A DNA stretch of 64,000 bases. Origin: Advenella kashmirensis W13003 (GTDB taxonomy: Bacteria > Pseudomonadota > Gammaproteobacteria > Burkholderiales > Burkholderiaceae_B). Made by a program: the position numbers and the translations under genes. The stretch lies in the NCBI RefSeq assembly GCF_000506985.1, contig NZ_KI650979.1, forward strand, positions 372,001 to 436,000, in the 5' to 3' direction. Under the pieces are notes generated by a model. It was given only the letters and a program-made list of their open reading frames with translations, was not told the origin of the DNA and did not search any database. Shown piece by piece: positions 1 to 64,000 of the stretch. Position 1 is the stretch's first letter. Each line of letters opens with the position of its first letter.

Positions 1-1502
1 GCCGGCTGGCGGCTGATGCACTGAAGGGAGAGCCCGGTAAATACCGGCGCGATCGCAGCCAGCTTGCCGCGGACCTCCTTGCGCTGCAAGGGCTGACGAC
101 GTACCTTCCGTACGATATTGCCCCCGCCACGCCACGTCGCAAGACGCTGCAACATATCCATGACCGGCTCGCTCGCTTGCTTCCACTCGCGACAGAGATC
201 GAAGACCGGGTTCATTCCCTTCGCATAAGTAACGGCAAGGCGCCCGATGAGCTGATTGCGTTGGTTGACGACGTCGGATCGTGGATCGCAACCATCGAGG
301 CAAACGAACGGGAAACCACCGCAGCCCAACTGATCGGTCGTGCGCGATCAATCCGGAAACAGTTTGGCACGGACGTTGCAACGCCCGTCCACAGGTTTAC
401 AGCGAACCTTGCAGGTCATCTGGCCGAAATGGTCGGCTTACTTGCCGACTGCGACTGGCTTGAGCGAAATATCGCGACACCCGGACGGTCGCGTGCCCTG
501 ACGCAGCTTCATGGGACAACGCGTGTCAAGGGTTACGTCTATCACCGTGACCCATGGATGGCAGGCCGGGCGACACTGGGCGCTATCATCGGCATTCTTC
601 TGGGCTGCGCCTTCTGGATCTGGTCTGCCTGGCCGGACGGTGCAACGGCGGTCTCCATTATCGGCGTATGCTGCTCCCTGTTCGGCAATGTCGATGCACC
701 TGCGCCCAACGTCGTCAAATATACCCTTGGCTCGCTATATGGGGTCGCTATCAGTTTCGCCTACAGCTTCGTCATTATTCCCCAAGTCACAGACTTCGCC
801 GTTCTTGTCGCTGTACTCGCCCCGGCTTTCCTGTTCGCAGGCTCGCTCCAGGCCCGCCCACCCACAACGTATATGGCGCTAGGCATTACCCTGACCATTC
901 CGATCCTCTTGAACCTGGGACCCCATTACACCGGCGACTTCGCCGCCTCTCTTAATATCTCCGTTGCGCTCTTTTCCGGAATCGGATTCGGGGCAATGAG
1001 CATGTCCCTCTTCCAGACCGTCCCGGTCGATGTCGCGATCAAACGGTTGCTTCAATTAAGTCAGCGGGATATCAGTCGACGGGCCCTGGGCGCAGCGCCC
1101 GACGAAGCGCACTGGACAAGCCTGATGATTGATCGGACAGCATTGTTGCTGCCAAGATTGCGGGCATCACAAAATAGCTATACAGGCGTGTTCGACGATA
1201 CCTTGAACCATCTTCGTATCGGACATGCTGCTGGTCAGCTGCGCAAGACACTCCCGCGAATAAAAGGTGAGACCGAGATCAGGATAAGCGAACTCCTTTC
1301 GGCAATCGCAGCAAGCTTTCGAGCCGGAGGCCCGTTAACGCCAGCCGAGCTAATCGACTTGGACCAGCGCATCGAGATATTGATGACCATGATCGCAAGC
1401 AGTCCGCTCAAAAATCGCTTGCAAATACTCGATCTGCTCATCGACCTCAGGTTTGCACTGGGCACCAGTGAAAGAGCAGACGGGAGGAAATACAACTTAT
1501 GA
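1..1502 (+). CDS. FUSC-family inner-membrane efflux protein (AaeB-like), 5' end missing
   Basis: The frame is open from base 3, so the gene enters from outside the window. A TTG at 177 is only an internal codon. About 500 residues are visible. A hydrophobic bundle of roughly five to six membrane segments lies at about residues 187-345 of the visible part, followed by a long soluble helical tail, which matches the second half of FUSC/AaeB efflux proteins; the first membrane bundle would lie upstream. It is followed by a DUF1656 gene (4-bp overlap) and a HlyD-type adaptor gene, the usual order of aaeB-aaeX-aaeA-like operons exporting aromatic carboxylic acids. The family and operon type are clear; the substrate is inferred. 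Confidence 0.85.
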   Translation, partial: RLAADALKGEPGKYRRDRSQLAADLLALQGLTTYLPYDIAPATPRRKTLQHIHDRLARLLPLATEIEDRVHSLRISNGKAPDELIALVDDVGSWIATIEANERETTAAQLIGRARSIRKQFGTDVATPVHRFTANLAGHLAEMVGLLADCDWLERNIATPGRSRALTQLHGTTRVKGYVYHRDPWMAGRATLGAIIGILLGCAFWIWSAWPDGATAVSIIGVCCSLFGNVDAPAPNVVKYTLGSLYGVAISFAYSFVIIPQVTDFAVLVAVLAPAFLFAGSLQARPPTTYMALGITLTIPILLNLGPHYTGDFAASLNISVALFSGIGFGAMSMSLFQTVPVDVAIKRLLQLSQRDISRRALGAAPDEAHWTSLMIDRTALLLPRLRASQNSYTGVFDDTLNHLRIGHAAGQLRKTLPRIKGETEIRISELLSAIAASFRAGGPLTPAELIDLDQRIEILMTMIASSPLKNRLQILDLLIDLRFALGTSERADGRKYNL

Positions 1503-1714
1503 TCGTCGATCTCAATATTGGCGGCGTCCTTATTCCCGGCCTGATGGTGCTCGCGCTCGTTGCTTTAGTAGCCGCCGTGGCAACGCTCCGCCTTCTCTCC
1601 ATGACCGGAATTCGTCGCATGTTCGCTTATCGCCCACTCGTCGAGCTGGCGACCTTCGTCATTCTTTACGGTCTGCTCGTGCAGTACCTGCCATTGACTG
1701 GATTATCATCTTGA
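1499..1714 (+). CDS. DUF1656 small membrane protein (AaeX-like)
   Basis: This 71-residue protein has two hydrophobic segments (about residues 8-30 and 48-66) joined by a short basic loop, the size and shape of DUF1656/AaeX proteins. They accompany FUSC pumps and HlyD-type adaptors; their exact role is unknown. The ATG overlaps the upstream stop codon as ATGA, and its own stop overlaps the TTG start of the next gene, so the three genes appear translationally coupled. Confidence 0.85.
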   Translation: MIVDLNIGGVLIPGLMVLALVALVAAVATLRLLSMTGIRRMFAYRPLVELATFVILYGLLVQYLPLTGLSS

Positions 1715-2607
1715 AGCGTATTCTATCCCTGCTCAGCCGCTATGCGCTGACCCTTTGTCTCACGACTGTTGCCATTTTTATCGCGCTGAAGGTGTGGGGC
1801 CACTACGGACAAACACCCTGGACCCGCGACGGGCGGGTTGGCGTGGATGTCGTACAAATCACACCGGAAGTTTCCGGCACGGTCAGCCTCGTACCTGTGG
1901 TTGATAACCAGTATGTCCATCGCGGCGACATTCTATACAAAATCGACCCCGAGCGGCTTCGCATCGCAGTGGCGCTGGCAGAGGCCGATGTCGACGCCAA
2001 ACGCCAGGATATGATCGTTCGTCAAGCGACGGCGCGACGATACAACCAGGTCCGTGACGCGGTATCCAAAGAAGCTGCCCAACAGGCCAGCGGAGCGGCG
2101 GCTGTCGCCAACGCTGCCTACCATGCGGCGGTCGCCACGCTTGATCTTGCCAAACTCAACCTGGTTCGCTCGGTTGTACGCTCACCCGTTGACGGCTATG
2201 TTACCAATCTGAGGCTTCGGCCGGGCGACTATGCGACGGCCGGCGTGACCAGGACCGCCGTCCTTGATTCGGCCAGTTTCTGGATTACCGGATATTTCGA
2301 GGAAACGAAGATTCGACAAATCAATGTCGGTAATCAAGCGCAGATTATGTTGATGGGGTATGAACAGCCCGTGTCAGGTCACGTCGAAAGCATCGGTCGT
2401 GGTATCGATAACAGCAACGACGCACCCGGCCACCTCGGTCTGCCAAATGTCGCAGCAACGTTTTCCTGGGTGCGTCTGGCCCAACGCGTTCCGGTGCGCA
2501 TCCATATTGATCGGGCCGCGCCGGGTGTTGAACTGGTGGCGGGCATGACAGCGACAGTCAAGATTATTCCCGCGAACACACGGACGAAGATGGGTAAACG
2601 GGAATAG
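1711..2607 (+). CDS. HlyD-family periplasmic adaptor of the efflux pump (AaeA-like)
   Basis: A membrane-fusion protein of 298 residues that should link the FUSC pump to an outer-membrane channel. There is one N-terminal membrane anchor (about residues 8-28), then a biotinyl-lipoyl-like segment with ITPEVSG, a helical hairpin, a second half-motif (VRSPVDGYV) and a beta-barrel region. I chose TTG at 1711 because it overlaps the preceding stop as TTGA and gives a normal AaeA-type N-terminus. The open frame continues upstream to 1453, but that stretch lies inside the FUSC and DUF1656 genes and reads like a wrong-frame translation. Third gene of the probable aromatic-acid export operon. Confidence 0.85.
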   Translation: MKRILSLLSRYALTLCLTTVAIFIALKVWGHYGQTPWTRDGRVGVDVVQITPEVSGTVSLVPVVDNQYVHRGDILYKIDPERLRIAVALAEADVDAKRQDMIVRQATARRYNQVRDAVSKEAAQQASGAAAVANAAYHAAVATLDLAKLNLVRSVVRSPVDGYVTNLRLRPGDYATAGVTRTAVLDSASFWITGYFEETKIRQINVGNQAQIMLMGYEQPVSGHVESIGRGIDNSNDAPGHLGLPNVAATFSWVRLAQRVPVRIHIDRAAPGVELVAGMTATVKIIPANTRTKMGKRE

Positions 2608-2768
2608 CAAACCAGGCAACAGAATTTCTTTCGCTACGTTAATATCTCCCTCCTCTATTTACCGCTTAGCGCGATCAATCAAGGGAAATGACGACAATGC
2701 CTTATCGATCATTCTCGACCGCCTTCCACGGGGTTGGCACTCGTTCTAGCATTTAGGGTTTGGGGTTC

Positions 2769-3080
2769 TCAAGACAATATCCGATAGACAGTGATCGATA
2801 CCACATCGGCCGCGAAAACCAATCCCGCCACCATAAGCACCGAATAAGTAATATCAGCAGCAGTCTTGCGATAAAGCGCAATCGCAATTGCGACGATAAT
2901 CAAGATGGCCAGCCGCGCCAGGACAAAAGGTAGATCCGCATCCAGAAACAGCGCGTACATCGCTAGCATATCAGGCTGACCCCCATCTATCAGGACATGG
3001 GCGCGGTATTGCATCGACCGAAAAAACAGGTAGGCGATTGTGCCCGCTAAATAGATCATCACAAAGATCAGATATGGCAA
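2769..3080 (-). CDS. small membrane protein of unknown function
   Basis: A 103-residue hydrophobic protein with about three predicted membrane segments (near residues 3-20, 50-68 and 78-100). I recognise no family. It is separated by 55 bp from a second unknown gene on the same strand (ending at 3136) and lies downstream of it, so the two could be co-transcribed. It sits between the efflux operon and an epimerase gene in an AT-richer patch. The real coding status is likely but unproven. Confidence 0.5.
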   Translation of the reverse strand: MPYLIFVMIYLAGTIAYLFFRSMQYRAHVLIDGGQPDMLAMYALFLDADLPFVLARLAILIIVAIAIALYRKTAADITYSVLMVAGLVFAADVVSITVYRILS

Positions 3081-3135
3081 ATTAGTTCTCGCGCAATAAG
3101 ATTAGCGGCTCGTAGCGAATAAATCTTGACCATAA

Positions 3136-3777
3136 TTATCTGCTCAATTTGTCAAATGCGATAAACCAGTCTTCTAACGCAGAAATCGATCGATGTCCTC
3201 CAAGAGAGCTATGGTACAAACAGCGTACAGGCAATGGCAGATAGTCTGAGGACTGATAGTAATTTACGATTCTGGAGTCTGCTTTGTTTGCGAAATCACA
3301 AAAAATCGGGCTTTTTTCTGGTTGAAAATTTTGTATTGATTTGAGCGTGTTCGTCACGCATACCCTATCGTTTCCGCAACCGATGCGTAAATACATCAGC
3401 AATGGAGCATCTTTCAAGTCTCTGTCTATCGGGTCGTTGCCTGATAAATGGCCTTGAATTTTTTCCAATGAATTGGCAAATTTTTCAGGAGTCGATTTTC
3501 CGGCAGCTAGCTCCAGGGCTCCAACGTAAGGATTAGGAAGAGGATCTCTATCTGGAAACTTAATTTCTTTTATACAATTTGGCGTTAAATTTAGTATTGT
3601 AGACTTGGCTCGCAACTGATCTCCAAGTCTATATAAGGATTTCAATACACGATCATCAATTATTCCGCCTCGGCATACTACATCTACAGCGGATGTAGAA
3701 GCATATACAGTTTTGCTTGAAAAGATTGCCAACAACGTGCTAGTTAAAATTATTAAAAAGCGTTTTAATTCAAACAT
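3136..3777 (-). CDS. secreted or periplasmic protein of unknown function
   Basis: A 213-residue protein with a typical signal peptide: basic start, hydrophobic core at about residues 8-20, and probable cleavage near VYAS-TSA around residue 27. The mature part has six cysteines (for example in VVCRGG, NCIKEI and the pair CGNDRVC), consistent with disulfides in the periplasm. No family recognised. Codon use is AT-rich compared with neighbouring metabolic genes, which hints at horizontal transfer. It lies upstream of the small membrane protein gene at 2769-3080. Confidence 0.55.
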   Translation of the reverse strand: MFELKRFLIILTSTLLAIFSSKTVYASTSAVDVVCRGGIIDDRVLKSLYRLGDQLRAKSTILNLTPNCIKEIKFPDRDPLPNPYVGALELAAGKSTPEKFANSLEKIQGHLSGNDPIDRDLKDAPLLMYLRIGCGNDRVCVTNTLKSIQNFQPEKSPIFCDFANKADSRIVNYYQSSDYLPLPVRCLYHSSLGGHRSISALEDWFIAFDKLSR

Positions 3778-3994
3778 ACTTAAGTTCCGTTGATCTTAAT
3801 ATTGGCACCGGCTATTTTCAGGCCCGGCATTATGCGTTATAACACACCGAATCGCGCTTTCTCATGCTTCAACCGACGTTGATTCCCCCCAAATAAAGCG
3901 ACGCATTTTTCCTTCCACCGTTTTCGAACGCACAAGCGTGTTCTTTCTCCCCCTTAAATCTAATATATAGGAAAATGGCTGACTCATTCACTGC

Positions 3995-4008
3995 ATTACA
4001 TATGTAAT
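3995..4008. promoter_or_regulatory. perfect 14-bp palindrome before the epimerase gene
   Basis: ATTACATATGTAAT is a perfect palindrome ending 12 bases before the ATG at 4021. No Shine-Dalgarno sequence is visible between the palindrome and the start codon. It could be an operator over the start of transcription; the function is inferred only from symmetry and position. Confidence 0.35.
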
Positions 4009-4020
4009 TACGTCATCACT

Positions 4021-4902
4021 ATGAAAACTCTTCTGCTGGTCGGCGGCGACTTGTGTGAACGGACAGCCAAATTGCTCGATCCGGCCCATTGGAAGTGCAT
4101 CGGCCTGCGCCGCAGCAGGGTGCAGCCAATTGGCGAAAACACCATTTCCTGGCGCCAGGCCGATCTATTGAACCCCGAAAGCCTCTCTTTCCTGGGTACG
4201 GACGAATTCTCCGGGCTCACCCATATTCTGTATGCCCCCTCGCCCGACAGCAGGACAATGGATCAATACGCGGGGGTTTACTCGCAGGGCCTCCCGAGAT
4301 TGCTGGGTAGCCTGCCTCCCGGCACCCTGGACAGGCTGCAGCGCTGTGTACTGGTGGGGTCATCCGCCGTATGGAGTCCATCCGATGACTGGGTCGACGA
4401 AAATACCCCCGTACAGCAGACGAACTTCCGCGGCAACTCGATTCTGGAAGCGGAAGCCACGCTGCATGCATTGCTGCCGCCAGGTACCGGCGTCGCCCTG
4501 CGTCTGTCCGGCCTGTACGGCCCGGGACGATTGAAGTTGCTCGAAGGATTACAGGCAGGAACGATCACCGCACCGGACGGGCCCGGCCATTGGGCGAACC
4601 GGATTCACATTGACGATGCCGCGAAGGCCTGCGCGCATCTGCTGACGATCTCCGATCCCCAGCCGCTTTATATAGGAACGGATGATTGCCCGATGCCGAC
4701 CGCGGAACTGTATGACGCCCTGGCGCAGTTGATAGGCGCCTCCTTGCCCGCCCGGCAATTACGGGCCCCCAGTGGCAAGCGGCTGTCGAACGCGAGGCTT
4801 CGGGCCAGTGGCTGGACACCTGCATGGCCGAATGCGCTTGAGGGGTACGCTGCGCAATGCGGGGTAACTCTGGATCAGTACCCTGCTGCGATACGGTCAT
4901 GA
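4021..4902 (+). CDS. NAD-dependent epimerase/dehydratase-like protein (extended SDR, YeeZ-like)
   Basis: 293 residues with a short N-terminal beta-alpha-beta start (MKTLLLVGGD) in place of the full GxxGxxG motif, a VGSSAVW segment where the SDR serine normally sits, and a LSGLYGPGR motif typical of YeeZ/extended SDR proteins. These are predicted NAD(P)-binding oxidoreductases or epimerases of unknown substrate. The last 28 bases overlap the convergent M81 peptidase gene. No ribosome-binding site is obvious upstream of the ATG, so the message may be leaderless or weakly translated. Confidence 0.75.
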   Translation: MKTLLLVGGDLCERTAKLLDPAHWKCIGLRRSRVQPIGENTISWRQADLLNPESLSFLGTDEFSGLTHILYAPSPDSRTMDQYAGVYSQGLPRLLGSLPPGTLDRLQRCVLVGSSAVWSPSDDWVDENTPVQQTNFRGNSILEAEATLHALLPPGTGVALRLSGLYGPGRLKLLEGLQAGTITAPDGPGHWANRIHIDDAAKACAHLLTISDPQPLYIGTDDCPMPTAELYDALAQLIGASLPARQLRAPSGKRLSNARLRASGWTPAWPNALEGYAAQCGVTLDQYPAAIRS

Positions 4903-6398
4903 CGAAATGGGAGCGCCGACAAATCCTGGCATGCCGGGCCAGGTGCATCGCAATCAATGATCTCCGCGCATCGCTCCGCGAAAGCAGCACGAAAGTGATT
5001 TTTCGCTTTTACACACAGTAAACGCAGTTGAGCCAGGTCAATCCCATGCAACGCATAGAAGGAAGGATCATCCGCAGCCACGACACGTTCGGTGACGATC
5101 ACACGGACGTCCGGTAGCTGCGTCAAACGAAGAATGACCGTGTTACCGCAATGGCGCTCCACTCCCGTATGCATGGGGCCGGAATTGCGAAAGACGCCGT
5201 CTGTCAACGCATCTACCCGGACTTGCACATTCACGCCCTCTCCAAAATGCGACCCATAACGGCCACCCAGGCGAACATCAAGCACTGCCCCAGACTTTGC
5301 CGCTTGTACGCGACGCACGATCTCGGGGTCGACAAAACTGGCAAACAGACAGGAAACGCTCGGCTGCGCCTCTATTAATGCACGAAACAATGCCGGCGTG
5401 TCGCCACCGCCGCCCGACAATGGGTTATCGCCTGAGTCTGTAACGGCGATAAGGCCAGGCTTTGAAGACGCCAATGCTGCAGAAACGGCATCCGCAGGAG
5501 AAGGCAGTTCAATTCGAAACTGATCCGCCAGCGAACGAACCTGATCAAGGACTCGCTCTGCCGCCGCCGTCGCCGCCTTCCCCTGAGGATCCACGCGCGC
5601 ATCACTGATCGCCATGACAGAGGAACCCGTGGCCGCCGTATCGGAATAGGGAAATCCGCCAAAAACACACACTTCCAACACCGGCGCCACAGTAACATCG
5701 CGAGCCATCTGCTCCAGCGCATGCATCGGTCCTGCCTGAGTACGCATATTGATGCTGGGCAAGACGATACCTTCGTTACGCAGCACCAGCCGGGTGCGCA
5801 AGCCTTGCGTCACCCAGGCCACGAGGCCTTCGAGCACCCGATCGGCCGTGGCTGCCATGTCAATATGCGGATGCGTACGGTAAACGGATGCGAAGTCGAG
5901 CACATCTGCCCATTCGGACGGCATATTGCCATGCAGATCAAAGCTGGCGCCCAGCGGCACATCGGGCAGCATGCTGCGTACCATGCGGACAAAATCCAGC
6001 TCCGGCGTTTCCCTTTCATTCGTGATCGCCGCGCCATGAAGCGATAGATACATGGCATCCCATCCACCCTGGGTCAGGCCAAGTAAGAGCCCTTCTTTGA
6101 CTTCTGATACATATTGATCGAATACGGATTCAGCAATGGGCCCTGCCGGCAAGGCGGCGGCGCAGCGCAGGACAACCACCTCCCAATCGGGATGCTGCTG
6201 CGCAAACGCGGCGACAGCGCCCATCTCGGTCGCGGTCCCCGCTGATTGACTCAACACTTCGGGGCCGGCCTGCCATTCATACTGCCTGAACTGCTCCATC
6301 GTCGCCGGTACGGGCCCGAACGCATTCCCTTCGTACCAGAATCGTGCCACCGCAAGGCGCTTGCGTCTGCCGTGAGGAGGAGAAAATTTTGTCGTCAC
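4875..6398 (-). CDS. M81-family metallopeptidase (MlrC/microcystinase-C-like)
   Basis: 507 residues, about the usual size for M81 proteins. The N-terminal DUF1485 half contains the AxFWYEGNAF start, a SLHGAA segment and SFDLHGN followed by YRTHPHID, which holds the histidines and aspartates expected of the zinc site. The C-terminal MlrC half contains TDSGDNPLSGGGGDT and the RLGGRYG stretch. MlrC hydrolyses linearised microcystin, but most homologues sit in Bug-protein clusters and probably cleave other small amide or peptide compounds. The GTG start overlaps the stop of the Bug gene by one base, so the two are coupled. Cytoplasmic; the substrate is unknown. Confidence 0.88.
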   Translation of the reverse strand: MTTKFSPPHGRRKRLAVARFWYEGNAFGPVPATMEQFRQYEWQAGPEVLSQSAGTATEMGAVAAFAQQHPDWEVVVLRCAAALPAGPIAESVFDQYVSEVKEGLLLGLTQGGWDAMYLSLHGAAITNERETPELDFVRMVRSMLPDVPLGASFDLHGNMPSEWADVLDFASVYRTHPHIDMAATADRVLEGLVAWVTQGLRTRLVLRNEGIVLPSINMRTQAGPMHALEQMARDVTVAPVLEVCVFGGFPYSDTAATGSSVMAISDARVDPQGKAATAAAERVLDQVRSLADQFRIELPSPADAVSAALASSKPGLIAVTDSGDNPLSGGGGDTPALFRALIEAQPSVSCLFASFVDPEIVRRVQAAKSGAVLDVRLGGRYGSHFGEGVNVQVRVDALTDGVFRNSGPMHTGVERHCGNTVILRLTQLPDVRVIVTERVVAADDPSFYALHGIDLAQLRLLCVKAKNHFRAAFAERCAEIIDCDAPGPACQDLSALPFRHDRIAAGY

Positions 6399-7411
6399 TA
6401 TTTTGTTTCCTTCATCTTGGCCATTACGTCCCGATAACGCGTCTGCTCTGAAGCCAATTGCTTGGCCAATCGCTCCGGTGGACCGCCTACGGGTGTCGCG
6501 CCCAGTTTCTGGAACTGCTCGTGCACTGCAGGCTCTTTCATATATGCGTCGATAGTAGCACTGAGCCGATCAACCACAGGTTTAGGCGTCGCGGCCGGTG
6601 CCACGATAACAAACCATGACTGCAATACATAGCCAGGCACCGATTTGCCGACTGGCGCCACACCGGGCAATACAGGCAGTTCATTCTCGCTCGCCACACC
6701 CAGCGCAACCAGCTTGCCCGATCGGATCTGCTCGAGGGCAGTGGGAACATTATCGCCTGAGAGCTGGATGTGCCCGGCGAGCAAATCGGCCTTGGACTGG
6801 CTTGCGCCCTTGTAGGGGACGTGTGTAATGTCCACTCCGGCCAATTGCTTGAGCAGCTCCAGCTGAATATGACCCGTGCTGCCAACACCAGGCGAGCCCC
6901 AATTCAACTTGCCGGGTCGCTCCTTCGCAGCCGCGAGCAACTCTTCGATATTTTTGATTCCTGTTGCAGGGTTGGTCAGAATGACATTGGGTACGTCAGC
7001 CACATAGGAAACCGCCGCAAAGTCCGTCTCGGGCTTGTAACCCATATCAGGGTAAATGTTGGCGTTGATCGCCAAAGGCCCTGGCGTTCCCATGAGCAAT
7101 GTATAGCCATCGGGTTTGGCATGGGCCACCGCCGCAGCACCTATATTGCCTCCCGCTCCAGGTTTGTTTTCAACGACGACGCTTTGCTTCAGGCTCTTGG
7201 AGAGCCCATCTGCCACCAGCCGGGCAAGCAGGTCTGTCGTTCCACCCGGCCCGAAGGGCACGATAATTTGTATCGGACGGCTTGGCCAATCGTCTGCCGA
7301 GTGCGCGGTGAACGCAAAGCAGGAGCCGGCGACTGCCATTGTGAACGCGGCCCATTTCTTGCCTGCGCGCCGCGCCTTGCTGTATTTATCGGAACCAATT
7401 GTATGTCGCAT
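6398..7411 (-). CDS. Bug-family (TctC) periplasmic substrate-binding protein 1
   Basis: 337 residues with an N-terminal signal region (hydrophobic core at about 21-35, cleavage after AHSA) and the Bug hallmarks: WPSRPIQIIVPFGPGGTTD, VVENKPGAGGNIG, then THVPYKGASQ. These bind small carboxylates, amides or amino acids and feed tripartite tricarboxylate transporters. No TctA or TctB gene is nearby. A strong GGAGGAG ribosome-binding site precedes the ATG at 7411. It is followed by the M81 peptidase with a 1-bp overlap, so both belong to one operon, and it may bring in that enzyme's substrate. Confidence 0.92.
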   Translation of the reverse strand: MRHTIGSDKYSKARRAGKKWAAFTMAVAGSCFAFTAHSADDWPSRPIQIIVPFGPGGTTDLLARLVADGLSKSLKQSVVVENKPGAGGNIGAAAVAHAKPDGYTLLMGTPGPLAINANIYPDMGYKPETDFAAVSYVADVPNVILTNPATGIKNIEELLAAAKERPGKLNWGSPGVGSTGHIQLELLKQLAGVDITHVPYKGASQSKADLLAGHIQLSGDNVPTALEQIRSGKLVALGVASENELPVLPGVAPVGKSVPGYVLQSWFVIVAPAATPKPVVDRLSATIDAYMKEPAVHEQFQKLGATPVGGPPERLAKQLASEQTRYRDVMAKMKETK

Positions 7412-7479
7412 GATACTCCTCCGTTATAGTAGCGCTCCTGGGCTGGCTTTGCGCAGCGCAGGCGTTTGTCTGCCTGCAT

Positions 7480-8298
7480 TCAAAGGTCGGCATCTGCTTC
7501 TTTCACCAGATGCCGGTAAAGGTCCGGGCGTCGATCCCGGCGGCTGGGGTAGGCAATGCGCGCCTCGTCCACCTGAGTCCGATCGATGTCCGCAACCAGC
7601 AAGGCTTCCGATTGCCCATCGGCCGTTTGCAATATGGCGCCGTTCGGGGCCGCGATGAGGCTGTGTCCGCCAAACGTCCAGTCCCCTTCAAGACCCACTT
7701 TATTGGCGGCGACCAAATAGCAGCCGTTTTCGAAGGCACGCGTCCTGAGCACTTCCTGGAACATATTCACGCGTGACGTGGCATATGGCGCGATAAGTAA
7801 CTCTGCCCCATTGACGGCCAGGCAACGCGCGGTTTCCGGAAATCCCATGTCGTAGCATATGCCGATGCCAACACGCCATTCTTCGAATGGATACGTGTCA
7901 AAGCGCGTGCCATACCGGAAATAGATTTTCTCCAGACTGAGCACTGCTGCCGGATGGACTTTGCGGTACTTGAATACGATGGCACCAGTGCGGTCAATGT
8001 GCATGGCAGTATCGAAATACAAGCCGGCCTCTTCTTTTTCGTAGATCGTGGCGACCACCGCAATACCGTTGCGCTGCGCCGCTTCCCGAACAGCCGTGAT
8101 CGTACGGCCCGTGTCGGCTTCGGCCAATTGATGATACGCCCGATCCTGATACTGGGCGAAAAATATCGTGTTGAAGAACTCAGGGAGTACGACCAGGTCA
8201 GCGCCCTTTACGGCCGCCTCGTCAATATATCGGCATGCCTTCCCGATGTTCTCCTGAACGTTGTCCGTACTATGCATTTGTACTGACGCGACTTTCAT
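7480..8298 (-). CDS. carbon-nitrogen hydrolase (nitrilase superfamily amidase)
   Basis: 272 residues with the Glu-Lys-Cys triad of nitrilase-superfamily amidases: Glu in LPEFF, Lys in YRKVHP and nucleophile Cys in GICYDMGFPE. The closest familiar members are N-carbamoyl amide hydrolases (N-carbamoylputrescine amidase, beta-ureidopropionase, N-carbamoyl-amino-acid hydrolase). I start at 8298 because GGAGA sits eight bases upstream and the protein begins MKVASVQMH; the open frame extends 11 codons further. First gene of the minus-strand set that continues to the Bug and M81 genes, and divergent from the aminotransferase. It suggests breakdown of an amide-containing amine or amino acid. Confidence 0.87.
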   Translation of the reverse strand: MKVASVQMHSTDNVQENIGKACRYIDEAAVKGADLVVLPEFFNTIFFAQYQDRAYHQLAEADTGRTITAVREAAQRNGIAVVATIYEKEEAGLYFDTAMHIDRTGAIVFKYRKVHPAAVLSLEKIYFRYGTRFDTYPFEEWRVGIGICYDMGFPETARCLAVNGAELLIAPYATSRVNMFQEVLRTRAFENGCYLVAANKVGLEGDWTFGGHSLIAAPNGAILQTADGQSEALLVADIDRTQVDEARIAYPSRRDRRPDLYRHLVKEADADL

Positions 8299-8340
8299 TT
8301 GCGGATCTCCCTGTTCTGTCGATCCATCCAATCATCGTCA

Positions 8341-8387
8341 ATGGATCGTTTGATCTATTTTAATATTAAATATATCATATGATCCAT
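8341..8387. promoter_or_regulatory. paired palindromic operator sites between divergent catabolic genes
   Basis: Two related 18-bp imperfect palindromes lie at 8341-8358 (ATGGATCGTTTGATCTAT) and 8370-8387 (ATATATCATATGATCCAT), so the outer ends form a larger inverted repeat. A further GATCCAT lies at 8321-8327. The space between the carbon-nitrogen hydrolase and aminotransferase genes is the natural control region for both. The RpiR-type regulator encoded at 9830 is the best candidate to bind here; this is inference from symmetry and context. Confidence 0.5.
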
Positions 8388-8452
8388 AAAGCAAATGGTC
8401 AAGCTCCTTCTTTTAGTGACCAGTGAGAAAGCCGTTATTTCTTGGGAATCCT

Positions 8453-9796
8453 ATGACACGCATTATTCATCGAAATCCTCGTAAATCCATGCCCGTCGCG
8501 CGCGAAGGAGCAGGATGCTTCCTTATCGATACCAACAATCGCCGCTATTACGACGCATCGGGCGGCGCGGCGGTCTCGTGCCTGGGGCATGGCAATGCAG
8601 AAGTCATCGGTGCGATCACAGAACAGCTGCAAAAGCTCGAGTATGCCCACACCAGCTTTTTCACCTCCGAGCCCGCAGAAGAACTGGCCGATACATTGGT
8701 GAATCAATCACCGGCCGGGCTCGCTAACGTGTATTTCGTATCGGGCGGGTCGGAAGCCATGGAATGTGCGCTGAAAATGGCTCGCCAATTCCATGTGGAA
8801 CGAGGCGAACCGTCGCGCCGCCACATCATCTCCCGCCGCCAAAGCTATCATGGCAATACGTTGGGTGCACTGGCCATTGGCGGCCATGTCGGGCGGCGCG
8901 CACTCTATCAGCCCCTATTGATCGACACCTATCATGTATCGCCCTGCTTTCCTTACCATGAGCAGGAGGACAATCTTTCCGACGAAGACTACAGCACGCG
9001 ACTCGCGCAGGAACTGGAAGACCAGATTGTCAAGCTCGGCCCCGACACGGTTGCTGCCTTTGTCGCCGAAACCGTAGTGGGAGCGACAGCGGGGGCAGTA
9101 TGCGCGGTACCCGGGTACTTCAAAAAAATTCGCGAAGTCTGTGATCGCTATGGCGTTTTACTGGTCCTGGACGAAGTAATGTGCGGCCTGGGCCGAACCG
9201 GCTCGTATCATGCCTTTGAGGCAGAAGGCGTGGTTCCGGACATCCTTACCCTGGCCAAAGGATTGGGCGGCGGTTACCAGCCCATCGGCGCCATCATTGC
9301 TCATGACCGCGTGATCGAAGCGATCCATTCCGGATCGGGTGCGTTTCAGCATGGCCATACTTACATCGGGCACCCGGTTGCATGCGCCGCGGCATTGGCG
9401 GTGCAACGAATCGTACAACGCGACAGGCTGGTGCAGCAGTCGGCGCAATTGGGCGATTATCTGCATACCCTGCTGGTCGAGCGATTCGGCGACCATCCTC
9501 ATGTTGGCGACATTCGCGGCCGGGGCCTGTTCCAGGCCATCGAACTGGTGCTTGAGCGCGACAATCGTTTGCCGTTCGATGCACAGCTTCAATTACATGC
9601 GCGAATCAAGCAGGAAGCACATGCAAGAGGACTATTGTGCTATCCGGGAGGAGGCACCATTGACGGCATACGCGGCGACCATGTCCTGCTTGCGCCTCCT
9701 TACATCACGAACCGCGCGGAACTAACGGATGCGGTCGACATACTGGCACAGGCGGTCGATGCCTCAATCGAGCAGGTCAACGCTTCCATCCTGTAG
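8453..9796 (+). CDS. class-III PLP-dependent aminotransferase
   Basis: About 447 residues of a fold-type I, class-III (omega-aminotransferase-like) enzyme. Visible landmarks are the YYDASGGAAVSCLGH start, FVSGGSEAMECALK for cofactor binding, LLVLDEVMCGLGRTG with the PLP-ring Asp, and the Schiff-base lysine in LTLAKGLGGGY. GTG at 8423 is in frame, but ATG at 8453 gives a normal N-terminus (MTRIIHRNP); neither has a strong ribosome-binding site. Together with the divergent amidase, peptidase and Bug protein it suggests deamination of an omega- or beta-amino acid released from an amide. The acceptor and donor are unknown. Confidence 0.88.
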   Translation: MTRIIHRNPRKSMPVAREGAGCFLIDTNNRRYYDASGGAAVSCLGHGNAEVIGAITEQLQKLEYAHTSFFTSEPAEELADTLVNQSPAGLANVYFVSGGSEAMECALKMARQFHVERGEPSRRHIISRRQSYHGNTLGALAIGGHVGRRALYQPLLIDTYHVSPCFPYHEQEDNLSDEDYSTRLAQELEDQIVKLGPDTVAAFVAETVVGATAGAVCAVPGYFKKIREVCDRYGVLLVLDEVMCGLGRTGSYHAFEAEGVVPDILTLAKGLGGGYQPIGAIIAHDRVIEAIHSGSGAFQHGHTYIGHPVACAAALAVQRIVQRDRLVQQSAQLGDYLHTLLVERFGDHPHVGDIRGRGLFQAIELVLERDNRLPFDAQLQLHARIKQEAHARGLLCYPGGGTIDGIRGDHVLLAPPYITNRAELTDAVDILAQAVDASIEQVNASIL

Positions 9797-9829
9797 AATG
9801 CGAAAATTGGCAAGTAGCGAGAGAAGGAC

Positions 9830-10696
9830 ATGGACAAGCACAGCGTAGACCGATTGATTGAAGAGCGATATCAGAGCCTGTCACCCGTACTGCAGCGCGC
9901 CGCGCGCTATGTTATGGACAATCCCAAGGATATGGCCTTGAATTCAATGCGGACCATCGCAAGCAGCGCCGGCCTGCAGTCCAGCACCATGCACAGGCTG
10001 GCCCGGGAGCTGGGGTTCGACGGCTATGAGTCGTTTCGTTCGGTATACAGAACCTGGCTGACAGAGGGCAGCAGTTCGTTTTCAGAACGCGCCACGGCAC
10101 TGCAGAAACGCAGCGGCAGCGATGAGGCGGAAAAGCTGATCCGGGAACTGCTCCATGCGGACGACGCCCACTTGACGCAATTGACCACGCCAGACACGCT
10201 GGCGTCAATCAAGAACGCCAGCGACATACTGGGAAAGGCGCGCCGCATCTATGTTGCGGGGCTGCGCAGCCTGTTCCCTGCCGCGTTCTATTTCAACTAC
10301 GCGTGCGGCATGTTCATGCACAATACCCGTCTTCTCATGGGCATTGCCGGAACGTTTTCCGACGATCTGCGAGAAGGAGGCAGCGAAGATGCCCTGCTCG
10401 TCTTCACCTACAACCCTTATGCGAGAGATTCCGTGTCAGCCGTCGAATTTGCGCGCCAGCAAGGGATGCGGATTGTCAGCGTGACCGACAGCACCCTTTC
10501 CCCCATCGCCAAACAGTCGCATGCGCTGGTGATCGTTCCTAATAGAACGCCATCATTATTTCCGTCCGTGGTTCCCGCGATGTCTATTGCGCAGATTCTG
10601 GTTGCCATGCTTGTGGCCAGAGGGGGGAAGAAGAGTTTGCAGGAGATTAAGAAGAGCGAGGCGCAGTTGCAGCGGTTTGCGGTCTATGTGGAGTAG
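9830..10696 (+). CDS. RpiR/MurR-family transcriptional regulator
   Basis: 288 residues: an N-terminal HTH_6 domain (about 1-80, with NSMRTIASSAGL and STMHRLARELGFDGY as the recognition region) and a SIS domain (about 120-260) that in this family senses phosphosugars or other small ligands. An AAGGA ribosome-binding site precedes the ATG, 33 bp after the aminotransferase stop, so it is probably in the same transcript. It is the likely regulator of the divergent cluster through the palindromes at 8341-8387. Confidence 0.9.
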   Translation: MDKHSVDRLIEERYQSLSPVLQRAARYVMDNPKDMALNSMRTIASSAGLQSSTMHRLARELGFDGYESFRSVYRTWLTEGSSSFSERATALQKRSGSDEAEKLIRELLHADDAHLTQLTTPDTLASIKNASDILGKARRIYVAGLRSLFPAAFYFNYACGMFMHNTRLLMGIAGTFSDDLREGGSEDALLVFTYNPYARDSVSAVEFARQQGMRIVSVTDSTLSPIAKQSHALVIVPNRTPSLFPSVVPAMSIAQILVAMLVARGGKKSLQEIKKSEAQLQRFAVYVE

Positions 10697-10896
10697 CGTA
10701 CCCACTCTCCAATAACACGATTGGCATGCCGCAGTGTTTCGAAGCGGTGACGATGTGCGTTGCTGGAAGGACGTTTGCCTCTGAGTGTACCGTTCTGTGA
10801 AATTGGCGCTTAGCGCGTTAGGCCCATCCCCTGGCTGCATAGAATTTCGAATCCTTACCTATATCAAAAACGCATAGATAACAATAATAAAAGAAT

Positions 10897-10925
10897 TTGT
10901 TGATATATCCAATTGCTCCTACACT
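10897..10925 (+). promoter_or_regulatory. candidate sigma-70 promoter of the hydantoinase operon
   Basis: TTGTTG (10897-10902) and TACACT (10920-10925) are separated by exactly 17 bases and lie 32 bases before the ATG at 10958, with AGGAG in between as ribosome-binding site. The surrounding 100 bases are AT-rich. The match is good but not perfect, so this is a prediction. Confidence 0.4.
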
Positions 10926-10957
10926 GTCCGCACAAGACAATTTTCTAGGAGACAAAC

Positions 10958-11926
10958 ATGCAAATAACACGACGCGCAGCGCTCTTGCTGCTTGCCGGCG
11001 CTTTGCCTGCCGCACGTGCCTTGGCGGCAGATTTCTTTGACGGCCCGGTCACTATTGTTGCGCCGTTTTCGCCGGGCGGTACCGCTGATGTGCTGGCCAG
11101 ATCGATCGGCAAGGAACTGTCGGAAAAATATGGACAACCTTTCGTAGTCGAAAACAGGCCAGGCATGGGGGGGAACATCGGCGCTCGCACCGTTGCCACC
11201 GCCAGGCCTGATGGAAAAACGTTATTGCTAGGGACGATAGGCATTCACTCAGCCTATTCCGTATACAAAAACCTGCCCTACGACCCGGTCAAAGACCTTC
11301 AGCCCATTTCCATTCTGGGTGCTGTTCCATGTACCGTCGTCGTCAACCCGAACCTGCCCTTCAAAACCTTTAAAGAACTCCTGGACTATGCACGCGCAAA
11401 CCCAGGGAAGCTCAATTTCGGTTCTGCAGGCACAGGTTCATCCACGCATATGGTGGGGGAATTATTACAGCAGGCAACCGGGGTGAAATTCACCCATGTG
11501 CCTTACAAAGGCAGCTCCATGGCGATGACGGACCTGATGGGCGGACAGATCGATCTCATGACTGAACTGGCGACCACCTCCATTCCCATTATCAAATCAG
11601 GAAAAATTCGCGCCCTTGCCGTCACGAGCAAAGAAAGAAGCGAAGAACTGCCCGATCTGCCCACGGTCAGCGAACTGGGGTACCCGGGCTTCGATGGCAC
11701 GGGCTGGTTCACGATCGCCACCGGGTCCGGTGTTCCGGAAAATATTGTTCAACGTCTAAACCAGGATATCAATGAAATTCTACACGCGGAAAACATGAAG
11801 CAAACATGGAAAGGACAAGCGCTCGCCATTATCGGCGGCTCCGAAGCGGACGCACGCAAGTTTGTGTCTGAAGAAACGATTAAATGGAAGAAGGTGATTA
11901 ATGTCGCCGGTATACATGCCCAATGA
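10958..11926 (+). CDS. Bug-family (TctC) periplasmic substrate-binding protein 2
   Basis: 322 residues. The signal region carries a twin arginine (TRRAALLLLAGA), so export by the Tat system is possible. The Bug motifs are present: VTIVAPFSPGGTADVLAR, FVVENRPGMGGNIGA and THVPYKGSSMAM. The stop overlaps the HyuB start as ATGA, placing it at the head of a four-gene coupled operon with hydantoinase/oxoprolinase subunits. Its ligand is therefore probably a cyclic amide or lactam-like compound; this is inference. Confidence 0.92.
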   Translation: MQITRRAALLLLAGALPAARALAADFFDGPVTIVAPFSPGGTADVLARSIGKELSEKYGQPFVVENRPGMGGNIGARTVATARPDGKTLLLGTIGIHSAYSVYKNLPYDPVKDLQPISILGAVPCTVVVNPNLPFKTFKELLDYARANPGKLNFGSAGTGSSTHMVGELLQQATGVKFTHVPYKGSSMAMTDLMGGQIDLMTELATTSIPIIKSGKIRALAVTSKERSEELPDLPTVSELGYPGFDGTGWFTIATGSGVPENIVQRLNQDINEILHAENMKQTWKGQALAIIGGSEADARKFVSEETIKWKKVINVAGIHAQ

Positions 11927-13533
11927 AGCACTCAAAACTGAACAGCATTACGCTTGAATTATTATGGCGCCGACTGATCTCCACGGTTGATGAAGCGGCA
12001 GCCTCTCTGGTACGGACTTCTTTTTCGTCTATCGTACGGGAATCCAATGACTTTGCCTGCGTGATTACCGACGCCAAAGGCAACTCCATCGCCCAGGCCT
12101 CCAACGGGATCCCCTCTTTCATCGGCACGGCGCCTCGAACCATCCGGTGTTTTCTGGAAAAATTCCCCGAAGAGCAGCTTGAAGACGGCGATATCATTAT
12201 CACCAATGACCCATGGCTGGGCACGGGCCACTTGCCTGACATCACCGTTGGCAAGCCCATTTTTCAGAATGGCCGCATCGTATCGTGGGCCGGCTCGGTC
12301 GCCCATGCACCGGACATCGGCGGCCGCGTGCGATCAGCCGATGCGACATCGGTCTTCGAGGAAGGCCTGCAAATCCCTGTCATGAAGGTGATGAGAGCCG
12401 GGAAAATGGACCCGACTCTGGAACAGATATTGCGTCAGAACGTACGCGTGCCGGACCAGGTGATGGGCGACTTGTATGCGCAATTTACCGGCCTGTCGCT
12501 GATCGAACGCAATGTGATTGAGCTCATGACCGAGTACCAACTGGACTCGCTCGATGAGCTGTCCGGCGAACTGCGCGGCCGTTGCGAACAGGCGATGCGC
12601 AATGCCATCAATGCCATTCCGGATGGAACCTATCACGCAGAAGCGACCAGCGATGGTATAGATAAACCCATCAAGCTTAAGATGGCGCTGACGATTCACG
12701 GCGACGAAGTGACGGTAGACTATGCGGGATCCGACCCACAAGTACAAAAGTCTATCAATGTGTGCCTTGCCTACACCACGGCCTATACCTCGTATGGGCT
12801 CAAGGCCGTACTGTGCCCGGATGTGCCGAACAATGACGGTACGCTTGTTCCCATGCATGTGACAGCGCCGCCAGGCAGCATCTTGAATTCCGTTGCACCC
12901 GCGCCGGGCGGCGCCCGGGCGCTGATCGGCCACTTCCTGCCGGCCATGGTCGTGCAGGCACTTGCCAAGGTCGTACCGGAAAAAGTGATCGCCAGTGTCG
13001 GATCGCCCCTATGGTGTGTCAATATGGCTGGCGTGCGCGCCGATGGCAAAGGCTTTGCGAACCTGTTCTTCTTGAACGGCGGTTATGGCGCAAGCGCACA
13101 GAGCGACGGGATCGATGTACTTTCCTGGCCGAGCAACATTTCCTCTACACCAGTCGAAGTCATTGAACAAGTGGCTCCCTTGAAAGTCGTACGCCGGCAA
13201 TATCGAGATTGTGATGTCGCCAACGGCGCATATCGCGGCGGCCTGGGGCAAGAGCTCGTGTTGGAAAGCCTGTCGGAAAACCCAGCCACCATCTCGTTCA
13301 TGGCGGAGCGCACCCGACCGGAATCGGCTGCCCCCGGCATGAATGGCGGCGCTACAGGCGCGCCAGGTGAAATCCTCATCGACGGCGTCAAGGTTAATCC
13401 TAAGGCACAACATATCATCAACCAGGGAACGCAGGTCGTACTACGTACGCCAGGTGGTGGGGGCTATGGCGATCCAGCCAGACGTTCTTCAAAATTGCAG
13501 AATCAGGACCGCGTTCGCGGATATACGAAATGA
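11923..13533 (+). CDS. hydantoinase B/oxoprolinase family protein
   Basis: 536 residues matching the HyuB/OplahB family: LITLELLWRRL-type start (here NSITLELLWRRL), SNDFACVITDAKG, DGDIIITNDPWLGTGHLPDI and the C-terminal GGGGYGDP end motif. With HyuA it forms an ATP-dependent ring-opening enzyme (5-oxoprolinase or N-methylhydantoinase) or an acetone-carboxylase-like activity. It overlaps both neighbours by 4 bp, so subunits should be made in fixed ratio. Cytoplasmic. The substrate cannot be told from sequence alone. Confidence 0.9.
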   Translation: MKHSKLNSITLELLWRRLISTVDEAAASLVRTSFSSIVRESNDFACVITDAKGNSIAQASNGIPSFIGTAPRTIRCFLEKFPEEQLEDGDIIITNDPWLGTGHLPDITVGKPIFQNGRIVSWAGSVAHAPDIGGRVRSADATSVFEEGLQIPVMKVMRAGKMDPTLEQILRQNVRVPDQVMGDLYAQFTGLSLIERNVIELMTEYQLDSLDELSGELRGRCEQAMRNAINAIPDGTYHAEATSDGIDKPIKLKMALTIHGDEVTVDYAGSDPQVQKSINVCLAYTTAYTSYGLKAVLCPDVPNNDGTLVPMHVTAPPGSILNSVAPAPGGARALIGHFLPAMVVQALAKVVPEKVIASVGSPLWCVNMAGVRADGKGFANLFFLNGGYGASAQSDGIDVLSWPSNISSTPVEVIEQVAPLKVVRRQYRDCDVANGAYRGGLGQELVLESLSENPATISFMAERTRPESAAPGMNGGATGAPGEILIDGVKVNPKAQHIINQGTQVVLRTPGGGGYGDPARRSSKLQNQDRVRGYTK

Positions 13534-15629
13534 CAAATGAAAGTTACTCTCTGGGCATCGACATTGGCGGTACCTTCACCGACATCGTGCTCTATAACCA
13601 TCAGGACGCGCGCGTTTTCAGCCACAAGGAACTCACGACCCCGGATGAACCGACCGAAGGCGCCATCCGCGGCATCGATATTCTTCTTGAACGCGAAGGG
13701 GTAAATGGCGAGCAGGTTGCCCGCGTGGTGCACGCCACAACCCTGTTCACCAATGCGCTGATCGAGCGGCGTGGTGTCGCCACGGGCCTGATCACGACCG
13801 AAGGATTCCGCGACACATTGGAAATGCGTCGTGAATTCAAGTATGACCTGTACGACATCTTTATTGAGCTACCCCGTCCCCTTATTCCTCGCGAACTGCG
13901 CATGGAAGCGCGCGAGCGCATGCGCGTTAACGGAAACATAGACACACCTCTGGATGAAGCCAGTGTGATTAGTGCTGCACAGCAATTGGTGGACCAGGGT
14001 GTTGAATCCATCGCCATCGTGTTCTTGCATGCCCACGCCAATCCCGTACATGAACGCCGTGCCCGGGATCTGGTTGAAGCCCGCTTTCCGCATGTATATG
14101 TATCCATCTCCAGCGAAGTCTCGCCGCAAATGCGAGAGTATGAGCGCACGTCCACCACGGCAGCGAATGCCTACGTGCGGCCGATAGCAGACAAATACCT
14201 TGAAAGCATGGAAGCACGGCTTAAAACAATGGATATTCATTGTCCCCTGCTCATGATGCTGTCCAACGGCGGGCTGACTCATGTTGGCGAGGCAAGAAAA
14301 TTTCCCGTGCAACTGCTGGAATCAGGCCCCGCTGCCGGTGCGATTGCTGCGGCCTTTTTCAGCAAACGCTCCAATATTGACCACGTACTGGCATTTGACA
14401 TGGGCGGGACGACGGCCAAGCTGGCGATCGTGGAAAACAACCTGCCGCTGCTTGCCCACACCTTCGAAGCCGGACGCGAAAAGCGTTTCGCAACCGGTAG
14501 CGGATTGCCGATCAACATTGCTACAGTTGAATTGATTGAAATTGGAGCCGGTGGCGGCAGTATTGCGCATCTGGACAGCCTGAAACTGCTCAAAGTCGGG
14601 CCCAAAAGCGCCAGTTCCAAACCGGGCCCGGCTTGCTATTTGCGCGGTGGTACCCAGCCTACGGTCACCGATGCCAACCTGATGTTGGGTCATCTGGATC
14701 CGGATACCTTTGCCGGCGGCACCATGAAACTGAGCACCGATGCCGCCGAAACAGCGGTACGGTCAGTGGGCGATGTCGTCAATATCGGACCGGAAGAAAC
14801 CTCGGATGGCGTGCTGGCCATTGTCAATGAGAACATGGCGGCCGCCGCCCGGGTGCACGTTGCCGAGCGCGGCTTTGACGCGCACAACTTCGCCCTGCTG
14901 GCCACAGGGGGTGGCGGCCCCCTGCATGGATGCGATGTGGCGCGACGCTTGGGTATTAACCGGGTCATCTGCCCGCCCGGCGCCGGTGTAGCGTCTGCAA
15001 TCGGCTTGCTTATCGCACCCGCACGAGTGGACCGTTCCGTTACCCTGGCCCGCGAACTGGATTCGGTAACGGTAGAGGAACTGGAAGCGCTCTTTCAAAC
15101 ACTCGAACAGAGCGCAGCACAAGTGATGAAAATAACGTTGGTCTCGGGCGCCACGTTCGCCTTTGAGCGTAGCGCCGACATCCGCTTTGTCGGTCAGGGC
15201 TTTGAATTGCTGACGCGGATGCCGGATGGCCCATTCGACGAACAAACGCCGGCGAAGATCAAAAAGGCGTTTGCGGACGCCTACGGCCGCGTGTTCGGCC
15301 AAGTGCCCCCGGTTCAACATGTTGAACTGATCAACTTACGTGTCGCAGCCATCGAAGAAAAAGTAGCGCGGCCCTTGAATTTGGGCAGCGGCAAACAAGT
15401 CTGGAAGCATGTCAGCAAATCTCGCCAGATGTGGATCGGCGCAGAAAGCGCGCGCAGAACAGCGCCGACACTGGCTCGCGAAGCAATGAAAGAAAACGAA
15501 AAAATTGCCGGCCCCGCGATCATCGAAGATGCCTCATCAACGCTGATCATCCCCTTGGGCGCCTTTGCCTCTTGCGATGCGGCGGGCAATCTGATTGTCG
15601 ACCTTTCCACTCAAACGGAGACCGCATGA
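13530..15629 (+). CDS. hydantoinase/oxoprolinase family protein, A subunit
   Basis: 699 residues, typical for HyuA. An actin-like ATPase core is visible: SLGIDIGGTFTDIVL at the start (phosphate 1), HATTLFTNALIERRG, VLAFDMGGTTAKLA in the middle (phosphate 2) and LLATGGGGPLHG near residue 455. It couples ATP hydrolysis to ring opening together with the HyuB subunit encoded just upstream. It overlaps HyuB and the following beta-propeller gene by 4 bp each. The family is certain; the exact substrate (5-oxoproline, a hydantoin or another lactam) is not. Confidence 0.91.
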   Translation: MTNESYSLGIDIGGTFTDIVLYNHQDARVFSHKELTTPDEPTEGAIRGIDILLEREGVNGEQVARVVHATTLFTNALIERRGVATGLITTEGFRDTLEMRREFKYDLYDIFIELPRPLIPRELRMEARERMRVNGNIDTPLDEASVISAAQQLVDQGVESIAIVFLHAHANPVHERRARDLVEARFPHVYVSISSEVSPQMREYERTSTTAANAYVRPIADKYLESMEARLKTMDIHCPLLMMLSNGGLTHVGEARKFPVQLLESGPAAGAIAAAFFSKRSNIDHVLAFDMGGTTAKLAIVENNLPLLAHTFEAGREKRFATGSGLPINIATVELIEIGAGGGSIAHLDSLKLLKVGPKSASSKPGPACYLRGGTQPTVTDANLMLGHLDPDTFAGGTMKLSTDAAETAVRSVGDVVNIGPEETSDGVLAIVNENMAAAARVHVAERGFDAHNFALLATGGGGPLHGCDVARRLGINRVICPPGAGVASAIGLLIAPARVDRSVTLARELDSVTVEELEALFQTLEQSAAQVMKITLVSGATFAFERSADIRFVGQGFELLTRMPDGPFDEQTPAKIKKAFADAYGRVFGQVPPVQHVELINLRVAAIEEKVARPLNLGSGKQVWKHVSKSRQMWIGAESARRTAPTLAREAMKENEKIAGPAIIEDASSTLIIPLGAFASCDAAGNLIVDLSTQTETA

Positions 15630-16897
15630 CCTCTCGTTCCAATTTTCCCATTCGCAGTATGGGCCAGGATGGAAACCATTACTTCTTTGGCTACTACAAC
15701 AAGTCGAACTGGAACAGCGCCGGCAATCGCCTGCTGGCCAACCAGGTACCCTGGCGCGATGCCTACCTGACGCCAGATTTGGTCGCCAATGTGGGTTATT
15801 TCGACTTGGAAAACGACGGTCAATTCAAAGTAATCGGCCAGACAAGCACCTGGAACTGGCAAATGGGATGCCAATTGCAATGGCTTGGCAACCAGGGCCA
15901 GACCAAGGCGATCTACAATATCCGGACGAACGATGTAGATTCACGTTACCCGTACTTTGGCTCGGAAATAGTTGATGTGCAAAGCGGCGAACGCCGCACA
16001 CTGCCCTTACCCGTTTATGTTGTAGCCTCCAATGGCCAGTGGGCGCTCAGCGTGGATTACCGGCGACTATACATCACGCACGAAACCATCGGCTATCCGT
16101 GTGATCGCTTCAAACCCGATCTGGAAAACTGCCCGAGTGACGACGGGATCATGCATATGGACCTGGCAACGGGAGGGTTCAGGCTGGCAGTAAGCTATGC
16201 CGATCTTGCCCGATTTCACCCGCGCGAGTCCATGCGCAAAGCGATTCACTGGGTGAGCCATATCGAAATCAACCCATCCGATACCCGGGTTCTTTTCCTG
16301 CACAGATGGACCGAACGGGTCAAAGACGAAACATGTTTCCTGCATCGGCTGATCACAATGAACCCCGACGGATCGGATTTGCGATTGCTTGAGTGCTCTG
16401 ATCACCCCCTGCCACAGCTGGCGGACGACTTCGACCCCGCCCAGGTCGGAACGTTTGATTATGAAAAGTCTGAATGGCAGATTTCGCACCCGCTTTGGCG
16501 GGATGATAAGCAAATCATTGTCTGGGGGCCGCATAATGGCGAAATCCATTATCACCTTTATGACGATCGTGAATACGGTCCGGTTAGCGTCGTCGGGCGT
16601 GACATCCTCATCGAAAACGGCCATATGACCTTTTCTCCGGTCAACCCCCGCTGGTTGCTAAGTGATACCTACCCGGACAGCACAACACATGAACGCGTGC
16701 TCTTTCTCTTCGATATGGAAACAGGCAAGCGCCACGATCTGAGTTCATTCTATGCCGATCCGTCTCTGAGCAAAGAAAACCGGTGCGACCTGCACCCGCG
16801 GTGGCGTGCAGATGGACTGGCTGTCTGCATTGATTCCGTGCATGAACACGATCGTGATATGTACGTGATTGACGTATCAGATCTGGTCAGTCGCTAA
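15626..16897 (+). CDS. oligogalacturonate-lyase-like/TolB-like beta-propeller protein
   Basis: 423 residues made of repeated blade-like segments, with HYFFGYYNKSNW near the start and histidines in HWVSHIEINP, NGHMTFSP and CDLHPRW, positions like the catalytic and metal-binding histidines of oligogalacturonate lyases. The end (HDRDMYVIDVSDLV) resembles the last blade of that family. No signal peptide, so it is probably cytoplasmic. The start at 15626 overlaps HyuA as ATGA; the longer frame upstream is inside HyuA. Its presence as fourth gene of a Bug-HyuB-HyuA operon is unexpected and suggests a lyase step on the ring-opened product, or a different activity of this fold. Confidence 0.7.
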   Translation: MTSRSNFPIRSMGQDGNHYFFGYYNKSNWNSAGNRLLANQVPWRDAYLTPDLVANVGYFDLENDGQFKVIGQTSTWNWQMGCQLQWLGNQGQTKAIYNIRTNDVDSRYPYFGSEIVDVQSGERRTLPLPVYVVASNGQWALSVDYRRLYITHETIGYPCDRFKPDLENCPSDDGIMHMDLATGGFRLAVSYADLARFHPRESMRKAIHWVSHIEINPSDTRVLFLHRWTERVKDETCFLHRLITMNPDGSDLRLLECSDHPLPQLADDFDPAQVGTFDYEKSEWQISHPLWRDDKQIIVWGPHNGEIHYHLYDDREYGPVSVVGRDILIENGHMTFSPVNPRWLLSDTYPDSTTHERVLFLFDMETGKRHDLSSFYADPSLSKENRCDLHPRWRADGLAVCIDSVHEHDRDMYVIDVSDLVSR

Positions 16898-16909
16898 GAG
16901 ACCGAAACC

Positions 16910-16943
16910 CATCGCCCGACATTGATACTTATGCCGGGCGGTG
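16910..16943. terminator. hairpin between convergent operons
   Basis: CATCGCCCGACAT and ATGCCGGGCGGTG form a stem of about 13 pairs with one mismatch and one wobble around an 8-base loop, between the stops at 16897 (+) and 16950 (-). There is no long T run on either side, so it may be a weak bidirectional terminator or an mRNA-protecting hairpin. Confidence 0.45.
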
Positions 16944-16949
16944 ACTTAT

Positions 16950-17855
16950 CTACACCCCAAACTGCTCGACCTCGCAAGACTCCACGACGTTCTGCAGGAA
17001 ATGCTGAGCCAATTCCGATTGCGGCATGAAGCGGGCGAAGACCGCATAGGTCGTCACGCGGATTTTCGGGCGGAAATTCCTGATGCACAGCCGATCCCTG
17101 AACACAGATGCCATATATGGATTGACGATACCCACGCCCAGGCCGCGCGACGCATAGATGCAAATCGTAGAGGTATAAATGGTTTCTATTTTGGTGGAAT
17201 GAACCATTCCTTTCTTCCTGAACGCCTCCTGCAACTCCATCTCCAATGCATCATCGCCTGGCAGACTGATCAATACCTGATCTTTAAGATCCGCCACCGT
17301 GACATCGTCGCGTTTTGCAAAGGGGTGATTCAGGCTGGAGACGCATACCGCTTGCGCCTTATGGACCGCAGTACCCTCAAATTCAGCGCCGTCCGGCAGC
17401 GAATTGGTTAACGCGATATCGTACAATCCCAGGCGCAAACCATCCTCAATCTGGCGCCTGCCCAGCGTTTGGACATTAAATCGCACTTGTGGATAATGCT
17501 GAGCGAATCGTTCCATTGCCGCTGGCAGCAAACTTTGCCCAAGGGACGGGGTGGCAGCGACCCGAAAGACGCCTGCACCCGACTCGCGCAAAGCCGCCAC
17601 AGCCTGCTCTATCCGCCCTATGCCCTGGAAGTTTGCCTGGATAATTTCAAACAGATGGCGACCTTCCCTGGTGAGTTGAAGACGCCCCCGATCATTCACC
17701 AATAGTTTCAAACCGGTAGCCGACTGCGCCTGATTGATCAGCCTGCTAACCGTGGGTTGTGTAGTATGTAGCATTCGAGCAGCGGCAACCGTCGTTCCGG
17801 TAAGCACAACCGCCTTGAATGCTTCAATTTGAGGAAAGGACAGCGCACGCGACAT
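16950..17855 (-). CDS. LysR-family transcriptional regulator
   Basis: 301 residues with an N-terminal winged helix (about 5-63; AFKAVVLTGTTVAAARML and HTTQPTVSRLINQ) followed by a LysR substrate domain. The style (TTQPTVSRLI, ATGLKLLVNDRGRLQLT) resembles regulators of amino-acid or octopine catabolism. It is convergent with the hydantoinase operon and is its probable regulator, though the divergent defence genes start 425 bp away on the other side. The ligand is unknown. Confidence 0.88.
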   Translation of the reverse strand: MSRALSFPQIEAFKAVVLTGTTVAAARMLHTTQPTVSRLINQAQSATGLKLLVNDRGRLQLTREGRHLFEIIQANFQGIGRIEQAVAALRESGAGVFRVAATPSLGQSLLPAAMERFAQHYPQVRFNVQTLGRRQIEDGLRLGLYDIALTNSLPDGAEFEGTAVHKAQAVCVSSLNHPFAKRDDVTVADLKDQVLISLPGDDALEMELQEAFRKKGMVHSTKIETIYTSTICIYASRGLGVGIVNPYMASVFRDRLCIRNFRPKIRVTTYAVFARFMPQSELAQHFLQNVVESCEVEQFGV

Positions 17856-18280
17856 GGGTAATTACTCTTGGCATGAGCGGAATCTACACCTACAAAAATG
17901 TATGTGCGCCAAACTCGTGGGGGACTCATTTTAAATAGACTAGCTTGATTCTACTATACAAGAGCGGTCTGATTACGAATTAAGGTAGAAGGCGAAGGAG
18001 GATGCTGATATCAATAAACCGCGTCTGAAGCTAACCCAATCGTCGGACATTCTTGCTATAAAAAGTCGAGAAAATCGATTTCGCTTTGGACGTTCGGTGC
18101 CCCCAAAATATTTTTTTATTTACTGGATATCCAGGAATATGCTGCAATGCTTCGGCCCTGCTACTTAGACACTCCCTCGTCGCCAAATAGGTGGGTCGTT
18201 GCGAGCATTATCCAAAATCTCTAAATTTTTCATTCGAATCGCTGTAACATATCGTATAACTACGTATATGGACGGCAACC
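17856..18280. other. 425-bp intergenic region before the defence island
   Basis: No convincing gene in six frames. It is AT-rich and carries the promoters of the LysR gene (leftward) and the MazG-like gene (rightward). There is a perfect 12-bp palindrome CTGGATATCCAG at 18123-18134 directly after a T-rich run. A TATAAC-like -10 box lies at about 18254. It marks the point where composition shifts from GC-rich catabolic genes to the AT-rich island, but I see no integrase or tRNA gene here. Confidence 0.4.
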
Positions 18281-18679
18281 GTGAATGCACAAACAGAAAA
18301 TTCATCGTCTACACCGCTTGTCAGCATCGCACCTTTAATCAAGGTGTTGGATCAGTTCTCGGCTGACCGCGACTGGGAACAGTTCCACTCGCCAAAAAAC
18401 CTGGTTATGGCCTTAACAGGAGAGGTCGGAGAATTAGCAGAAATTTTCCAATGGATGACAGAAGCTCAATCCCGGGAAGCGCATACCGACCCAAAGATTG
18501 CCCAGGCGATTGATGATGAGTTGGCTGACGTCTTTCTTTACCTTGCCCGTTTGGCGTCTGTTTTAAATGTAGACATGGATGCGGCCATCAAACAAAAGCT
18601 TCTGAAGAACGCAGAAAAGTACCCAGCACAAATGGTTTGGGGCTCAAGCAAGAAATACACCGAACTTTTAAAAAAATAG
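18281..18679 (+). CDS. MazG-like nucleotide pyrophosphohydrolase (RS21-C6/dCTPase type)
   Basis: 132 residues of the all-alpha NTP pyrophosphohydrolase fold. The metal-binding signature is intact: GEVGELAEIFQW followed by DELADVFLYLARLA. Relatives hydrolyse dCTP and modified deoxynucleotides to monophosphates. It starts with GTG and has only a weak ribosome-binding site. It is followed 17 bp later by the nuclease/helicase gene. Placed in a defence island it could deplete or sanitise nucleotides during phage infection; that role is inference. Confidence 0.87.
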   Translation: MNAQTENSSSTPLVSIAPLIKVLDQFSADRDWEQFHSPKNLVMALTGEVGELAEIFQWMTEAQSREAHTDPKIAQAIDDELADVFLYLARLASVLNVDMDAAIKQKLLKNAEKYPAQMVWGSSKKYTELLKK

Positions 18680-18696
18680 CAATTCAGGGTATAGAA

Positions 18697-20559
18697 ATGA
18701 TCGTTTACGAAGCTGATAAAAAACAGTTCCTACATCACACTGATCACGATGATATTGAACACCTCATCCACACAAACTTTAAAGCAGTCACAGGGAAACG
18801 CGTAAACCAATCAGAGGTACGATCTTGGAGAGAATCGCTCGGATACGTAGCCCGCGTGCTACGAGACGATGACATCCCTAACGAAATGGGTATCGCAATA
18901 GAACTACATATCCCGCAGTCCTCCAAAAGGATCGATGTCACGTTGACCGGTCGAGATGCCGATGGAAACAAGAATGCAATCGTCATCGAACTCAAACAGT
19001 GGGAAAAAGCATCGGCTACCGAAAAAGACGGGATTGTCGTGACATACCTTGGCAAAGGTCAGCGGGAAGTCGTGCATCCGTCATATCAAGCCTGGTCCTA
19101 CGCTTCCTTGCTGGAAGGTTTCAATGAAGCTGTTTATAACGGTGGCATTTCCATCAAACCCTGCGCTTATTTGCATAATTACACCCGCGATGGTGTCATC
19201 GACGCCCAGCATTACTTGGGATACACGACCAAAGCGCCTCTATTCCTCAAAGGAGCGGAAGAACAGAAAAAGCTCCGGCAGTTTATCAAGACTCATGTCA
19301 AATACGGAGACAAAAAAGAGGTACTCTTCGAACTGGCCAATGGACGTATCAGGCCGTCTAAGGCATTGGCTGATTCCCTTAAAGGTTTACTCAAATCCCA
19401 GCCAGAATTCGTATTGATCGACGATCAAAAAGAAACATTCGAATCAACTTTGGCTGCAGTGAGAACCTCCGGACCGGCAACCCCCAGAGTTGTGATTATC
19501 GAAGGCGGCCCAGGAACGGGGAAAACAGTACTTGCAATAAACCTGTTAGTTCGACTGACAAGCATGGGCCTTCTTGGCCAATACGTGTCCAAAAACGCTG
19601 CCCCACGTGAAGTCTATCAATCGAAGTTAGTTGGGACGATTACCAAAACCCGATTTTCGAACATGTTCTCCGGCTCGGGACGGTTTATTGATGTCGATAA
19701 AAACACCTACGACTTTCTCATCGTCGACGAAGCCCACCGTTTGAACGAAAAAAGCGGCTTATATGGAAATTTAGGCGAGAACCAGGTCAAGGAATTGATC
19801 AACGCCTCAGCATGTACAGTTTTCCTCATTGACGAAGATCAACGTGTAACGCTGAGCGATATTGGCACAAAACAAGTAATTCGCGAACTGGCTACAGAAA
19901 AAGGCGCTGCGATCGAAGAGTACGAACTCGCATCTCAATTTCGGTGCAGCGGATCGGATGGGTATTTGGCTTGGCTCGATAACGCACTGGGAATCCGCCC
20001 TACTGCGAATCAAACGCTCAGCACCACCGAGTATGATTTTCGAATATTTGACACGCCAGAGGCGCTCCATACTGCGATAGAAGCAAAAAATATCCAAAAC
20101 AAGGCTCGCGTTGTCGCAGGCTATTGTTGGCCATGGCGAAGCAAGAAGAATCCTAAAGAAGACGACATCGTTATTGGTGAAAACTACCGCCGAAAATGGA
20201 ATCTCGACAAGGATGGCAGCCTATGGATCATAGCCCCCGAGTCTATAGAGCAAGTCGGATGTATTCATACTTGCCAAGGATTAGAGGTGGATTACATTGG
20301 CGTGATTATTGGACCTGATTTCATAGTGCGTGATGGACAAGTGGTTACATGCGCCGAAGAAAGAGATCGTCACGACAAGTCGATTCGAGGATACAAAACG
20401 AGGCTGAAAACTAACCCCGAAATAGTAAAAGCAGAGGTCGATTTGATTATCAAAAATACCTATAGAACGCTTATGACTCGTGGGATGAAAGGGTGTTATG
20501 TATATTGTACGGATGAAGAAACTGCTGTGTACTTTCGTGCAATGACCCATTCCATTTAA
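18697..20559 (+). CDS. nuclease-like domain fused to Schlafen-group-3-type (DUF2075) helicase
   Basis: 620 residues. The N-terminal part (about 60-120) has a PD-(D/E)XK-like pattern: an aspartate in RIDVTLTG and ELKQW about 20 residues on. From about 250 the DUF2075/SLFN-g3 helicase follows: Walker A GGPGTGKTVLA, Walker B FLIVDEAHRL, a QFRCSGSDGY segment, HTCQGLEVDYIGVIIG and a C-terminal NTYRTLMTRGMKG motif. Such proteins are predicted nucleic-acid-dependent ATPases linked with antiviral defence. I start at ATG 18697; the longer frame overlaps the MazG gene. Probably co-transcribed with MazG. Composition is AT-rich. Confidence 0.85.
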   Translation: MIVYEADKKQFLHHTDHDDIEHLIHTNFKAVTGKRVNQSEVRSWRESLGYVARVLRDDDIPNEMGIAIELHIPQSSKRIDVTLTGRDADGNKNAIVIELKQWEKASATEKDGIVVTYLGKGQREVVHPSYQAWSYASLLEGFNEAVYNGGISIKPCAYLHNYTRDGVIDAQHYLGYTTKAPLFLKGAEEQKKLRQFIKTHVKYGDKKEVLFELANGRIRPSKALADSLKGLLKSQPEFVLIDDQKETFESTLAAVRTSGPATPRVVIIEGGPGTGKTVLAINLLVRLTSMGLLGQYVSKNAAPREVYQSKLVGTITKTRFSNMFSGSGRFIDVDKNTYDFLIVDEAHRLNEKSGLYGNLGENQVKELINASACTVFLIDEDQRVTLSDIGTKQVIRELATEKGAAIEEYELASQFRCSGSDGYLAWLDNALGIRPTANQTLSTTEYDFRIFDTPEALHTAIEAKNIQNKARVVAGYCWPWRSKKNPKEDDIVIGENYRRKWNLDKDGSLWIIAPESIEQVGCIHTCQGLEVDYIGVIIGPDFIVRDGQVVTCAEERDRHDKSIRGYKTRLKTNPEIVKAEVDLIIKNTYRTLMTRGMKGCYVYCTDEETAVYFRAMTHSI

Positions 20560-20670
20560 ATCACCACGTTGTAGTAATAACGTAGTTATCCGTTTAATTT
20601 CCAGATATTTCCAAAGCGCAAAATGCCTCCCAAAGGCCAGCGCATGCAAATCTTTTCTCAGGGGTAAGCA

Positions 20671-21600
20671 ATGCAGTACTGGTGGGTAAATCAAAATCAA
20701 ACTTACGAGCACGAGGTCAGTGGTGGCTATCTATGGTCCCCTAAAACCAAAGCAAACGGGGCCCGTAACCATTTCTATGACACCATGACAAGAGTCGCGC
20801 CTGGAGACGTTATATTTTCCTTTTCTGACACGTATATTAAAGCTATTGGTATAGCTAGCGACACATACCAATCAGCCAGCAAGCCAAGTGAGTTTGGCAC
20901 GGCTGGCGCTAATTGGACAAACGAAGGTTGGTATGTACCAGTGAGTTTTAAGGAACTAGACAGTCCAATCCGTCCCAAGGACCATATGGACCGCTTAGCT
21001 CCCCTATTGCCGTCAAAATACTCTCCTCTTCAAGAAAATGGTAATGGTAACCAAGGGGTGTACCTCGCAGGAGTACCACATAATTTCGCACAAGAGTTGG
21101 TAATGCTACTGAATGGTCAAGTCCAATCCATTCGTGCGGATACGAGCTATACGTCAGAAGCCGACGACACTATTGCCATTGACGGGCTACTCCATGATGA
21201 AATGCTGCTCACCACGCAAAGAGCACAGTTAATTCAGGCCCGCATTGGCCAAGGCTTGTTCCGCTCACGTGTTGCAGCACTTGAACCCTGCTGTCGTATC
21301 ACCGGAATTATTGATTCCAGATTTCTTATAGCCAGCCATATCAAACCATGGTCAAAAAGCAATAATATCGAAAAGCTCGACGGTCACAACGGGTTGTTAC
21401 TAGCTCCGCACATTGACCGACTATTTGACAAAGGCTACATAACTTTCGAGAACGATGGTCAACTGCGGGTCAGCCGGAACTTACCGGCTGAGATATATCA
21501 AGCGTGGAATTTAACTGGGTTGATTGCCGCGAAACCGTTTGCTCGACAACAACAGAATTACATGGCCTATCACCGGTCTGTGGTATTCCAGGAAGCCTAA
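20671..21600 (+). CDS. EVE-like (PUA-type) domain fused to HNH endonuclease
   Basis: 309 residues. The first ~150 resemble an EVE/PUA-like reader of modified bases (YWWVNQNQTYEHE start, then APGDVIFSFSD and AIGIASD). The last ~100 contain an HNH_2-type nuclease: CCRITG, ASHIKPW with the catalytic histidine, NGLLLAPHIDRLFDKG and an ITF strand. EVE-HNH fusions are known as candidate modification-dependent restriction enzymes. An AGGGGT ribosome-binding site precedes the ATG. It lies 111 bp after the helicase gene on the same strand. It probably cleaves DNA with modified cytosine or similar bases; this is inferred from architecture. Confidence 0.82.
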   Translation: MQYWWVNQNQTYEHEVSGGYLWSPKTKANGARNHFYDTMTRVAPGDVIFSFSDTYIKAIGIASDTYQSASKPSEFGTAGANWTNEGWYVPVSFKELDSPIRPKDHMDRLAPLLPSKYSPLQENGNGNQGVYLAGVPHNFAQELVMLLNGQVQSIRADTSYTSEADDTIAIDGLLHDEMLLTTQRAQLIQARIGQGLFRSRVAALEPCCRITGIIDSRFLIASHIKPWSKSNNIEKLDGHNGLLLAPHIDRLFDKGYITFENDGQLRVSRNLPAEIYQAWNLTGLIAAKPFARQQQNYMAYHRSVVFQEA

Positions 21601-21671
21601 ACATTAGCCCCCAATAAGAGAGGCTCGACAGAGTTATCCGTCTCTGAACAAGCGGTTTTTATTCATCTAGG

Positions 21672-22193
21672 CTATTTTGCACCGTCCTTTATCATTCTTA
21701 AATAAGTTTTAAGCAGGGTTAAATCACCGCTGTTCTTGTCGCACTGCTTTTTCAATGATTCTACCGCGGAATGCTGGTTAACTGGCATTTCCGAAATATC
21801 CACGGCAGGACATTCGGAACTACGCTTCATAATACGGTTCAATATCGGATGATTATCCGTCCAACCTATGAGAATTTTACTTACACTCAGTTGATCAGCA
21901 GCCTCTTGTGGAATAGGAACTGGAGAATTTTTATCAACCATTTTTTTTGCCCACAATCTTATTTCGGAATCATCATCTCGTCTCGGCTCTCGCAAAATTT
22001 GAATTGCTATTTGCACATAATCTTTCTGAACAGTAGTATCAGTTGTGTATTTTTGTGTTACTAAGGCTGTATAGCCGCTAAACAAGGCAGCTAGAGCTGA
22101 GACGGAAATTGGAAGTATGTCCTTCCAAGTCAGTTTCCAATTTTTGACAGAGTATTTACTTCTTCTTTTAAAAATAGTTGCGTTGGGCTTCAT
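21672..22193 (-). CDS. small single-pass membrane protein of unknown function
   Basis: 173 residues: a short basic N-terminus, one membrane segment at about 27-48 (ILPISVSALAALFSGYTAL) and a hydrophilic cytoplasmic or periplasmic remainder with two cysteines. No family recognised. It is convergent with the EVE-HNH gene and AT-rich like the rest of the island, so it likely arrived with it. Single-TM effectors or sensors are common in defence loci, but nothing in the sequence proves such a role. Confidence 0.5.
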   Translation of the reverse strand: MKPNATIFKRRSKYSVKNWKLTWKDILPISVSALAALFSGYTALVTQKYTTDTTVQKDYVQIAIQILREPRRDDDSEIRLWAKKMVDKNSPVPIPQEAADQLSVSKILIGWTDNHPILNRIMKRSSECPAVDISEMPVNQHSAVESLKKQCDKNSGDLTLLKTYLRMIKDGAK

Positions 22194-22453
22194 TCGATTC
22201 GATGTGTGATGTTGGAAAAAATTAATTTATAACCTGTACGGCAATCAAATCAATTAGCAGCATCTATTTTTTTTGAATACTTTAGTTCCTATCCCCTACA
22301 AAAAGCCCATTTTCAGGTGCGCACCTATGTCAATAACACATACAGCCGATCATTCCTTCCCTCCGAATCGCCATCTGCATCCCTTCTACAAATGGCGACC
22401 CCTGAGACGCATTCTCCAGACTGTACGCCTTGTATTAACCAAGCATATTAAAA

Positions 22454-24643
22454 CTACGCATCCTGTAATTGCGGTTCGCTGGTTGCAAGATTTTGCACAG
22501 ACTGCTCATGAGCAATAAGTTTACGCTCCAGGTTGCCGATCGCCCGCAATGAGCGTGCCATATCGACAACTTCATCGTATACCGCAATACCGGATTGGCG
22601 GGCAAGTTCGATATAATCGCGCCGCATGCAATCGAGTGCCTCGGATCGATCGCTGCGCAAGGCCAAAACGAAATGAACCTGCGCACCCCGTTCCTTGCGA
22701 GTCTGTGTAATAACATCGATCAAATTCTGCAACGGGTTGCTTGTGCCGCGCCCGACAAAAGCGGCCAGATTCAAATGCATGGCAATGGCATCGGGACTGG
22801 CCTTCTCATATACGATATCCAGGATTTCTTTTGCAATAAATCCCTCCTTCTCCTGCAAACTCCGTACAGGCGTATCGATAGGGTTGGTCACACTCGTGCC
22901 TGGTGGAAAGCCAAGGGCCGTCAAGGCATTAACGACGTCTGGAGCAAACGGCGATACATCAAGGCCCGAGCGCGCAAAACTGTCAGCCCCCAAGACGCTG
23001 GAACCGCCCCCGTTGCCAAACAGCACCACGTTATTTGTCGGGGAGGTCGTTCTAAGCTCCAGGAACTGCAGCGCCAGCAACACATTGATAAATTCATCAA
23101 TCGTGTCGACAATCTCGACCAGCGTCTGCCTGGCCATGGCTTCCCATGCTTCCTGCCCGGACGCAAGTGCACCCGTATGCGATTGGGCGGCAAGCTGGCC
23201 CTGACTCGTAGCGCCCCCCCGGAGAATAACTACCGGCTTGGGATGAGAAGTGCTGCGCAACGCATCGAAAAACTCCCTGCCATTCTTGATGTCTTCTATA
23301 TACAGTCCAATTGCCTTGGTGGCCGGGTCGGCAAGGTAATACCGCAATAGCTCGACCGGCTTGACATCAAGACTGTTGCCTATCGTAGCCAAACCGCTGA
23401 ATCGCAGGCCCCGCCATTGTCCGCGCTTGATGATGTCGGTGGAAAGCCCTCCAGACTGTGAAACAACGCCGATGTTGCCAGGTTCAGCCGGCGCATCCTT
23501 GGGGAACGTCAATCCGCCGCGTGGTGAATAGGTACCCAGGCAATTGGGCCCCAGCAACCTGACCTTTGCCCTTCGCGCTGACTCCAGCAACGCATCTTGC
23601 TTGGCTTTGCCTTCCGTGCTCTCTTCAAATCCGGCGCTGATAATTTGAATGAAACGACACTTGCCTGGCGGAACGTCGATAGATGCGGCAATGCGTTCAG
23701 CTGCGATTGCGACATACGTGTAGTCAACATTCCGGGGAGTCTGCGCAAGACTGGGATAAGCCTTGAGCCCCTCTACCTCATCGGCCTTGGGATGTATCGG
23801 GTAAATCTCTCCTGAGAAACCGAATTCCTGCAAGCGCCGAATAAATGTATTGGCGATAGTGACATCTTTCGTTGAAGCGCCAAGCACAGCCACGGTCCCG
23901 GGTTCAAATAATGGCCGGAAATGCTGCAGTACTGATTCACCGGTCAAGTTTGCCGAAGCAGGCCGTGCTGCCTGAGTGTTTGCTTTCCCGATAAACCGGG
24001 CATCCACCGCGACCAAACGATCACCCGTGTGGATGAGCGGGTTAATATCGATTTCTTCGATGGTATCCTGGTGTGCCAGAAACAAACCGTCGGCCCCGCC
24101 GATTTTCATGAGGGCCTGCACGAGTATTTCCCTGTCATAAGCGGCAGCGCCACGAAAACCATCAAACAATTTTGCTGCTGCGAGCTCGTCGATCATACTA
24201 CGGGCATCGGCTTCGGATATTGGACACAGCCGAAACGTCACATCCTTTAAAAGCTCGATATAAATACCACCCAGGCCGAGCATGATCACGGGACCGAACA
24301 TTGGATCATTGTATCCTCCGATGGCAACTTCAAGTCCCGAGGGTATCATTTCTTCGACCAGCCAGCCTTCAACCCGCACTCCGGCAATAGCCGGCAGAGA
24401 ACGCATTCTGTCTATCGCTTCGGCCACTTCGCGCTCGTTGTTCAGGCCCACTGCGACACCGCCGGACTCTGATTTATGCAAAATATCCCGGGAAACGACT
24501 TTCACGACATAGGGAGCAACCAAGGTGGTCGCCCGATCTTGCGCTTCGTGCGCACTCTTGGCAACAAAGGATTGCGGCGTGTCGATGCCAAACGACGCAA
24601 GAAGTTCTTTTCCTGCCTTTTCATTCAAATTTATCGTGCTCAT
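22454..24643 (-). CDS. ADP-forming acetate/acyl-CoA ligase family protein
   Basis: 729 residues with the parts of ADP-forming acyl-CoA synthetases in beta-then-alpha order. An ATP-grasp domain comes first (about 1-220: PYVVKVVSRDILHKSE, GGVAVGL, MLGLGGIYIELLKD, IDINPLI), then a CoA-binding Rossmann domain (about 240-340: GTVAVLGASTKD) and a succinyl-CoA-ligase-like domain (GNIGVVSQSGGLS, and SHTGALASGQ with the phospho-accepting histidine). I start at 24643, where AGGAG precedes the ATG; the longer frame adds 37 atypical residues. It should activate an organic acid to its CoA ester. Third gene after the enolase-superfamily and carboxylase genes on this strand. Confidence 0.87.
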   Translation of the reverse strand: MSTINLNEKAGKELLASFGIDTPQSFVAKSAHEAQDRATTLVAPYVVKVVSRDILHKSESGGVAVGLNNEREVAEAIDRMRSLPAIAGVRVEGWLVEEMIPSGLEVAIGGYNDPMFGPVIMLGLGGIYIELLKDVTFRLCPISEADARSMIDELAAAKLFDGFRGAAAYDREILVQALMKIGGADGLFLAHQDTIEEIDINPLIHTGDRLVAVDARFIGKANTQAARPASANLTGESVLQHFRPLFEPGTVAVLGASTKDVTIANTFIRRLQEFGFSGEIYPIHPKADEVEGLKAYPSLAQTPRNVDYTYVAIAAERIAASIDVPPGKCRFIQIISAGFEESTEGKAKQDALLESARRAKVRLLGPNCLGTYSPRGGLTFPKDAPAEPGNIGVVSQSGGLSTDIIKRGQWRGLRFSGLATIGNSLDVKPVELLRYYLADPATKAIGLYIEDIKNGREFFDALRSTSHPKPVVILRGGATSQGQLAAQSHTGALASGQEAWEAMARQTLVEIVDTIDEFINVLLALQFLELRTTSPTNNVVLFGNGGGSSVLGADSFARSGLDVSPFAPDVVNALTALGFPPGTSVTNPIDTPVRSLQEKEGFIAKEILDIVYEKASPDAIAMHLNLAAFVGRGTSNPLQNLIDVITQTRKERGAQVHFVLALRSDRSEALDCMRRDYIELARQSGIAVYDEVVDMARSLRAIGNLERKLIAHEQSVQNLATSEPQLQDA

Positions 24644-24680
24644 GTGCGCCTGCTCCTGGAAAGATGGATTCTGATCGTAA

Positions 24681-26213
24681 TTAATGACTGGTAGGCCATG
24701 CGCGCATGTGTCTTTCACCCAAACCGCCCGTGAGCCTGCGCTGCTGGATATCAAGCATGCGAATCATGAATGCACGTGTTTCCTGCGGCTTGATCACATC
24801 ATGGGCCGAGAAAATCCGGGCCATGTCCCACACCTCCAAATCCTTGCGGATATTGGCCAGGGCATCGTCAAACCCCTCGTCCTGCGCGGTCTTGCCGTGT
24901 ACGATGGTGGTCGCAAAGACCGGATCCATGAAACTGACTTCAGCCATCGGCCAGGCAACCATGGTGTCATTGTGTGCGCCGCCGCCCATCGCGACATAAG
25001 CGCGGCCGTATGCCTTGCGGCAAAGCACGGTTATTTGGGGAACGGTCGTCAGGCAGGTCGCGTTCATGAAATTCATAATTTGGCCCGGTGCGCCTTTGCG
25101 TTCGGCTTCGGTTCCCACCACAAATCCCGGCGTATCCACGAAGCGCAGAATCGGTATATTGAAACTGTCGCAAAGCACCGTGAAGTCGATGGCCTTGCGG
25201 CACGCTTCGGCAGACAACGCACCGCCGCCAGTCAAAGGATTGTTCGCAATCACGCCCACGACACGCCCGTCCAATCGCGCCAGACTGGTAACCAATGACT
25301 TGCCAAAGCGGGGCTTGAGCTCAAAAATACTGTCCTTATCCAGGATAATTTCCAGGATTTTTTTCATGTTGTAGACCTGGGTGCGGCTCTCCGGCATGAT
25401 TTCGAGAATGGCATTCTGGTCTGAGGTTGATTCCTCCCCCGCCTTGGTACGAGGTGGCAGTTCCTTCGCATGCGAAGGCATGTATGACAGGAATTTTCTG
25501 ACTGCAAGCATTGCTTCTTCATCGGTATCCACGAAGTGATCGATCAAGCCGGTTTGTTCTGCATGCAAACGCCACCCGCCAAGCTCTTCCAAGTCAACCT
25601 TTTCACCGATTGCCATCGACACAAGCCTGGGACTTGAAACGGACATAATGGATCCCTTTTTCATCACGGCAAAATCAGAGCAACAACACAGCCATGCGGA
25701 AGAGCCGAAAGAAGTATTCAATGCCGCCGCTGCCCACGGCACATCCCGTATACGCCGAAACTGGCTTGTATCGTTGCCAAGCATCTGACCCATCCCCTTG
25801 GATCCCATCGCATCCGGCAAGCGGGCGCCGGTCGACTCTCCGATATGCACAAAAGGCATGCCACGCTCATTACATGTTTTTCGGATGTAACCCATTTTTT
25901 TGGAGTTTGTACCGCTGGTCGACGCGCCTTTTGTGGTGAAATCATTCACAACGACCCCGACGTCACGACCATCTATCAAGCCAAACCCGACGATTTTGCC
26001 ATCTCTGGGTGTTACATCCTTATCCTGTTCGATGACTGAGCTGCCTAAGAGCCCGATCTCAATAAAACTACCGCTATCAATCAATTTATCCAGCCTCTCT
26101 TGCGCATTCAAGTCTCCCGACTCCTTGCGTTTTTCGAGTTTCTTCTGGCCTCCCATCCGGGATGCGGCTATCCTTTTTTCGTCAAGCTTATTGAGTAATT
26201 CGCCATGCTTCAT
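24681..26213 (-). CDS. acyl-CoA carboxylase carboxyltransferase subunit (propionyl-/methylcrotonyl-CoA carboxylase beta type)
   Basis: 510 residues, the normal size of fused carboxyltransferase beta subunits. Landmarks: MGGQKKLEKRKESGDLNAQERLDKL, the N-terminal crotonase-like core with GESTGARLPD, and the C-terminal core with ITVLCRKAYGRAYVAMGGG. The start at 26213 removes 13 atypical residues of the longer open frame. It transfers carboxylate from biotin to an acyl-CoA. The matching biotin carboxylase and biotin carrier lie at 28301-29906 on the same strand, separated by a CitE-like gene of opposite strand. The acyl-CoA substrate is uncertain. Confidence 0.9.
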   Translation of the reverse strand: MKHGELLNKLDEKRIAASRMGGQKKLEKRKESGDLNAQERLDKLIDSGSFIEIGLLGSSVIEQDKDVTPRDGKIVGFGLIDGRDVGVVVNDFTTKGASTSGTNSKKMGYIRKTCNERGMPFVHIGESTGARLPDAMGSKGMGQMLGNDTSQFRRIRDVPWAAAALNTSFGSSAWLCCCSDFAVMKKGSIMSVSSPRLVSMAIGEKVDLEELGGWRLHAEQTGLIDHFVDTDEEAMLAVRKFLSYMPSHAKELPPRTKAGEESTSDQNAILEIMPESRTQVYNMKKILEIILDKDSIFELKPRFGKSLVTSLARLDGRVVGVIANNPLTGGGALSAEACRKAIDFTVLCDSFNIPILRFVDTPGFVVGTEAERKGAPGQIMNFMNATCLTTVPQITVLCRKAYGRAYVAMGGGAHNDTMVAWPMAEVSFMDPVFATTIVHGKTAQDEGFDDALANIRKDLEVWDMARIFSAHDVIKPQETRAFMIRMLDIQQRRLTGGLGERHMRAWPTSH

Positions 26214-26226
26214 GATTCTTTTTCCC

Positions 26227-27303
26227 TTAGTATTCAATGTCGTATTTATCAATCGTCAACCTATCGACCGCTTCTTTGTCCAATTGCGGAAAATATCCGG
26301 CTTTCAGATGAATTTTTCCTTTCTGGCAAGAAAGAGAATTCAGAAACAGGCGATCGACATGCTTGAGAAACCCGTTGAATTCTCCCTTCGTACGGATCAG
26401 GCGCGCAGCAACTGCCGCTTCCATCCAATTGTTGATTTCGCTACCTAAACCGTCGCCAAGCACGGCAAGCATGCCATGGTCATGGACGCTTTGTATTCCG
26501 GCCGCCAACGCGTCAAGGCTGCCAAAACGCTTTAACTTGAGTTTGCAGTAACCAACGTTAGGGATGCCGGCTGCGCGTTCGATATCCGCCAAACTGCAAA
26601 TGGGCTCATCCAGCATCAAGGGGATAGGGCTCTCGCGGGCGACTGCCGCGTTGTCATTCCATGCGTCGGAGTCGCACGGCTGCTCGAATAAATCCGCACC
26701 TGCATATTCAATACCGTGTGAGAATCGGATCGCATCCTCTTTGCAATAAGCACGATTGGCATCCAGTCTGATTGTGGCCCGGTCGGCAAGCAAGCGCAGT
26801 ATGGTGTTCGTCCTGGCAATATCGGCATCGACATCCTTTCCAACTTTTACCTTGAATGTCGTGAAGCCCTCTTCCAGAAGCAGATGCAGCTCCTTTTCAA
26901 TACCTGGCTCATCCGTGGCATTGATAGGGACAATCAACTCCTGGTGGATATCTTTTTCGATTTGCAGCCATTGACTGCCTTGCAATGCCTCGAGGGCAGT
27001 CATGATCAAAGTCGTTGCGACCTTGCTTTCCTCCAGTCTGGACAGCAGTTTGATCTTGCTCTCGTCTATATCGACGTCCTTAAGCTCCTGCAGACGGTCC
27101 TGGCAATATTTCCATGCCCCTTCTCTCGTTTCCGAACTGGAACCGGGTGAAACATGGGCATCGGAAAATGCGCGTTTTCCAGCAGCATCTTCCAGCTCAA
27201 TAAAGAACGGTTCAAACTCCGTGAAGGTCCGATACGAAAGTTTATATGGCTGGTACAGGGGCAACCGGAGTCTCCTGAGGGTTGCTTTCGCGATGTGTGT
27301 CAC
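26227..27303 (-). CDS. enolase-superfamily enzyme, muconate-lactonizing subgroup
   Basis: 358 residues. Both expected Lys regions are visible: KVKVGKD on strand two and KLKLKRFG on strand six. Metal ligands are Asp in IRLDANRAY, Glu in LFEQPCD and Asp in LMLDEPIC. This pattern belongs to the MLE subgroup (cycloisomerases, o-succinylbenzoate synthases, dipeptide epimerases and N-acyl-amino-acid racemases). It starts with GTG and AAGGA seven bases upstream. It leads the minus-strand unit with the carboxylase and CoA ligase; the stop lies 13 bp before the carboxylase start. The reaction is unknown. Confidence 0.86.
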   Translation of the reverse strand: MTHIAKATLRRLRLPLYQPYKLSYRTFTEFEPFFIELEDAAGKRAFSDAHVSPGSSSETREGAWKYCQDRLQELKDVDIDESKIKLLSRLEESKVATTLIMTALEALQGSQWLQIEKDIHQELIVPINATDEPGIEKELHLLLEEGFTTFKVKVGKDVDADIARTNTILRLLADRATIRLDANRAYCKEDAIRFSHGIEYAGADLFEQPCDSDAWNDNAAVARESPIPLMLDEPICSLADIERAAGIPNVGYCKLKLKRFGSLDALAAGIQSVHDHGMLAVLGDGLGSEINNWMEAAVAARLIRTKGEFNGFLKHVDRLFLNSLSCQKGKIHLKAGYFPQLDKEAVDRLTIDKYDIEY

Positions 27304-27315
27304 GCATTATCCTTA

Positions 27316-27335
27316 GTGGTTGTTTTTGTCACCAC
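27316..27335. promoter_or_regulatory. shared regulon operator, site 1
   Basis: GTGGTTG-TTTTTG-TCACCAC, within a longer perfect 8-bp inverted repeat TTAGTGGT/ACCACTAA (27313-27338). It lies between the divergent enolase-superfamily and CitE-like genes, only 13 bases from the GTG start of the former. The left arm is identical to sites at 29986 and 32012, and the 6-base spacing is the same. Confidence 0.6.
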
Positions 27336-27390
27336 TAAAGTTTAGACTATGACCATGTTAAATTCAAGCATTAGTAATATGGAGATTGAA

Positions 27391-28251
27391 ATGAATCAGA
27401 GATTACGCAGCGTGCTTTACGTTCCGGCCCTCAATGAGAAAGCCATGCGCAAGTCGGCTACGCTGGACGTAGACGCAGTAATTTTCGACCTGGAAGACAG
27501 TGTCTTTCCCGAGCAAAAAGCGCAGGCACGATTGCGCCTGGCCGAGTTCCTGGCAAAAGAGCGAGAGCAGTTTCATTCAAAATATCTCGCTATACGTATT
27601 AACGCCCAGGATACGGATTTTTGGAAAGATGATCTTTCCACGGTCAATCAGATGAAGCCCGATGCCGTCGTATTGCCCAAAGTAGTAAGCCCGAAGGTTA
27701 TTTTCGACACCACAGCAGCGCTTCGCACGAGCAATGGTATCCTGCCAAAAATATGGTGCATGGTTGAAAACCCGCTGGGCATTCTCCGACTGGAAGATAC
27801 TGTAGAAAATGGAATAAAGGCAGGTCTGGAATGCCTGATTCTGGGCACAAACGATCTGGTTAAAGACAGCGATCTGGATCCGGGCAAGGATCGCTGCAAC
27901 CTGTTGCCGTGGTTCAGCCACGTCATGCTGGTCGCAAAATCTTTTGGCGTCGCCGTAATCGATGGCGTCCTGAACGACATCAACAATACAGAGACACTCA
28001 GGGCCGAATCAGAGATGGCAAAAGCATTGGGGATGAGCGGAAAAACCATTATTCATCCATCACAGGTCGATGTGGTCAATCAATGCTTCGACCCCAGCCC
28101 CGAGCAAGTTTCATGGTGGAGAAAGATTGTGGAAGCCTACAATCGGCCTGAACACGCCAGCTCAGGTGTCATTAATCTTGAGGGGACCATGGTAGAACGA
28201 TTGCACCTGGAGATCGCACAGCGTCGCCTGCAGGAATACGACCGGACTTAG
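27391..28251 (+). CDS. CitE-like CoA-ester lyase (HpcH/HpaI aldolase superfamily)
   Basis: 286 residues of a TIM-barrel lyase: RSVLYVPALNEKAMRKS at the start, then VIFDLEDSVFPEQK (metal and CoA region), LAIRINAQDT, VVLPKVVSP, MVENPLGIL and the C-terminal KTIIHPSQVDVVNQCF. Relatives cleave beta-hydroxyacyl-CoA compounds such as malyl-CoA, citramalyl-CoA or methylmalyl-CoA into acetyl-CoA or propionyl-CoA plus an oxo acid. I start at 27391 because GGAG lies six bases upstream. It is alone on its strand and divergent from the enolase-superfamily gene across operator site 1. It fits the last step of the putative pathway. Confidence 0.88.
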   Translation: MNQRLRSVLYVPALNEKAMRKSATLDVDAVIFDLEDSVFPEQKAQARLRLAEFLAKEREQFHSKYLAIRINAQDTDFWKDDLSTVNQMKPDAVVLPKVVSPKVIFDTTAALRTSNGILPKIWCMVENPLGILRLEDTVENGIKAGLECLILGTNDLVKDSDLDPGKDRCNLLPWFSHVMLVAKSFGVAVIDGVLNDINNTETLRAESEMAKALGMSGKTIIHPSQVDVVNQCFDPSPEQVSWWRKIVEAYNRPEHASSGVINLEGTMVERLHLEIAQRRLQEYDRT

Positions 28252-28300
28252 CAGCAGGACGGGCAACGAACGAAGTACGTGTCGCCCGCCCTGTCCCTTG

Positions 28301-29674
28301 TCATGCGGCTTTAGCGGGCGCCGCCAACTCGTTGATATGGTCGCCGACGAACCGGGTGCTGATTTCCTGCATGTTAAACGCAGGGTGTCTCAGGCATGCG
28401 ATCAGGAACTCCTTATTCGTACGAAGTCCCTGTATGCTGGTATTATTCAGCGCGGCAATCATAGACTTCACCGCCTCTTGTCTATCGGACCCGTGGGCCA
28501 CAATTTTCGCGATCATTGGATCATAAAATGGCGTAATTACGCCCCCTTGCTCATATCCCGTTTCCACCCGGATGCCCGTTTCCGAGTCAGGCAATTCAAA
28601 TTTCGTGAGGGTGCCGGGTGAGGGCATAAAATTTTTATCGGGATTTTCCGCGTAAAGCCGGCATTCTATCGCGTGTCCGCGTTGCACTACCTCGTGCTGC
28701 TGCAACGCTTTAAGCATTCCACCCGCATACAGCAGTTGCATGGCCACCAGGTCCAGTCCCGTAATCATTTCAGTCACCGGATGCTCCACCTGGATTCGTG
28801 TATTCATTTCCAGGAAATAGAAGTCCCGGGTGTCCACATCAAAGATAAATTCGACGGTGCCGGCTCCCTGGTACTGTACCGACTCTGCAAGGGCTACGGC
28901 TGCACTCTGCATGCGCGACCGGACGTCGGATGGGATATCGGGCGCAGGCGCCTCTTCGATAATTTTCTGAAAACGTCTCTGCAAGGAACAATCACGATCG
29001 AAAATATGAATTGCCTTTTCGCCAAAGCCGAATACCTGGATCTCTACATGCCGGGCCTTGGCAACATATTTTTCAAGAAAAATATCACCATTGCCGAACG
29101 CGGACTCAGCTTGCGACTGAGTTGCCCCAATGGCGGCCTCAAGGTGCGCAGACTCGGTCACTTGCCGCATGCCGATGCCTCCACCGCCCGCCGCAGCCTT
29201 TACCAGCAATGGATAACCAATGCGGGACGCCTCCCGCGTAACTGAAGCCATGTCGCTCGAGTCCAGTCGGCCACTTCCTGGAACAACAGGGACCCCGGCG
29301 CTGACAGCCAGCTCGCGCGCGTTCTGTTTATGTCCCATATCGCGAATTGATTGTGGCTCGGGTCCGACCCATGTCATTCCCGCGTCGATTACGGCCTGGG
29401 CAAATGATGCATTTTCAGACAAAAACCCATAACCGGGATGAATGCCGCACGCGCCCTTCTGTCGGGCTGCGGCCAATATTTTTGCCACTTGCAGGTAGCT
29501 TTCAGCGCTGCGGGCCGGACCGATATGAACACTTTCATCTGCCATGCGCACATGCGGTGAGTCTGCATCTGCATCAGAATAAACTGCTACAGACCCGATA
29601 CCCAGCTTACGGCAAGCTCTAATGACACGACAAGCGATTTCCCCGCGATTTGCAATCAATACCTTCTTCAACAT
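28301..29674 (-). CDS. biotin carboxylase subunit (AccC-like) of an acyl-CoA carboxylase
   Basis: 457 residues, the usual length of a stand-alone biotin carboxylase. Visible: KKVLIANRGEIACRVIRAC at the start, YPLLVKAAAGGGGIGMR (ATP-binding lid), KARHVEIQVFG, DRDCSLQRRFQKIIEE and the FLEMNTRIQVEHPVTE active-site stretch. It carboxylates biotin using ATP and bicarbonate. The start at 29674 follows AAGGAG. The carrier protein is encoded ten bases upstream, so the two form one unit. They probably assemble with the carboxyltransferase at 24681. Confidence 0.92.
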   Translation of the reverse strand: MLKKVLIANRGEIACRVIRACRKLGIGSVAVYSDADADSPHVRMADESVHIGPARSAESYLQVAKILAAARQKGACGIHPGYGFLSENASFAQAVIDAGMTWVGPEPQSIRDMGHKQNARELAVSAGVPVVPGSGRLDSSDMASVTREASRIGYPLLVKAAAGGGGIGMRQVTESAHLEAAIGATQSQAESAFGNGDIFLEKYVAKARHVEIQVFGFGEKAIHIFDRDCSLQRRFQKIIEEAPAPDIPSDVRSRMQSAAVALAESVQYQGAGTVEFIFDVDTRDFYFLEMNTRIQVEHPVTEMITGLDLVAMQLLYAGGMLKALQQHEVVQRGHAIECRLYAENPDKNFMPSPGTLTKFELPDSETGIRVETGYEQGGVITPFYDPMIAKIVAHGSDRQEAVKSMIAALNNTSIQGLRTNKEFLIACLRHPAFNMQEISTRFVGDHINELAAPAKAA

Positions 29675-29684
29675 TCGCGACTCC

Positions 29685-29906
29685 TTAATCTTCAATCCGG
29701 GCAACAACGCTACCTTCGGTAACGGTATCTCCTTCCTTTACCAATATTTCCTGGACAACACCGCTTTCTACGGCCACCACAGGTATTTCCATTTTCATGG
29801 ATTCAAGAATCATCAACGGCTCGTCTTCTGTCACTTTTGAGCCGACCTGATGAAGAATTTTCCAGACATTGCCGGTAATTTCCGTTTTGATATCGATAAT
29901 AGCCAT
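29685..29906 (-). CDS. biotin carrier protein (biotin/lipoyl attachment domain)
   Basis: A 73-residue minimal biotinyl domain with the attachment motif ESMKMEIPV (lysine at about residue 38) and the flanking glycines (ITGNVW, SGVVQEI) of the flattened beta-barrel. Stand-alone carriers of this length serve multi-subunit acyl-CoA carboxylases. It is directly upstream of the biotin carboxylase gene and divergent from the hydratase gene across operator site 2. Confidence 0.92.
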   Translation of the reverse strand: MAIIDIKTEITGNVWKILHQVGSKVTEDEPLMILESMKMEIPVVAVESGVVQEILVKEGDTVTEGSVVARIED

Positions 29907-29985
29907 TGTCTCTCTTCCCTGTTAACTGATGAATATTGCATACGCGCCCAAAACGCCTTGACAGCCATAATACATAAATTCTATA

Positions 29986-30005
29986 GTGGTTGCAATAACA
30001 ACAAC
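29986..30005. promoter_or_regulatory. shared regulon operator, site 2
   Basis: GTGGTTG-CAATAA-CAACAAC, a 7-bp inverted repeat with one mismatch and 6-base spacing, between the biotin-carrier gene and the hydratase gene. The 14-mer ATAGTGGTTGCAAT here is identical to that at site 3 (32009-32022), and CAGCCATAA lies just upstream in both. Confidence 0.6.
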
Positions 30006-30030
30006 GTTTAAGTTTGTTTAGGAGGAAAAC

Positions 30031-30870
30031 ATGATTGACGCAAACGAATGGATCGGGCGCCAAGTAAGCGATATCCAGACGATCGAAGCGTGGCCATTGA
30101 ACGGCCTGAAAAGTCTAATCGGACCCGAGCTGCAACGCGATGCAGTCGATGCCCGCGCTGCAGTTCACCCGTGCGCTCATTGGTTGTACTTCGTGCCTGT
30201 GACGGAGCAGTCCGGGATCGACGTGGATGGGCATCCGAAACGCGGCGACTTCATTCCACCACTGGCGCTACCTCGACGAATGTGGGCAAAAAGCGCCATC
30301 ACATTCGCTGGTGACATCATGCTTGGCGATCGCATCGAAAAAGTGTCAACGATTGCCTCTGTCGATCAAAAAAGCGGGAAATCAGGAGAATTGGTTTTTC
30401 TTGAAATAGACCACAAATACTTGCAAGATAGCCGACTGTTGCGGCACGAAACACAGACAATTGTTTACCGCGACCATCAGCGGTACGAGGACAGCATCTT
30501 CACTCAGCTGGCTGACGAAATGCCGCAGTGGTCCCACCCTACTCGCTTGGGACCCGTGGAGCTTTTTCGATACTCGGCAATTACATTCAACGCACACCGT
30601 ATCCACTACGATGCTGATTACACTCGAAATGTAGAAGGGTACCCATCCATCATCGTTCAAGGACAGTTTATTGCCACATTGGCTTTATCGCGCGCGCTGG
30701 CCGCATTGGGTATGCCTCGCTGCAAAAAATTTACTTTCAAGGCGGTAAAACCGGTCTTCAGTGAGCAGACTGTTTTTATTGAAGGACGAAAAAGTGAGGA
30801 TGGAAAAATATTGGCGTGGGCAAGACAAGAAGATGGCCGTCTCAACATGACGGCGGAAATTGAACTGTAA
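30031..30870 (+). CDS. mesaconyl-C4-CoA-hydratase-like (MaoC/HTD2-type) enzyme
   Basis: 279 residues with a double hot-dog layout as in mesaconyl-C4-CoA hydratases. The N-terminal half has a FAS1_DH63-like stretch including HWLYF, PPLALPRRMWA and LGDRIEKVSTI. The C-terminal half has a MaoC-like RYSAITFNAHRIHYD motif with the catalytic Asp/His region, followed by YPSIIVQGQF. These enzymes add water across an enoyl-CoA with a carboxyl group. A strong AGGAGG ribosome-binding site precedes the ATG. It is divergent from the biotin-carrier gene across operator site 2 and likely hydrates the product of the carboxylase. Confidence 0.83.
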   Translation: MIDANEWIGRQVSDIQTIEAWPLNGLKSLIGPELQRDAVDARAAVHPCAHWLYFVPVTEQSGIDVDGHPKRGDFIPPLALPRRMWAKSAITFAGDIMLGDRIEKVSTIASVDQKSGKSGELVFLEIDHKYLQDSRLLRHETQTIVYRDHQRYEDSIFTQLADEMPQWSHPTRLGPVELFRYSAITFNAHRIHYDADYTRNVEGYPSIIVQGQFIATLALSRALAALGMPRCKKFTFKAVKPVFSEQTVFIEGRKSEDGKILAWARQEDGRLNMTAEIEL

Positions 30871-30890
30871 TGACAGCGGCAAACGCGTCG

Positions 30891-31763
30891 TTATTCCTGC
30901 CCCGAGGTATATCCGGTATTTTCACGGAACGACTCCGCCTGATCAGGCGTGTACGCCTTCAGGCGCAGCTTGGCAAGATAACGCCCAAATTCGGCTGTGA
31001 TTTGGTCACCGAATTTCTGGAATATCTCTGCCATGTAGTAATCGTGCCTGATCAACGCGGCCGCCATCGTGACAATGGTCTGACTTCTAGTCCTGGCACC
31101 GGTATACTCCTGGCCGGAGTTGACAGCAATCATCTCGTTGAAATCGACAACGATAGTAAATAAATTGTCCGCTCTTCCCATCCGAGTACCATCATTTTCG
31201 TGGATATAGACCTGACAATTCTTGCTGAACTCGAACTCTGATGTGTCTTTCCCAAACAAAACAATCATTACATGCATGTTTTTCTTTTTAGCGGCCTTTT
31301 TCAAGGCGGTAGCATAGCGTCGAAGCACCACATCGGATGCCTTAATCCATATTGACTGGCGTGCTGACGCCAACAATTTTTCGATTTCGGCATCAATACT
31401 TTCTTGTCCACGCAGAATCCAAACATATTGATTCTCAACACGAGGGGCGATACGTTCAAGGTCCGTAGCAACACGATTACATGTCTTGGTAGTCTGAGCG
31501 GCCAAAGAATCGAGCATATCGCGCGGGTTCGCCGCGATATAGCATGTAGGACTCTCGGTAACGGGAAGAACTGCTCCTTTTTTTGTCAGTACCTCGAGCG
31601 CACTATAGGTATTGGAGCGCGGAACGCCCGACATTTTGGATATTTCATAGGCGGTTTTAGGTACACCGGCTGCCGACAGGGTTTCTAAATAAATCTTTGC
31701 TTCATACTCTGTAAAGCCCAGGGTTTTAAGATTATCAATGGTATTGGTCTCTGGAGTAGGCAT
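30891..31763 (-). CDS. TrmB-family transcriptional regulator
   Basis: 290 residues: a TrmB-type winged helix at about 10-75 (LKTLGFTEYEAKIYLETL, VPKTAYEISKMSGVPRSNTYSALEVLTKKGAV), a short coiled stretch, and a C-terminal sensor of the PLD-like TrmB type (ESIDAEIEKLLASARQSIWI). TrmB proteins are best known from archaea, so one in a proteobacterial catabolic cluster is uncommon. It is convergent with the hydratase gene and divergent from a Bug gene, with operator site 3 in between. It is the obvious candidate to bind the three shared operators. Confidence 0.83.
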   Translation of the reverse strand: MPTPETNTIDNLKTLGFTEYEAKIYLETLSAAGVPKTAYEISKMSGVPRSNTYSALEVLTKKGAVLPVTESPTCYIAANPRDMLDSLAAQTTKTCNRVATDLERIAPRVENQYVWILRGQESIDAEIEKLLASARQSIWIKASDVVLRRYATALKKAAKKKNMHVMIVLFGKDTSEFEFSKNCQVYIHENDGTRMGRADNLFTIVVDFNEMIAVNSGQEYTGARTRSQTIVTMAAALIRHDYYMAEIFQKFGDQITAEFGRYLAKLRLKAYTPDQAESFRENTGYTSGQE

Positions 31764-32142
31764 AAAACGTTGGCGATGAACAGGATAAATGAAAGTGTCG
31801 GCAGGATCTGATCAAGTTCGTGAAAATGAACAGCCTGACATGAAGAATACACATAAGTTGCCTCAATTACAACCACTTTGACTCCGGTATCAAATCGCCG
31901 CCACAAGAGCGGCACACACTATTATTCTGCGCACAACATTCGCCACTGCGCCAGCAGTCGACCACAGAAAATATTTAGAAAAACTAATGTTCCATACAGC
32001 CATAAAAATAGTGGTTGCAATTGCAGCTACCTATGGTTATTCTGTAAATGACTCGCCGACCAACACGGTGCAGTTCAACCATGCATGAAACAAAAAATTA
32101 AACACCTGTACTTAAGTTATAGAAACTGGAGGAGATCAGACT
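31764..32142. other. 379-bp divergent control region of TrmB and Bug genes
   Basis: No gene is supported here. The region holds operator site 3 (32012-32031). A good ribosome-binding site (GGAGGAG) precedes the Bug start; no Shine-Dalgarno sequence is evident before the TrmB start. The rest is AT-rich with no clear hairpin. Confidence 0.5.
32012..32031. promoter_or_regulatory. shared regulon operator, site 3
   Basis: GTGGTTG-CAATTG-CAGCTAC, the third copy of the pattern GTGGTTG-N6-imperfect inverted arm, with TGCAATTGCA as a perfect 10-bp palindrome at its centre. It lies about 110 bases before the Bug start and 250 bases before the TrmB start. Confidence 0.58.
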
Positions 32143-33135
32143 ATGGATGCAAAAAGGAGTATTTCAGAGAAAATAAGAAAAAGTTTTCTGTGCATTACGA
32201 CAGCAGTTATGACGTTACTGAGCAACCCGCTTATGGCCCAGGATTGGCCGACGCAGCCCGTTTCCCTCATCATTCCGTTTTCTCCGGGAGGGTCGACCGA
32301 TATTATTGCCCGCGTTGTTGGCAATAAAATGGCCGAAGTGCTGGGAGTCAGCGTTGTCCCTGAAAACAAGGGTGGGGCCGGAGGCATTATTGCGGCAAAC
32401 TATCTTGCCAATGCAGCGAAAAACGGATATACCATTTCACTCGATCACATTGGCTTCGCATTTAACCAGTCCCTGATTCACGGGAAGCGCATTCCCCAGA
32501 AAGAGATCGTTCCTGTCGCCTTCATCGGTTCCACACCCAATGTGCTTGTTGTTCCCAATAGCTTTCCCGCCAAAACCTTGCCTGAATTCATCGCCTTCGC
32601 CAAAGCGCATCCCAACGAGATTAACTTTGGATCCGGTGGCGTAGGCAGCGCGGGCCATTTACCCATGGAGCTTTTACAGTCGGTGACAAAAACCAAGATG
32701 GTGCACGTCCCTTACAAAGGTTCTGGTCCGGCAATCACGGACCTGACAAGCGGACGAATCCAGGCAATGTTGATGACGATTCCGGCAATTATGGGTGCGA
32801 TAAAGAACAATCAAGTAAGGGCCATCGCCACCACAGGATTGAAACGCCCCAAGGCAATATCTGACATTCCGACATTCAAGGAAGCCGGTATCGATCACTT
32901 CGTTTATCAACCGTGGTACGGGATTTTCGCGCCCAAAGGTACTCCGCAACCCGTTCTGGATAAGCTTCATGCGGCAGTCAACCAGTCCATATCCGATCCC
33001 GTCGTCGTTGCTAAACTGCTGGAGCAAGGCTTGGCGACAGAAAAGAAAACTCAGCAGGCATTTGTAGATGAGGTCGGGAGTGATACTAAAGAGTGGGGAG
33101 ATATCATCGGGAAACTTGGACTAAGCGCCAAATAA
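32143..33135 (+). CDS. Bug-family (TctC) periplasmic substrate-binding protein 3
   Basis: 330 residues with a signal peptide (hydrophobic core at about 18-30, cleavage after PLMA), then [34 protein letters not shown] and VHVPYKGSGPAI, the Bug fingerprint. It is preceded by GGAGGAG. It is in the TrmB regulon (operator site 3) and probably captures the acid that is activated and carboxylated by the enzymes of 22454-30870. Confidence 0.92.
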   Translation: MDAKRSISEKIRKSFLCITTAVMTLLSNPLMAQDWPTQPVSLIIPFSPGGSTDIIARVVGNKMAEVLGVSVVPENKGGAGGIIAANYLANAAKNGYTISLDHIGFAFNQSLIHGKRIPQKEIVPVAFIGSTPNVLVVPNSFPAKTLPEFIAFAKAHPNEINFGSGGVGSAGHLPMELLQSVTKTKMVHVPYKGSGPAITDLTSGRIQAMLMTIPAIMGAIKNNQVRAIATTGLKRPKAISDIPTFKEAGIDHFVYQPWYGIFAPKGTPQPVLDKLHAAVNQSISDPVVVAKLLEQGLATEKKTQQAFVDEVGSDTKEWGDIIGKLGLSAK

Positions 33136-33290
33136 GGGAGGGCAGCGTCCGGGCGTCGCGTTTTATGGCGTAGCGGGCTCAGCCGAACTGATATCCAACG
33201 CCAGCATTTGCTCGAACTGAAGGGCTAAGGAAAAAATGCACGTTAACCGGTTGGTCAATAATGCCCTAAATCAGCAGCCCGGCCTGCCGG

Positions 33291-34190
33291 TTATCCTTGC
33301 TGCATAGAGGCCGCTTCCTCACGTATCCATGCCTGAAACAGCTGCACGCCTTCCGGAACCGGACGATCCGACGCATGGGCCATGAAATAGCCCCCGTCGG
33401 TTCGCACTCGCAAGTCAAAGGGCGCAACCAGTACGCCGGCATTCAAGTCCTGCTCAATGAACGCCGCCAGGCCGATCGTCACGCCCAGTCCATTGGCTGC
33501 CGCCTGATAAGCCAGGGCGGCATTCTCGAACTTCAAGCCCAGATTGCCGTCGATTTGCGCCTGGCCGGCCGCTTGCAGCCAGGCAGGCCAGTCGTCTGGA
33601 CGATTGAGTGAGCAAAGCAAGACGTGATTCGCCAAATCAGCGGGCTGCCGCAAAGGTGGCTGGCCCTGCAACAGACTGGGGGCACACACCGGCACCAATA
33701 TCTCGCCGAATAGTTCCTCTTCGTTCAAGGCCTCCGAAGCGTGCGGCCGGGCTTGAATACTCAGGTCAATATCTTCGCGATTGAAGTCTGCATGCTGATG
33801 CGACGTAGTTATCTGCACGTCCAATTCAGGGTGACGGGCATGAAAATGCGCCAACCGGGGCACCAGCCATTTGATGGCAAACGTGGGCGGCAGTTTGATG
33901 CGTAGCCGCTTCGTGTCGGTACGCCGTTGCAATTGCCTGGAACCGAGTTCGATTTGGGCCAATGCGTCCGCGACGATACGTTGATAAACAATACCGTCTG
34001 CAGTGAGGGAAATGCCATGCCGCTGACGCACGAACAATTGCAAGCCCAGCCAATCTTCCAGGAGGTGGATGTGCCGACTGACCGCACCCTGGCTGATGCA
34101 CAGATTGTTCGCCGCTTGCGTAAGGCTATCGCAGCCTGCCGCAGCGTCAAAAACGCGAAGCGCATTTAAAGGAGGGAGTCTTCGGAGCAT
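33291..34190 (-). CDS. LysR-family regulator (GcvA-like)
   Basis: 299 residues of the GcvA-type subgroup: RRLPPLNALRVFDAAAGC start, HTH with SLTQAANNLCISQGAVSRHI, and TADG. The effector domain follows from about 90. It is divergent from the Bug gene that heads the LeuCDB-like operon, and a perfect 25-bp palindrome lies between them, so it is very probably that operon's regulator. Confidence 0.9.
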   Translation of the reverse strand: MLRRLPPLNALRVFDAAAGCDSLTQAANNLCISQGAVSRHIHLLEDWLGLQLFVRQRHGISLTADGIVYQRIVADALAQIELGSRQLQRRTDTKRLRIKLPPTFAIKWLVPRLAHFHARHPELDVQITTSHQHADFNREDIDLSIQARPHASEALNEEELFGEILVPVCAPSLLQGQPPLRQPADLANHVLLCSLNRPDDWPAWLQAAGQAQIDGNLGLKFENAALAYQAAANGLGVTIGLAAFIEQDLNAGVLVAPFDLRVRTDGGYFMAHASDRPVPEGVQLFQAWIREEAASMQQG

Positions 34191-34242
34191 TGTACGGCGC
34201 TCGGCAATAGTGCAGATGCCGGCCAGTGTAGCACGACAGCCT

Positions 34243-34267
34243 TAGATATCCAATAATTGGATATCTA
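34243..34267. promoter_or_regulatory. perfect 25-bp palindrome, probable LysR operator
   Basis: TAGATATCCAAT-A-ATTGGATATCTA: two 12-base arms without any mismatch around one base. It contains a T-N11-A core, the LysR binding pattern. It lies 53 bases upstream of the LysR start and 136 bases before the Bug start. Confidence 0.68.
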
Positions 34268-34402
34268 CCATGTCTTAATTGTGATTGAGCTCTACCCGCC
34301 GGATAGCCATAATGACGTGCAGGGACCAACCTGATATGACAAACATCATGGGCGCGTCAGGTTGCAGCAGCATTTCAAAAACAAGCCCAGGAGGAGACTA
34401 AC

Positions 34403-35377
34403 ATGAAAAAAATGCATAGCTTACTGGCAGCTGCAATGACCGTGTCATGTATGATCGCGGCCGCGCCTGTCTTCGCGCAAAGCTACCCCGAACGACCCGT
34501 GACACTCATTGTGCCGTGGCCGGCGGGCGGCGGTGTCGACACCATGGGCAGGCTCGCCGCCGAAATTTTGCGCAAGGGACTGGGTCAGTCCGTCGTAGTG
34601 GAAAACAAAGGTGGTGCGGGCGGCAACATCGGCACGGCCCTGGCTGCACACGCACACCCCGACGGCTACACGCTTTTGATGGCATCCACGACGCCCAATG
34701 CGGTTAACGAGCACCTGTACTCGAAACCGGGCTATAACGCGCAAGCCGATTTCGCTCCGATTGCGCTGGTTGGCGCCACACCCAATATTCTGGTTGTACC
34801 CGCGAATTCACCTTTTAAGAGCGTAGACGAACTCATCGCCTTTGCCAAGGCCAATCCGGGCAAGCTGACTTATGGCTCCGGCGGCATCGGATCTACTCAG
34901 CACTTAGCCGGTGTGCGATTCATGCAAGCAGCGAAGATAGATATGCTACACGTACCTTACAAAGGAACCGCCCCTGCCGAGGCGGATTTGATGGCTGGCC
35001 ATGTATCGGTCATGCTTGACACCGCACCCAGTATCCCGCTGATCGCCTCCGGCAGATTGCGCGCCCTGGCGGTCGCCGCACCCCAACGCACACCGGTCCT
35101 CCCCAACGTAGCAACGCTGGACGAACTGGGCGTGCCCGATGTGCACATTACGACCTGGTACGGCGTGATGGCGCCCACCGGAACACCCGCCGAAATCATC
35201 GAGCGTCTCAACAAGGAAATCACGCAAGCGCTAGGCACGCCGGAGTTGCGCAAGAAAATGGCCGAAATGGGTGCCGACACGGTACCAGGCTCCCCCCAGG
35301 ACTTTGGCCATTTCGTGACCAAGGAGAGCGAGCGCTACAAGGAGATCGTCCAGGCATCTGGAGCAAAGCTCGACTGA
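34403..35377 (+). CDS. Bug-family (TctC) periplasmic substrate-binding protein 4
   Basis: 324 residues with a clear signal peptide ([20 protein letters not shown]) followed by Bug motifs: [34 protein letters not shown] and [13 protein letters not shown] strong AGGAGGAG ribosome-binding site lies upstream. The stop TGA touches the ATG of the LeuC-like gene (TGATG), so binding protein and isomerase/dehydrogenase genes are expressed together. The ligand is probably a branched or substituted malate-type dicarboxylate; this is inference from neighbours. Confidence 0.92.
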
Positions 35378-36849
35378 TGCCTGACTCACACCTTTTTACG
35401 CAAGGTTTTTCACCGATGACACCAAGATATGAACCCGCGGTACCGCGAACGCTGTTTGACAAAATATGGGAGCGTCATAGCATTATGACGCGAGAGGATG
35501 GGCAAAGCCTGCTGTTCATTGATCGGCACCTGGTTCAGGACGGTTCAGCCCCGGCCTTCGAAATGCTGCGCCAGCGTGGCTTGCCTGTTCGTCGTCCCGA
35601 CTTGTCGGCCGCGACCGCCGACCATTACGTACCAACGGGGAGCCGTGAACTGAATGACATCGACGATCCCGAGAAGCGTGCGATGGCGCAAGCGCTGCAG
35701 CACGATACGGGTGTCGCCGGCATTCGTTTTTTCGGATTAGACGATCCGCGACAGGGAATTATTCACGTCGTGGCACCCGAACAGGGTCTTTCCCTGCCGG
35801 GCATGCTGATCGTCTGTGGCGACAGCCATACCTCGACTCACGGTGCACTGGGTGCCCTGGCTTTCGGCATTGGCGCTTCCGAGGTGGCACATGTGCTGGC
35901 AACGCAAACCCTGTGGCAGCGTCGCCCCAAAACCTTACGGGTTCGGATCGAAGGACGTCTGGGTGCAGGTGTCGGGCCCAAGGACGTCATCCTGGCTGTG
36001 ATCGCGCGGATCGGTGCGGCTGGCGCAACAGGCCACGTTATCGAATACGCAGGCGAGACCATTCGAGCAATGTCGGTCGAGGCGCGCATGACCATCTGCA
36101 ACATGAGCATCGAGGCCGGTGCACGGGCCGGGATGATTGCGCCGGACGACACGACTTTCGAGTGGCTGGCCGGCCGCCCCTATACACAGGACGAACGTGC
36201 CTGGGATGAGCGCGTGGCACAGTGGCGGCACCTGGCTTCCGATGAGGATGCCCACTTCGACCGGGAAGTGCGTATTGAAGCCGACACCATTGAGCCCATG
36301 GTTACCTGGGGCAATAGTCCGCAGGATGCCGTACCGATCTCCGCATGCGTGCCCGATCCTGCCGATCTGTCACAGGCTGAAGAGCGTGAATCAATGGCAG
36401 CAACGCTGCATTACATGGGCCTGACACCCGGCATGGCGCTTACTGATGTAAAAGTGGATCATGTTTTCATCGGTTCCTGCACCAATGGGCGCATCGAGGA
36501 CTTGCGCAGCGCAGCGCAAGTCATACGTGGTCGCCACGTTGCACGCGGCGTGCAGGCCTGGGTCGTACCCGGCTCTGGTCAAGTGCGTCGGCAGGCCGAA
36601 CAGGAAGGCCTGCACCGCATCTTCATAGATGCTGGCTTCCAGTGGCGCCACGCGGGCTGTTCCATGTGCCTGGCCACCAACGGCGACCTTGTCCCGCCAG
36701 GCCAACGCTGCGCGTCGACATCGAACCGCAATTTTGTTGGACGGCAAGGACCGGGGTCACGCACACACTTGATGAGTCCGACGATGGCCGCGGCCGCCGC
36801 TATAGCGGGCCACCTGTGCGACGTACGCCAATTGCAGCAGGAGTCTTGA
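35377..36849 (+). CDS. 3-isopropylmalate dehydratase large-subunit homologue (LeuC-like aconitase family)
   Basis: 490 residues (about 20 more than usual LeuC). The iron-sulfur ligands are present (SCTNGR and GCSMCLA), as are [12 protein letters not shown] and [15 protein letters not shown]. The segment after the cluster reads CLATNGD where leucine-biosynthetic LeuC normally has CLAMN(P/N)D. ATG at 35416 is a possible later start; 35377 is chosen because it couples to the Bug stop. Together with the LeuD-like subunit it should isomerise a 2-hydroxy to a 3-hydroxy dicarboxylate. Linkage to a Bug protein and LysR gene, without leuA, points to catabolism of a malate analogue more than leucine synthesis. 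Confidence 0.86.
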
Positions 36850-36851
36850 TC

Positions 36852-37442
36852 ATGCAGGCATTTACCACACTCAACGCGATCGCGCTGCCCCTGGCGCGCG
36901 CCAATGTCGACACCGATCAGATCGTGCCTGCCCGCTATCTGCAGAAACCTCGCTCGGATGATTTCGGCCAATACCTGTTTCGCGACTTGCGTAATCGGCC
37001 TGACGTCGATGAGGCCAACATGTTCGTGCTGGACCAAACCTGCTACCGAGCGGCGCAAATTGTGCTGGCGCGCAAAAACTTCGGTTGCGGCTCCTCCCGC
37101 GAGCACGCCGTATGGGCCCTTTATGACTACGGGTTCCGAGTCGCCATCGCTCCCAGCTTCGGGGACATCTTCTATTCCAATGCGCTAAAAAATGGTTTTT
37201 TGCCCATCGTATTGAGCGAGGCAGAGGTCGATCATCTGCTTGCCTTGTGCAGCGCCGAGCCGGGAGCCATGCTACGGGTAGACCTTCAGAAGCAATGTGT
37301 GGTGGCTCCTGACGGATCCGCTTACTCGTTCCATATCGATGGCTTCGCCAAACATTGCCTTTTACAAGGCCTGGATGAACTTGACTATACCTTGACGAAT
37401 ATCGATCAAATCGCCGGTTTTGAGCGCACGCATCGAATCTGA
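36852..37442 (+). CDS. 3-isopropylmalate dehydratase small-subunit homologue (LeuD-like)
   Basis: 196 residues with the swivelling-domain motifs [14 protein letters not shown] at the N-terminus and [20 protein letters not shown] (substrate-binding loop), then [14 protein letters not shown] start at 36852 behind AGGAG, two bases after the LeuC-like stop; the open frame reaches 36642 but that part lies in LeuC. It is the partner of the large subunit. Confidence 0.9.
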
Positions 37443-37498
37443 CATGCCAATTTTCCTGCGGAAGACCTTCCGCCCACTTTTCAGCTATGGAGAAAAAA

Positions 37499-38578
37499 AT
37501 GAAGATAGCAGTACTGGCCGGAGACGGCATCGGCCCGGAGGTCACCGCCCAAGCGGTCATTGCCCTGGAGACCGTGCTGGCGGGCAGCGATAAATTGGAA
37601 TTGGTGTACGCACCTATCGGCGGTGCCGCCGTTTCTGAAGGCGGCGACCCTTTGCCCGAAGCCACCCTCGAAACCGCCCGGCAGGCCGATGCCATTTTGT
37701 TCGGCGCAGCGGGCATGCCCGGCGACGAAAGCCTGCCCTACGCGCAACGTCCCGGCGCCAGCCTGCTGCGCTTGCGGCAAGCTTTGGGGCTGTTCGCCAA
37801 CTACCGGCCCGCCCTGCTCTTTCCGGCGCTTGCCCAGGCCTCCACGCTCAAGCCCGAGGTGATCAACGGGCTGGACATGATGATTCTGCGCGAATTGTCG
37901 AGCGACGTATACTTTGGCGAACCGCGCGGCGAACGCGTGCTGCCATCGGGCGAACGCGAAGGCTACAACACCATGCGCTACTCGGAATCCGAAATCGAGC
38001 GGATCGCGCATTGCGCTTTCCAAACCGCCCGTCAGCGCCGCAAGCGCGTCTGCTCTGTGGACAAGGCCAATGTCCTGGAAAGTATGCTGCTTTGGCGCGA
38101 CGTGGTCACGCGCGTCGGCACTCAATATCCCGACGTGGCGCTAAGCCATCTGTTCGTTGACGCCGCTGCCATGGCTATGATGCGCCGGCCGCTTGATTTC
38201 GATGTTATCGTCACGGGCAATCTGTTCGGCGACATCCTTTCCGACTTGGCAGCGATGATGACGGGATCAATAGGCATGCTGCCTTCGGCATCTCTGAACC
38301 AGAAAGGCAAGGGGCTGTACGAGCCCGTGCATGGCAGTGCTCCCGACATTGCCGGACATGATCTGGCCAATCCTATTGCTTCGATTCTTTCTGTCGCAAT
38401 GATGCTGCGTTATTCTTTCGATATGGCAGAGCAGGCAGAACGCATCGAGCGTGCCGTATCGACGGTCCTGGAGCAAGGTTTGCGGACGCAGGACATCGCG
38501 ACACCTGGTCAATCCAGCGTGGGAACGCGCGCCATGGGCGAGGCGATTGCGCAGGCGATCGCCAGCCAGGCGCGATAA
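37499..38578 (+). CDS. 3-isopropylmalate dehydrogenase homologue (LeuB-like)
   Basis: 359 residues of the beta-decarboxylating dehydrogenase family: [15 protein letters not shown], an [17 protein letters not shown] stretch with the substrate arginines, [28 protein letters not shown] with the catalytic lysine, and [14 protein letters not shown] with metal aspartates. GGAG lies eight bases before ATG 37499, preferred over the ATG at 37487. It would oxidise and decarboxylate the 3-hydroxy acid produced by the LeuCD-like enzyme, using NAD. Last gene of the four-gene operon. Confidence 0.9.
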
Positions 38579-38626
38579 GAAGAACTAGCGTTCCTTCATA
38601 AAACCCGTGTTCCTGGTTACATGTTC

Positions 38627-39592
38627 TTAAAGATCCAGCACCAACATAGGCGTCCTTGACCTTGAGCAGCAAGGAGTGAACTGCCCCCCAGTCACCTGTT
38701 CCTCGGAAGAAAGGAATAAATCCCGATGATCGGGCTGGCCAGCCAGTACACGAGTCAGGCAGGTACCACAAATGCCCTGCTCGCAGGCCACCGGCACGTC
38801 GATGCCGGCGCCGGCCAGGGCCTGAACAACCGACAGATCGGCCGGCACGTCTACAAGCTGGCCGGTACTCGCTATTTTCACGACGAAAGGACTGTCGCCG
38901 TCGCTCGCGGTGGCTGGTCCGGCAAAAAACTCATAATGCAACCTGTCTTCGGGCCAGCCACGTTCCCGCGCAGTGTCCAGGACCGCGTCCATAAATCCGG
39001 CGGGGCCACAGACATACAAATGCGTACCTTCCTGTGGTGTACAGACAGCAGCCATATCCAGTCTCTGTTCCGTCTGGCCATCATCCGTATGAAAGTGTAC
39101 GCGTTTGGCGTAAGCCGCCTGGGCCAGCTCGCTTCGGAAGGCTGCGCGGTCCGCGGACCGGGTACAGTAATGCAAGTCGAACTCGGATTCGATGGCGCCC
39201 AGGCGTTGCGCCATGCACAGCAAGGGCGTCACGCCGATACCGCCGGCCAGCAATATGTGCCGCCGGGCATTTTCGTTCAGCGGGAACAGGTTGCGCGGGC
39301 TGCTTATCTGCAGCAACCCGCCCTGCTGTACCGTATCGTGCATGGCAGCCGACCCACCGCGCGTAGCGGATTCGCGCAGGACCGCAATGCGGTAGCGGGC
39401 GCGCTCCGCGGGATTATTGCAAAGCGAATACTGTCTTGTGATGCCATTTGGCAAGTACACATCGATATGCGATCCTGCGGAGAAAGCAGGTAATTCACGG
39501 CCTTCGACGTCGACCAGCTCGAAGCTGCAAATATCTGCAGCCTCCGTCTTCTTGCTTGCAACACGCACAGTTAGTGGTGAATCAGACATCAT
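38627..39592 (-). CDS. phthalate-dioxygenase-reductase-type oxidoreductase (VanB-like)
   Basis: 321 residues: an N-terminal flavin domain (RQYSLCN for FMN), an NAD domain (LLAGGIGVTPLLCMAQRL) and a C-terminal plant-type [2Fe-2S] domain with CEQGICGTC and a late cysteine in FTPCCS. This one-protein electron-transfer chain passes electrons from NAD(P)H to a Rieske oxygenase. It is last in the minus-strand unit that includes the SDR, Bug and oxygenase genes, so it probably serves the oxygenase at 41445. Start 39592 has GGAGCGAGG before the ATG. Confidence 0.9.
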   Translation of the reverse strand: MMSDSPLTVRVASKKTEAADICSFELVDVEGRELPAFSAGSHIDVYLPNGITRQYSLCNNPAERARYRIAVLRESATRGGSAAMHDTVQQGGLLQISSPRNLFPLNENARRHILLAGGIGVTPLLCMAQRLGAIESEFDLHYCTRSADRAAFRSELAQAAYAKRVHFHTDDGQTEQRLDMAAVCTPQEGTHLYVCGPAGFMDAVLDTARERGWPEDRLHYEFFAGPATASDGDSPFVVKIASTGQLVDVPADLSVVQALAGAGIDVPVACEQGICGTCLTRVLAGQPDHRDLFLSSEEQVTGGQFTPCCSRSRTPMLVLDL

Positions 39593-39603
39593 TTACCTCG
39601 CTC

Positions 39604-40386
39604 CTACATGATGGATAAGCCGCCGTCGACCATCAATGTCGTACCGGTAATAAAGGAAGCCTCATCGCTGGCCAGCCAGAGAATGGGCCAGGCAATTTCC
39701 CGGGGATCGGCCCACCGCCCCAACAACGAGGTGTCCTGACGTTGCGTTTTGAGCAGATCGACACTTTTGCCGCTTGCCTTCGCCCGGCCGATATGGAAGT
39801 CGGTGAGTGTCGATCCCGGACAAACGGCGTTCGCACGCACGCCATGATCGGCCTCTTCAAATGCCAGGGTGCGCGTCATTGCCAGCATGCCGGCTTTTGT
39901 TGTGTCGTAAAGTCCCATTCCCTTGCGCCCTGTCTCTGCATAGCACGACGACACGTTGACAATGGCCCCTTTTCCCGAGCGGCGCAGTTCCGGAAGGGCC
40001 GCCTTGCAATAGTTGGACGTACCAATCAGGTTGACGGCTACAATGGCTTGCCACTCCTGCGGTGTCGCATCGGCCAGCGCCGAATAGTTGCGCATCGCGG
40101 CGTTGTTGACCAGAATATCCAGCTGTCCATAGTCCCCGATTGTCGCGGTCACCGCCGCTACCGCCTGCTGCTCGTCCGCTACGTCAGCCTGGAAAATGCC
40201 CACGCGTGCCTGCGGCTGCAGCCGGACAATGTCGGCCGCAGTAGATGCCAGCGCATCGGCATCGGCGTCCACCAGCATCACCGCCGCGCCCTCGGCACAA
40301 AACTGCCGGGCAGTAGCGGCCCCGATACCACCGCCACCGCCCGTAATAAGGGCGACCTTTCCGGATAGTCTTGAAGTGTCATGCAT
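39604..40386 (-). CDS. short-chain dehydrogenase/reductase (SDR)
   Basis: 260 residues of a classical SDR: nucleotide motif ITGGGGGIGAATA near residue 15, an acidic position in LVDADADALAST (NAD preference), NNAAMRNY, catalytic NVSS, and YDTTK (Tyr and Lys). AGGAACG precedes the ATG. Between the Rieske system's Bug and reductase genes, it likely acts as a dihydrodiol or alcohol dehydrogenase after ring oxidation; the substrate is not determinable. Confidence 0.9.
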   Translation of the reverse strand: MHDTSRLSGKVALITGGGGGIGAATARQFCAEGAAVMLVDADADALASTAADIVRLQPQARVGIFQADVADEQQAVAAVTATIGDYGQLDILVNNAAMRNYSALADATPQEWQAIVAVNLIGTSNYCKAALPELRRSGKGAIVNVSSCYAETGRKGMGLYDTTKAGMLAMTRTLAFEEADHGVRANAVCPGSTLTDFHIGRAKASGKSVDLLKTQRQDTSLLGRWADPREIAWPILWLASDEASFITGTTLMVDGGLSIM

Positions 40387-40427
40387 GAATTCGTTCCTGT
40401 CGATCTGTGTTGTTGTCCATATTCCGC

Positions 40428-41402
40428 TTAGTTGGCCGTCACGTGGGCTGCCTTGATGACTTTTGCCCAGCGTTCAGTATCGTCGCTGATCCACTGGGAA
40501 AATTCCTGCGGCGTGCTGGCGACCACTTCGAACTCCATTTCCTCCAACTGCTTGTGAACGGCATCAGATCTCAGAATACGTACAAACTCCTTGTTCAATC
40601 GGTCAATAATATTTGGCGGTGTGCCGGCTGGTGCCAGAAAGCCAATCCACGAAGTGGCATTGAATCCGGAAAAACCTCGCTCGGCTACGGTAGGAACATC
40701 GGGCGCAGATGGAAATCGTTGCTCTCCGGAAGTAGCCAGCAAACGCGCACGACCGTCCCTGGCATATTGCTGGATATTGCCGGGCACGAGAAATGCTGCA
40801 TCAACCTGCCCTCCCACCAGGTCGACCACCGCCGGCCCTGCTCCCCGATAGGGGACATGGGTCATCTTGATGTGCGCGGCCAGCTTGAGCATCTCCATTG
40901 TCAGATGCGAGGAGCTACCCACCGACACCGATGCGTAACTCAGGTTCCGGGTTTTGGCCAAAGCGATAAACTCCTCGAGCGTTTTGACCGGGACTTTGGA
41001 ATTGACGACCAGAAACTGCGGACCTCTGACAGCCAGGGTGATGGGAGCCAGATCTTTTTTCGGATCATATGAGGTCTGCGGCAATAGCGTCGGGTTGATC
41101 GAAATGGGGCCGTTGAATCCGACAAGCAGGGTATAGCCGTCCGGCTTGGCCCTGACGACCTCGGATGTGCCAATCAGCCCTCCGCCGCCACCTTTGTTTT
41201 CAACGATGACCGGCTGGCCCAGGGCCGCCTCCAGTTCGGGCGCCACCAAACGCGCCAGAATATCGTTGGTGCTGCCGACAATAGGAACGACGATGCGTAT
41301 CGGCTTGGTGGGCTGCCACTGCTCGGCTGCGGCGGCAGCGCTGGTACAGCAGGCTGCCAGCGCGACACCACAAAGTGCCAGGCTTTTGATGCTCTTTATC
41401 AT
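40428..41402 (-). CDS. Bug-family (TctC) periplasmic substrate-binding protein 5
   Basis: 324 residues. The signal peptide (SIKSLALCGVALAACCTSAAAAA) is followed by the Bug motifs KPIRIVVPIVGSTNDILAR (less glycine-rich than in the other copies), VIVENKGGGGGLIG and THVPYRGAGPAV. I start at 41402 after GGAG; the longer frame adds 14 residues. The VPIVGSTND stretch departs from the usual VPFxPGG loop, suggesting a somewhat different ligand, plausibly an aromatic carboxylate for the adjacent oxygenase. Confidence 0.9.
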   Translation of the reverse strand: MIKSIKSLALCGVALAACCTSAAAAAEQWQPTKPIRIVVPIVGSTNDILARLVAPELEAALGQPVIVENKGGGGGLIGTSEVVRAKPDGYTLLVGFNGPISINPTLLPQTSYDPKKDLAPITLAVRGPQFLVVNSKVPVKTLEEFIALAKTRNLSYASVSVGSSSHLTMEMLKLAAHIKMTHVPYRGAGPAVVDLVGGQVDAAFLVPGNIQQYARDGRARLLATSGEQRFPSAPDVPTVAERGFSGFNATSWIGFLAPAGTPPNIIDRLNKEFVRILRSDAVHKQLEEMEFEVVASTPQEFSQWISDDTERWAKVIKAAHVTAN

Positions 41403-41444
41403 GATTGTCTCCAGGTATGAATTTATCGTTATGTGCGATTCCAC

Positions 41445-42734
41445 CTAAATGGAATAAACTGGCTGATCCTTCCCATCAGCCAGATGTTGTGCCGCCCATT
41501 CCTGAGGCTTTTGATCACGCGGCAGCAATACGCCGGCGGCACGCACCCGTTGCTGGTCCGCGTTCACCGCAGGCGGATCGGTATCAGGCGACAACGTCGT
41601 TGCCGCGTCGTACATCATCTTTCGCGCCATGACGATGGCACGATCCGTGGGCAGCAGTTTTTCATTGGCATGATCCTGAATGAGCCCCATGCTTTCCTGT
41701 AGAGAGGAGTCCTGCACGGCGAAACCAAACACGCCCGAATAGGCCCGCTTTTCTTTCTGTGCCTGGCGATCGATCAGATAGTTATTGTCTTTGTTGGCTG
41801 TAGGCCGGAAGGTACCGCCAGGTCCTGTCGTTCCCGGCTCATATTCGCAATGGATCCCTTTGCCGGCGCGCAGATCGCGTAATTCTTCCTCGTTCAGCGG
41901 CCGGTCTACCCGGAAATTAATGCTCCATGCCCAGCAATTATGATCGTCGATAGGCACCCAGACGTGTCCTCCCAGCGCATGATCCCCAAATGGCGGGATC
42001 AAAGTGAACCACGGGAATAGCCACTGGGTAATGCGCCAGTAATACGAATCCTGTTCGCCATTGCGACGCCCGAACAACATGAGTCCGAACGGCTTCTTCT
42101 CAATTTCGAAAATGACGTTGCCATCGGCTTTGATGTAGTCCAATGCCTTGGTACCCTGATGCAGAGGGTCATGATCCACTTCGTAGCGGTGTACATAAGA
42201 AACGTGGCTCGTATCGATTCCGCCCTCCATGGCCTGCAGGTAGTTGCATTCCTGCAGCCGCTTGGAAACAAAAACGTGGCTGGCAGGCAATGTACACCAT
42301 TCGACATCTGGCGCAGCGGGTTGCTTGTCTTTGGGTCCCATATAGGCCCAGACGATACCTGCCATTTCAATGCAGGGATACGCCTTGATACCCATATGTT
42401 TGCATGCCTGCGGCGCGGATGGCACATCAACACAATTGCCATTGCGATCAAATTTGAGCCCGTGATAGGCACAACGAATGCCGTTTTCTTCATTGCGGCC
42501 GAAATAAAGCGAGACGCCGCGATGCGAACAAAACTCGGCGATCAATGCTGCCTTGCCATCCGTATCACGAAAGGCAAGCAATCTTTCACCCATGATCTGT
42601 ACCCGCACTGGTGGACAGTCAGGTTCCGGAATTTCTTCCACCAGCAGTGCCGGCACCCAGTAGCGCCGTAGCAGATTGCCCATAGGGGTACCTGGGTTTG
42701 TACGTACCAGGGTTTCAGCCATATTCCCGTCCAT
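41445..42734 (-). CDS. Rieske [2Fe-2S] aromatic ring-hydroxylating oxygenase, phthalate-4,5-dioxygenase type
   Basis: 429 residues. The N-terminal Rieske domain has CSHRGVSL and CAYHGLKF (Cys-His / Cys-His ligands). The long C-terminal catalytic domain contains the GIDTSHVSYVHR stretch with the iron-binding histidines, as in phthalate 4,5-dioxygenase-type alpha-only oxygenases. A strong AAAGGAGAG ribosome-binding site precedes ATG 42734. First gene of the unit with Bug, SDR and reductase. It hydroxylates an aromatic or related ring acid; the substrate is unknown. Transcription is from the promoter at 42786-42813, probably under IclR control. Confidence 0.91.
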   Translation of the reverse strand: MDGNMAETLVRTNPGTPMGNLLRRYWVPALLVEEIPEPDCPPVRVQIMGERLLAFRDTDGKAALIAEFCSHRGVSLYFGRNEENGIRCAYHGLKFDRNGNCVDVPSAPQACKHMGIKAYPCIEMAGIVWAYMGPKDKQPAAPDVEWCTLPASHVFVSKRLQECNYLQAMEGGIDTSHVSYVHRYEVDHDPLHQGTKALDYIKADGNVIFEIEKKPFGLMLFGRRNGEQDSYYWRITQWLFPWFTLIPPFGDHALGGHVWVPIDDHNCWAWSINFRVDRPLNEEELRDLRAGKGIHCEYEPGTTGPGGTFRPTANKDNNYLIDRQAQKEKRAYSGVFGFAVQDSSLQESMGLIQDHANEKLLPTDRAIVMARKMMYDAATTLSPDTDPPAVNADQQRVRAAGVLLPRDQKPQEWAAQHLADGKDQPVYSI

Positions 42735-42785
42735 TTTCTCTCCTTTGTATGAATCAAGTTTGTCCATCTAGTGATATTTGAGTTC

Positions 42786-42814
42786 ATTATACAGACAACT
42801 TGATATAGATCAAG
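42786..42814 (-). promoter_or_regulatory. oxygenase promoter overlapped by IclR-type operator
   Basis: On the minus strand TTGATC (42813-42808) and TATAAT (42791-42786) are separated by 16 bases, a near-ideal sigma-70 promoter for the Rieske operon. The inverted repeat CTTGAT-ATAG-ATCAAG (42799-42814) covers the -35 box, as expected for a repressor site. The divergent IclR gene at 42882 is the natural candidate. Confidence 0.6.
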
Positions 42815-42881
42815 ACCAACTTTCGTATTGCCCTTTAAAGTACAATTGCCATAACAAATTGACTCGGACCTGAAACGCAGC

Positions 42882-43661
42882 ATGAAAAACGAGAAACAAC
42901 AAGAGGGTGTCCGCGCTGTGGACAGAGCACTGGATATTCTTCTGGCCTTCCGGCCCGAAGATCAGGGCCTGACCGTGGCCGACCTGCTCAAACGCGTGGA
43001 CCTGAGCCGTCCGACCCTGTATCGCATGCTGGCCACGCTGGAACATAATGGCTTTCTCATCTCCTCCGGAGACCCGCAACAATTTCGCCTGGGTCGCTCA
43101 GTGGCGCGCCTGGCCTACGTGTGGACGGCCAATCACAATATTGCCGATATCGCGCGGCCTGCGTTGCACCGCCTGCGGCAAGCCACGGGCGAGACGGTCG
43201 CACTATTTGTGCGTGAAGGGATTGACAGGATATGCGTTGCCGAATTGGAAAGCCCGCAACCGCTCAGCTTCCGGCGCGGCGTCGGTTATCGCGAAAAACT
43301 CGTATTGGGCGCCAGTGGAAGGACGATCCTGGCCTATATGGACTTGACCGAAAAAGAATTGAAAACGTACGCAGAAGGCGTCAAACTGGAACTCGACAAT
43401 TACCAGAGTGAACTTCTGCGGGTCCGTAAACAAGGCTACGCCATGAGCCGGCACGAGCTGATAGAAGGGGCGGTGGCGGTTGCAGCGCCCTTTTTCAACG
43501 GGGCCGATATTGTTGCGGGCTCAATGTGTATTTTTGGGCCCAGTGTCAGAATGACGAATGAACGCGTGAAAACCTACGGCGCATTGTTGATGCAGGAAAC
43601 ATCCCTCCTGTCGGAGTCTCTGGGCAAGCACGTGCGCGCCGTCAGCCTGCCCACTCGTTAA
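42882..43661 (+). CDS. IclR-family transcriptional regulator
   Basis: 259 residues: winged helix at about 10-70 (VRAVDRALDILLAF, LTVADLLKRVDLSRPTLYRMLATL) and an IclR effector domain with GETVALFVREG and VVAGS-like (IVAGSMCIFGPS) segments. It is divergent from the phthalate-type dioxygenase operon, whose promoter carries a fitting operator. Its last 20 bases overlap the convergent alpha/beta hydrolase gene. Confidence 0.92.
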   Translation: MKNEKQQEGVRAVDRALDILLAFRPEDQGLTVADLLKRVDLSRPTLYRMLATLEHNGFLISSGDPQQFRLGRSVARLAYVWTANHNIADIARPALHRLRQATGETVALFVREGIDRICVAELESPQPLSFRRGVGYREKLVLGASGRTILAYMDLTEKELKTYAEGVKLELDNYQSELLRVRKQGYAMSRHELIEGAVAVAAPFFNGADIVAGSMCIFGPSVRMTNERVKTYGALLMQETSLLSESLGKHVRAVSLPTR

Positions 43662-44535
43662 TATCAAGAACAGCCGCAGCGAAGGCCTCGGGCGCTTCCT
43701 GTGGAAGATTATGGCCGGCATTGGGTATGATCCGATTTTCATGACGTCCCGTAAAGCGCGATGGGTCTGCTTGTCTTCCTGCCACTGGGATAACGCCATC
43801 CGCCTCCCCCTCCAGGGTAATCGTGGGTACGGAGATCGGCGGCGCGCTGGCCAGGCGCTTTTCCATATCGTCAAACAGAGGGTCTCCATCGACCAGTCCG
43901 AATCGGTGCCGATACGAATGGATGACTACGTCGACGAAATCGGGATTGTCAAACGCTGCTGCGGAACGGGCGTAAGTGTTCTCGTCAAAGCGCCAGGTCG
44001 GCGACCACAACGACCACAAGAGTCGACAGAATCCATGGCGGTTTTCGGTCAGCCCGGCGCGACCGCGCTCGCCATGAAAATAGTATTGATACCATAGGCG
44101 ATATTCTTTCTCCGGGCTGACCGGCTGGGTGGCTGCGGCGATATCCTGTATGTTGTAGCCATTCACGGAAACGAGACCACGCGCTCTGGACGGGTATAAC
44201 GCGGCGACGACGCAAGCGGCCCGGCCACCCCAGTCATATCCGGCCAGCACGGCTTGCTCAATCTTCAGCGCGTCCAGCAGCGATAACAAGTCTGCCCCCA
44301 GCGCAGCCTGCTGCCCCGAGCGACATATGGTCTCATCAACAAATCGGGTAGCGCCGTATCCTCGAAGAAACGGGGTGATGACGCGTGCTCCCCGGGATAT
44401 CAGTCGTTGTGTTACCTCGTCGTAGGCATGGATGTCGTATGGAAAACCGTGTAGCAGAACGACCGGCCACCCGTCGGCGTTGCCCTGTTCGTCGTAAGCG
44501 ATCTCAAGCTGCGTGGTTGCTATTTTCTTAAGCAT
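43642..44535 (-). CDS. alpha/beta hydrolase (epoxide-hydrolase/dehalogenase-like)
   Basis: 297 residues with HGFPYD (oxyanion region), a nucleophile elbow AGYDWGGRAA in which aspartate replaces serine, as in epoxide hydrolases and haloalkane dehalogenases, and the C-terminal histidine in NAGHNLPQEAPE. AAGGA precedes the ATG. It is in line behind the EamA exporter gene, 22 bases apart, so co-transcription is likely. The substrate is unknown. Confidence 0.87.
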   Translation of the reverse strand: MLKKIATTQLEIAYDEQGNADGWPVVLLHGFPYDIHAYDEVTQRLISRGARVITPFLRGYGATRFVDETICRSGQQAALGADLLSLLDALKIEQAVLAGYDWGGRAACVVAALYPSRARGLVSVNGYNIQDIAAATQPVSPEKEYRLWYQYYFHGERGRAGLTENRHGFCRLLWSLWSPTWRFDENTYARSAAAFDNPDFVDVVIHSYRHRFGLVDGDPLFDDMEKRLASAPPISVPTITLEGEADGVIPVAGRQADPSRFTGRHENRIIPNAGHNLPQEAPEAFAAAVLDINEWAG

Positions 44536-44557
44536 GAAGCCATCCTTTCAGTCAATG

Positions 44558-45406
44558 TCAAAGTCCCAGGCAAACCGCCCCGCCTACAACGGTCATGCAT
44601 GCGAGCCAGCGTTTTGCGCTCACCGTTTCCCGCAGAAACAGTCTTCCGATCAGTACTGCAAACACCACGCTGGTTTCACGTAATGCAGATACTGCTCCTA
44701 TCGCACCCGACTGCAACGCCCAGATGACGATGCCGTAGGCCGTGAGCGACACCAGGCCCCCAATCAGCGATATGCCAGTTGTCATTGGCGCAGTGCGTAC
44801 CGGCATCAGCAGCGCTGCAAGTCCACGCCTGGCGACGAACAATACCGGCATAAACCAATAAAACAGGAACATCCACGCAGTGTACGAAAGAGCCTGCCCA
44901 CCCGACAAGCGCACGCCGATGCCGTCGATGACAGTATAGAACGCAATAATCACACCCGTCATCAGCGCAGCCAGAATTCCCGTGCGCGGCACATGACGCC
45001 CCTGCAGCGCGATAGCAATAATACCACCCGATATCAGCACGATTCCCAGACCCTGCAATACCCCGATTGCCTCATCAGCGAAGAGCGCCGCGCCCAACGT
45101 GACGAACAACGGAGAGGAACCCCGTGCAATCGGATACGCTTGCGCCAGATCGCTGCGACGATACGACCGTACAAGGCTTACGTTGTAGACGATATGTATC
45201 AGGCCCGAGATGATGATGTACGGCCAGGCCGCGCGAGCCGGCAATGGAATGAACAGAATCACGATCGTAGAGACTGCCGCGATGGCCACACTCATCCACG
45301 TCATGGAGAGCAGGCGATCGCCATTGCCATGCAGAAGCGCGTTCCAGCTCGCATGCAGCAGCGCTGCAAGCAGGACGAAACCACCAATATAAGCATAGCT
45401 GAGCAT
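44558..45406 (-). CDS. EamA/DMT-family membrane transporter
   Basis: 282 residues with about ten hydrophobic segments arranged as two EamA repeats (SYRRSDLAQAYPIARGSSPLFV in the first, GAVSALRETSVVFAVLIG in the second). These act as metabolite exporters or permeases in the inner membrane. It shares a divergent promoter region with a GcvA-like LysR gene (45506) and precedes the alpha/beta hydrolase gene. No strong ribosome-binding site is seen. Confidence 0.88.
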   Translation of the reverse strand: MLSYAYIGGFVLLAALLHASWNALLHGNGDRLLSMTWMSVAIAAVSTIVILFIPLPARAAWPYIIISGLIHIVYNVSLVRSYRRSDLAQAYPIARGSSPLFVTLGAALFADEAIGVLQGLGIVLISGGIIAIALQGRHVPRTGILAALMTGVIIAFYTVIDGIGVRLSGGQALSYTAWMFLFYWFMPVLFVARRGLAALLMPVRTAPMTTGISLIGGLVSLTAYGIVIWALQSGAIGAVSALRETSVVFAVLIGRLFLRETVSAKRWLACMTVVGGAVCLGL

Positions 45407-45505
45407 GCGGGACCCGAAGAAAAAATGTAGTAAGAAGTATATCTATCTTGTGCTGGGGCCACAAACCAGATAAATTGACAATTCACATTAGATAAACTAT
45501 TTCGA

Positions 45506-46426
45506 ATGAAACAGAGACTCCCACCACTGAATGCGTTGCGTGCCTTCGAGGCTGCCGGCCGACTGGGCAGCTTCAAGGAAGCGGCTGCGCAACTACACGT
45601 TACCAATGGCGCGGTGAGCCAGCAGGTGCGTCTGCTGGAAGCATGGCTGGGCATGCCATTATTTGAACGACATAACCGGCGCGTGGTACTTACGGCAGAT
45701 GCCAGAGCGTATCTCGAGCAAATCGCCCCCCTGTTCGAACAGCTCGCGCTGGCCACGGCCAGCTATGGTGTCCCCGCCACCGTCTCCCGGACGTTGTCCG
45801 TGAATGCATCGGCAACGTTCACCTTGCGCTGGCTGGTGCCGCGGTTGGAGAAATTCCGTAGCGAACATGCCAACATAGACGTCAGGGTAGAAACGTCAAA
45901 CGAGCCGGTGGAAAGCCTGAAAGAGACCTATGACGTCATTATCCGGGGCGGCCCGGACACGTTCTATGGCTATTCTATGAGACCGTTCCTGTCCGAGGAG
46001 CGGCTGCCGGTTTGCAGTCCGGCGCTCCTCTCGCGCCTGCCGCTGCGCGAGCCGCAAGACTTGCGACAACATACCTTGTTGCACACGACGAGCCTGCCGA
46101 GAGTGTGGCCGGACTGGCTGGCAACGGCACAGGTTTACGACCTGTCCCCGGCAGCCACCCTGACCTTCGATCACTTCTACCTGACATTGCAGGCGGCCAT
46201 CGATGGCATGGGCATTGCCATGGGACCGACTTCGCTGGTATCAGACGATCTTGCTGCCGGCAGGCTTGTTGCACCGTTCAACGGCCCACGCCTGCCGTCA
46301 CGCAGCTATTGCACTTACGTTCCGGATGAAAGGTCTGCCGATGACGTTGTCGTGCTGTTCCGCTCATGGCTCGAGCGCGAGGGTATGCAACAAGATCATT
46401 GGATACGTGGTTCGCATGGACGGTAA
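45506..46426 (+). CDS. LysR-family regulator (GcvA-like)
   Basis: 306 residues with the GcvA-type start KQRLPPLNALRAFEAAGRLG, HTH (SFKEAAAQLHVTNGAVSQQVRLLE) and an effector domain containing the LRWLVPRLEKF stretch of this subgroup. It is divergent from the EamA gene and probably controls it with the alpha/beta hydrolase. No clear ribosome-binding site before the ATG at 45506. Confidence 0.88.
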   Translation: MKQRLPPLNALRAFEAAGRLGSFKEAAAQLHVTNGAVSQQVRLLEAWLGMPLFERHNRRVVLTADARAYLEQIAPLFEQLALATASYGVPATVSRTLSVNASATFTLRWLVPRLEKFRSEHANIDVRVETSNEPVESLKETYDVIIRGGPDTFYGYSMRPFLSEERLPVCSPALLSRLPLREPQDLRQHTLLHTTSLPRVWPDWLATAQVYDLSPAATLTFDHFYLTLQAAIDGMGIAMGPTSLVSDDLAAGRLVAPFNGPRLPSRSYCTYVPDERSADDVVVLFRSWLEREGMQQDHWIRGSHGR

Positions 46427-46550
46427 ATTGCAATCCGATAAGCGGTAGGAAGATAGAAGACGCATCATATCAAAGCCGATCATATGGAGGACAGGGAGAC
46501 GATACAAGCATGTAAGGCTCGCACTGATCAGTATTGAACCGTCTTTCCAA

Positions 46551-46588
46551 AAATAAAATCCGCACCATACACAAAAATAGCGCGGATT
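46551..46588 (-). terminator. Rho-independent terminator of the 46612-47685 gene
   Basis: On the minus strand AATCCGC and GCGGATT form a 7-bp stem around an 18-base loop, followed by TTTATTTTT. It lies 23 bases beyond the stop of the gene at 46612-47685, the expected place. The loop is long, so efficiency is uncertain. Confidence 0.55.
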
Positions 46589-46611
46589 ATTATTCTGCTT
46601 TTATATCCAAT

Positions 46612-47685
46612 TTACGACTTCGTACCGTCTTCCTGATCCAAGCGACGTCCAATGCGCATCACAGCCAGCATCATCATCAGGTTAACGAAAACCACCAGGA
46701 ATAGCAACGTGCCAATCACGAACGGGTTGGCCAGCAGGGTCAGCGGCGTGACTCGCTTGATAAGCTGTTCAATCTCGGAACCCAGGCTGTCATCGGCATC
46801 AGATGCATTGAGCTTTTCCGAGAACTGTGTTGAATACGATGAAATCAGCGTCGAGCTGATCTGCATGGCGGGCATGGCAAAAAGCGAGTCGCGTGGTGTC
46901 TTGCCATCCAGATAACCGCTAATACTTTGGTCCAGGCCGGCGATGTAACTTTTGTGCAGGGCGAGCTTTTCTTCGTCATTGTCGGCTGAGTACAGGACAG
47001 GGTTCAGGTTCTCCACGATTGTTCCGCGCACCGTGTGCTTGTTGCAATGTGGAAGTTCTTCTTCGTTGGTCGCTGCAGCGTCAGCGTTCTCAGCCTCACC
47101 TGCTGCTGCATCAACTTCTACTGCTTCGGCTGACGCCGCTTCTACTGCGGCAGCGGCAGCCGTTGCGCCGGTATCGGCAGCGCAGAGGGTGCCGTACTTG
47201 TCGATAGCTTCGAATTCAGCCGGCGCCAGCGGAAAGATACCGTTCTCTAGTGCAGCAGCTTCAATCTGTGCGCGCTGTTCGGGCTTGCTTTCAACAAAGG
47301 CGCGGATCTGACGGATGATGCTATCGTAATGCGCGGCGATTTCCGGCGTTTTCATAGCATCGCGCAGCTTTAGGGTATCTTCGTCCTGGCCGGTCGCACT
47401 GGCTTGCGAGCTGCGAATCGCATCCTCAAAAGCCTTGGCATCGGGCGTGAAACCTTCTACTTTCTGTACGCTGGTTTGTTCATTTTCGGTCAGATAAAGC
47501 CGCCATCCGTTGGGCACGCTCAGAACGGCCCACCATATGGCAAATGCCAGGAAAATCACACCCAGTAAGACCAGGGCCAGCCTGCCTGCGAGCATTATTT
47601 TTTGTTCAAGATAGTCGAGTTTTTTCATATTTTTTGGTAATTTCGGTGTTGATATATTTTCAGCCCGGTTTAAGCCGAGCGCCAT
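46612..47685 (-). CDS. two-TM envelope protein with Ala/Glu-rich central region, unknown function
   Basis: 357 residues (338 if it starts at ATG 47628). There is one membrane segment near residues 31-52 (MLAGRLALVLLGVIFLAF) and one near 320-342 (FVIGTLLFLVVFVNLMMML), leaving a large, probably periplasmic, loop of about 265 residues. The loop has a low-complexity stretch at about 175-205 rich in Ala, Glu and Val, then two cysteines bracketing an ATNEEELPH stretch. I recognise no family. The hairpin at 46551 ends the transcript, which appears to be a single gene. Confidence 0.6.
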   Translation of the reverse strand: MALGLNRAENISTPKLPKNMKKLDYLEQKIMLAGRLALVLLGVIFLAFAIWWAVLSVPNGWRLYLTENEQTSVQKVEGFTPDAKAFEDAIRSSQASATGQDEDTLKLRDAMKTPEIAAHYDSIIRQIRAFVESKPEQRAQIEAAALENGIFPLAPAEFEAIDKYGTLCAADTGATAAAAAVEAASAEAVEVDAAAGEAENADAAATNEEELPHCNKHTVRGTIVENLNPVLYSADNDEEKLALHKSYIAGLDQSISGYLDGKTPRDSLFAMPAMQISSTLISSYSTQFSEKLNASDADDSLGSEIEQLIKRVTPLTLLANPFVIGTLLFLVVFVNLMMMLAVMRIGRRLDQEDGTKS

Positions 47686-47871
47686 TCTATCACTGTACGA
47701 AAAGCCAATAAATGAACTTTGCGCTGAAGTCCTATTTTTGGATACAACCGATCCGACTATTTTCAGCTGACTCCACGCTTCAATCGGAGGTCTCTTATTC
47801 CATACCTATAATGGGAAAAATCGGCGCGACCACACGTATCCTGCTGCCTCCCGGAAAAGCCATAAAGCACT

Positions 47872-49113
47872 ATGCCAATGCCAAAATCAACCAAATCAGA
47901 AATTTCCCCTGCCGAGGCGCGCCGTATCGCACTAACGGCGCAGGGATTCAATGGCCTGGCCCGTGATGGCAATATAGGCAAAGCGCAGCTGCGCCGCTCA
48001 ATCGCACAACTCGGCCTGCTGCAGATCGATAGCGTAAACGTCCTCATACGCGCCCATTACCTGCCGCTCTTTTCCCGCCTCGGCTCCTACGACCGCACGC
48101 TGTTAGACAACGATACCATCGCCAAATCCAAACGTTTCTTCGAATACTGGGGACACGCGGCGTCTCTCCTGCCGATGGACTGCCAGCCTCTCTTACGCTG
48201 GCGCATGGATCGTGCACACCGTGGCGAGGGGGTCTGGAAGCAGCTCCAGCCATTTGCCAGGGAAAGGCGGGCCGAGGCCGAAGCCATCCTGCAGCGAATC
48301 AGCGCAGAAGGCCCCCTGGCCGCTTCCGATCTTTCACCCGCCCCGGGGCTGGCGACCAAGGGAGCCTCCAAGGAGATGTGGTCGTGGAGCGAGGCGAAAC
48401 ACGCGATCGAATGGCTGTTCTGGTCGGGCCTGATCGCCGCCACACATCGCCGGGGCAGTTTCGAGCGTGTCTACGATCTGCCTGAACGAGTATTGCCTCA
48501 TTCCATTCTTCAGCACCCTACACCCAGTGATGTGGACGCGCAACGAGCACTGCTGGCCCGATCAGCCAAAGCCTTTGGCATTGCCACAGCGGACGACCTG
48601 CGCGATTATTATCGTATTCCCGCTGCGGACGCACCGCTACCGCTACAGCAATTGGTCGAAGACGGAACCCTAATCCCAGTACGTGTGCGCGGCTGGCGGC
48701 AGCAAGCCTATCTGCACAAGGATGCGCGCGCCGGTCGCAAAATCGAGGGAACAGCATTGCTCTCGCCCTTCGATCCGCTAATCTGGTATCGTCCGCGTAC
48801 AGAGCGGTTGTTCGACTTTCGCTATCGGTTGGAGATTTACACACCCGCTCACAAACGCGAGCATGGTTATTACGTACTTCCGTTTCTGCTGGACGGCGCG
48901 ATCGTGGCGCGCGTGGATCTGAAAGCCGAACGCCTGTCTGGTCAATTGATCGTTCAGCGAGCACATGTCGAGCCCGATGCGCCGCGCCACACGGTGGAGC
49001 GGCTGATCGAAGAGTTGCGGCTTTTAGCCGCCTGGCTCGGGCTTGACGCCCTGGTTGTCACGCCGGTTGCTGCCATCGACCCGCTTCTTGCAGCCTATCA
49101 GGTCGAGAGATAA
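47872..49113 (+). CDS. winged-helix DNA glycosylase, YcaQ-like (HTH_42)
   Basis: 413 residues matching the YcaQ/AlkX family of crosslink-repair DNA glycosylases: an N-terminal SPAEARRIALTAQGF start, the LGLLQIDSVNVL stretch containing the family's conserved Gln-x-Asp-type active-site element, and a C-terminal YVLPFLLDGAIVARVDLKAER domain. Members excise bulky or crosslinked bases. Single gene; a second ATG six bases on (47878) is equally possible. No ribosome-binding site is apparent. Confidence 0.84.
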   Translation: MPMPKSTKSEISPAEARRIALTAQGFNGLARDGNIGKAQLRRSIAQLGLLQIDSVNVLIRAHYLPLFSRLGSYDRTLLDNDTIAKSKRFFEYWGHAASLLPMDCQPLLRWRMDRAHRGEGVWKQLQPFARERRAEAEAILQRISAEGPLAASDLSPAPGLATKGASKEMWSWSEAKHAIEWLFWSGLIAATHRRGSFERVYDLPERVLPHSILQHPTPSDVDAQRALLARSAKAFGIATADDLRDYYRIPAADAPLPLQQLVEDGTLIPVRVRGWRQQAYLHKDARAGRKIEGTALLSPFDPLIWYRPRTERLFDFRYRLEIYTPAHKREHGYYVLPFLLDGAIVARVDLKAERLSGQLIVQRAHVEPDAPRHTVERLIEELRLLAAWLGLDALVVTPVAAIDPLLAAYQVER

Positions 49114-49152
49114 TTCTATATAACAGCCAGACGCCGCGCCGGGGAATGTCGT

Positions 49153-49482
49153 TCAGGTATTGTCTTTTGTGGTCCCGGACGGACCGTTTGTTTTGCACGA
49201 TGCGATACCATTGTCCCGGGCAGCCGTGCTGGAATACATTTCGCTATGTCCAAGCACTTCGCCGTTCGCGGCCGACAAGGTAAAAAAGGGAGAACCATCC
49301 TTGGCGGTCTTGCGCTGATACCTTTCGTCTGTCGGAGAATTCTTGCGGACCGATTCTATGCCGCCCAGCGCACCGGACTTGGCTGCATATCTCTCACTGG
49401 TCAAAATAGTCTGTCCATTTGCTGCTTTCAGATTGAACATGTACTGCTCGCCACTACGCTTCAAATCATAGGTTCCGCTCAT
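49153..49482 (-). CDS. YegP/DUF1508-family protein
   Basis: 109 residues with two copies of the DUF1508 repeat: FNLKAANGQTILTSERY (about 16-32) followed by GIESVRKNS, and FTLSAANGEVLGHSEMY (about 67-83) followed by GIASCKTN. Small stress-linked or nucleoid-associated roles have been proposed; the function is unclear. GGAG precedes the ATG. The gene is convergent with the YcaQ-like gene. Confidence 0.85.
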   Translation of the reverse strand: MSGTYDLKRSGEQYMFNLKAANGQTILTSERYAAKSGALGGIESVRKNSPTDERYQRKTAKDGSPFFTLSAANGEVLGHSEMYSSTAARDNGIASCKTNGPSGTTKDNT

Positions 49483-49604
49483 AAAAGTCTCCGATATTCG
49501 AGTTATCTTGTATTACAGTCGTGATACCAATGTGATGCCAGGCGTATTTTACACGCTCGTGGCAATACTAAGGTATTTTTCATCTGTAAATCAACTCTTA
49601 TGGC

Positions 49605-50588
49605 TCATTCAACCGTGATTTTTGCATTCTTGATCGTGTCACGAATATGGCTGCCATACGTGCTGATCCACTGCTGTGCCTCTTGCTCAGAGCCACTGAC
49701 CCGATGGATATTCAAATTATCAAACTGAGTTTTAACCTGTTCTGATTGCATGGCATTTGCAATTGCCACATTCCACTTTTCAGCGATTTCCTTGTCAATC
49801 CCCTTGGGCGTCATCAGCAAAAATGCAAACTGCATATCGAAGTCCTTCAAGCCGACCACGCTGCTTTCTGCAACCGCGGGAGTATCAGGCAATTTGGGAT
49901 CACGCGATTTTCCGGATAGCGCCTGCGGAACCAGTTTTCCCACACTGATGTGTTGCAAGGTCGAACCGCCCAGCGCCAGAAAGCCGATATCGACTTGCTT
50001 TCCTAGCAATGCATTGAGTGCCGGCGCGTTCCCGTTGAAGGGGATGTGCAGGATGTTGATGCCCGTGATCAATTTGAGCCGCTCCATCGCCAAATGGCCC
50101 GGAGTTCCCGCACCAGCCGACGAATAATTGAGTTCCTTCGTTTTTGACAGCGAGACCAAAGAGGATATATTTTTGATTGGTGAATCTTTAGGGACAAGCA
50201 GAACCTGGTCAAATGTGCCCAATAGACCGATCAGGTCCAGCTTTTTATCGGGATCGAAACGCTTTTCGCCAAATATATAAGGGTTGACGGTAACCAGTGA
50301 GTCGATTGTGGCAAGTAGCGTATAACCATCCGGCTTCTGGTGTGAAACGTATTCTGCGCCAATCAAGCCGGACGCACCGGGCTTGTTTTCAACCACAATC
50401 GGCTTGCCGAATTGCCCCGATAGATGAGATGCGATGACGCGCGTCGCCAGATCAAGCGCACCGCCAGCCGGGTAATTAACGATCAGCGTAATCGGCTTTT
50501 CCGGGTACTGCGCCAGCGCCGCACAACTGAATACTGCGCTTATGCCAACAGCCAGCGAAGTTTTATAAAAATATGACGCGATGGACAT
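49605..50588 (-). CDS. Bug-family (TctC) periplasmic substrate-binding protein 6
   Basis: 327 residues with a signal peptide (SLAVGISAVFSCAALA) and Bug motifs: KPITLIVNYPAGGALDLATR, IVVENKPGASGLIGA and LHIPFNGNAPAL; the usual VPYKG is replaced by IPFNG. It is downstream of a sulfatase gene on the same strand (36 bp) and probably takes up a sulfate ester or its product. A second Bug gene flanks the sulfatase on the other side. Confidence 0.9.
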   Translation of the reverse strand: MSIASYFYKTSLAVGISAVFSCAALAQYPEKPITLIVNYPAGGALDLATRVIASHLSGQFGKPIVVENKPGASGLIGAEYVSHQKPDGYTLLATIDSLVTVNPYIFGEKRFDPDKKLDLIGLLGTFDQVLLVPKDSPIKNISSLVSLSKTKELNYSSAGAGTPGHLAMERLKLITGINILHIPFNGNAPALNALLGKQVDIGFLALGGSTLQHISVGKLVPQALSGKSRDPKLPDTPAVAESSVVGLKDFDMQFAFLLMTPKGIDKEIAEKWNVAIANAMQSEQVKTQFDNLNIHRVSGSEQEAQQWISTYGSHIRDTIKNAKITVE

Positions 50589-50624
50589 GGTTGTCTCCTG
50601 TTTTAGTTCAAATCGGCAAGCCGA

Positions 50625-52208
50625 TCACGCCAGCGCGCTGGGATAGGGGCTTTTTTCAACCAGCTCAAGGTTGGTATAGGCCATTTTTTCCATCATCATG
50701 GCCCGTATCGCCAATGCGCCCGGATCATCCCACAGATTATTCATCTCGTCCGGATCCTGTTGTAAATCGTACAACTCACCCCAGTCTGCCGCATCATAAA
50801 TGGTCATGCGGTAACGTCGAGTCAACAACGTACGGCAACGCACGCGCGTGTCGATTCCCAGAATAACGCGCTGCCCTTCTTCCTCGATCAGCAATGCGTC
50901 GCGAAGGTCGTCTTTCATGCCGTTTGCAATCTTCTGCATGTCTTGGCCCTGTATCCCGTTAAAGGGCCGCACTTGCGCACGATTCAGAATGGTGGGGGCA
51001 ATATCGATGGTGCTGGTCAACGCTTCGGACGATTTTCCCGAAGCAGCTGGCACATGCGGGTCAGACCAGATAAATGGCACGCGCGTCAGACCGCGATAAT
51101 GAATGGGTCCTTTGAGCATCAACTGATGGTCTCCCAGGAAATCTCCGTGGTCGCTCGTAAAAATCACAACCGTATTGTCCAGGAGCTCAAGCCGTTCAAG
51201 CTCTGCCATCACGCGTCCGATCTGTGCGTCGATATTGCTGATGGAGCCATAGTTCAGCGCCAGTGCTTCTCTCGCTTCTCGTTCATCGCAGGCAAATACC
51301 GCTGTGCCTTTTTTTGTAGCCACGCCAGAGTCGCGCCGTTCATAAAGCCATTTGACATGCTGTGGCAACGCATGTTCAGAATAAAATGAGGCTGGCAGTG
51401 TCATATCCTCAGGCTTGTACATATCCCAGTATTTCCCCGGAGGGGTAAATGGGTGATGAGGATCGGGAAATGACACCTGCAGGAAGAACGGCTGTTCATC
51501 GTTTGCATAGGTTTTGAGCAGGTCAATGCTTCGATCTGCAATATACGCAGACGGATATTGCGCTTCAGACAGGCGAGTACGCCAGGCCTGGTTAATTTTG
51601 GTGAGCGTGTAATCAGGTGCTGCAATAGCATTGTCTGGGCCGATCAGCGACTCGCCGTCAGGCACTTCCTGGCGCAGCCAATACCGGTAGTGCCCATGAA
51701 CGATATCTGCGTGATCGTCCACCAGATAGACCTGTTCAAATCCGTAATAGGGATAATCAAGATCGTAATCATCACTATTGAGCCATTTACCGCGCTTTTC
51801 CTGATCATAATTGCCCTGATCCTGCTCGAAAGCCTCGTCAATCTGCCGCTGCGCGGGGTCCAGCGGCCAGATAGGGTCTATCTCGGTCATGTTCTGAAGA
51901 TGTATTTTTCCGACCTGGGCAGTGTGATAACCAGACTGGCGCAGCGCTTCAACGAAGGTGCGAGCCTTGAGGGAAAGCGGTATGCCATTATGGCGCGCGC
52001 CGTGTACAGACGGATAACGGCCGGTCATCATGCTCGCACGATTCGGCATGCAAATGGGCGTAGCAACATGCATATTTTTGAAACGAAAGCCTTTTTTGGC
52101 GATCGCATCAATGACTGGCGTCTTGACCACATCGTTGCCATAACAGCCCAGATGATCAGCGCGCAACTGATCTGTAATGAACATGAGAAAATTAACGGGT
52201 CTGGACAT
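50625..52208 (-). CDS. type I sulfatase (arylsulfatase/phosphonate-monoester-hydrolase superfamily)
   Basis: 527 residues. Metal-binding Asp in FITDQLRADH, formylglycine motif CMPNRASMMTG (C-x-P-x-R), and FTSDHGDFLGDHQLMLKG with Asp/His ligands. The cysteine must be converted to formylglycine for activity. No signal peptide, so it acts in the cytoplasm, in line with uptake of an intact sulfate ester by the flanking Bug proteins. It resembles choline-sulfatase-like enzymes, but the substrate is open. Confidence 0.88.
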   Translation of the reverse strand: MSRPVNFLMFITDQLRADHLGCYGNDVVKTPVIDAIAKKGFRFKNMHVATPICMPNRASMMTGRYPSVHGARHNGIPLSLKARTFVEALRQSGYHTAQVGKIHLQNMTEIDPIWPLDPAQRQIDEAFEQDQGNYDQEKRGKWLNSDDYDLDYPYYGFEQVYLVDDHADIVHGHYRYWLRQEVPDGESLIGPDNAIAAPDYTLTKINQAWRTRLSEAQYPSAYIADRSIDLLKTYANDEQPFFLQVSFPDPHHPFTPPGKYWDMYKPEDMTLPASFYSEHALPQHVKWLYERRDSGVATKKGTAVFACDEREAREALALNYGSISNIDAQIGRVMAELERLELLDNTVVIFTSDHGDFLGDHQLMLKGPIHYRGLTRVPFIWSDPHVPAASGKSSEALTSTIDIAPTILNRAQVRPFNGIQGQDMQKIANGMKDDLRDALLIEEEGQRVILGIDTRVRCRTLLTRRYRMTIYDAADWGELYDLQQDPDEMNNLWDDPGALAIRAMMMEKMAYTNLELVEKSPYPSALA

Positions 52209-52223
52209 ACCTTGTGTTATTCC

Positions 52224-53207
52224 TTATTGTTTAGCCGGGGTGGAGGACGAAATTACTGCTTTCCAGGTCTGCACATTTTCTACGACCTTGTCGGCGAATG
52301 CGCTGCGAGTCGATATATTGGGCGCCATACCCAGTGGCGTCAGTTCTTTTGCGAACGCTGCCGACTTGAGCACTTTTTCCACTGCTGCATGCAGCCTGTC
52401 CGCCAATTGCGGCTGCATACCGGCGGGCGCAAACAGGCCGATCCAGGATTGAACTGACGTGTCTTTCTGAATATCTGAAAAGTATTGCGTATTGGCGATC
52501 TCGGGAAGATCACTGAACATCTTGTCTTTGGGATTGGCAACGCCCAGAATCTTGATCCGTCCGCTTTCAAGGAAGGGCTTTGCCGGAACCACCCCTGCCA
52601 TGACAAGGGGAATCGTGCCCGCCACTGCATCGGTCATGGCGGGGCCGGCGCCCTTGTATGCAGCATGCGCGATATCCAGCCCCAGTTTGCGGGCAAACTG
52701 CTCCATGGCAAGCGCATGTACGCTTCCGATGCCCGGCGAGCCAAAGCTGTATTTTCCAGGGGCCTGGCGAATGACTTCTACCATTTCGCTCAGGGTATTG
52801 GCAGGAAAGTCCTTGTTGGCAGCCAGAATCACGATATTTTCCGCCACGTCGGCAACCGGCGTAAAGTCCTTGATGGGATCATATTTCAATCCTGGTATCA
52901 CAAAACTGTTTACGCCGTGGGTGTTGGTCGTCCCCATGATCAGGGTGCGGCCATCCGGTTTGCTGCGAGCCACTTGCATCGCTGCGATAGATCCTGCAGC
53001 GCCTGGCTTGTTCTCGACCACAATATTGATTGCCTCATCGGACGAAATATGTTTTGCGAGAAACCGTGTCAGTACGTCCACCGCGCCGCCAGGTGCATAG
53101 GGAACGACAAATGTAATTTGTTCCGGTAAAGCTGTCGCGGCCAGCGCAGTTGACGTGAAACAACAGGTCAACTGCGTCGCCAGCGTGCGCGTAAAAGTCT
53201 TACGCAT
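52224..53207 (-). CDS. Bug-family (TctC) periplasmic substrate-binding protein 7
   Basis: 327 residues, signal peptide cleaved after STALA, then Bug motifs EQITFVVPYAPGGAVDVLTR, IVVENKPGAAGSIA and AHAAYKGAGPAM. It heads the minus-strand sulfatase unit, 15 bp before the sulfatase start. The loop AAYKG replaces the common VPYKG. It is divergent from a LysR gene at 53313. Confidence 0.91.
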   Translation of the reverse strand: MRKTFTRTLATQLTCCFTSTALAATALPEQITFVVPYAPGGAVDVLTRFLAKHISSDEAINIVVENKPGAAGSIAAMQVARSKPDGRTLIMGTTNTHGVNSFVIPGLKYDPIKDFTPVADVAENIVILAANKDFPANTLSEMVEVIRQAPGKYSFGSPGIGSVHALAMEQFARKLGLDIAHAAYKGAGPAMTDAVAGTIPLVMAGVVPAKPFLESGRIKILGVANPKDKMFSDLPEIANTQYFSDIQKDTSVQSWIGLFAPAGMQPQLADRLHAAVEKVLKSAAFAKELTPLGMAPNISTRSAFADKVVENVQTWKAVISSSTPAKQ

Positions 53208-53272
53208 AAGAGAGTCTCCTTATATTTATGGTCGGCACAAGAGTGCCATAGTCAACAGAAGCCTGTAAAATT

Positions 53273-53303
53273 CCAATTTCGACTTACCGTATAACTAAAT
53301 TGG
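53273..53303. promoter_or_regulatory. inverted repeat in the LysR/Bug divergent region
   Basis: CCAATTT (53273-53279) and AAATTGG (53297-53303) are perfect inverted arms 17 bases apart, just before the LysR start. They may be the LysR site controlling the sulfatase cluster. Confidence 0.35.
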
Positions 53304-53312
53304 CATAACCTC

Positions 53313-54236
53313 ATGTTTTTCCTGAAAAAACGGCAAGCCGATCTGCTTGTCGCGCTGGCCGAAACCAGAAACCTGCACAAGGCATCGCAACAACTGCATA
53401 TGACGCAGCCCGCCGCCTCCAAAGTGCTTTCCCAACTTGAGGACGAAATCGGTTTCCCGCTATTTGAGCGTAGCGCCGTGGGAACCGTGCCCACCCCTTC
53501 GGGCAATCTGGTGATCGAATATGCCCGCCAGATTTTGCATTCCGCACAACGCGTGCAGTCTGAACTTGAGAAAATCGACCATCAGCAGCGCAGAACGCTC
53601 GCCATCGGCGCCTTGCCGTCAGCCACCCAGTCGGTCTTGCCGGATTTGCTCAGCATACTCAGATTGCGGGCCCCCGATCTGCTGGTGAGTATCGAGGACG
53701 GCATCATCGAGCCGCTGCTGGAAAAACTCAGCGTCGGCAAACTGGATATGGTCATTGGGCGCAGGACAGAGTTGCTTGATTTAACCGCTTTTGACAGAGT
53801 GATTCTTAACTACGAACCCATGGTGCTGGTTTGCGGCTTGCAACACCCACTGGCGCAGACAACTGGCCTTGAACCAGCCCGGTTGCAGGGCTGTGACTGG
53901 ATTTTCCCTCTCGAAGGCACTTATGCGGACGCGCGGCTGGTCACCCTATGCGACGAATATGAATTGACCAATCCGAATATTGTCATCCGTTCCAGCACGA
54001 CGTTGACAAATGTCATCATGCTGGGGCGGGAAAACCTGATCGCCGCGATGCCTCAGGGCATTGCCCGGTACTTCAAGAACCAGAATCTGCTGCATATTCT
54101 GCCACTGGAAAAAACAGTGAATTTTGGCGAGGTGCTACTGTTTACGAAACGATCCACCGTCTACTCACCCAACGCGGCCCTGATTGCCGAAGTGAGTGAT
54201 TTGGTGCTCAAAAGCATCGCACCGCCTGGAAACTGA
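53313..54236 (+). CDS. LysR-family transcriptional regulator
   Basis: 307 residues: HTH at about 6-65 (LLVALAETRNLHKASQQL, TQPAASKVLSQLEDEIGFPLFER) and an effector domain starting RRTLAIGALPSATQSVLPDLL. It is divergent from the Bug-sulfatase-Bug unit and is its likely regulator, perhaps responding to sulfate ester or sulfur status. The ATG sits close to the inverted repeat at 53273-53303. Confidence 0.9.
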   Translation: MFFLKKRQADLLVALAETRNLHKASQQLHMTQPAASKVLSQLEDEIGFPLFERSAVGTVPTPSGNLVIEYARQILHSAQRVQSELEKIDHQQRRTLAIGALPSATQSVLPDLLSILRLRAPDLLVSIEDGIIEPLLEKLSVGKLDMVIGRRTELLDLTAFDRVILNYEPMVLVCGLQHPLAQTTGLEPARLQGCDWIFPLEGTYADARLVTLCDEYELTNPNIVIRSSTTLTNVIMLGRENLIAAMPQGIARYFKNQNLLHILPLEKTVNFGEVLLFTKRSTVYSPNAALIAEVSDLVLKSIAPPGN

Positions 54237-54290
54237 GGCGTCGCAATGGCTACCACGCGGCATTCAAGTCCGGCCAATTCTTGCTGGACG

Positions 54291-54339
54291 TTGCTTAAAA
54301 GTATCATATGATCTATAATTAACGTATCAAATGATACTT
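54291..54339 (+). promoter_or_regulatory. toxin-antitoxin promoter with overlapping operator
   Basis: A -35-like TTGCTT (54291-54296) and perfect TATAAT (54314-54319) are 17 bases apart. AAGTATCAT (54299-54307) and ATGATACTT (54331-54339) are perfect inverted arms that bracket the -10 box. Inside are two copies of GTATCA-WA-TGAT, the second (54326-54339 region) perfectly palindromic. This is the classic layout of antitoxin autoregulation. Confidence 0.68.
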
Positions 54340-54351
54340 ACCGGAGGTATT

Positions 54352-54780
54352 ATGCTTTCGTTACGCCCTGAACAAATCGGCTCAACGCTCAGTATGGCAC
54401 CGCTGCCAGAGACATTTGCCGAACTCGATGAGCGAGTCTCCAATGGAATTCCAAAATCCGCTCTGCGTACGGTCGTGGATCGCATTGTCGGCCACAACGA
54501 ACAGGCAACAAATCTTCTGTACCGTATCGTTCCAGAGGGCACATTCAAGCGCCGCAAAATCAACCTGAATGCAGAGGAGTCTGAGCGCACCGAACGTCTT
54601 GCACGGGTTTTTGCAACCGCGATCCACGTACTTGAGTCCGAGGATGATGCTCGCCGCTTCCTGTACACCCCCCACCCGATGCTTGAAGGGCTTTTACCTC
54701 TGGATGTGGCGTTCTCAGAAATTGGCGCCCAGCGGGTCGAACGCATTCTCTGGTCTGCATATTACGGCCTGGCCGCGTGA
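54352..54780 (+). CDS. Xre/MbcA/ParS-type antitoxin (DUF2384)
   Basis: 142 residues: an N-terminal Xre-like helical region and a C-terminal DUF2384 toxin-binding segment (ATAIHVLESEDDARRFLY, PHPMLEGLLPLDVAFSE, VERILWSAYYGLAA). It neutralises the RES toxin encoded three bases downstream and should repress the promoter at 54291-54339. I start at 54352 behind CCGGAGG; the frame opens seven codons earlier. Confidence 0.88.
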   Translation: MLSLRPEQIGSTLSMAPLPETFAELDERVSNGIPKSALRTVVDRIVGHNEQATNLLYRIVPEGTFKRRKINLNAEESERTERLARVFATAIHVLESEDDARRFLYTPHPMLEGLLPLDVAFSEIGAQRVERILWSAYYGLAA

Positions 54781-54783
54781 GCA

Positions 54784-55239
54784 ATGAAATTGTATCGGAT
54801 TGCCAGTAGCCGCCACCCTATATGGGATGGCACAGGGGCGGCCATGATGGGTGGTCGATGGAACAAACCGGGTCAGCCCGTGATTTACGCGGCAATGACT
54901 TATGCAGGCGCCATGCTGGAAGTGCTTGTCCATACCAATACGGGCAAGGTCCCGCCCTCGCATCGATGCATCATCGCGGATGTACCGGAAGATGTGGAGA
55001 GCCTTCGCTACACCTTGAACGATTTGCCTGACGGCTGGGATAGTCAGGAAAGCGTAGTGGCACAAGAGATTGGCGATGAATGGATACGCGCTGGCAAAGC
55101 AGCGATCCTTATCGTTCCCTCGTTGGTCGCAAGAATAGAGTTTAATGCCCTCGTCAATCCGGCACACAGTGACGCAGCTCGCATTGTTTTGTCCGAGCCG
55201 ATGGAAGTCCAATGGGATAGTCGGCTCTTTCCCCGTTAA
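54784..55239 (+). CDS. RES-domain toxin (NAD-degrading)
   Basis: 151 residues covering a whole RES domain: LYRIASSRHPIWDGTGA, GGRWNKPGQPVIYAA with the arginine and tyrosine, and AGAMLEVLVH with the glutamate. Characterised RES toxins deplete NAD+ and stop growth. The start lies three bases after the antitoxin stop, so translation is coupled. All the expected catalytic residues are present, so the toxin looks functional. Confidence 0.88.
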   Translation: MKLYRIASSRHPIWDGTGAAMMGGRWNKPGQPVIYAAMTYAGAMLEVLVHTNTGKVPPSHRCIIADVPEDVESLRYTLNDLPDGWDSQESVVAQEIGDEWIRAGKAAILIVPSLVARIEFNALVNPAHSDAARIVLSEPMEVQWDSRLFPR

Positions 55240-55498
55240 TTAGTGCAGAACAGCTTCTGCGTCTGCACGACGAGGGCACTGCCAATCATTCCAGTGGCAA
55301 AAAGCACACGCAGAAAACTCTCTGATGGCCTTACTCGCCAATTACCTTTACCATATGGCATAACACAGCTCCAAAGCGAATGCCACTCTCGGCCGCTACA
55401 TCGCCGTGGCGATCCTCTGCCGCAACGCATGACTCAATCAAACACCATTCATCACGCTTACAACACCTAAACTTCTGCAAACCAGGGAGGCCCCGATC

Positions 55499-57172
55499 AT
55501 GGCAGCGAACAATGGGCGATGGAATTTTTTGATTATCACAACTGACGAGGAGCGTTATCCCCCGGCGTATGAGGACGAATCCGTTCGACAATTCCGCCAG
55601 GATTATCTGCACGGCGTAGCCGCGCTGCGCGAAAACAGCCTGGAAATGCACCGGCACTACACCGCCAGCACGGCCTGTAGCCCCAGTCGAACCAGTATCT
55701 ACACCGGCCAGTACCCTTCCCTGCATGGCGTCACCCAGACCTCGGGCATGGCCAAGCAATGGTACGACCCGAACATGTTCTATCTGGACCCCAACAGCGT
55801 GCCCACCATGGGTGACTATTTCCGCGCTGGCGGCTACCGCACCTTTTACCGCGGCAAATGGCACCTGTCGCACCCGGACATTATTCTGCCCGGCAGTGTG
55901 AATGTCATGCTGAGCACCAATAACGACGGCACATCAATACCGCGCGCAGAACAGTTGTATGAATCGGCCAATAAGCTGAATGAGTACGGTTTCGACGGCT
56001 GGATCGGCCCCGATCCGCATGGCTCCGATCTGGCCAACGCAGGCGTCAACCGCGACCCGGGCTTTGCCAATCAGGTGATTCGGCTGCTGGATACGCTGGA
56101 ACAGGATGACAGCGACCAGCCCTGGCTGACAGTCGCTTCGTTCACCAATCCACATGACATCGTATTCTTCGGCACGCCGTGGTTGTCCTTCGGTTATAAA
56201 TACGATTTCCCTGATTTCATCAAGAACCTGAACCTGCTGCTGCCGCCAACCCGTTGCGAAGACCTGTCCACCAAGCCCAGGGCTCAGAAGGATTATGTCG
56301 AAAAATACGGCGAAATGTTCTTCCGCAACCCGACCATCCCGCAGTACTTCCAGATGTATTATTACCTGCAATACGTGGTCGACCAGGAAATTCTCAAGGT
56401 TTACCAGAGGCTGCGCAACAGCCGGTTCTTCGACAATACCATCATCGTTTACACCTCGGATCACGGCGATATGCTGGGCGCGCACGGCGGCATGCATCAG
56501 AAATGGTATAACGCCTACGAAGAAAGCCTGCATATTCCATTCATCATATCCAATCCGACACTGTTCAGTGGTCAGCAACATAGCCATGCATTAAGCAGCC
56601 ATGTTGATATCGTTCCCACCCTGATGGGCCTGGCCGGTATCAGCCAGCAGGAAGCCGCAGCGGCTCTCACCCCGAGCCATTCCGAGGTGCATCCACTGGT
56701 CGGCGCTGATTTGTCCGAATTGGTCCGCAGCGGCGGCACCAGTGGCAGCAGTGACGAGGCGTTGTATTTTATGACAGATGACGAGGTCAGCGAAGGGCTG
56801 ACCGACGTGAATCCGCGTGGCAACCCGTATTCCCCGATCGCCGAGCCCAGCCATGTGGAAACCGTGATTACACGCCTGGCCGATGAACACGGTGAAAAGC
56901 AGCTTTGGAAATATTCGCGCTACTATAGCAATCCGAAATTCTGGGGAGGAACGAGCAGCCCCGATCAAAGTCTGATCCTGCAGCCTGAAGGTGGTCCGGC
57001 CGAGTTCGAGTTGTATAACCTGAGCAACGACCCGTTTGAAACGACCAACCTGGCCGCCGGCGTCTGTAGCCCGCAAGCGGCACCTGATGCTGTTCTCAAG
57101 GCGCTGCAAGCCGTGATGATGGAGCAGCGAGCCAAGAAACGCTTACGACCCACCGGGCAACCGGGTAATTAA
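55499..57172 (+). CDS. type I sulfatase/alkaline-phosphatase-superfamily hydrolase
   Basis: 557 residues. Metal Asp/Glu in IITTDEERYP, formylglycine motif ACSPSRTSIYTGQYPS (C-x-P-x-R), the segment FYRGKWHLSH and VYTSDHGDMLGAHGGMHQKW with ligands. No signal peptide, so it is cytoplasmic unless exported otherwise. GGGAGG precedes the ATG. It differs clearly from the sulfatase at 50625 (TDEER against TDQLR). It stands alone on its strand with a convergent LysR gene. The substrate is unknown. Confidence 0.86.
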   Translation: MAANNGRWNFLIITTDEERYPPAYEDESVRQFRQDYLHGVAALRENSLEMHRHYTASTACSPSRTSIYTGQYPSLHGVTQTSGMAKQWYDPNMFYLDPNSVPTMGDYFRAGGYRTFYRGKWHLSHPDIILPGSVNVMLSTNNDGTSIPRAEQLYESANKLNEYGFDGWIGPDPHGSDLANAGVNRDPGFANQVIRLLDTLEQDDSDQPWLTVASFTNPHDIVFFGTPWLSFGYKYDFPDFIKNLNLLLPPTRCEDLSTKPRAQKDYVEKYGEMFFRNPTIPQYFQMYYYLQYVVDQEILKVYQRLRNSRFFDNTIIVYTSDHGDMLGAHGGMHQKWYNAYEESLHIPFIISNPTLFSGQQHSHALSSHVDIVPTLMGLAGISQQEAAAALTPSHSEVHPLVGADLSELVRSGGTSGSSDEALYFMTDDEVSEGLTDVNPRGNPYSPIAEPSHVETVITRLADEHGEKQLWKYSRYYSNPKFWGGTSSPDQSLILQPEGGPAEFELYNLSNDPFETTNLAAGVCSPQAAPDAVLKALQAVMMEQRAKKRLRPTGQPGN

Positions 57173-57291
57173 GGCGAATGCAATAGTCGTCTGGAACGCC
57201 TTTCATCTTTCTCTGAGGTAAACCACCGGGGATATATGAAGATCGCGCTTATTTCAGGCATCTCGACGTTTGAGAAAGGCTAGGCTACCGA

Positions 57292-58215
57292 CTACGGTAC
57301 CTTGGGCTTGACCGGTGCATGCCGCTCCATCAAAGCGACAATCCAGTCGATAAACACGCGCAGCTTCGCGCTGACGTGTCTATTGGGAGGAAAAGCAATA
57401 TACATCGGCATGGGATCAAGCTGCCAATCGGCAAACAGCCTCACCAACTCACCCCGCTCTACATGCATGTCGGCCATATAGGCCGGCAGCCAGAGCACCC
57501 CGATTCCCGCCAGGCCCGCCGACAGGTAGGCATTACCGTCGTCGACAACCAGGGCATGGCGGCCTTGCACATGAGTACTTTCGCCGTCGCGTTGCATGAC
57601 ACGCGGAAAAACACGACGGGTACGAGACCAGGAAAATCCAACCACCCGGTGTTGGGACGCTTCAAGTTCGCCGGGATGCGTGGGCAGACCGGCCTGCGCC
57701 AGATAGGTGGGCGCCGCGTAGACCCCTATCACCAAGTCCCCCACATGCCGCGCCACCAGTGACTGGTTGTTGATCTCGCCACCCCGCACCACACAATCGA
57801 CATTCTCGTCAATCAAGTCCACCACGCGATCGCTCACACCCAGGTGCAACTCGATATCGGGATACTTGGCCTGAAACGCCGGCAAGGCCGGGACAAGTAT
57901 CCTGCTGGCAAATGGACTGGGCACATCTACCCGCAAGCGGCCTCGTGGAGAGGCCACCGCGCCGGACAGGCTTGTCTCTGCATCATCCAGGTCAGCCAGG
58001 AGCCGCAACACCCGCTCATAATAGGCGGCGCCATCGGCGGTGACGTTGACCTTGCGCGTCGTTCGATTCAGCAGCCTGACCTGTAAACGCGCCTCTATCT
58101 GCTGCACCAGTTGTGTGACAGTTGTCTTGCTCATGTGCAGCGTATCGGCCGCCTTGGTAAAGCTGCCGGTTTCCACTACGCGGGCGAAGGCCAGCATCGC
58201 GTCGAAACGATCCAT
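57292..58215 (-). CDS. LysR-family transcriptional regulator
   Basis: 307 residues of the subgroup starting MDRFDAMLAFARVVETGSF, with HTH (TKAADTLHMSKTTVTQLVQQIE) and effector domain from about 90 (GRLRVDVPSPFASRILVPAL). It is divergent from the Rid-family gene at 58356 and is a plausible regulator of it; the convergent sulfatase is less likely. Confidence 0.88.
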   Translation of the reverse strand: MDRFDAMLAFARVVETGSFTKAADTLHMSKTTVTQLVQQIEARLQVRLLNRTTRKVNVTADGAAYYERVLRLLADLDDAETSLSGAVASPRGRLRVDVPSPFASRILVPALPAFQAKYPDIELHLGVSDRVVDLIDENVDCVVRGGEINNQSLVARHVGDLVIGVYAAPTYLAQAGLPTHPGELEASQHRVVGFSWSRTRRVFPRVMQRDGESTHVQGRHALVVDDGNAYLSAGLAGIGVLWLPAYMADMHVERGELVRLFADWQLDPMPMYIAFPPNRHVSAKLRVFIDWIVALMERHAPVKPKVP

Positions 58216-58355
58216 CTTTGCTCCAGATCATTGGATTGTTTGCCTGTCGCAAACACTGTTGGGTAGGATTGCCTGTTTATCGGCGAAGCCCTTGCCGGTA
58301 AAGTTTACTTCATTACCCACCCGGCCGAAGTCGGCCTACTGATAATGGAGTTAGT

Positions 58356-58763
58356 TTGATGACAACACGCAACGTCGTTTTTCCACCCGGGCGCCACGCG
58401 CTGTATGAGCGGCATCGCTATTCGCCGGCGATCCATTCCAACGGCTTTCTGTTTGTGTCGGGACAAGTCGGCAGCCTGGAAGACGGCTCACCGCAGCAGG
58501 GACTGAAAGAACAGGTTCGTCTGGCATTCGAAAACCTGAATTCCATATTGGCAGCAGCAGGCTGCAGTTTTGATGATGTGGTCGACGTCACGGTTTTTAT
58601 GGTCGACCCGGCTTCGACGTTCGAGGAAATCTGGTCGTCGGTCGTATCCGAACACTGGGGCAATGCACCCTATCCCACAGTCACCGCCGTGGGCGTGACG
58701 TGGCTGTCCGGGTTTGACTTCGAGATCAAGGTGATTGCCAAATTGCCGCAAGAAAGCCTGTAG
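58356..58763 (+). CDS. RidA/YjgF-family protein lacking the catalytic arginine
   Basis: 135 residues with the Rid fold motifs SNGFLFVSGQVG, LAFENLNSILAAAGCSFDDVVDVTVFM and YPTVTAVGV. Archetypal RidA has an arginine just before this last strand, needed for enamine/imine deamination; here the position reads PYPTVTA, so the enzyme probably belongs to another Rid subgroup with a different activity. It is divergent from a LysR gene. The ATG 58359 is an equally possible start. Confidence 0.85.
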   Translation: MMTTRNVVFPPGRHALYERHRYSPAIHSNGFLFVSGQVGSLEDGSPQQGLKEQVRLAFENLNSILAAAGCSFDDVVDVTVFMVDPASTFEEIWSSVVSEHWGNAPYPTVTAVGVTWLSGFDFEIKVIAKLPQESL

Positions 58764-58799
58764 TACCACGGCGGGCGTGGAATTCCACCCGGATAAAAT

Positions 58800-60467
58800 C
58801 TATCCGAGCTCTAAAATTTCGTCTGCCATACCCTGTACTCCGGCATCATGGCTAATCACGATCAATGTCGGAATATGGCTGCGCAAATAAGTAATAATCC
58901 GTTTAGCGTTTTCCAGATCAAGAGACGCCGTGGGCTCATCCAGTATCATTATTTTCTTTTGCCTGGCGAGTGCCCGGCCTATGGCAATTCGCTGGCGCTC
59001 ACCGCCGCTCAGTCCTTCGCCCCTTGCGTCAAACCACGTATCCAGATTAATCAATCGCGCCAAGGAGGTCTCTGTAAAATTCAACAACTCCAAAATATCG
59101 GTCAAGAACATGTCAGGCAGGGCCTCTTGCTCTATCCCGTAGCACAGGTTTTCTCTTAAGCTTCCACTTATCACCTGGGCCGACTGCGGAGCCACGGCGA
59201 CGTAATCAATAATACGGGGGCTGATATTGGTGGAGACGGGATGACCGTAGAATAAAATCTGACCGGAGACGGGCTGCTCTAATCCCAGCATGGCGTTCAT
59301 CAAACTGGTTTTTCCGCGTCCCGACGCACCTTTTATGACAGTAAATTTATCATTCATAAACCGGTAGCTCAGGTGCTGGATAATCTGCTTTCCGCCCTTT
59401 TCTATACAAACATCATTTAATTCAAAGACATAGTCAGTATTCTGAAGAGTCAGCGGCTCGATTGCCTGGATCTCGGAAATCGGCTTTTTCAGATAGGCAA
59501 TGCCATCGGCCAATGCCACTTTTTGCTTTTCCAGATCAATCAGTGCCCCCGCGAGAATCCGAAGCTGGAGCGTCAGCATTCCCACGTAGCCCGCAATCAT
59601 CACAAAATCACCGGCAGTGATACCCTGATCTTTATCAGCAAATACAGACAACGCCGTAAAAATCGCCAGCACGACGCCAGTTGCCAGCGCCATCAGGCCC
59701 AGCTTGATTCCTATCTGCAGATTAGAACCTCGAATGGCCTGAATGACCTGGTCCAGATGATGTTCGATGATGCCGCTTTCCTTCTCATATGCGTTATTCA
59801 GTCGCAGATCATATAGCAAATGCAATCGTTCCACGATATAGCCATCTCTGTCGGTCATCGACTTGTAAAGATTTGCATACAGCACTCGACTCTGTATCGC
59901 AATCAATATTGACAGTGCGGAAAGTATGACAATACTGATTAAAAAGCTTATCAAAAACAAGCTATTGGTGCTTTTCCCCAGTGCAATCAGAGCCACCACG
60001 AACTCTATCATTATCGGGAAAAGCGTCCAGAACACGTAGACGGTTATCGTCGTAAATGCACCAGATGCACGTGTGATGATCGAAGCCACTTTTCCGGCAT
60101 TCAGTTGTGCCTGTTCTGAATAAGGCAGGGTTATAACACGTGCCAGCATGGCTTTTGTAATTGTCGAATCGCAGCCAGCCAGAATCCGCCCCGAAAACAC
60201 GCCTTTGATATTTTTCAGCACTTCTGCCACGGTCCAACACAACGCATATCCCGCAACAAATAAATAAAATACATTCGTGTCTGTCCGATCTGCTGTAAAA
60301 GCGTTGGTCGCCTCTTTCAGGAACCACGGAACAATCGCACCAACGACCGAAACGAGACCGAAAAGCAAAGAGACAAAAATAAAACCAGGGAGAAATGCTT
60401 TGTAGCTGGCTTTGACTACACCAAATGCATAAATATAGCTCGAAAATGAATTGACTCTTTTCTCCAT
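58800..60467 (-). CDS. ABC exporter with fused membrane and ATPase domains
   Basis: 555 residues: about six membrane segments in the first 290, then an ATPase with Walker A KGASGRGKTSL, signature LSGGERQRIAIG and Walker B KIMILDEPTASLD. It has no C39 peptidase domain, so it is not a bacteriocin-processing exporter of the double-glycine type. AAAGGAGCG precedes the ATG. It works as a half-transporter dimer exporting a lipid, peptide or drug-like substrate. A small hydrophobic reading frame lies nine bases upstream on the same strand. Confidence 0.87.
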   Translation of the reverse strand: MEKRVNSFSSYIYAFGVVKASYKAFLPGFIFVSLLFGLVSVVGAIVPWFLKEATNAFTADRTDTNVFYLFVAGYALCWTVAEVLKNIKGVFSGRILAGCDSTITKAMLARVITLPYSEQAQLNAGKVASIITRASGAFTTITVYVFWTLFPIMIEFVVALIALGKSTNSLFLISFLISIVILSALSILIAIQSRVLYANLYKSMTDRDGYIVERLHLLYDLRLNNAYEKESGIIEHHLDQVIQAIRGSNLQIGIKLGLMALATGVVLAIFTALSVFADKDQGITAGDFVMIAGYVGMLTLQLRILAGALIDLEKQKVALADGIAYLKKPISEIQAIEPLTLQNTDYVFELNDVCIEKGGKQIIQHLSYRFMNDKFTVIKGASGRGKTSLMNAMLGLEQPVSGQILFYGHPVSTNISPRIIDYVAVAPQSAQVISGSLRENLCYGIEQEALPDMFLTDILELLNFTETSLARLINLDTWFDARGEGLSGGERQRIAIGRALARQKKIMILDEPTASLDLENAKRIITYLRSHIPTLIVISHDAGVQGMADEILELG

Positions 60468-60476
60468 TTCGCTCCT

Positions 60477-60719
60477 TTACCGATGGCCACTTGCCATCAC
60501 TCCAACATTCACCACCTGCCCTATTAATGGCCCGGTAAAGAGCAGTGAGGCCATTTCTACACCATTGGACCTGGCTGAGGCTGACGTAATAAGCACAATG
60601 ACAAACGCGGCCGGCATTGCGACGATCGAAATTGATACGGATGAGAGAAATCCCTGCACGTCAGAAGAACGGCCAAACTTCATTAGATACGTTACTTGGG
60701 TTGCACGATCAATGGTCAT
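60477..60719 (-). CDS. short hydrophobic protein or gene remnant upstream of the ABC exporter
   Basis: 80 residues from ATG 60719 (84 from TTG 60731), with two hydrophobic stretches (about 24-40 and 53-74) and an arginine-serine turn between. The stop is nine bases before the ABC ribosome-binding site and start, so it could be co-transcribed. It might be a small membrane partner or a fragment of a larger transporter gene. The ribosome-binding site is poor, and coding status is uncertain. Confidence 0.35.
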   Translation of the reverse strand: MTIDRATQVTYLMKFGRSSDVQGFLSSVSISIVAMPAAFVIVLITSASARSNGVEMASLLFTGPLIGQVVNVGVMASGHR

Positions 60720-60970
60720 TCCAAAAACCAACCGGGAATCGCATTAATCGCTGCAGACCCCATGAAGCAAGATGAATTTCGCTACGGCATGTTTGCCTGA
60801 CGAACCGCAGTTGTTTCAGAACGATGTAGAGTAACCATCGTTCAATAATTTGTATATGATGTAAATCAAATTAACACGATCAATTAACACAATGTGCGCC
60901 TTAAGCAACTCATCTGGCGCTGCATCATAAGTGAACACCTGTACATCCAACACCAGAGAGAAAAACTCCC

Positions 60971-61984
60971 CTACGCTGTCCGTCGTCTCACAATCTCATA
61001 CCCCACATCAATTTTCTGCGGCACGTGCCTGGCGAGGCCATCCTGGTTCAGAATCAGCTGCGCGGCGAACTCCCCAATCTGGAATCCCGGTACCCGCACC
61101 GTTGTGAGATCCAGCCCATATTCATCCGAGAACTCGAAATCCCCGAACCCGGCTACCGCAATATCTTCCGGTACCGATAAGCCCATGCGCTTCGCCTGGC
61201 TTAACGCGCCAAGCGCCAGGGTGTCGGAAGCGCAAAACACGGCATCGGTATCCGGCCATTTGGCCAGCAATGCTTCGAATTCCTGGGCGCCCCGCCTGGA
61301 GTTATTCGGGCCTTTTTTATTATCGCTGATCCGCCGGATCTGGCCGTTTCCGTATTGACGGCATGCCGCCTCATAGCCATACAGCCTCTGCTGCGAGCGG
61401 TTGCTGGTCAAGGCGTTGCCGATAAAACCGATTCGCTGGTATGACAGGCCGTAAAGGTATTCGACCATGGCGAACCCGGCATCGTGGTTGGAAAACCCCA
61501 CGGCATGATGTGCACTAACTTCCGGCAGTTCCCAGACTTCTACGACAGGAATGCCACAGTGATCCAGCAAGGCTTTGGTTTCACGGGTATGAGTTCCACT
61601 GGTCAGCACCAGGCCGGCAGGGCGGCGGCGCAACATGGTGGCAATGAAGTCTTCTTCTTTGTCGCTCGAGTAATCGGTGCAGGCAAACAACAGCTGATGT
61701 TGCGCCAACCGCAATCGCGTCGACAGACCGTCAATCGTGGAGGTGAACGCAGAACCGGTCAATGTAGGGATCAGGGCGCCGACGGTACGGTTCTGCTGGG
61801 ATGACAAGTCACCCGCGCCTTCGTTGGGTACATAGCCCAGGTCTTTGATCGCGGACTGCACCCGGGCGCGCGTTTCGCTTGCGACTTTATCGGGCGTCCG
61901 GATAACGCGGGATACGGTAATCATCGACACATTGGCCCGTTCAGCTACGTCGGCCATTGTCACCCACCGTCGATACTCTTTCAT
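60971..61984 (-). CDS. LacI/GntR-type transcriptional repressor
   Basis: 337 residues: a LacI helix-turn-helix at about 10-55 (MADVAERANVSMITVSRVI, LGYVPNE hinge) and a periplasmic-binding-protein-like effector domain (VGALIPTLTGSAFTSTIDGL; VPEDIAVAGFGDFEFSD). The start 61984 follows GAGG; 20 extra codons upstream are not typical. It is divergent from the sugar-acid dehydratase and ABC permease genes and likely represses them through the palindrome at 62103-62120. The DNA-binding region resembles gluconate repressors, so a sugar acid is the probable inducer. Confidence 0.9.
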   Translation of the reverse strand: MKEYRRWVTMADVAERANVSMITVSRVIRTPDKVASETRARVQSAIKDLGYVPNEGAGDLSSQQNRTVGALIPTLTGSAFTSTIDGLSTRLRLAQHQLLFACTDYSSDKEEDFIATMLRRRPAGLVLTSGTHTRETKALLDHCGIPVVEVWELPEVSAHHAVGFSNHDAGFAMVEYLYGLSYQRIGFIGNALTSNRSQQRLYGYEAACRQYGNGQIRRISDNKKGPNNSRRGAQEFEALLAKWPDTDAVFCASDTLALGALSQAKRMGLSVPEDIAVAGFGDFEFSDEYGLDLTTVRVPGFQIGEFAAQLILNQDGLARHVPQKIDVGYEIVRRRTA

Positions 61985-62078
61985 ACGCAACCTCAAAAAT
62001 CCTGAAAAAAAGATCATCTTACCTGCACTGCCATCTGCAGGCATGCTTTTAAAGTGTTACTATACGCTTGTCTTTGTA

Positions 62079-62120
62079 TTGACAATGATTTTTTCGTCTG
62101 TTAATGTTAACGATAACATT
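62079..62120 (+). promoter_or_regulatory. sugar-acid operon promoter with LacI-family operator
   Basis: TTGACA (62079-62084) and TAATGT (62102-62107) are 17 bases apart. AATGTTAACGATAACATT (62103-62120) is an 18-bp palindrome with only one mismatched pair and a central CG, the form of LacI/GntR-family operators. It covers the -10 box, as for repression, and lies 42 bases before the ATG at 62162. Confidence 0.7.
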
Positions 62121-62161
62121 CTAATAGAAACCTGCAAATAAGCGGGAACATCGGAGCAGAC

Positions 62162-63325
62162 ATGAAAATCACGAAGGTAGAGGCGATTCACGCCGGGCAA
62201 TTCCTTTTCGTCCGGATCGAGACCGACGCTGGCATTCACGGCGTCGGGGAGGCAGGCGCATGGGGGCATATCGAAGCATCCGCAACCGCCATCAACAAGT
62301 TCGCCACCTACCTTGAAGGCAAAGACCCCTTCCCCATCGAGCACCACTGGAATGTCATGCACCGGTATTCCTACTTCCAGGGCCATGCCATCAACAGCGC
62401 CATTGCCGCAATCGATATTGCCCTTTGGGACATCAAGGGCAAGGCGCTGAATGTGCCCGTGTATGAATTGCTGGGCGGCGCGGTCCGCCGCAGCACGCGT
62501 GTCTACGGCCATGTGTACGAAAAAAGCATTGAAGGCGTTCTGCGTGAATTGCGGACGCGCAAGGAACAGGGCTTCACCGCCGTGGGTCATATCAACCCGT
62601 TTCTTGACGAAGGGGAAGATCAGGTTTACTTCAAGCCGCATGTGGCAAAAATGCGTGATGCAATCGACAATGTCGCCCGCATGCGGGAAGTCGCCGGCAA
62701 TGAGATGGACCTGTGCATTGAAATCCACCGGCGCCTTACGCCGGCCGAGGCCATTGTTTTCGCGCAGGGAATTGAACAATTTCACCCCATGTTTATCGAA
62801 GATCCCATGCGCTACGAAGATGCCGATTCCATGGCGCGCATCGCCGACAAGATCAATATCCCCATCGCCACGGGCGAACGTTTTTCCAATATCTATGAAT
62901 TCCAGGCGTTGCTCAGCCGCAATGCGATGGAATATGCGCGGGTCGATTTATGCCTGTGCGGCGGCATCACCGGCGCTCGCAAAGTGGCGGCCATTGCCGA
63001 AGCGCATAACGTCATGATCGTACCCCACAATCCGCTGTCGCCGGTGGGCCTGGCCGCATGCCTGCAATTGGATGCCGCCATCCCGAATTTTGCCATCCAG
63101 GAATATTCTACCGGCTTCGAGGCCAATGTCATGGTGTCTCAAACCAAGCATCTGGGGACCGACATGGTCGACGATGTTCCCCTGCCGGTAGAAGGATTCG
63201 TCCAGATTCCGGACCGGCCCGGTATTGGGCTGGACCTGGTGCCGGACCCGGCAAAAATACGGCCCGCCTTGAGCAAGCCGGTGCTCATGCGCATGCACCA
63301 GGACGGCTCGCCCGTCGATCAGTAG
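62162..63325 (+). CDS. enolase-superfamily sugar-acid dehydratase (mandelate-racemase type)
   Basis: 387 residues: N-terminal capping domain (MKITKVEAI), metal ligands Glu in LCIEIHR, Glu in FIEDPM and Glu in ATGERF, with a late histidine in VPHNPLSPVG. This is the pattern of galactonate/mannonate/gluconate dehydratases, which remove water from an aldonic or uronic acid to give a 2-keto-3-deoxy acid. Repressed, by prediction, by the divergent LacI protein. It is followed by an ABC permease gene, probably for the same sugar acid. Confidence 0.87.
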   Translation: MKITKVEAIHAGQFLFVRIETDAGIHGVGEAGAWGHIEASATAINKFATYLEGKDPFPIEHHWNVMHRYSYFQGHAINSAIAAIDIALWDIKGKALNVPVYELLGGAVRRSTRVYGHVYEKSIEGVLRELRTRKEQGFTAVGHINPFLDEGEDQVYFKPHVAKMRDAIDNVARMREVAGNEMDLCIEIHRRLTPAEAIVFAQGIEQFHPMFIEDPMRYEDADSMARIADKINIPIATGERFSNIYEFQALLSRNAMEYARVDLCLCGGITGARKVAAIAEAHNVMIVPHNPLSPVGLAACLQLDAAIPNFAIQEYSTGFEANVMVSQTKHLGTDMVDDVPLPVEGFVQIPDRPGIGLDLVPDPAKIRPALSKPVLMRMHQDGSPVDQ

Positions 63326-63457
63326 CCAATATACGGCAGCCTTTCGTTGCTCTGCGGCAAGACGCGTGGAACGGCGAAAGTGGCATGACAGTCGCTTCAT
63401 TCACGGATATCCAGGTCGGTCTCGACCGGGCTGGTACGAGTGCAACAGGGATATGCA

Positions 63458-64000
63458 ATGCAGAACCAAAGCAGGCAATTGACCATCTACCGTATTACCT
63501 GGACGCTATTTTTGCTGTCGGTGCTGGGCTTTCTGATCATCTACCCGATCTTCATGCTCGGGGTAGGCGCAGTCTCTACGGGCGGACCCACATCGACGGA
63601 CAGCACCATCGGCTACGACGCATTCCTGCGCGTCGTTCAGGACCCGAACGTGCTGCGCGTTACCTGGAACACCCTGGTGGTGTGCACCGGCGGCACGATC
63701 ATTGCAGTTGTGGTCGGCCTTTTCTTCTCGTGGGTTACCGCACGCACCAATACACCTTTTGCCAGGGCCATCGAAGCCACCAGCATTATGCCCTTGCTGA
63801 TTCCGCCTCTGGTCGCGGGGGTTGCATGGTCTATTCTGGGCTCGCCCCAAACGGGGCTGCTCAATGTGCTGCTGAGCGGCCTGGGACTGCCGATAAAAGT
63901 CAATTTCTACACGCCGCTGGGCATTATCGTTATTTTCGGTATTTATTACGCGCCCTACGTCTATATGTTCACCGCCTCGGCCATGAAAAACATGGATCCT
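63458..64000 (+). CDS. ABC transporter permease, 3' end beyond the window
   Basis: 181 residues are visible before the window ends, with no stop. There is one N-terminal membrane segment (TLFLLSVLGFLIIYPIFML), then segments near residues 70-90, 108-128 and 150-170, with IEATSIMPLLIPPLVAGVAW in the middle. This layout matches inner-membrane permeases of iron(III)/spermidine/2-aminoethylphosphonate-type importers. The ATG 63458 lies 132 bases after the dehydratase stop. It is probably the first transporter gene of the sugar-acid operon, with the partner genes outside the window. Confidence 0.83.
   Translation, partial: MQNQSRQLTIYRITWTLFLLSVLGFLIIYPIFMLGVGAVSTGGPTSTDSTIGYDAFLRVVQDPNVLRVTWNTLVVCTGGTIIAVVVGLFFSWVTARTNTPFARAIEATSIMPLLIPPLVAGVAWSILGSPQTGLLNVLLSGLGLPIKVNFYTPLGIIVIFGIYYAPYVYMFTASAMKNMDP

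Follow-up and report, generated by a model that had tools for sequence, protein, structure and literature searches.

The window, a 64-kb stretch of Advenella kashmirensis W13003 DNA, contains nine clustered genes whose products keep the motif residues of their families, which share an operator-like site and which recur as a unit in other genomes. In our judgment, the chances are about even that they form an inducible, mobile regulon that degrades a single small organic acid via a carboxylated CoA ester. A more specific proposal, which we offer tentatively and at somewhat less than even confidence, is that they encode an undescribed biotin-dependent catabolic pathway. An enolase-superfamily enzyme of new function would supply an acid to an ADP-forming ligase, and the ligase would feed an acyl-CoA carboxylase of a new specificity class, the whole being controlled by a proteobacterial regulator of the TrmB type that has TAGTRGTTG-N6-CAACYACTA as its operator. 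Conjugative plasmids would carry the system between the Alcaligenaceae and marine alphaproteobacteria, and the substrate may be an organosulfur acid whose carbon becomes usable only after carboxylation.

All of the genes named in the initial annotation lie in open frames at the positions it gave and belong to the families it named, based on Pfam and NCBIfam searches. The likely starts of four of them were placed partly from where alignments begin.

22454..24754, minus strand: ADP-forming acyl-CoA ligase in one chain; start likely 24643, 729 aa; Pfam ATP-grasp_5, Succ_CoA_lig and CoA_binding_2
24681..26252, minus strand: carboxyltransferase subunit (CT); start likely 26213, 510 aa; Pfam Carboxyl_trans
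26227..27303, minus strand: enolase-superfamily enzyme of the MLE/OSBS type, GTG start; Pfam MR_MLE_C
27349..28251, plus strand: CitE-type lyase; start likely 27391; Pfam HpcH_HpaI
28301..29707, minus strand: biotin carboxylase (BC); start likely 29674, 457 aa; Pfam Biotin_carb_N, CPSase_L_D2 and Biotin_carb_C
29685..29906, minus strand: biotin carboxyl carrier protein (BCCP), 73 aa, with ESMKM; read from the open reading frame
30031..30870, plus strand: MaoC/FAS1_DH hydratase of the itaconyl-CoA/mesaconyl-C4-CoA hydratase type; matches 8khg
30891..31763, minus strand: TrmB-family transcriptional regulator; Pfam TrmB and Regulator_TrmB
32143..33135, plus strand: TctC/Bug solute-binding protein; Pfam TctC

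Rather than forming a single operon, the genes are arranged in alternating units: MLE-CT-ligase (minus), CitE (plus), BCCP-BC (minus), MaoC (plus), TrmB (minus) and Bug (plus). Three of the promoter regions in the cluster carry the palindrome TAGTRGTTG-N6-CAACYACTA, and one of these sites is overlapped by the second hexamer of a candidate promoter for the hydratase gene.

27314..27337: predicted operator TAGTGGTTG-tttttg-TCACCACTA, between MLE and CitE
29984..30007: predicted operator TAGTGGTTG-caataa-CAACAACGT, between BCCP and MaoC
32009..32032: predicted operator TAGTGGTTG-caattg-CAGCTACCT, upstream of Bug
29958..29987, plus strand: candidate sigma-70 promoter of the hydratase gene, TTGACA-18-TATAGT, 11/12

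The exact half-site TAGTGGTTG occurs three times in the 64 kb, each time in a cluster promoter region, relative to an expectation of 0.33, and none of 100 shuffled sequences reached three. Allowing up to three mismatches, the full palindrome was found twice in the window (0.00 expected); a weaker control that required at least 14 of 18 positions gave three sites, compared with a mean of 0.5 and a maximum of 2 in 50 block-shuffled sequences. The hydratase promoter is weak evidence on its own, given that the region holds seven promoter-like sites and shuffles hold 6.1.

Across genomes, the predicted operator is tracked by the presence of the TrmB-type regulator. Sites matching at least 14/18 positions were found in each of the 12 loci that encode the enolase-type enzyme and in five more loci with a TrmB-type regulator, whereas the 18 carboxylase loci that lack TrmB had none at 15/18 or above and three at 14. 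The 15 enolase-cluster stretches held 31 sites of at least 15/18, 29 of them distinct since two stretches (L004 and L151) overlap, and 13 loci of distant MLE homologues had no site at this threshold and one at 14. The shared operator thus supports the earlier proposal that the units form one regulon. The regulator has the same two domains as archaeal TrmB-family regulators, although it is proteobacterial and its operator is newly proposed here; the two best NCBIfam TrmB equivalogs scored 46 to 49 bits against it, relative to cut-offs of 600 to 650. We did not count the neighbouring LysR, Bug, LeuCD and IPMDH-like genes at 33291 to 38578 as part of the pathway, since no site of at least 14 was found there (two sites at 13 lie inside genes), even though two genomes of another class have operators in an aconitase module. 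A MetK gene was also considered as a copy of a host gene; no match in the list for 398 genomes of the phylum exceeded 57% identity, which suggests a divergent paralogue instead.

The cluster recurs in the Alcaligenaceae, in three genomes from another class and, in Sulfitobacter, on a conjugative plasmid; this conservation rules out a chance grouping. Its constant parts are the enolase-type enzyme, the CoA ligase, the three-part carboxylase and the regulator. All 12 enolase-type loci combine matches to MLE, CT, ligase and TrmB (in L146 the ligase matches over 469 residues only), which supports the ligase and carboxylase as the constant core, and BC and BCCP accompany them in 11, the exception being L146, an 8.5-kb contig. 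A smaller core of CT, ligase and TrmB with the operator was found in five 20-kb loci without MLE, CitE or MaoC matches. The Sulfitobacter plasmid carries the full set, including the hydratase and lyase. The initial annotation had suggested a search for all nine genes as a set: the core does recur, but several clusters lack the hydratase and lyase. Relatives of the Bug protein (65 to 68% identical) lie in the Paralcaligenes and Candidimonas clusters, consistent with its proposed role as a linked uptake protein. Other members of the regulon, namely the aconitase module, a ComDE-like decarboxylase and amidases, vary by lineage, and the regulator may therefore serve several acids. We found no published description of this gene set in the open-licence literature, in line with the earlier impression that it has no described pathway.

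Acyl-CoA carboxylases with a known catabolic part are few and serve leucine, terpenes and propionate. The one encoded here is complete, with a BC, a BCCP that carries the biotinyl lysine motif and a CT domain. Propionyl-CoA carboxylases were the best matches to the CT among PDB chains, at up to 268 bits, compared with 131 to 157 bits for methylcrotonyl-CoA and 148 for geranyl-CoA carboxylases. Chains named propionyl-CoA carboxylase span 154 to 268 bits, two of them reaching just 154 to 165; by these scores the CT is not of the methylcrotonyl-/geranyl-CoA type. The enolase-linked CTs form one clade of 12 members with support of 100/100. The nearest solved chain to the ligase, which carries the SHTGAL motif, is 3-hydroxypropionate--CoA ligase (9y43, E=9e-95). 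BioY lies inside the clusters of Sulfitobacter and of two other genomes (G1384 and G1336), as would be expected if biotin were limiting.

Given its family resemblance, the carboxylase could be an ordinary propionyl-CoA carboxylase with unrelated neighbours. We dropped this reading as very improbable because a search of seven cluster genomes, including one at 82% completeness, found methylmalonyl-CoA mutase (PF01642) in none. The carboxylated product is thus unlikely to be methylmalonyl-CoA destined for succinyl-CoA. The same search detected the mutase in 1 of 20 genomes searched and in 8 of 14 control genomes. In addition, the CT belongs to its own clade and is linked to the ligase and MLE in 12/12 loci.

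In the enolase-type enzyme, K151, K153, D181, E207, D232, K254 and K256 are invariant in all eight aligned sequences, which thus have the residues of the MLE subgroup; we take these to be the K-x-K on strand 2, the D/E/D metal ligands and the lysine on strand 6. A fold search with its AF2 model (pLDDT 87.6) found the superfamily and no closer subgroup, the PDB matches being muconate lactonizing enzymes, racemases and dipeptide epimerases at 15 to 22% identity. It therefore resembles the muconate lactonizing enzyme/o-succinylbenzoate synthase subgroup in fold and in its K-x-K, D, E, D and K residues but differs from it in the low identity of the listed matches and in its link to a carboxylase. 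Its placement as the first step is one that we infer.

The hydratase matches itaconyl-CoA hydratase 8khg (E=5e-47), and its motif FRYSAITFNAHRIHYD is close to that of 8khg. The nearest solved chain to the lyase, which has kept the R, E and D of its motif, is citramalyl-CoA lyase CLYBL (E=2e-33), and the RipC equivalog profile, whose cut-off is 375 bits, gave a score of 128. These families recall itaconate/methylsuccinate degradation (RipABC; Ict-Ich-Ccl), except that the cluster lacks a CoA-transferase and has an extra carboxylase, ligase and enolase-type enzyme. We rejected an itaconate operon, as the same genome already has a separate Rip-like operon, typed by similarity only, to which the cluster lyase is 28% and the hydratase 36% identical; the cluster also differs in having its hydratase and lyase on separate units. 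Contrary to the initial annotation, these two enzymes are optional rather than fixed parts: MaoC is present in 5/12 enolase-type loci, and CitE is intact in 7, a 42-residue remnant in one (L005) and missing from four, one a short contig.

If the carboxylase puts CO2 on the alpha carbon, an itaconyl-CoA-type hydratase would not be expected to take the resulting ester, and the carboxylase and the hydratase/lyase may then not act consecutively. The cluster may hold two modules under one switch, the ligase and carboxylase (with MLE) acting on one acid and the hydratase and CitE on another acid or on a by-product found together with the first, such as an itaconate- or citramalate-like ester; we regard this as doubtful, though with a real share of the probability. 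In its favor, the CT lies nearest the alpha-carboxylating side of its family, the hydratase and lyase each have their own unit, neither has a match in L061, G1384 or G1336 (20, 38 and 37 kb), and in L005 the lyase is down to a remnant. The Sulfitobacter hydratase also resembles the window's (44%, 229 bits) hardly more than it does the Rip-like one (43%, 213 bits) and so is not clearly an orthologue. Against this, the same predicted operator stands at MLE|CitE and BCCP|MaoC, this genome already has a Rip-like operon, and both enzymes accompany the core on the Sulfitobacter plasmid, where the lyase is 40% identical to the window's and nearer the cluster lyases than the other CitEs compared. A copy of the methylcrotonyl-CoA route, to which the initial annotation drew its analogy, is improbable. 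The enolase-type enzyme would convert 3-hydroxyisovalerate to 3-methylcrotonate, followed by activation, gamma-carboxylation, hydration to (R)-HMG-CoA and CitE cleavage to acetyl-CoA and acetoacetate. The CitE-type Rv2498c of Mycobacterium, an (R)-HMG-CoA/(S)-citramalyl-CoA lyase, cleaves (R)-HMG-CoA (PMC6689899) and its operon includes a methylcrotonyl-CoA carboxylase (PMC4347857), a precedent that removes the novelty earlier seen in a CitE-like lyase replacing HMGL. Both this precedent and the R, E and D retained by the cluster CitE count in favor of the route. That leucine route (AccA1-AccD1) resembles the cluster in pairing a carboxylase with a CitE-type lyase, there in one operon; the cluster differs in its extra ligase and enolase-type enzyme, its TrmB-type regulator and its CT, which gave 182 bits with AccD1 and 268 with the best propionyl-CoA carboxylase. 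The PCC-like CT weakens the analogy. It also counts against this route and a plain leucine-pathway duplicate, together with a second, MCC-like CT (28% identical) in a leucine-type cluster of the same genome, typed by its neighbours, and seven HMGL-model matches above the cut-off, of eight in all, in that genome.

The substrate may be a sulfur-containing acid, which would be compatible with the main explanation and which we consider rather unlikely as a whole. Sulfite or sulfate would be freed and exported by a TauE or YeiH-type protein, and in some relatives an X-pyruvate decarboxylase and an aldehyde dehydrogenase would feed the pathway. Two Advenella genomes and one Pollutimonas genome have a TauE-family member in their clusters, although this is a broad family that is also present in a TrmB-less carboxylase locus (L065). 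Sulfitobacter has a putative sulfate exporter (PF03601/TIGR00698), with a 50% relative in G1384, but the YeiH-type score is under its cut-off, and the window cluster has no exporter. Behind operators in L095 and L096 lie an aldehyde dehydrogenase, with SafD as second-best model, and TPP proteins related to sulfopyruvate decarboxylase (TIGR03845, 106 bits; TIGR03846, 106 and 111 bits); these scores are under the curated cut-offs, and the C-terminal parts match phosphonopyruvate decarboxylase or PRK06163 equally or better. An NMT1-type ABC transporter stands behind an operator in Pollutimonas, and solved relatives of its binding protein include taurine- and sulfonate-binding proteins, although NMT1 is likewise a broad family. 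No known desulfonating enzyme was found among the scanned cluster proteins. Taken together, the exporters and the ComDE-like decarboxylase and amidases found elsewhere hint weakly at a sulfur-containing or amide-derived acid.

In the pathway that we favor, the Bug protein (a TctABC system elsewhere) would bring in the acid or a precursor, from which beta-elimination, ring opening or epimerisation by the enolase-type enzyme would yield a carboxylate that suits the ligase. This would be converted to its CoA ester by the ADP-forming ligase, and the biotin carboxylase, carrier and carboxyltransferase would attach CO2, most likely to the carbon adjacent to the thioester, where propionyl-CoA carboxylases add it, with gamma-addition as a possible alternative. 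In the window's lineage, the itaconyl-CoA-type hydratase would hydrate the carboxylated ester and the CitE-type lyase would split the beta-hydroxyacyl-CoA into acetyl-CoA and an oxo acid; other lineages would use different enzymes for the end of the pathway. The TrmB-type protein would bind the palindrome, probably repressing until an inducer is present. We infer the order of the reactions, the binding and repression by the regulator and the site of carboxylation; activation followed by carboxylation is well supported by such reasoning, and subsequent hydration and cleavage are plausible for the window's lineage only.

The operator predicts the pathway genes in each genome, and a promoter reporter would be a route to the inducer and thus to the substrate. 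A carboxylase with its own clade, fixed partners and a readable operator would also give a handle on catabolic acyl-CoA carboxylases, of which there are few so far.

A scan of ten proteins against Pfam and NCBIfam, with the 73-aa biotin carrier read from its ORF, bore out the gene list of the initial annotation. The cluster (22454-33135) is arranged as six units that alternate in strand:

minus strand: MLE-type enolase-superfamily enzyme (MLE), carboxyltransferase (CT) and CoA ligase
plus strand: CitE-type lyase
minus strand: biotin carrier (BCCP) and biotin carboxylase (BC)
plus strand: MaoC-type hydratase
minus strand: TrmB-type regulator
plus strand: Bug-type solute-binding protein

Motifs expected for activity could be read in the carrier (ESMKM), the ligase (SHTGAL) and the hydratase (FRYSAITFNAHRIHYD), and K151, K153, D181, E207, D232, K254 and K256 of the enolase-type enzyme are invariant among eight aligned sequences. 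The lyase keeps R83, E140 and D169 (counted from 27349), which by motif position may be the counterparts of R64, E112 and D138 of Mycobacterium tuberculosis Rv2498c; the printed alignments comprise CLYBL, malyl-CoA lyases and RipC-like chains, and not Rv2498c itself. Beside the cluster lie genes for a Schlafen group 3 helicase-domain protein and then an HNH endonuclease (18637-21600), a possible defence pair.

Using tblastn with the window proteins against fetched loci, we found the cluster in two genomes of Advenella (L002 and L003), Pollutimonas nitritireducens (L004), a Candidimonas MAG (L005) and, in two copies, Paralcaligenes ureilyticus (L006 and L007). A family-wide search yielded a CT at least 78% identical in 6 of 268 genomes besides the window's own, namely these five and G629 (L061), in which a TauD gene lies ~10 kb from MLE. 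Since only two of the nine other genomes of the genus carry the cluster and seven lack it, its distribution is patchy. Among the matches listed for 349 sampled genomes of the order, every other MLE was at most 41% identical. Distant MLE homologues (38 to 40%) in other genomes of the order (L081, L082, L088 and L090) adjoin Bug proteins and TauD-type dioxygenases (in L081 by similarity only), and L090 also has a CT at 48%.

A CT match of any strength occurred in 748 plasmid records, one of which fell in the 60 to 80% identity band: a plasmid, typed conjugative, of the kelp isolate Sulfitobacter sp. LC.270.F.C4 (L134). It carries the whole set, with identities to the window of 74% for CT, 62% for BCCP, 55% for ligase and BC, 51% for MLE, 48% for TrmB, 44% for MaoC and 41% for CitE, together with TctABC, BioY, a YeiH-type putative sulfate exporter and MetK. 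The last is a complete but divergent methionine adenosyltransferase gene (L134:12769-13935) that overlaps the MLE gene; its top identity among the matches listed was 57% (398 genomes of the phylum). With the Sulfitobacter MLE as query, the window's own was the only genome matched among 398 sampled from the phylum. In family f250, which belongs to another class and is probably kin to the Rhodobacterales, judging by likeness to Sulfitobacter, three of 334 genomes have an MLE 55 to 64% identical to that of Sulfitobacter with CT and ligase adjoining; two more have homologues at 33 to 34% without these neighbors.

The gene set of the initial annotation does not recur whole throughout the 12 enolase-type loci. 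All 12 have MLE, CT, ligase and TrmB (the L146 ligase over 469 residues only), and 11 have BC and BCCP, the exception being the 8.5-kb contig L146. CitE, by contrast, is intact in 7 of 12, reduced to a 42-residue remnant in L005 and missing from four, including the short contig, and MaoC occurs in 5 of 12. These counts define a core of MLE, ligase, carboxylase and regulator, and the 12 CTs form one clade (support, 100/100). In L005 the remnant lies between Bug and MLE (L005:2695-2820), and the lyase seems to have been lost there naturally. The Sulfitobacter lyase is 40 to 43% identical to the cluster lyases versus 27 to 30% to the other CitEs compared, whereas its hydratase is nearly equidistant from the window's (44%) and that of the Rip-like operon elsewhere in the window's genome (43%; typed by similarity only).

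A looser core of TrmB, CT (48 to 49% identical) and ligase was found in five 20-kb loci (L077, L079, L080, L095 and L096); BC and BCCP were matched in all but L079, and MLE, CitE and MaoC had no matches in any. In TrmB-less relatives (L065, L135 and L137), a CaiB-type CoA-transferase replaces the ligase and a MaoC protein lies beside the carboxylase, with TauE also present in L065.

An inverted-repeat search of intergenic regions revealed TAGTGGTT-n8-CACCACTA between MLE and CitE, with a near-copy at the same place in L002 to L004. The half-site TAGTGGTTG occurs three times in the 64 kb (27314, 29984 and 32009) versus 0.33 expected. We scored sites by matches to TAGTRGTTG-N6-CAACYACTA over 18 informative positions, and each of the 12 enolase-type and five TrmB core loci had at least one site scoring at least 14. 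At a threshold of 15, the 15 enolase-cluster stretches (327,528 bases) contained 31 sites, of which 29 are distinct because L004 and L151 overlap, and the five TrmB core loci contained 4. No site reached this threshold in the 13 loci around distant MLE homologues, where one scored 14, or in the 18 carboxylase loci lacking TrmB (333,375 bases), where L068 and L070 together had three at 14. Among 96 other loci used as controls (891,144 bases), 12 sites reached 14: six in L053, L055 and L056, each a short copy of a TrmB core locus, and the other six outside them. In 97,000 bases taken from the rest of the window's own genome, there were none. At the hydratase gene, the second hexamer of the best-matching promoter sequence overlaps the predicted operator, an arrangement that would fit a repressor; this reading is an inference, because shuffled sequence contains promoter-like sites just as often.

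The adjacent LysR-Bug-LeuC-like-LeuD-like-isopropylmalate-dehydrogenase-like module (33291-38578) contains a different, perfect palindrome, TAGATATCCAATAATTGGATATCTA, at about 34243 and no TrmB-type operator scoring at least 14; L077 shows the same LysR-Bug-LeuC order after its carboxylase core. Farther along lie a Rieske oxygenase with a LigXa_C-type domain (41445-42767; adjoining reductase-like, SDR-like and Bug-like genes, 38627-42767) and two sulfatase-family genes (50625-52208 and 55499-57172) with neighbors that by eye are Bug-like and LysR-like.

The CT scored best against a propionyl-CoA carboxylase chain (268 bits), although chains so named span 154 to 268, compared with 131 to 157 for methylcrotonyl-CoA carboxylases, 148 for geranyl-CoA carboxylase and 182 for AccD1. 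Methylmalonyl-CoA mutase was absent from all seven cluster genomes tested, including the window's, which has seven HMGL-model matches over the cut-off and matches to three further CTs, one of them in a cluster that neighbors and lengths suggest is leucine-type. Two more carboxylase clusters in this genome (L107 and L108), typed by eye and CT match, have CoA-transferase-like and Bug-like genes, and one adjoins a molybdenum-hydroxylase-like pair. The likeliest reading of these sequences is that the CT would alpha-carboxylate a particular CoA ester supplied by the linked ligase; hydratase and lyase would then work further down the route or use a product that has been rearranged.

The CitE-type lyase Rv2498c cleaves (S)-citramalyl-CoA and (R)-HMG-CoA (PMC6689899), and its operon includes the methylcrotonyl-CoA carboxylase AccA1-AccD1 (PMC4347857), which gives a precedent for a CitE-type lyase next to a carboxylase; itaconyl-CoA hydratase has mesaconyl-C4-CoA hydratase activity too (PMC12290011). 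We did not find in the open-licence literature the combination of lyase and carboxylase with a ligase, an enolase-type enzyme and TrmB-type control.

The genes behind predicted operators differ among genomes. In Pollutimonas, the units are Bug-amidase-amidase, Bug-TauE, ABC transporter-alpha/beta-hydrolase-amidase-NMT1-type binding protein, and TctC. L095 and L096 have an aldehyde dehydrogenase, and also TPP proteins with similarity to sulfopyruvate and phosphonopyruvate decarboxylases that score below cut-offs (the N-terminal TPP part of L095 was read from the sequence), and an aminotransferase gene is next in L095. G1384 and G1336 have an AbrB-type membrane protein, an aconitase-family protein (AcnA type in G1384, the one scanned) and TctCBA; PdxA-type and MmgE/PrpD-type genes and, in G1336, a tartrate-dehydrogenase-type gene follow, their joint transcription being putative. 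Input genes vary by lineage, always adjoining one and the same ligase-carboxylase core. Taken together, this is a real, mobile pathway cluster, co-regulated by prediction, in which the combination is new and the constituent enzyme families are already known.
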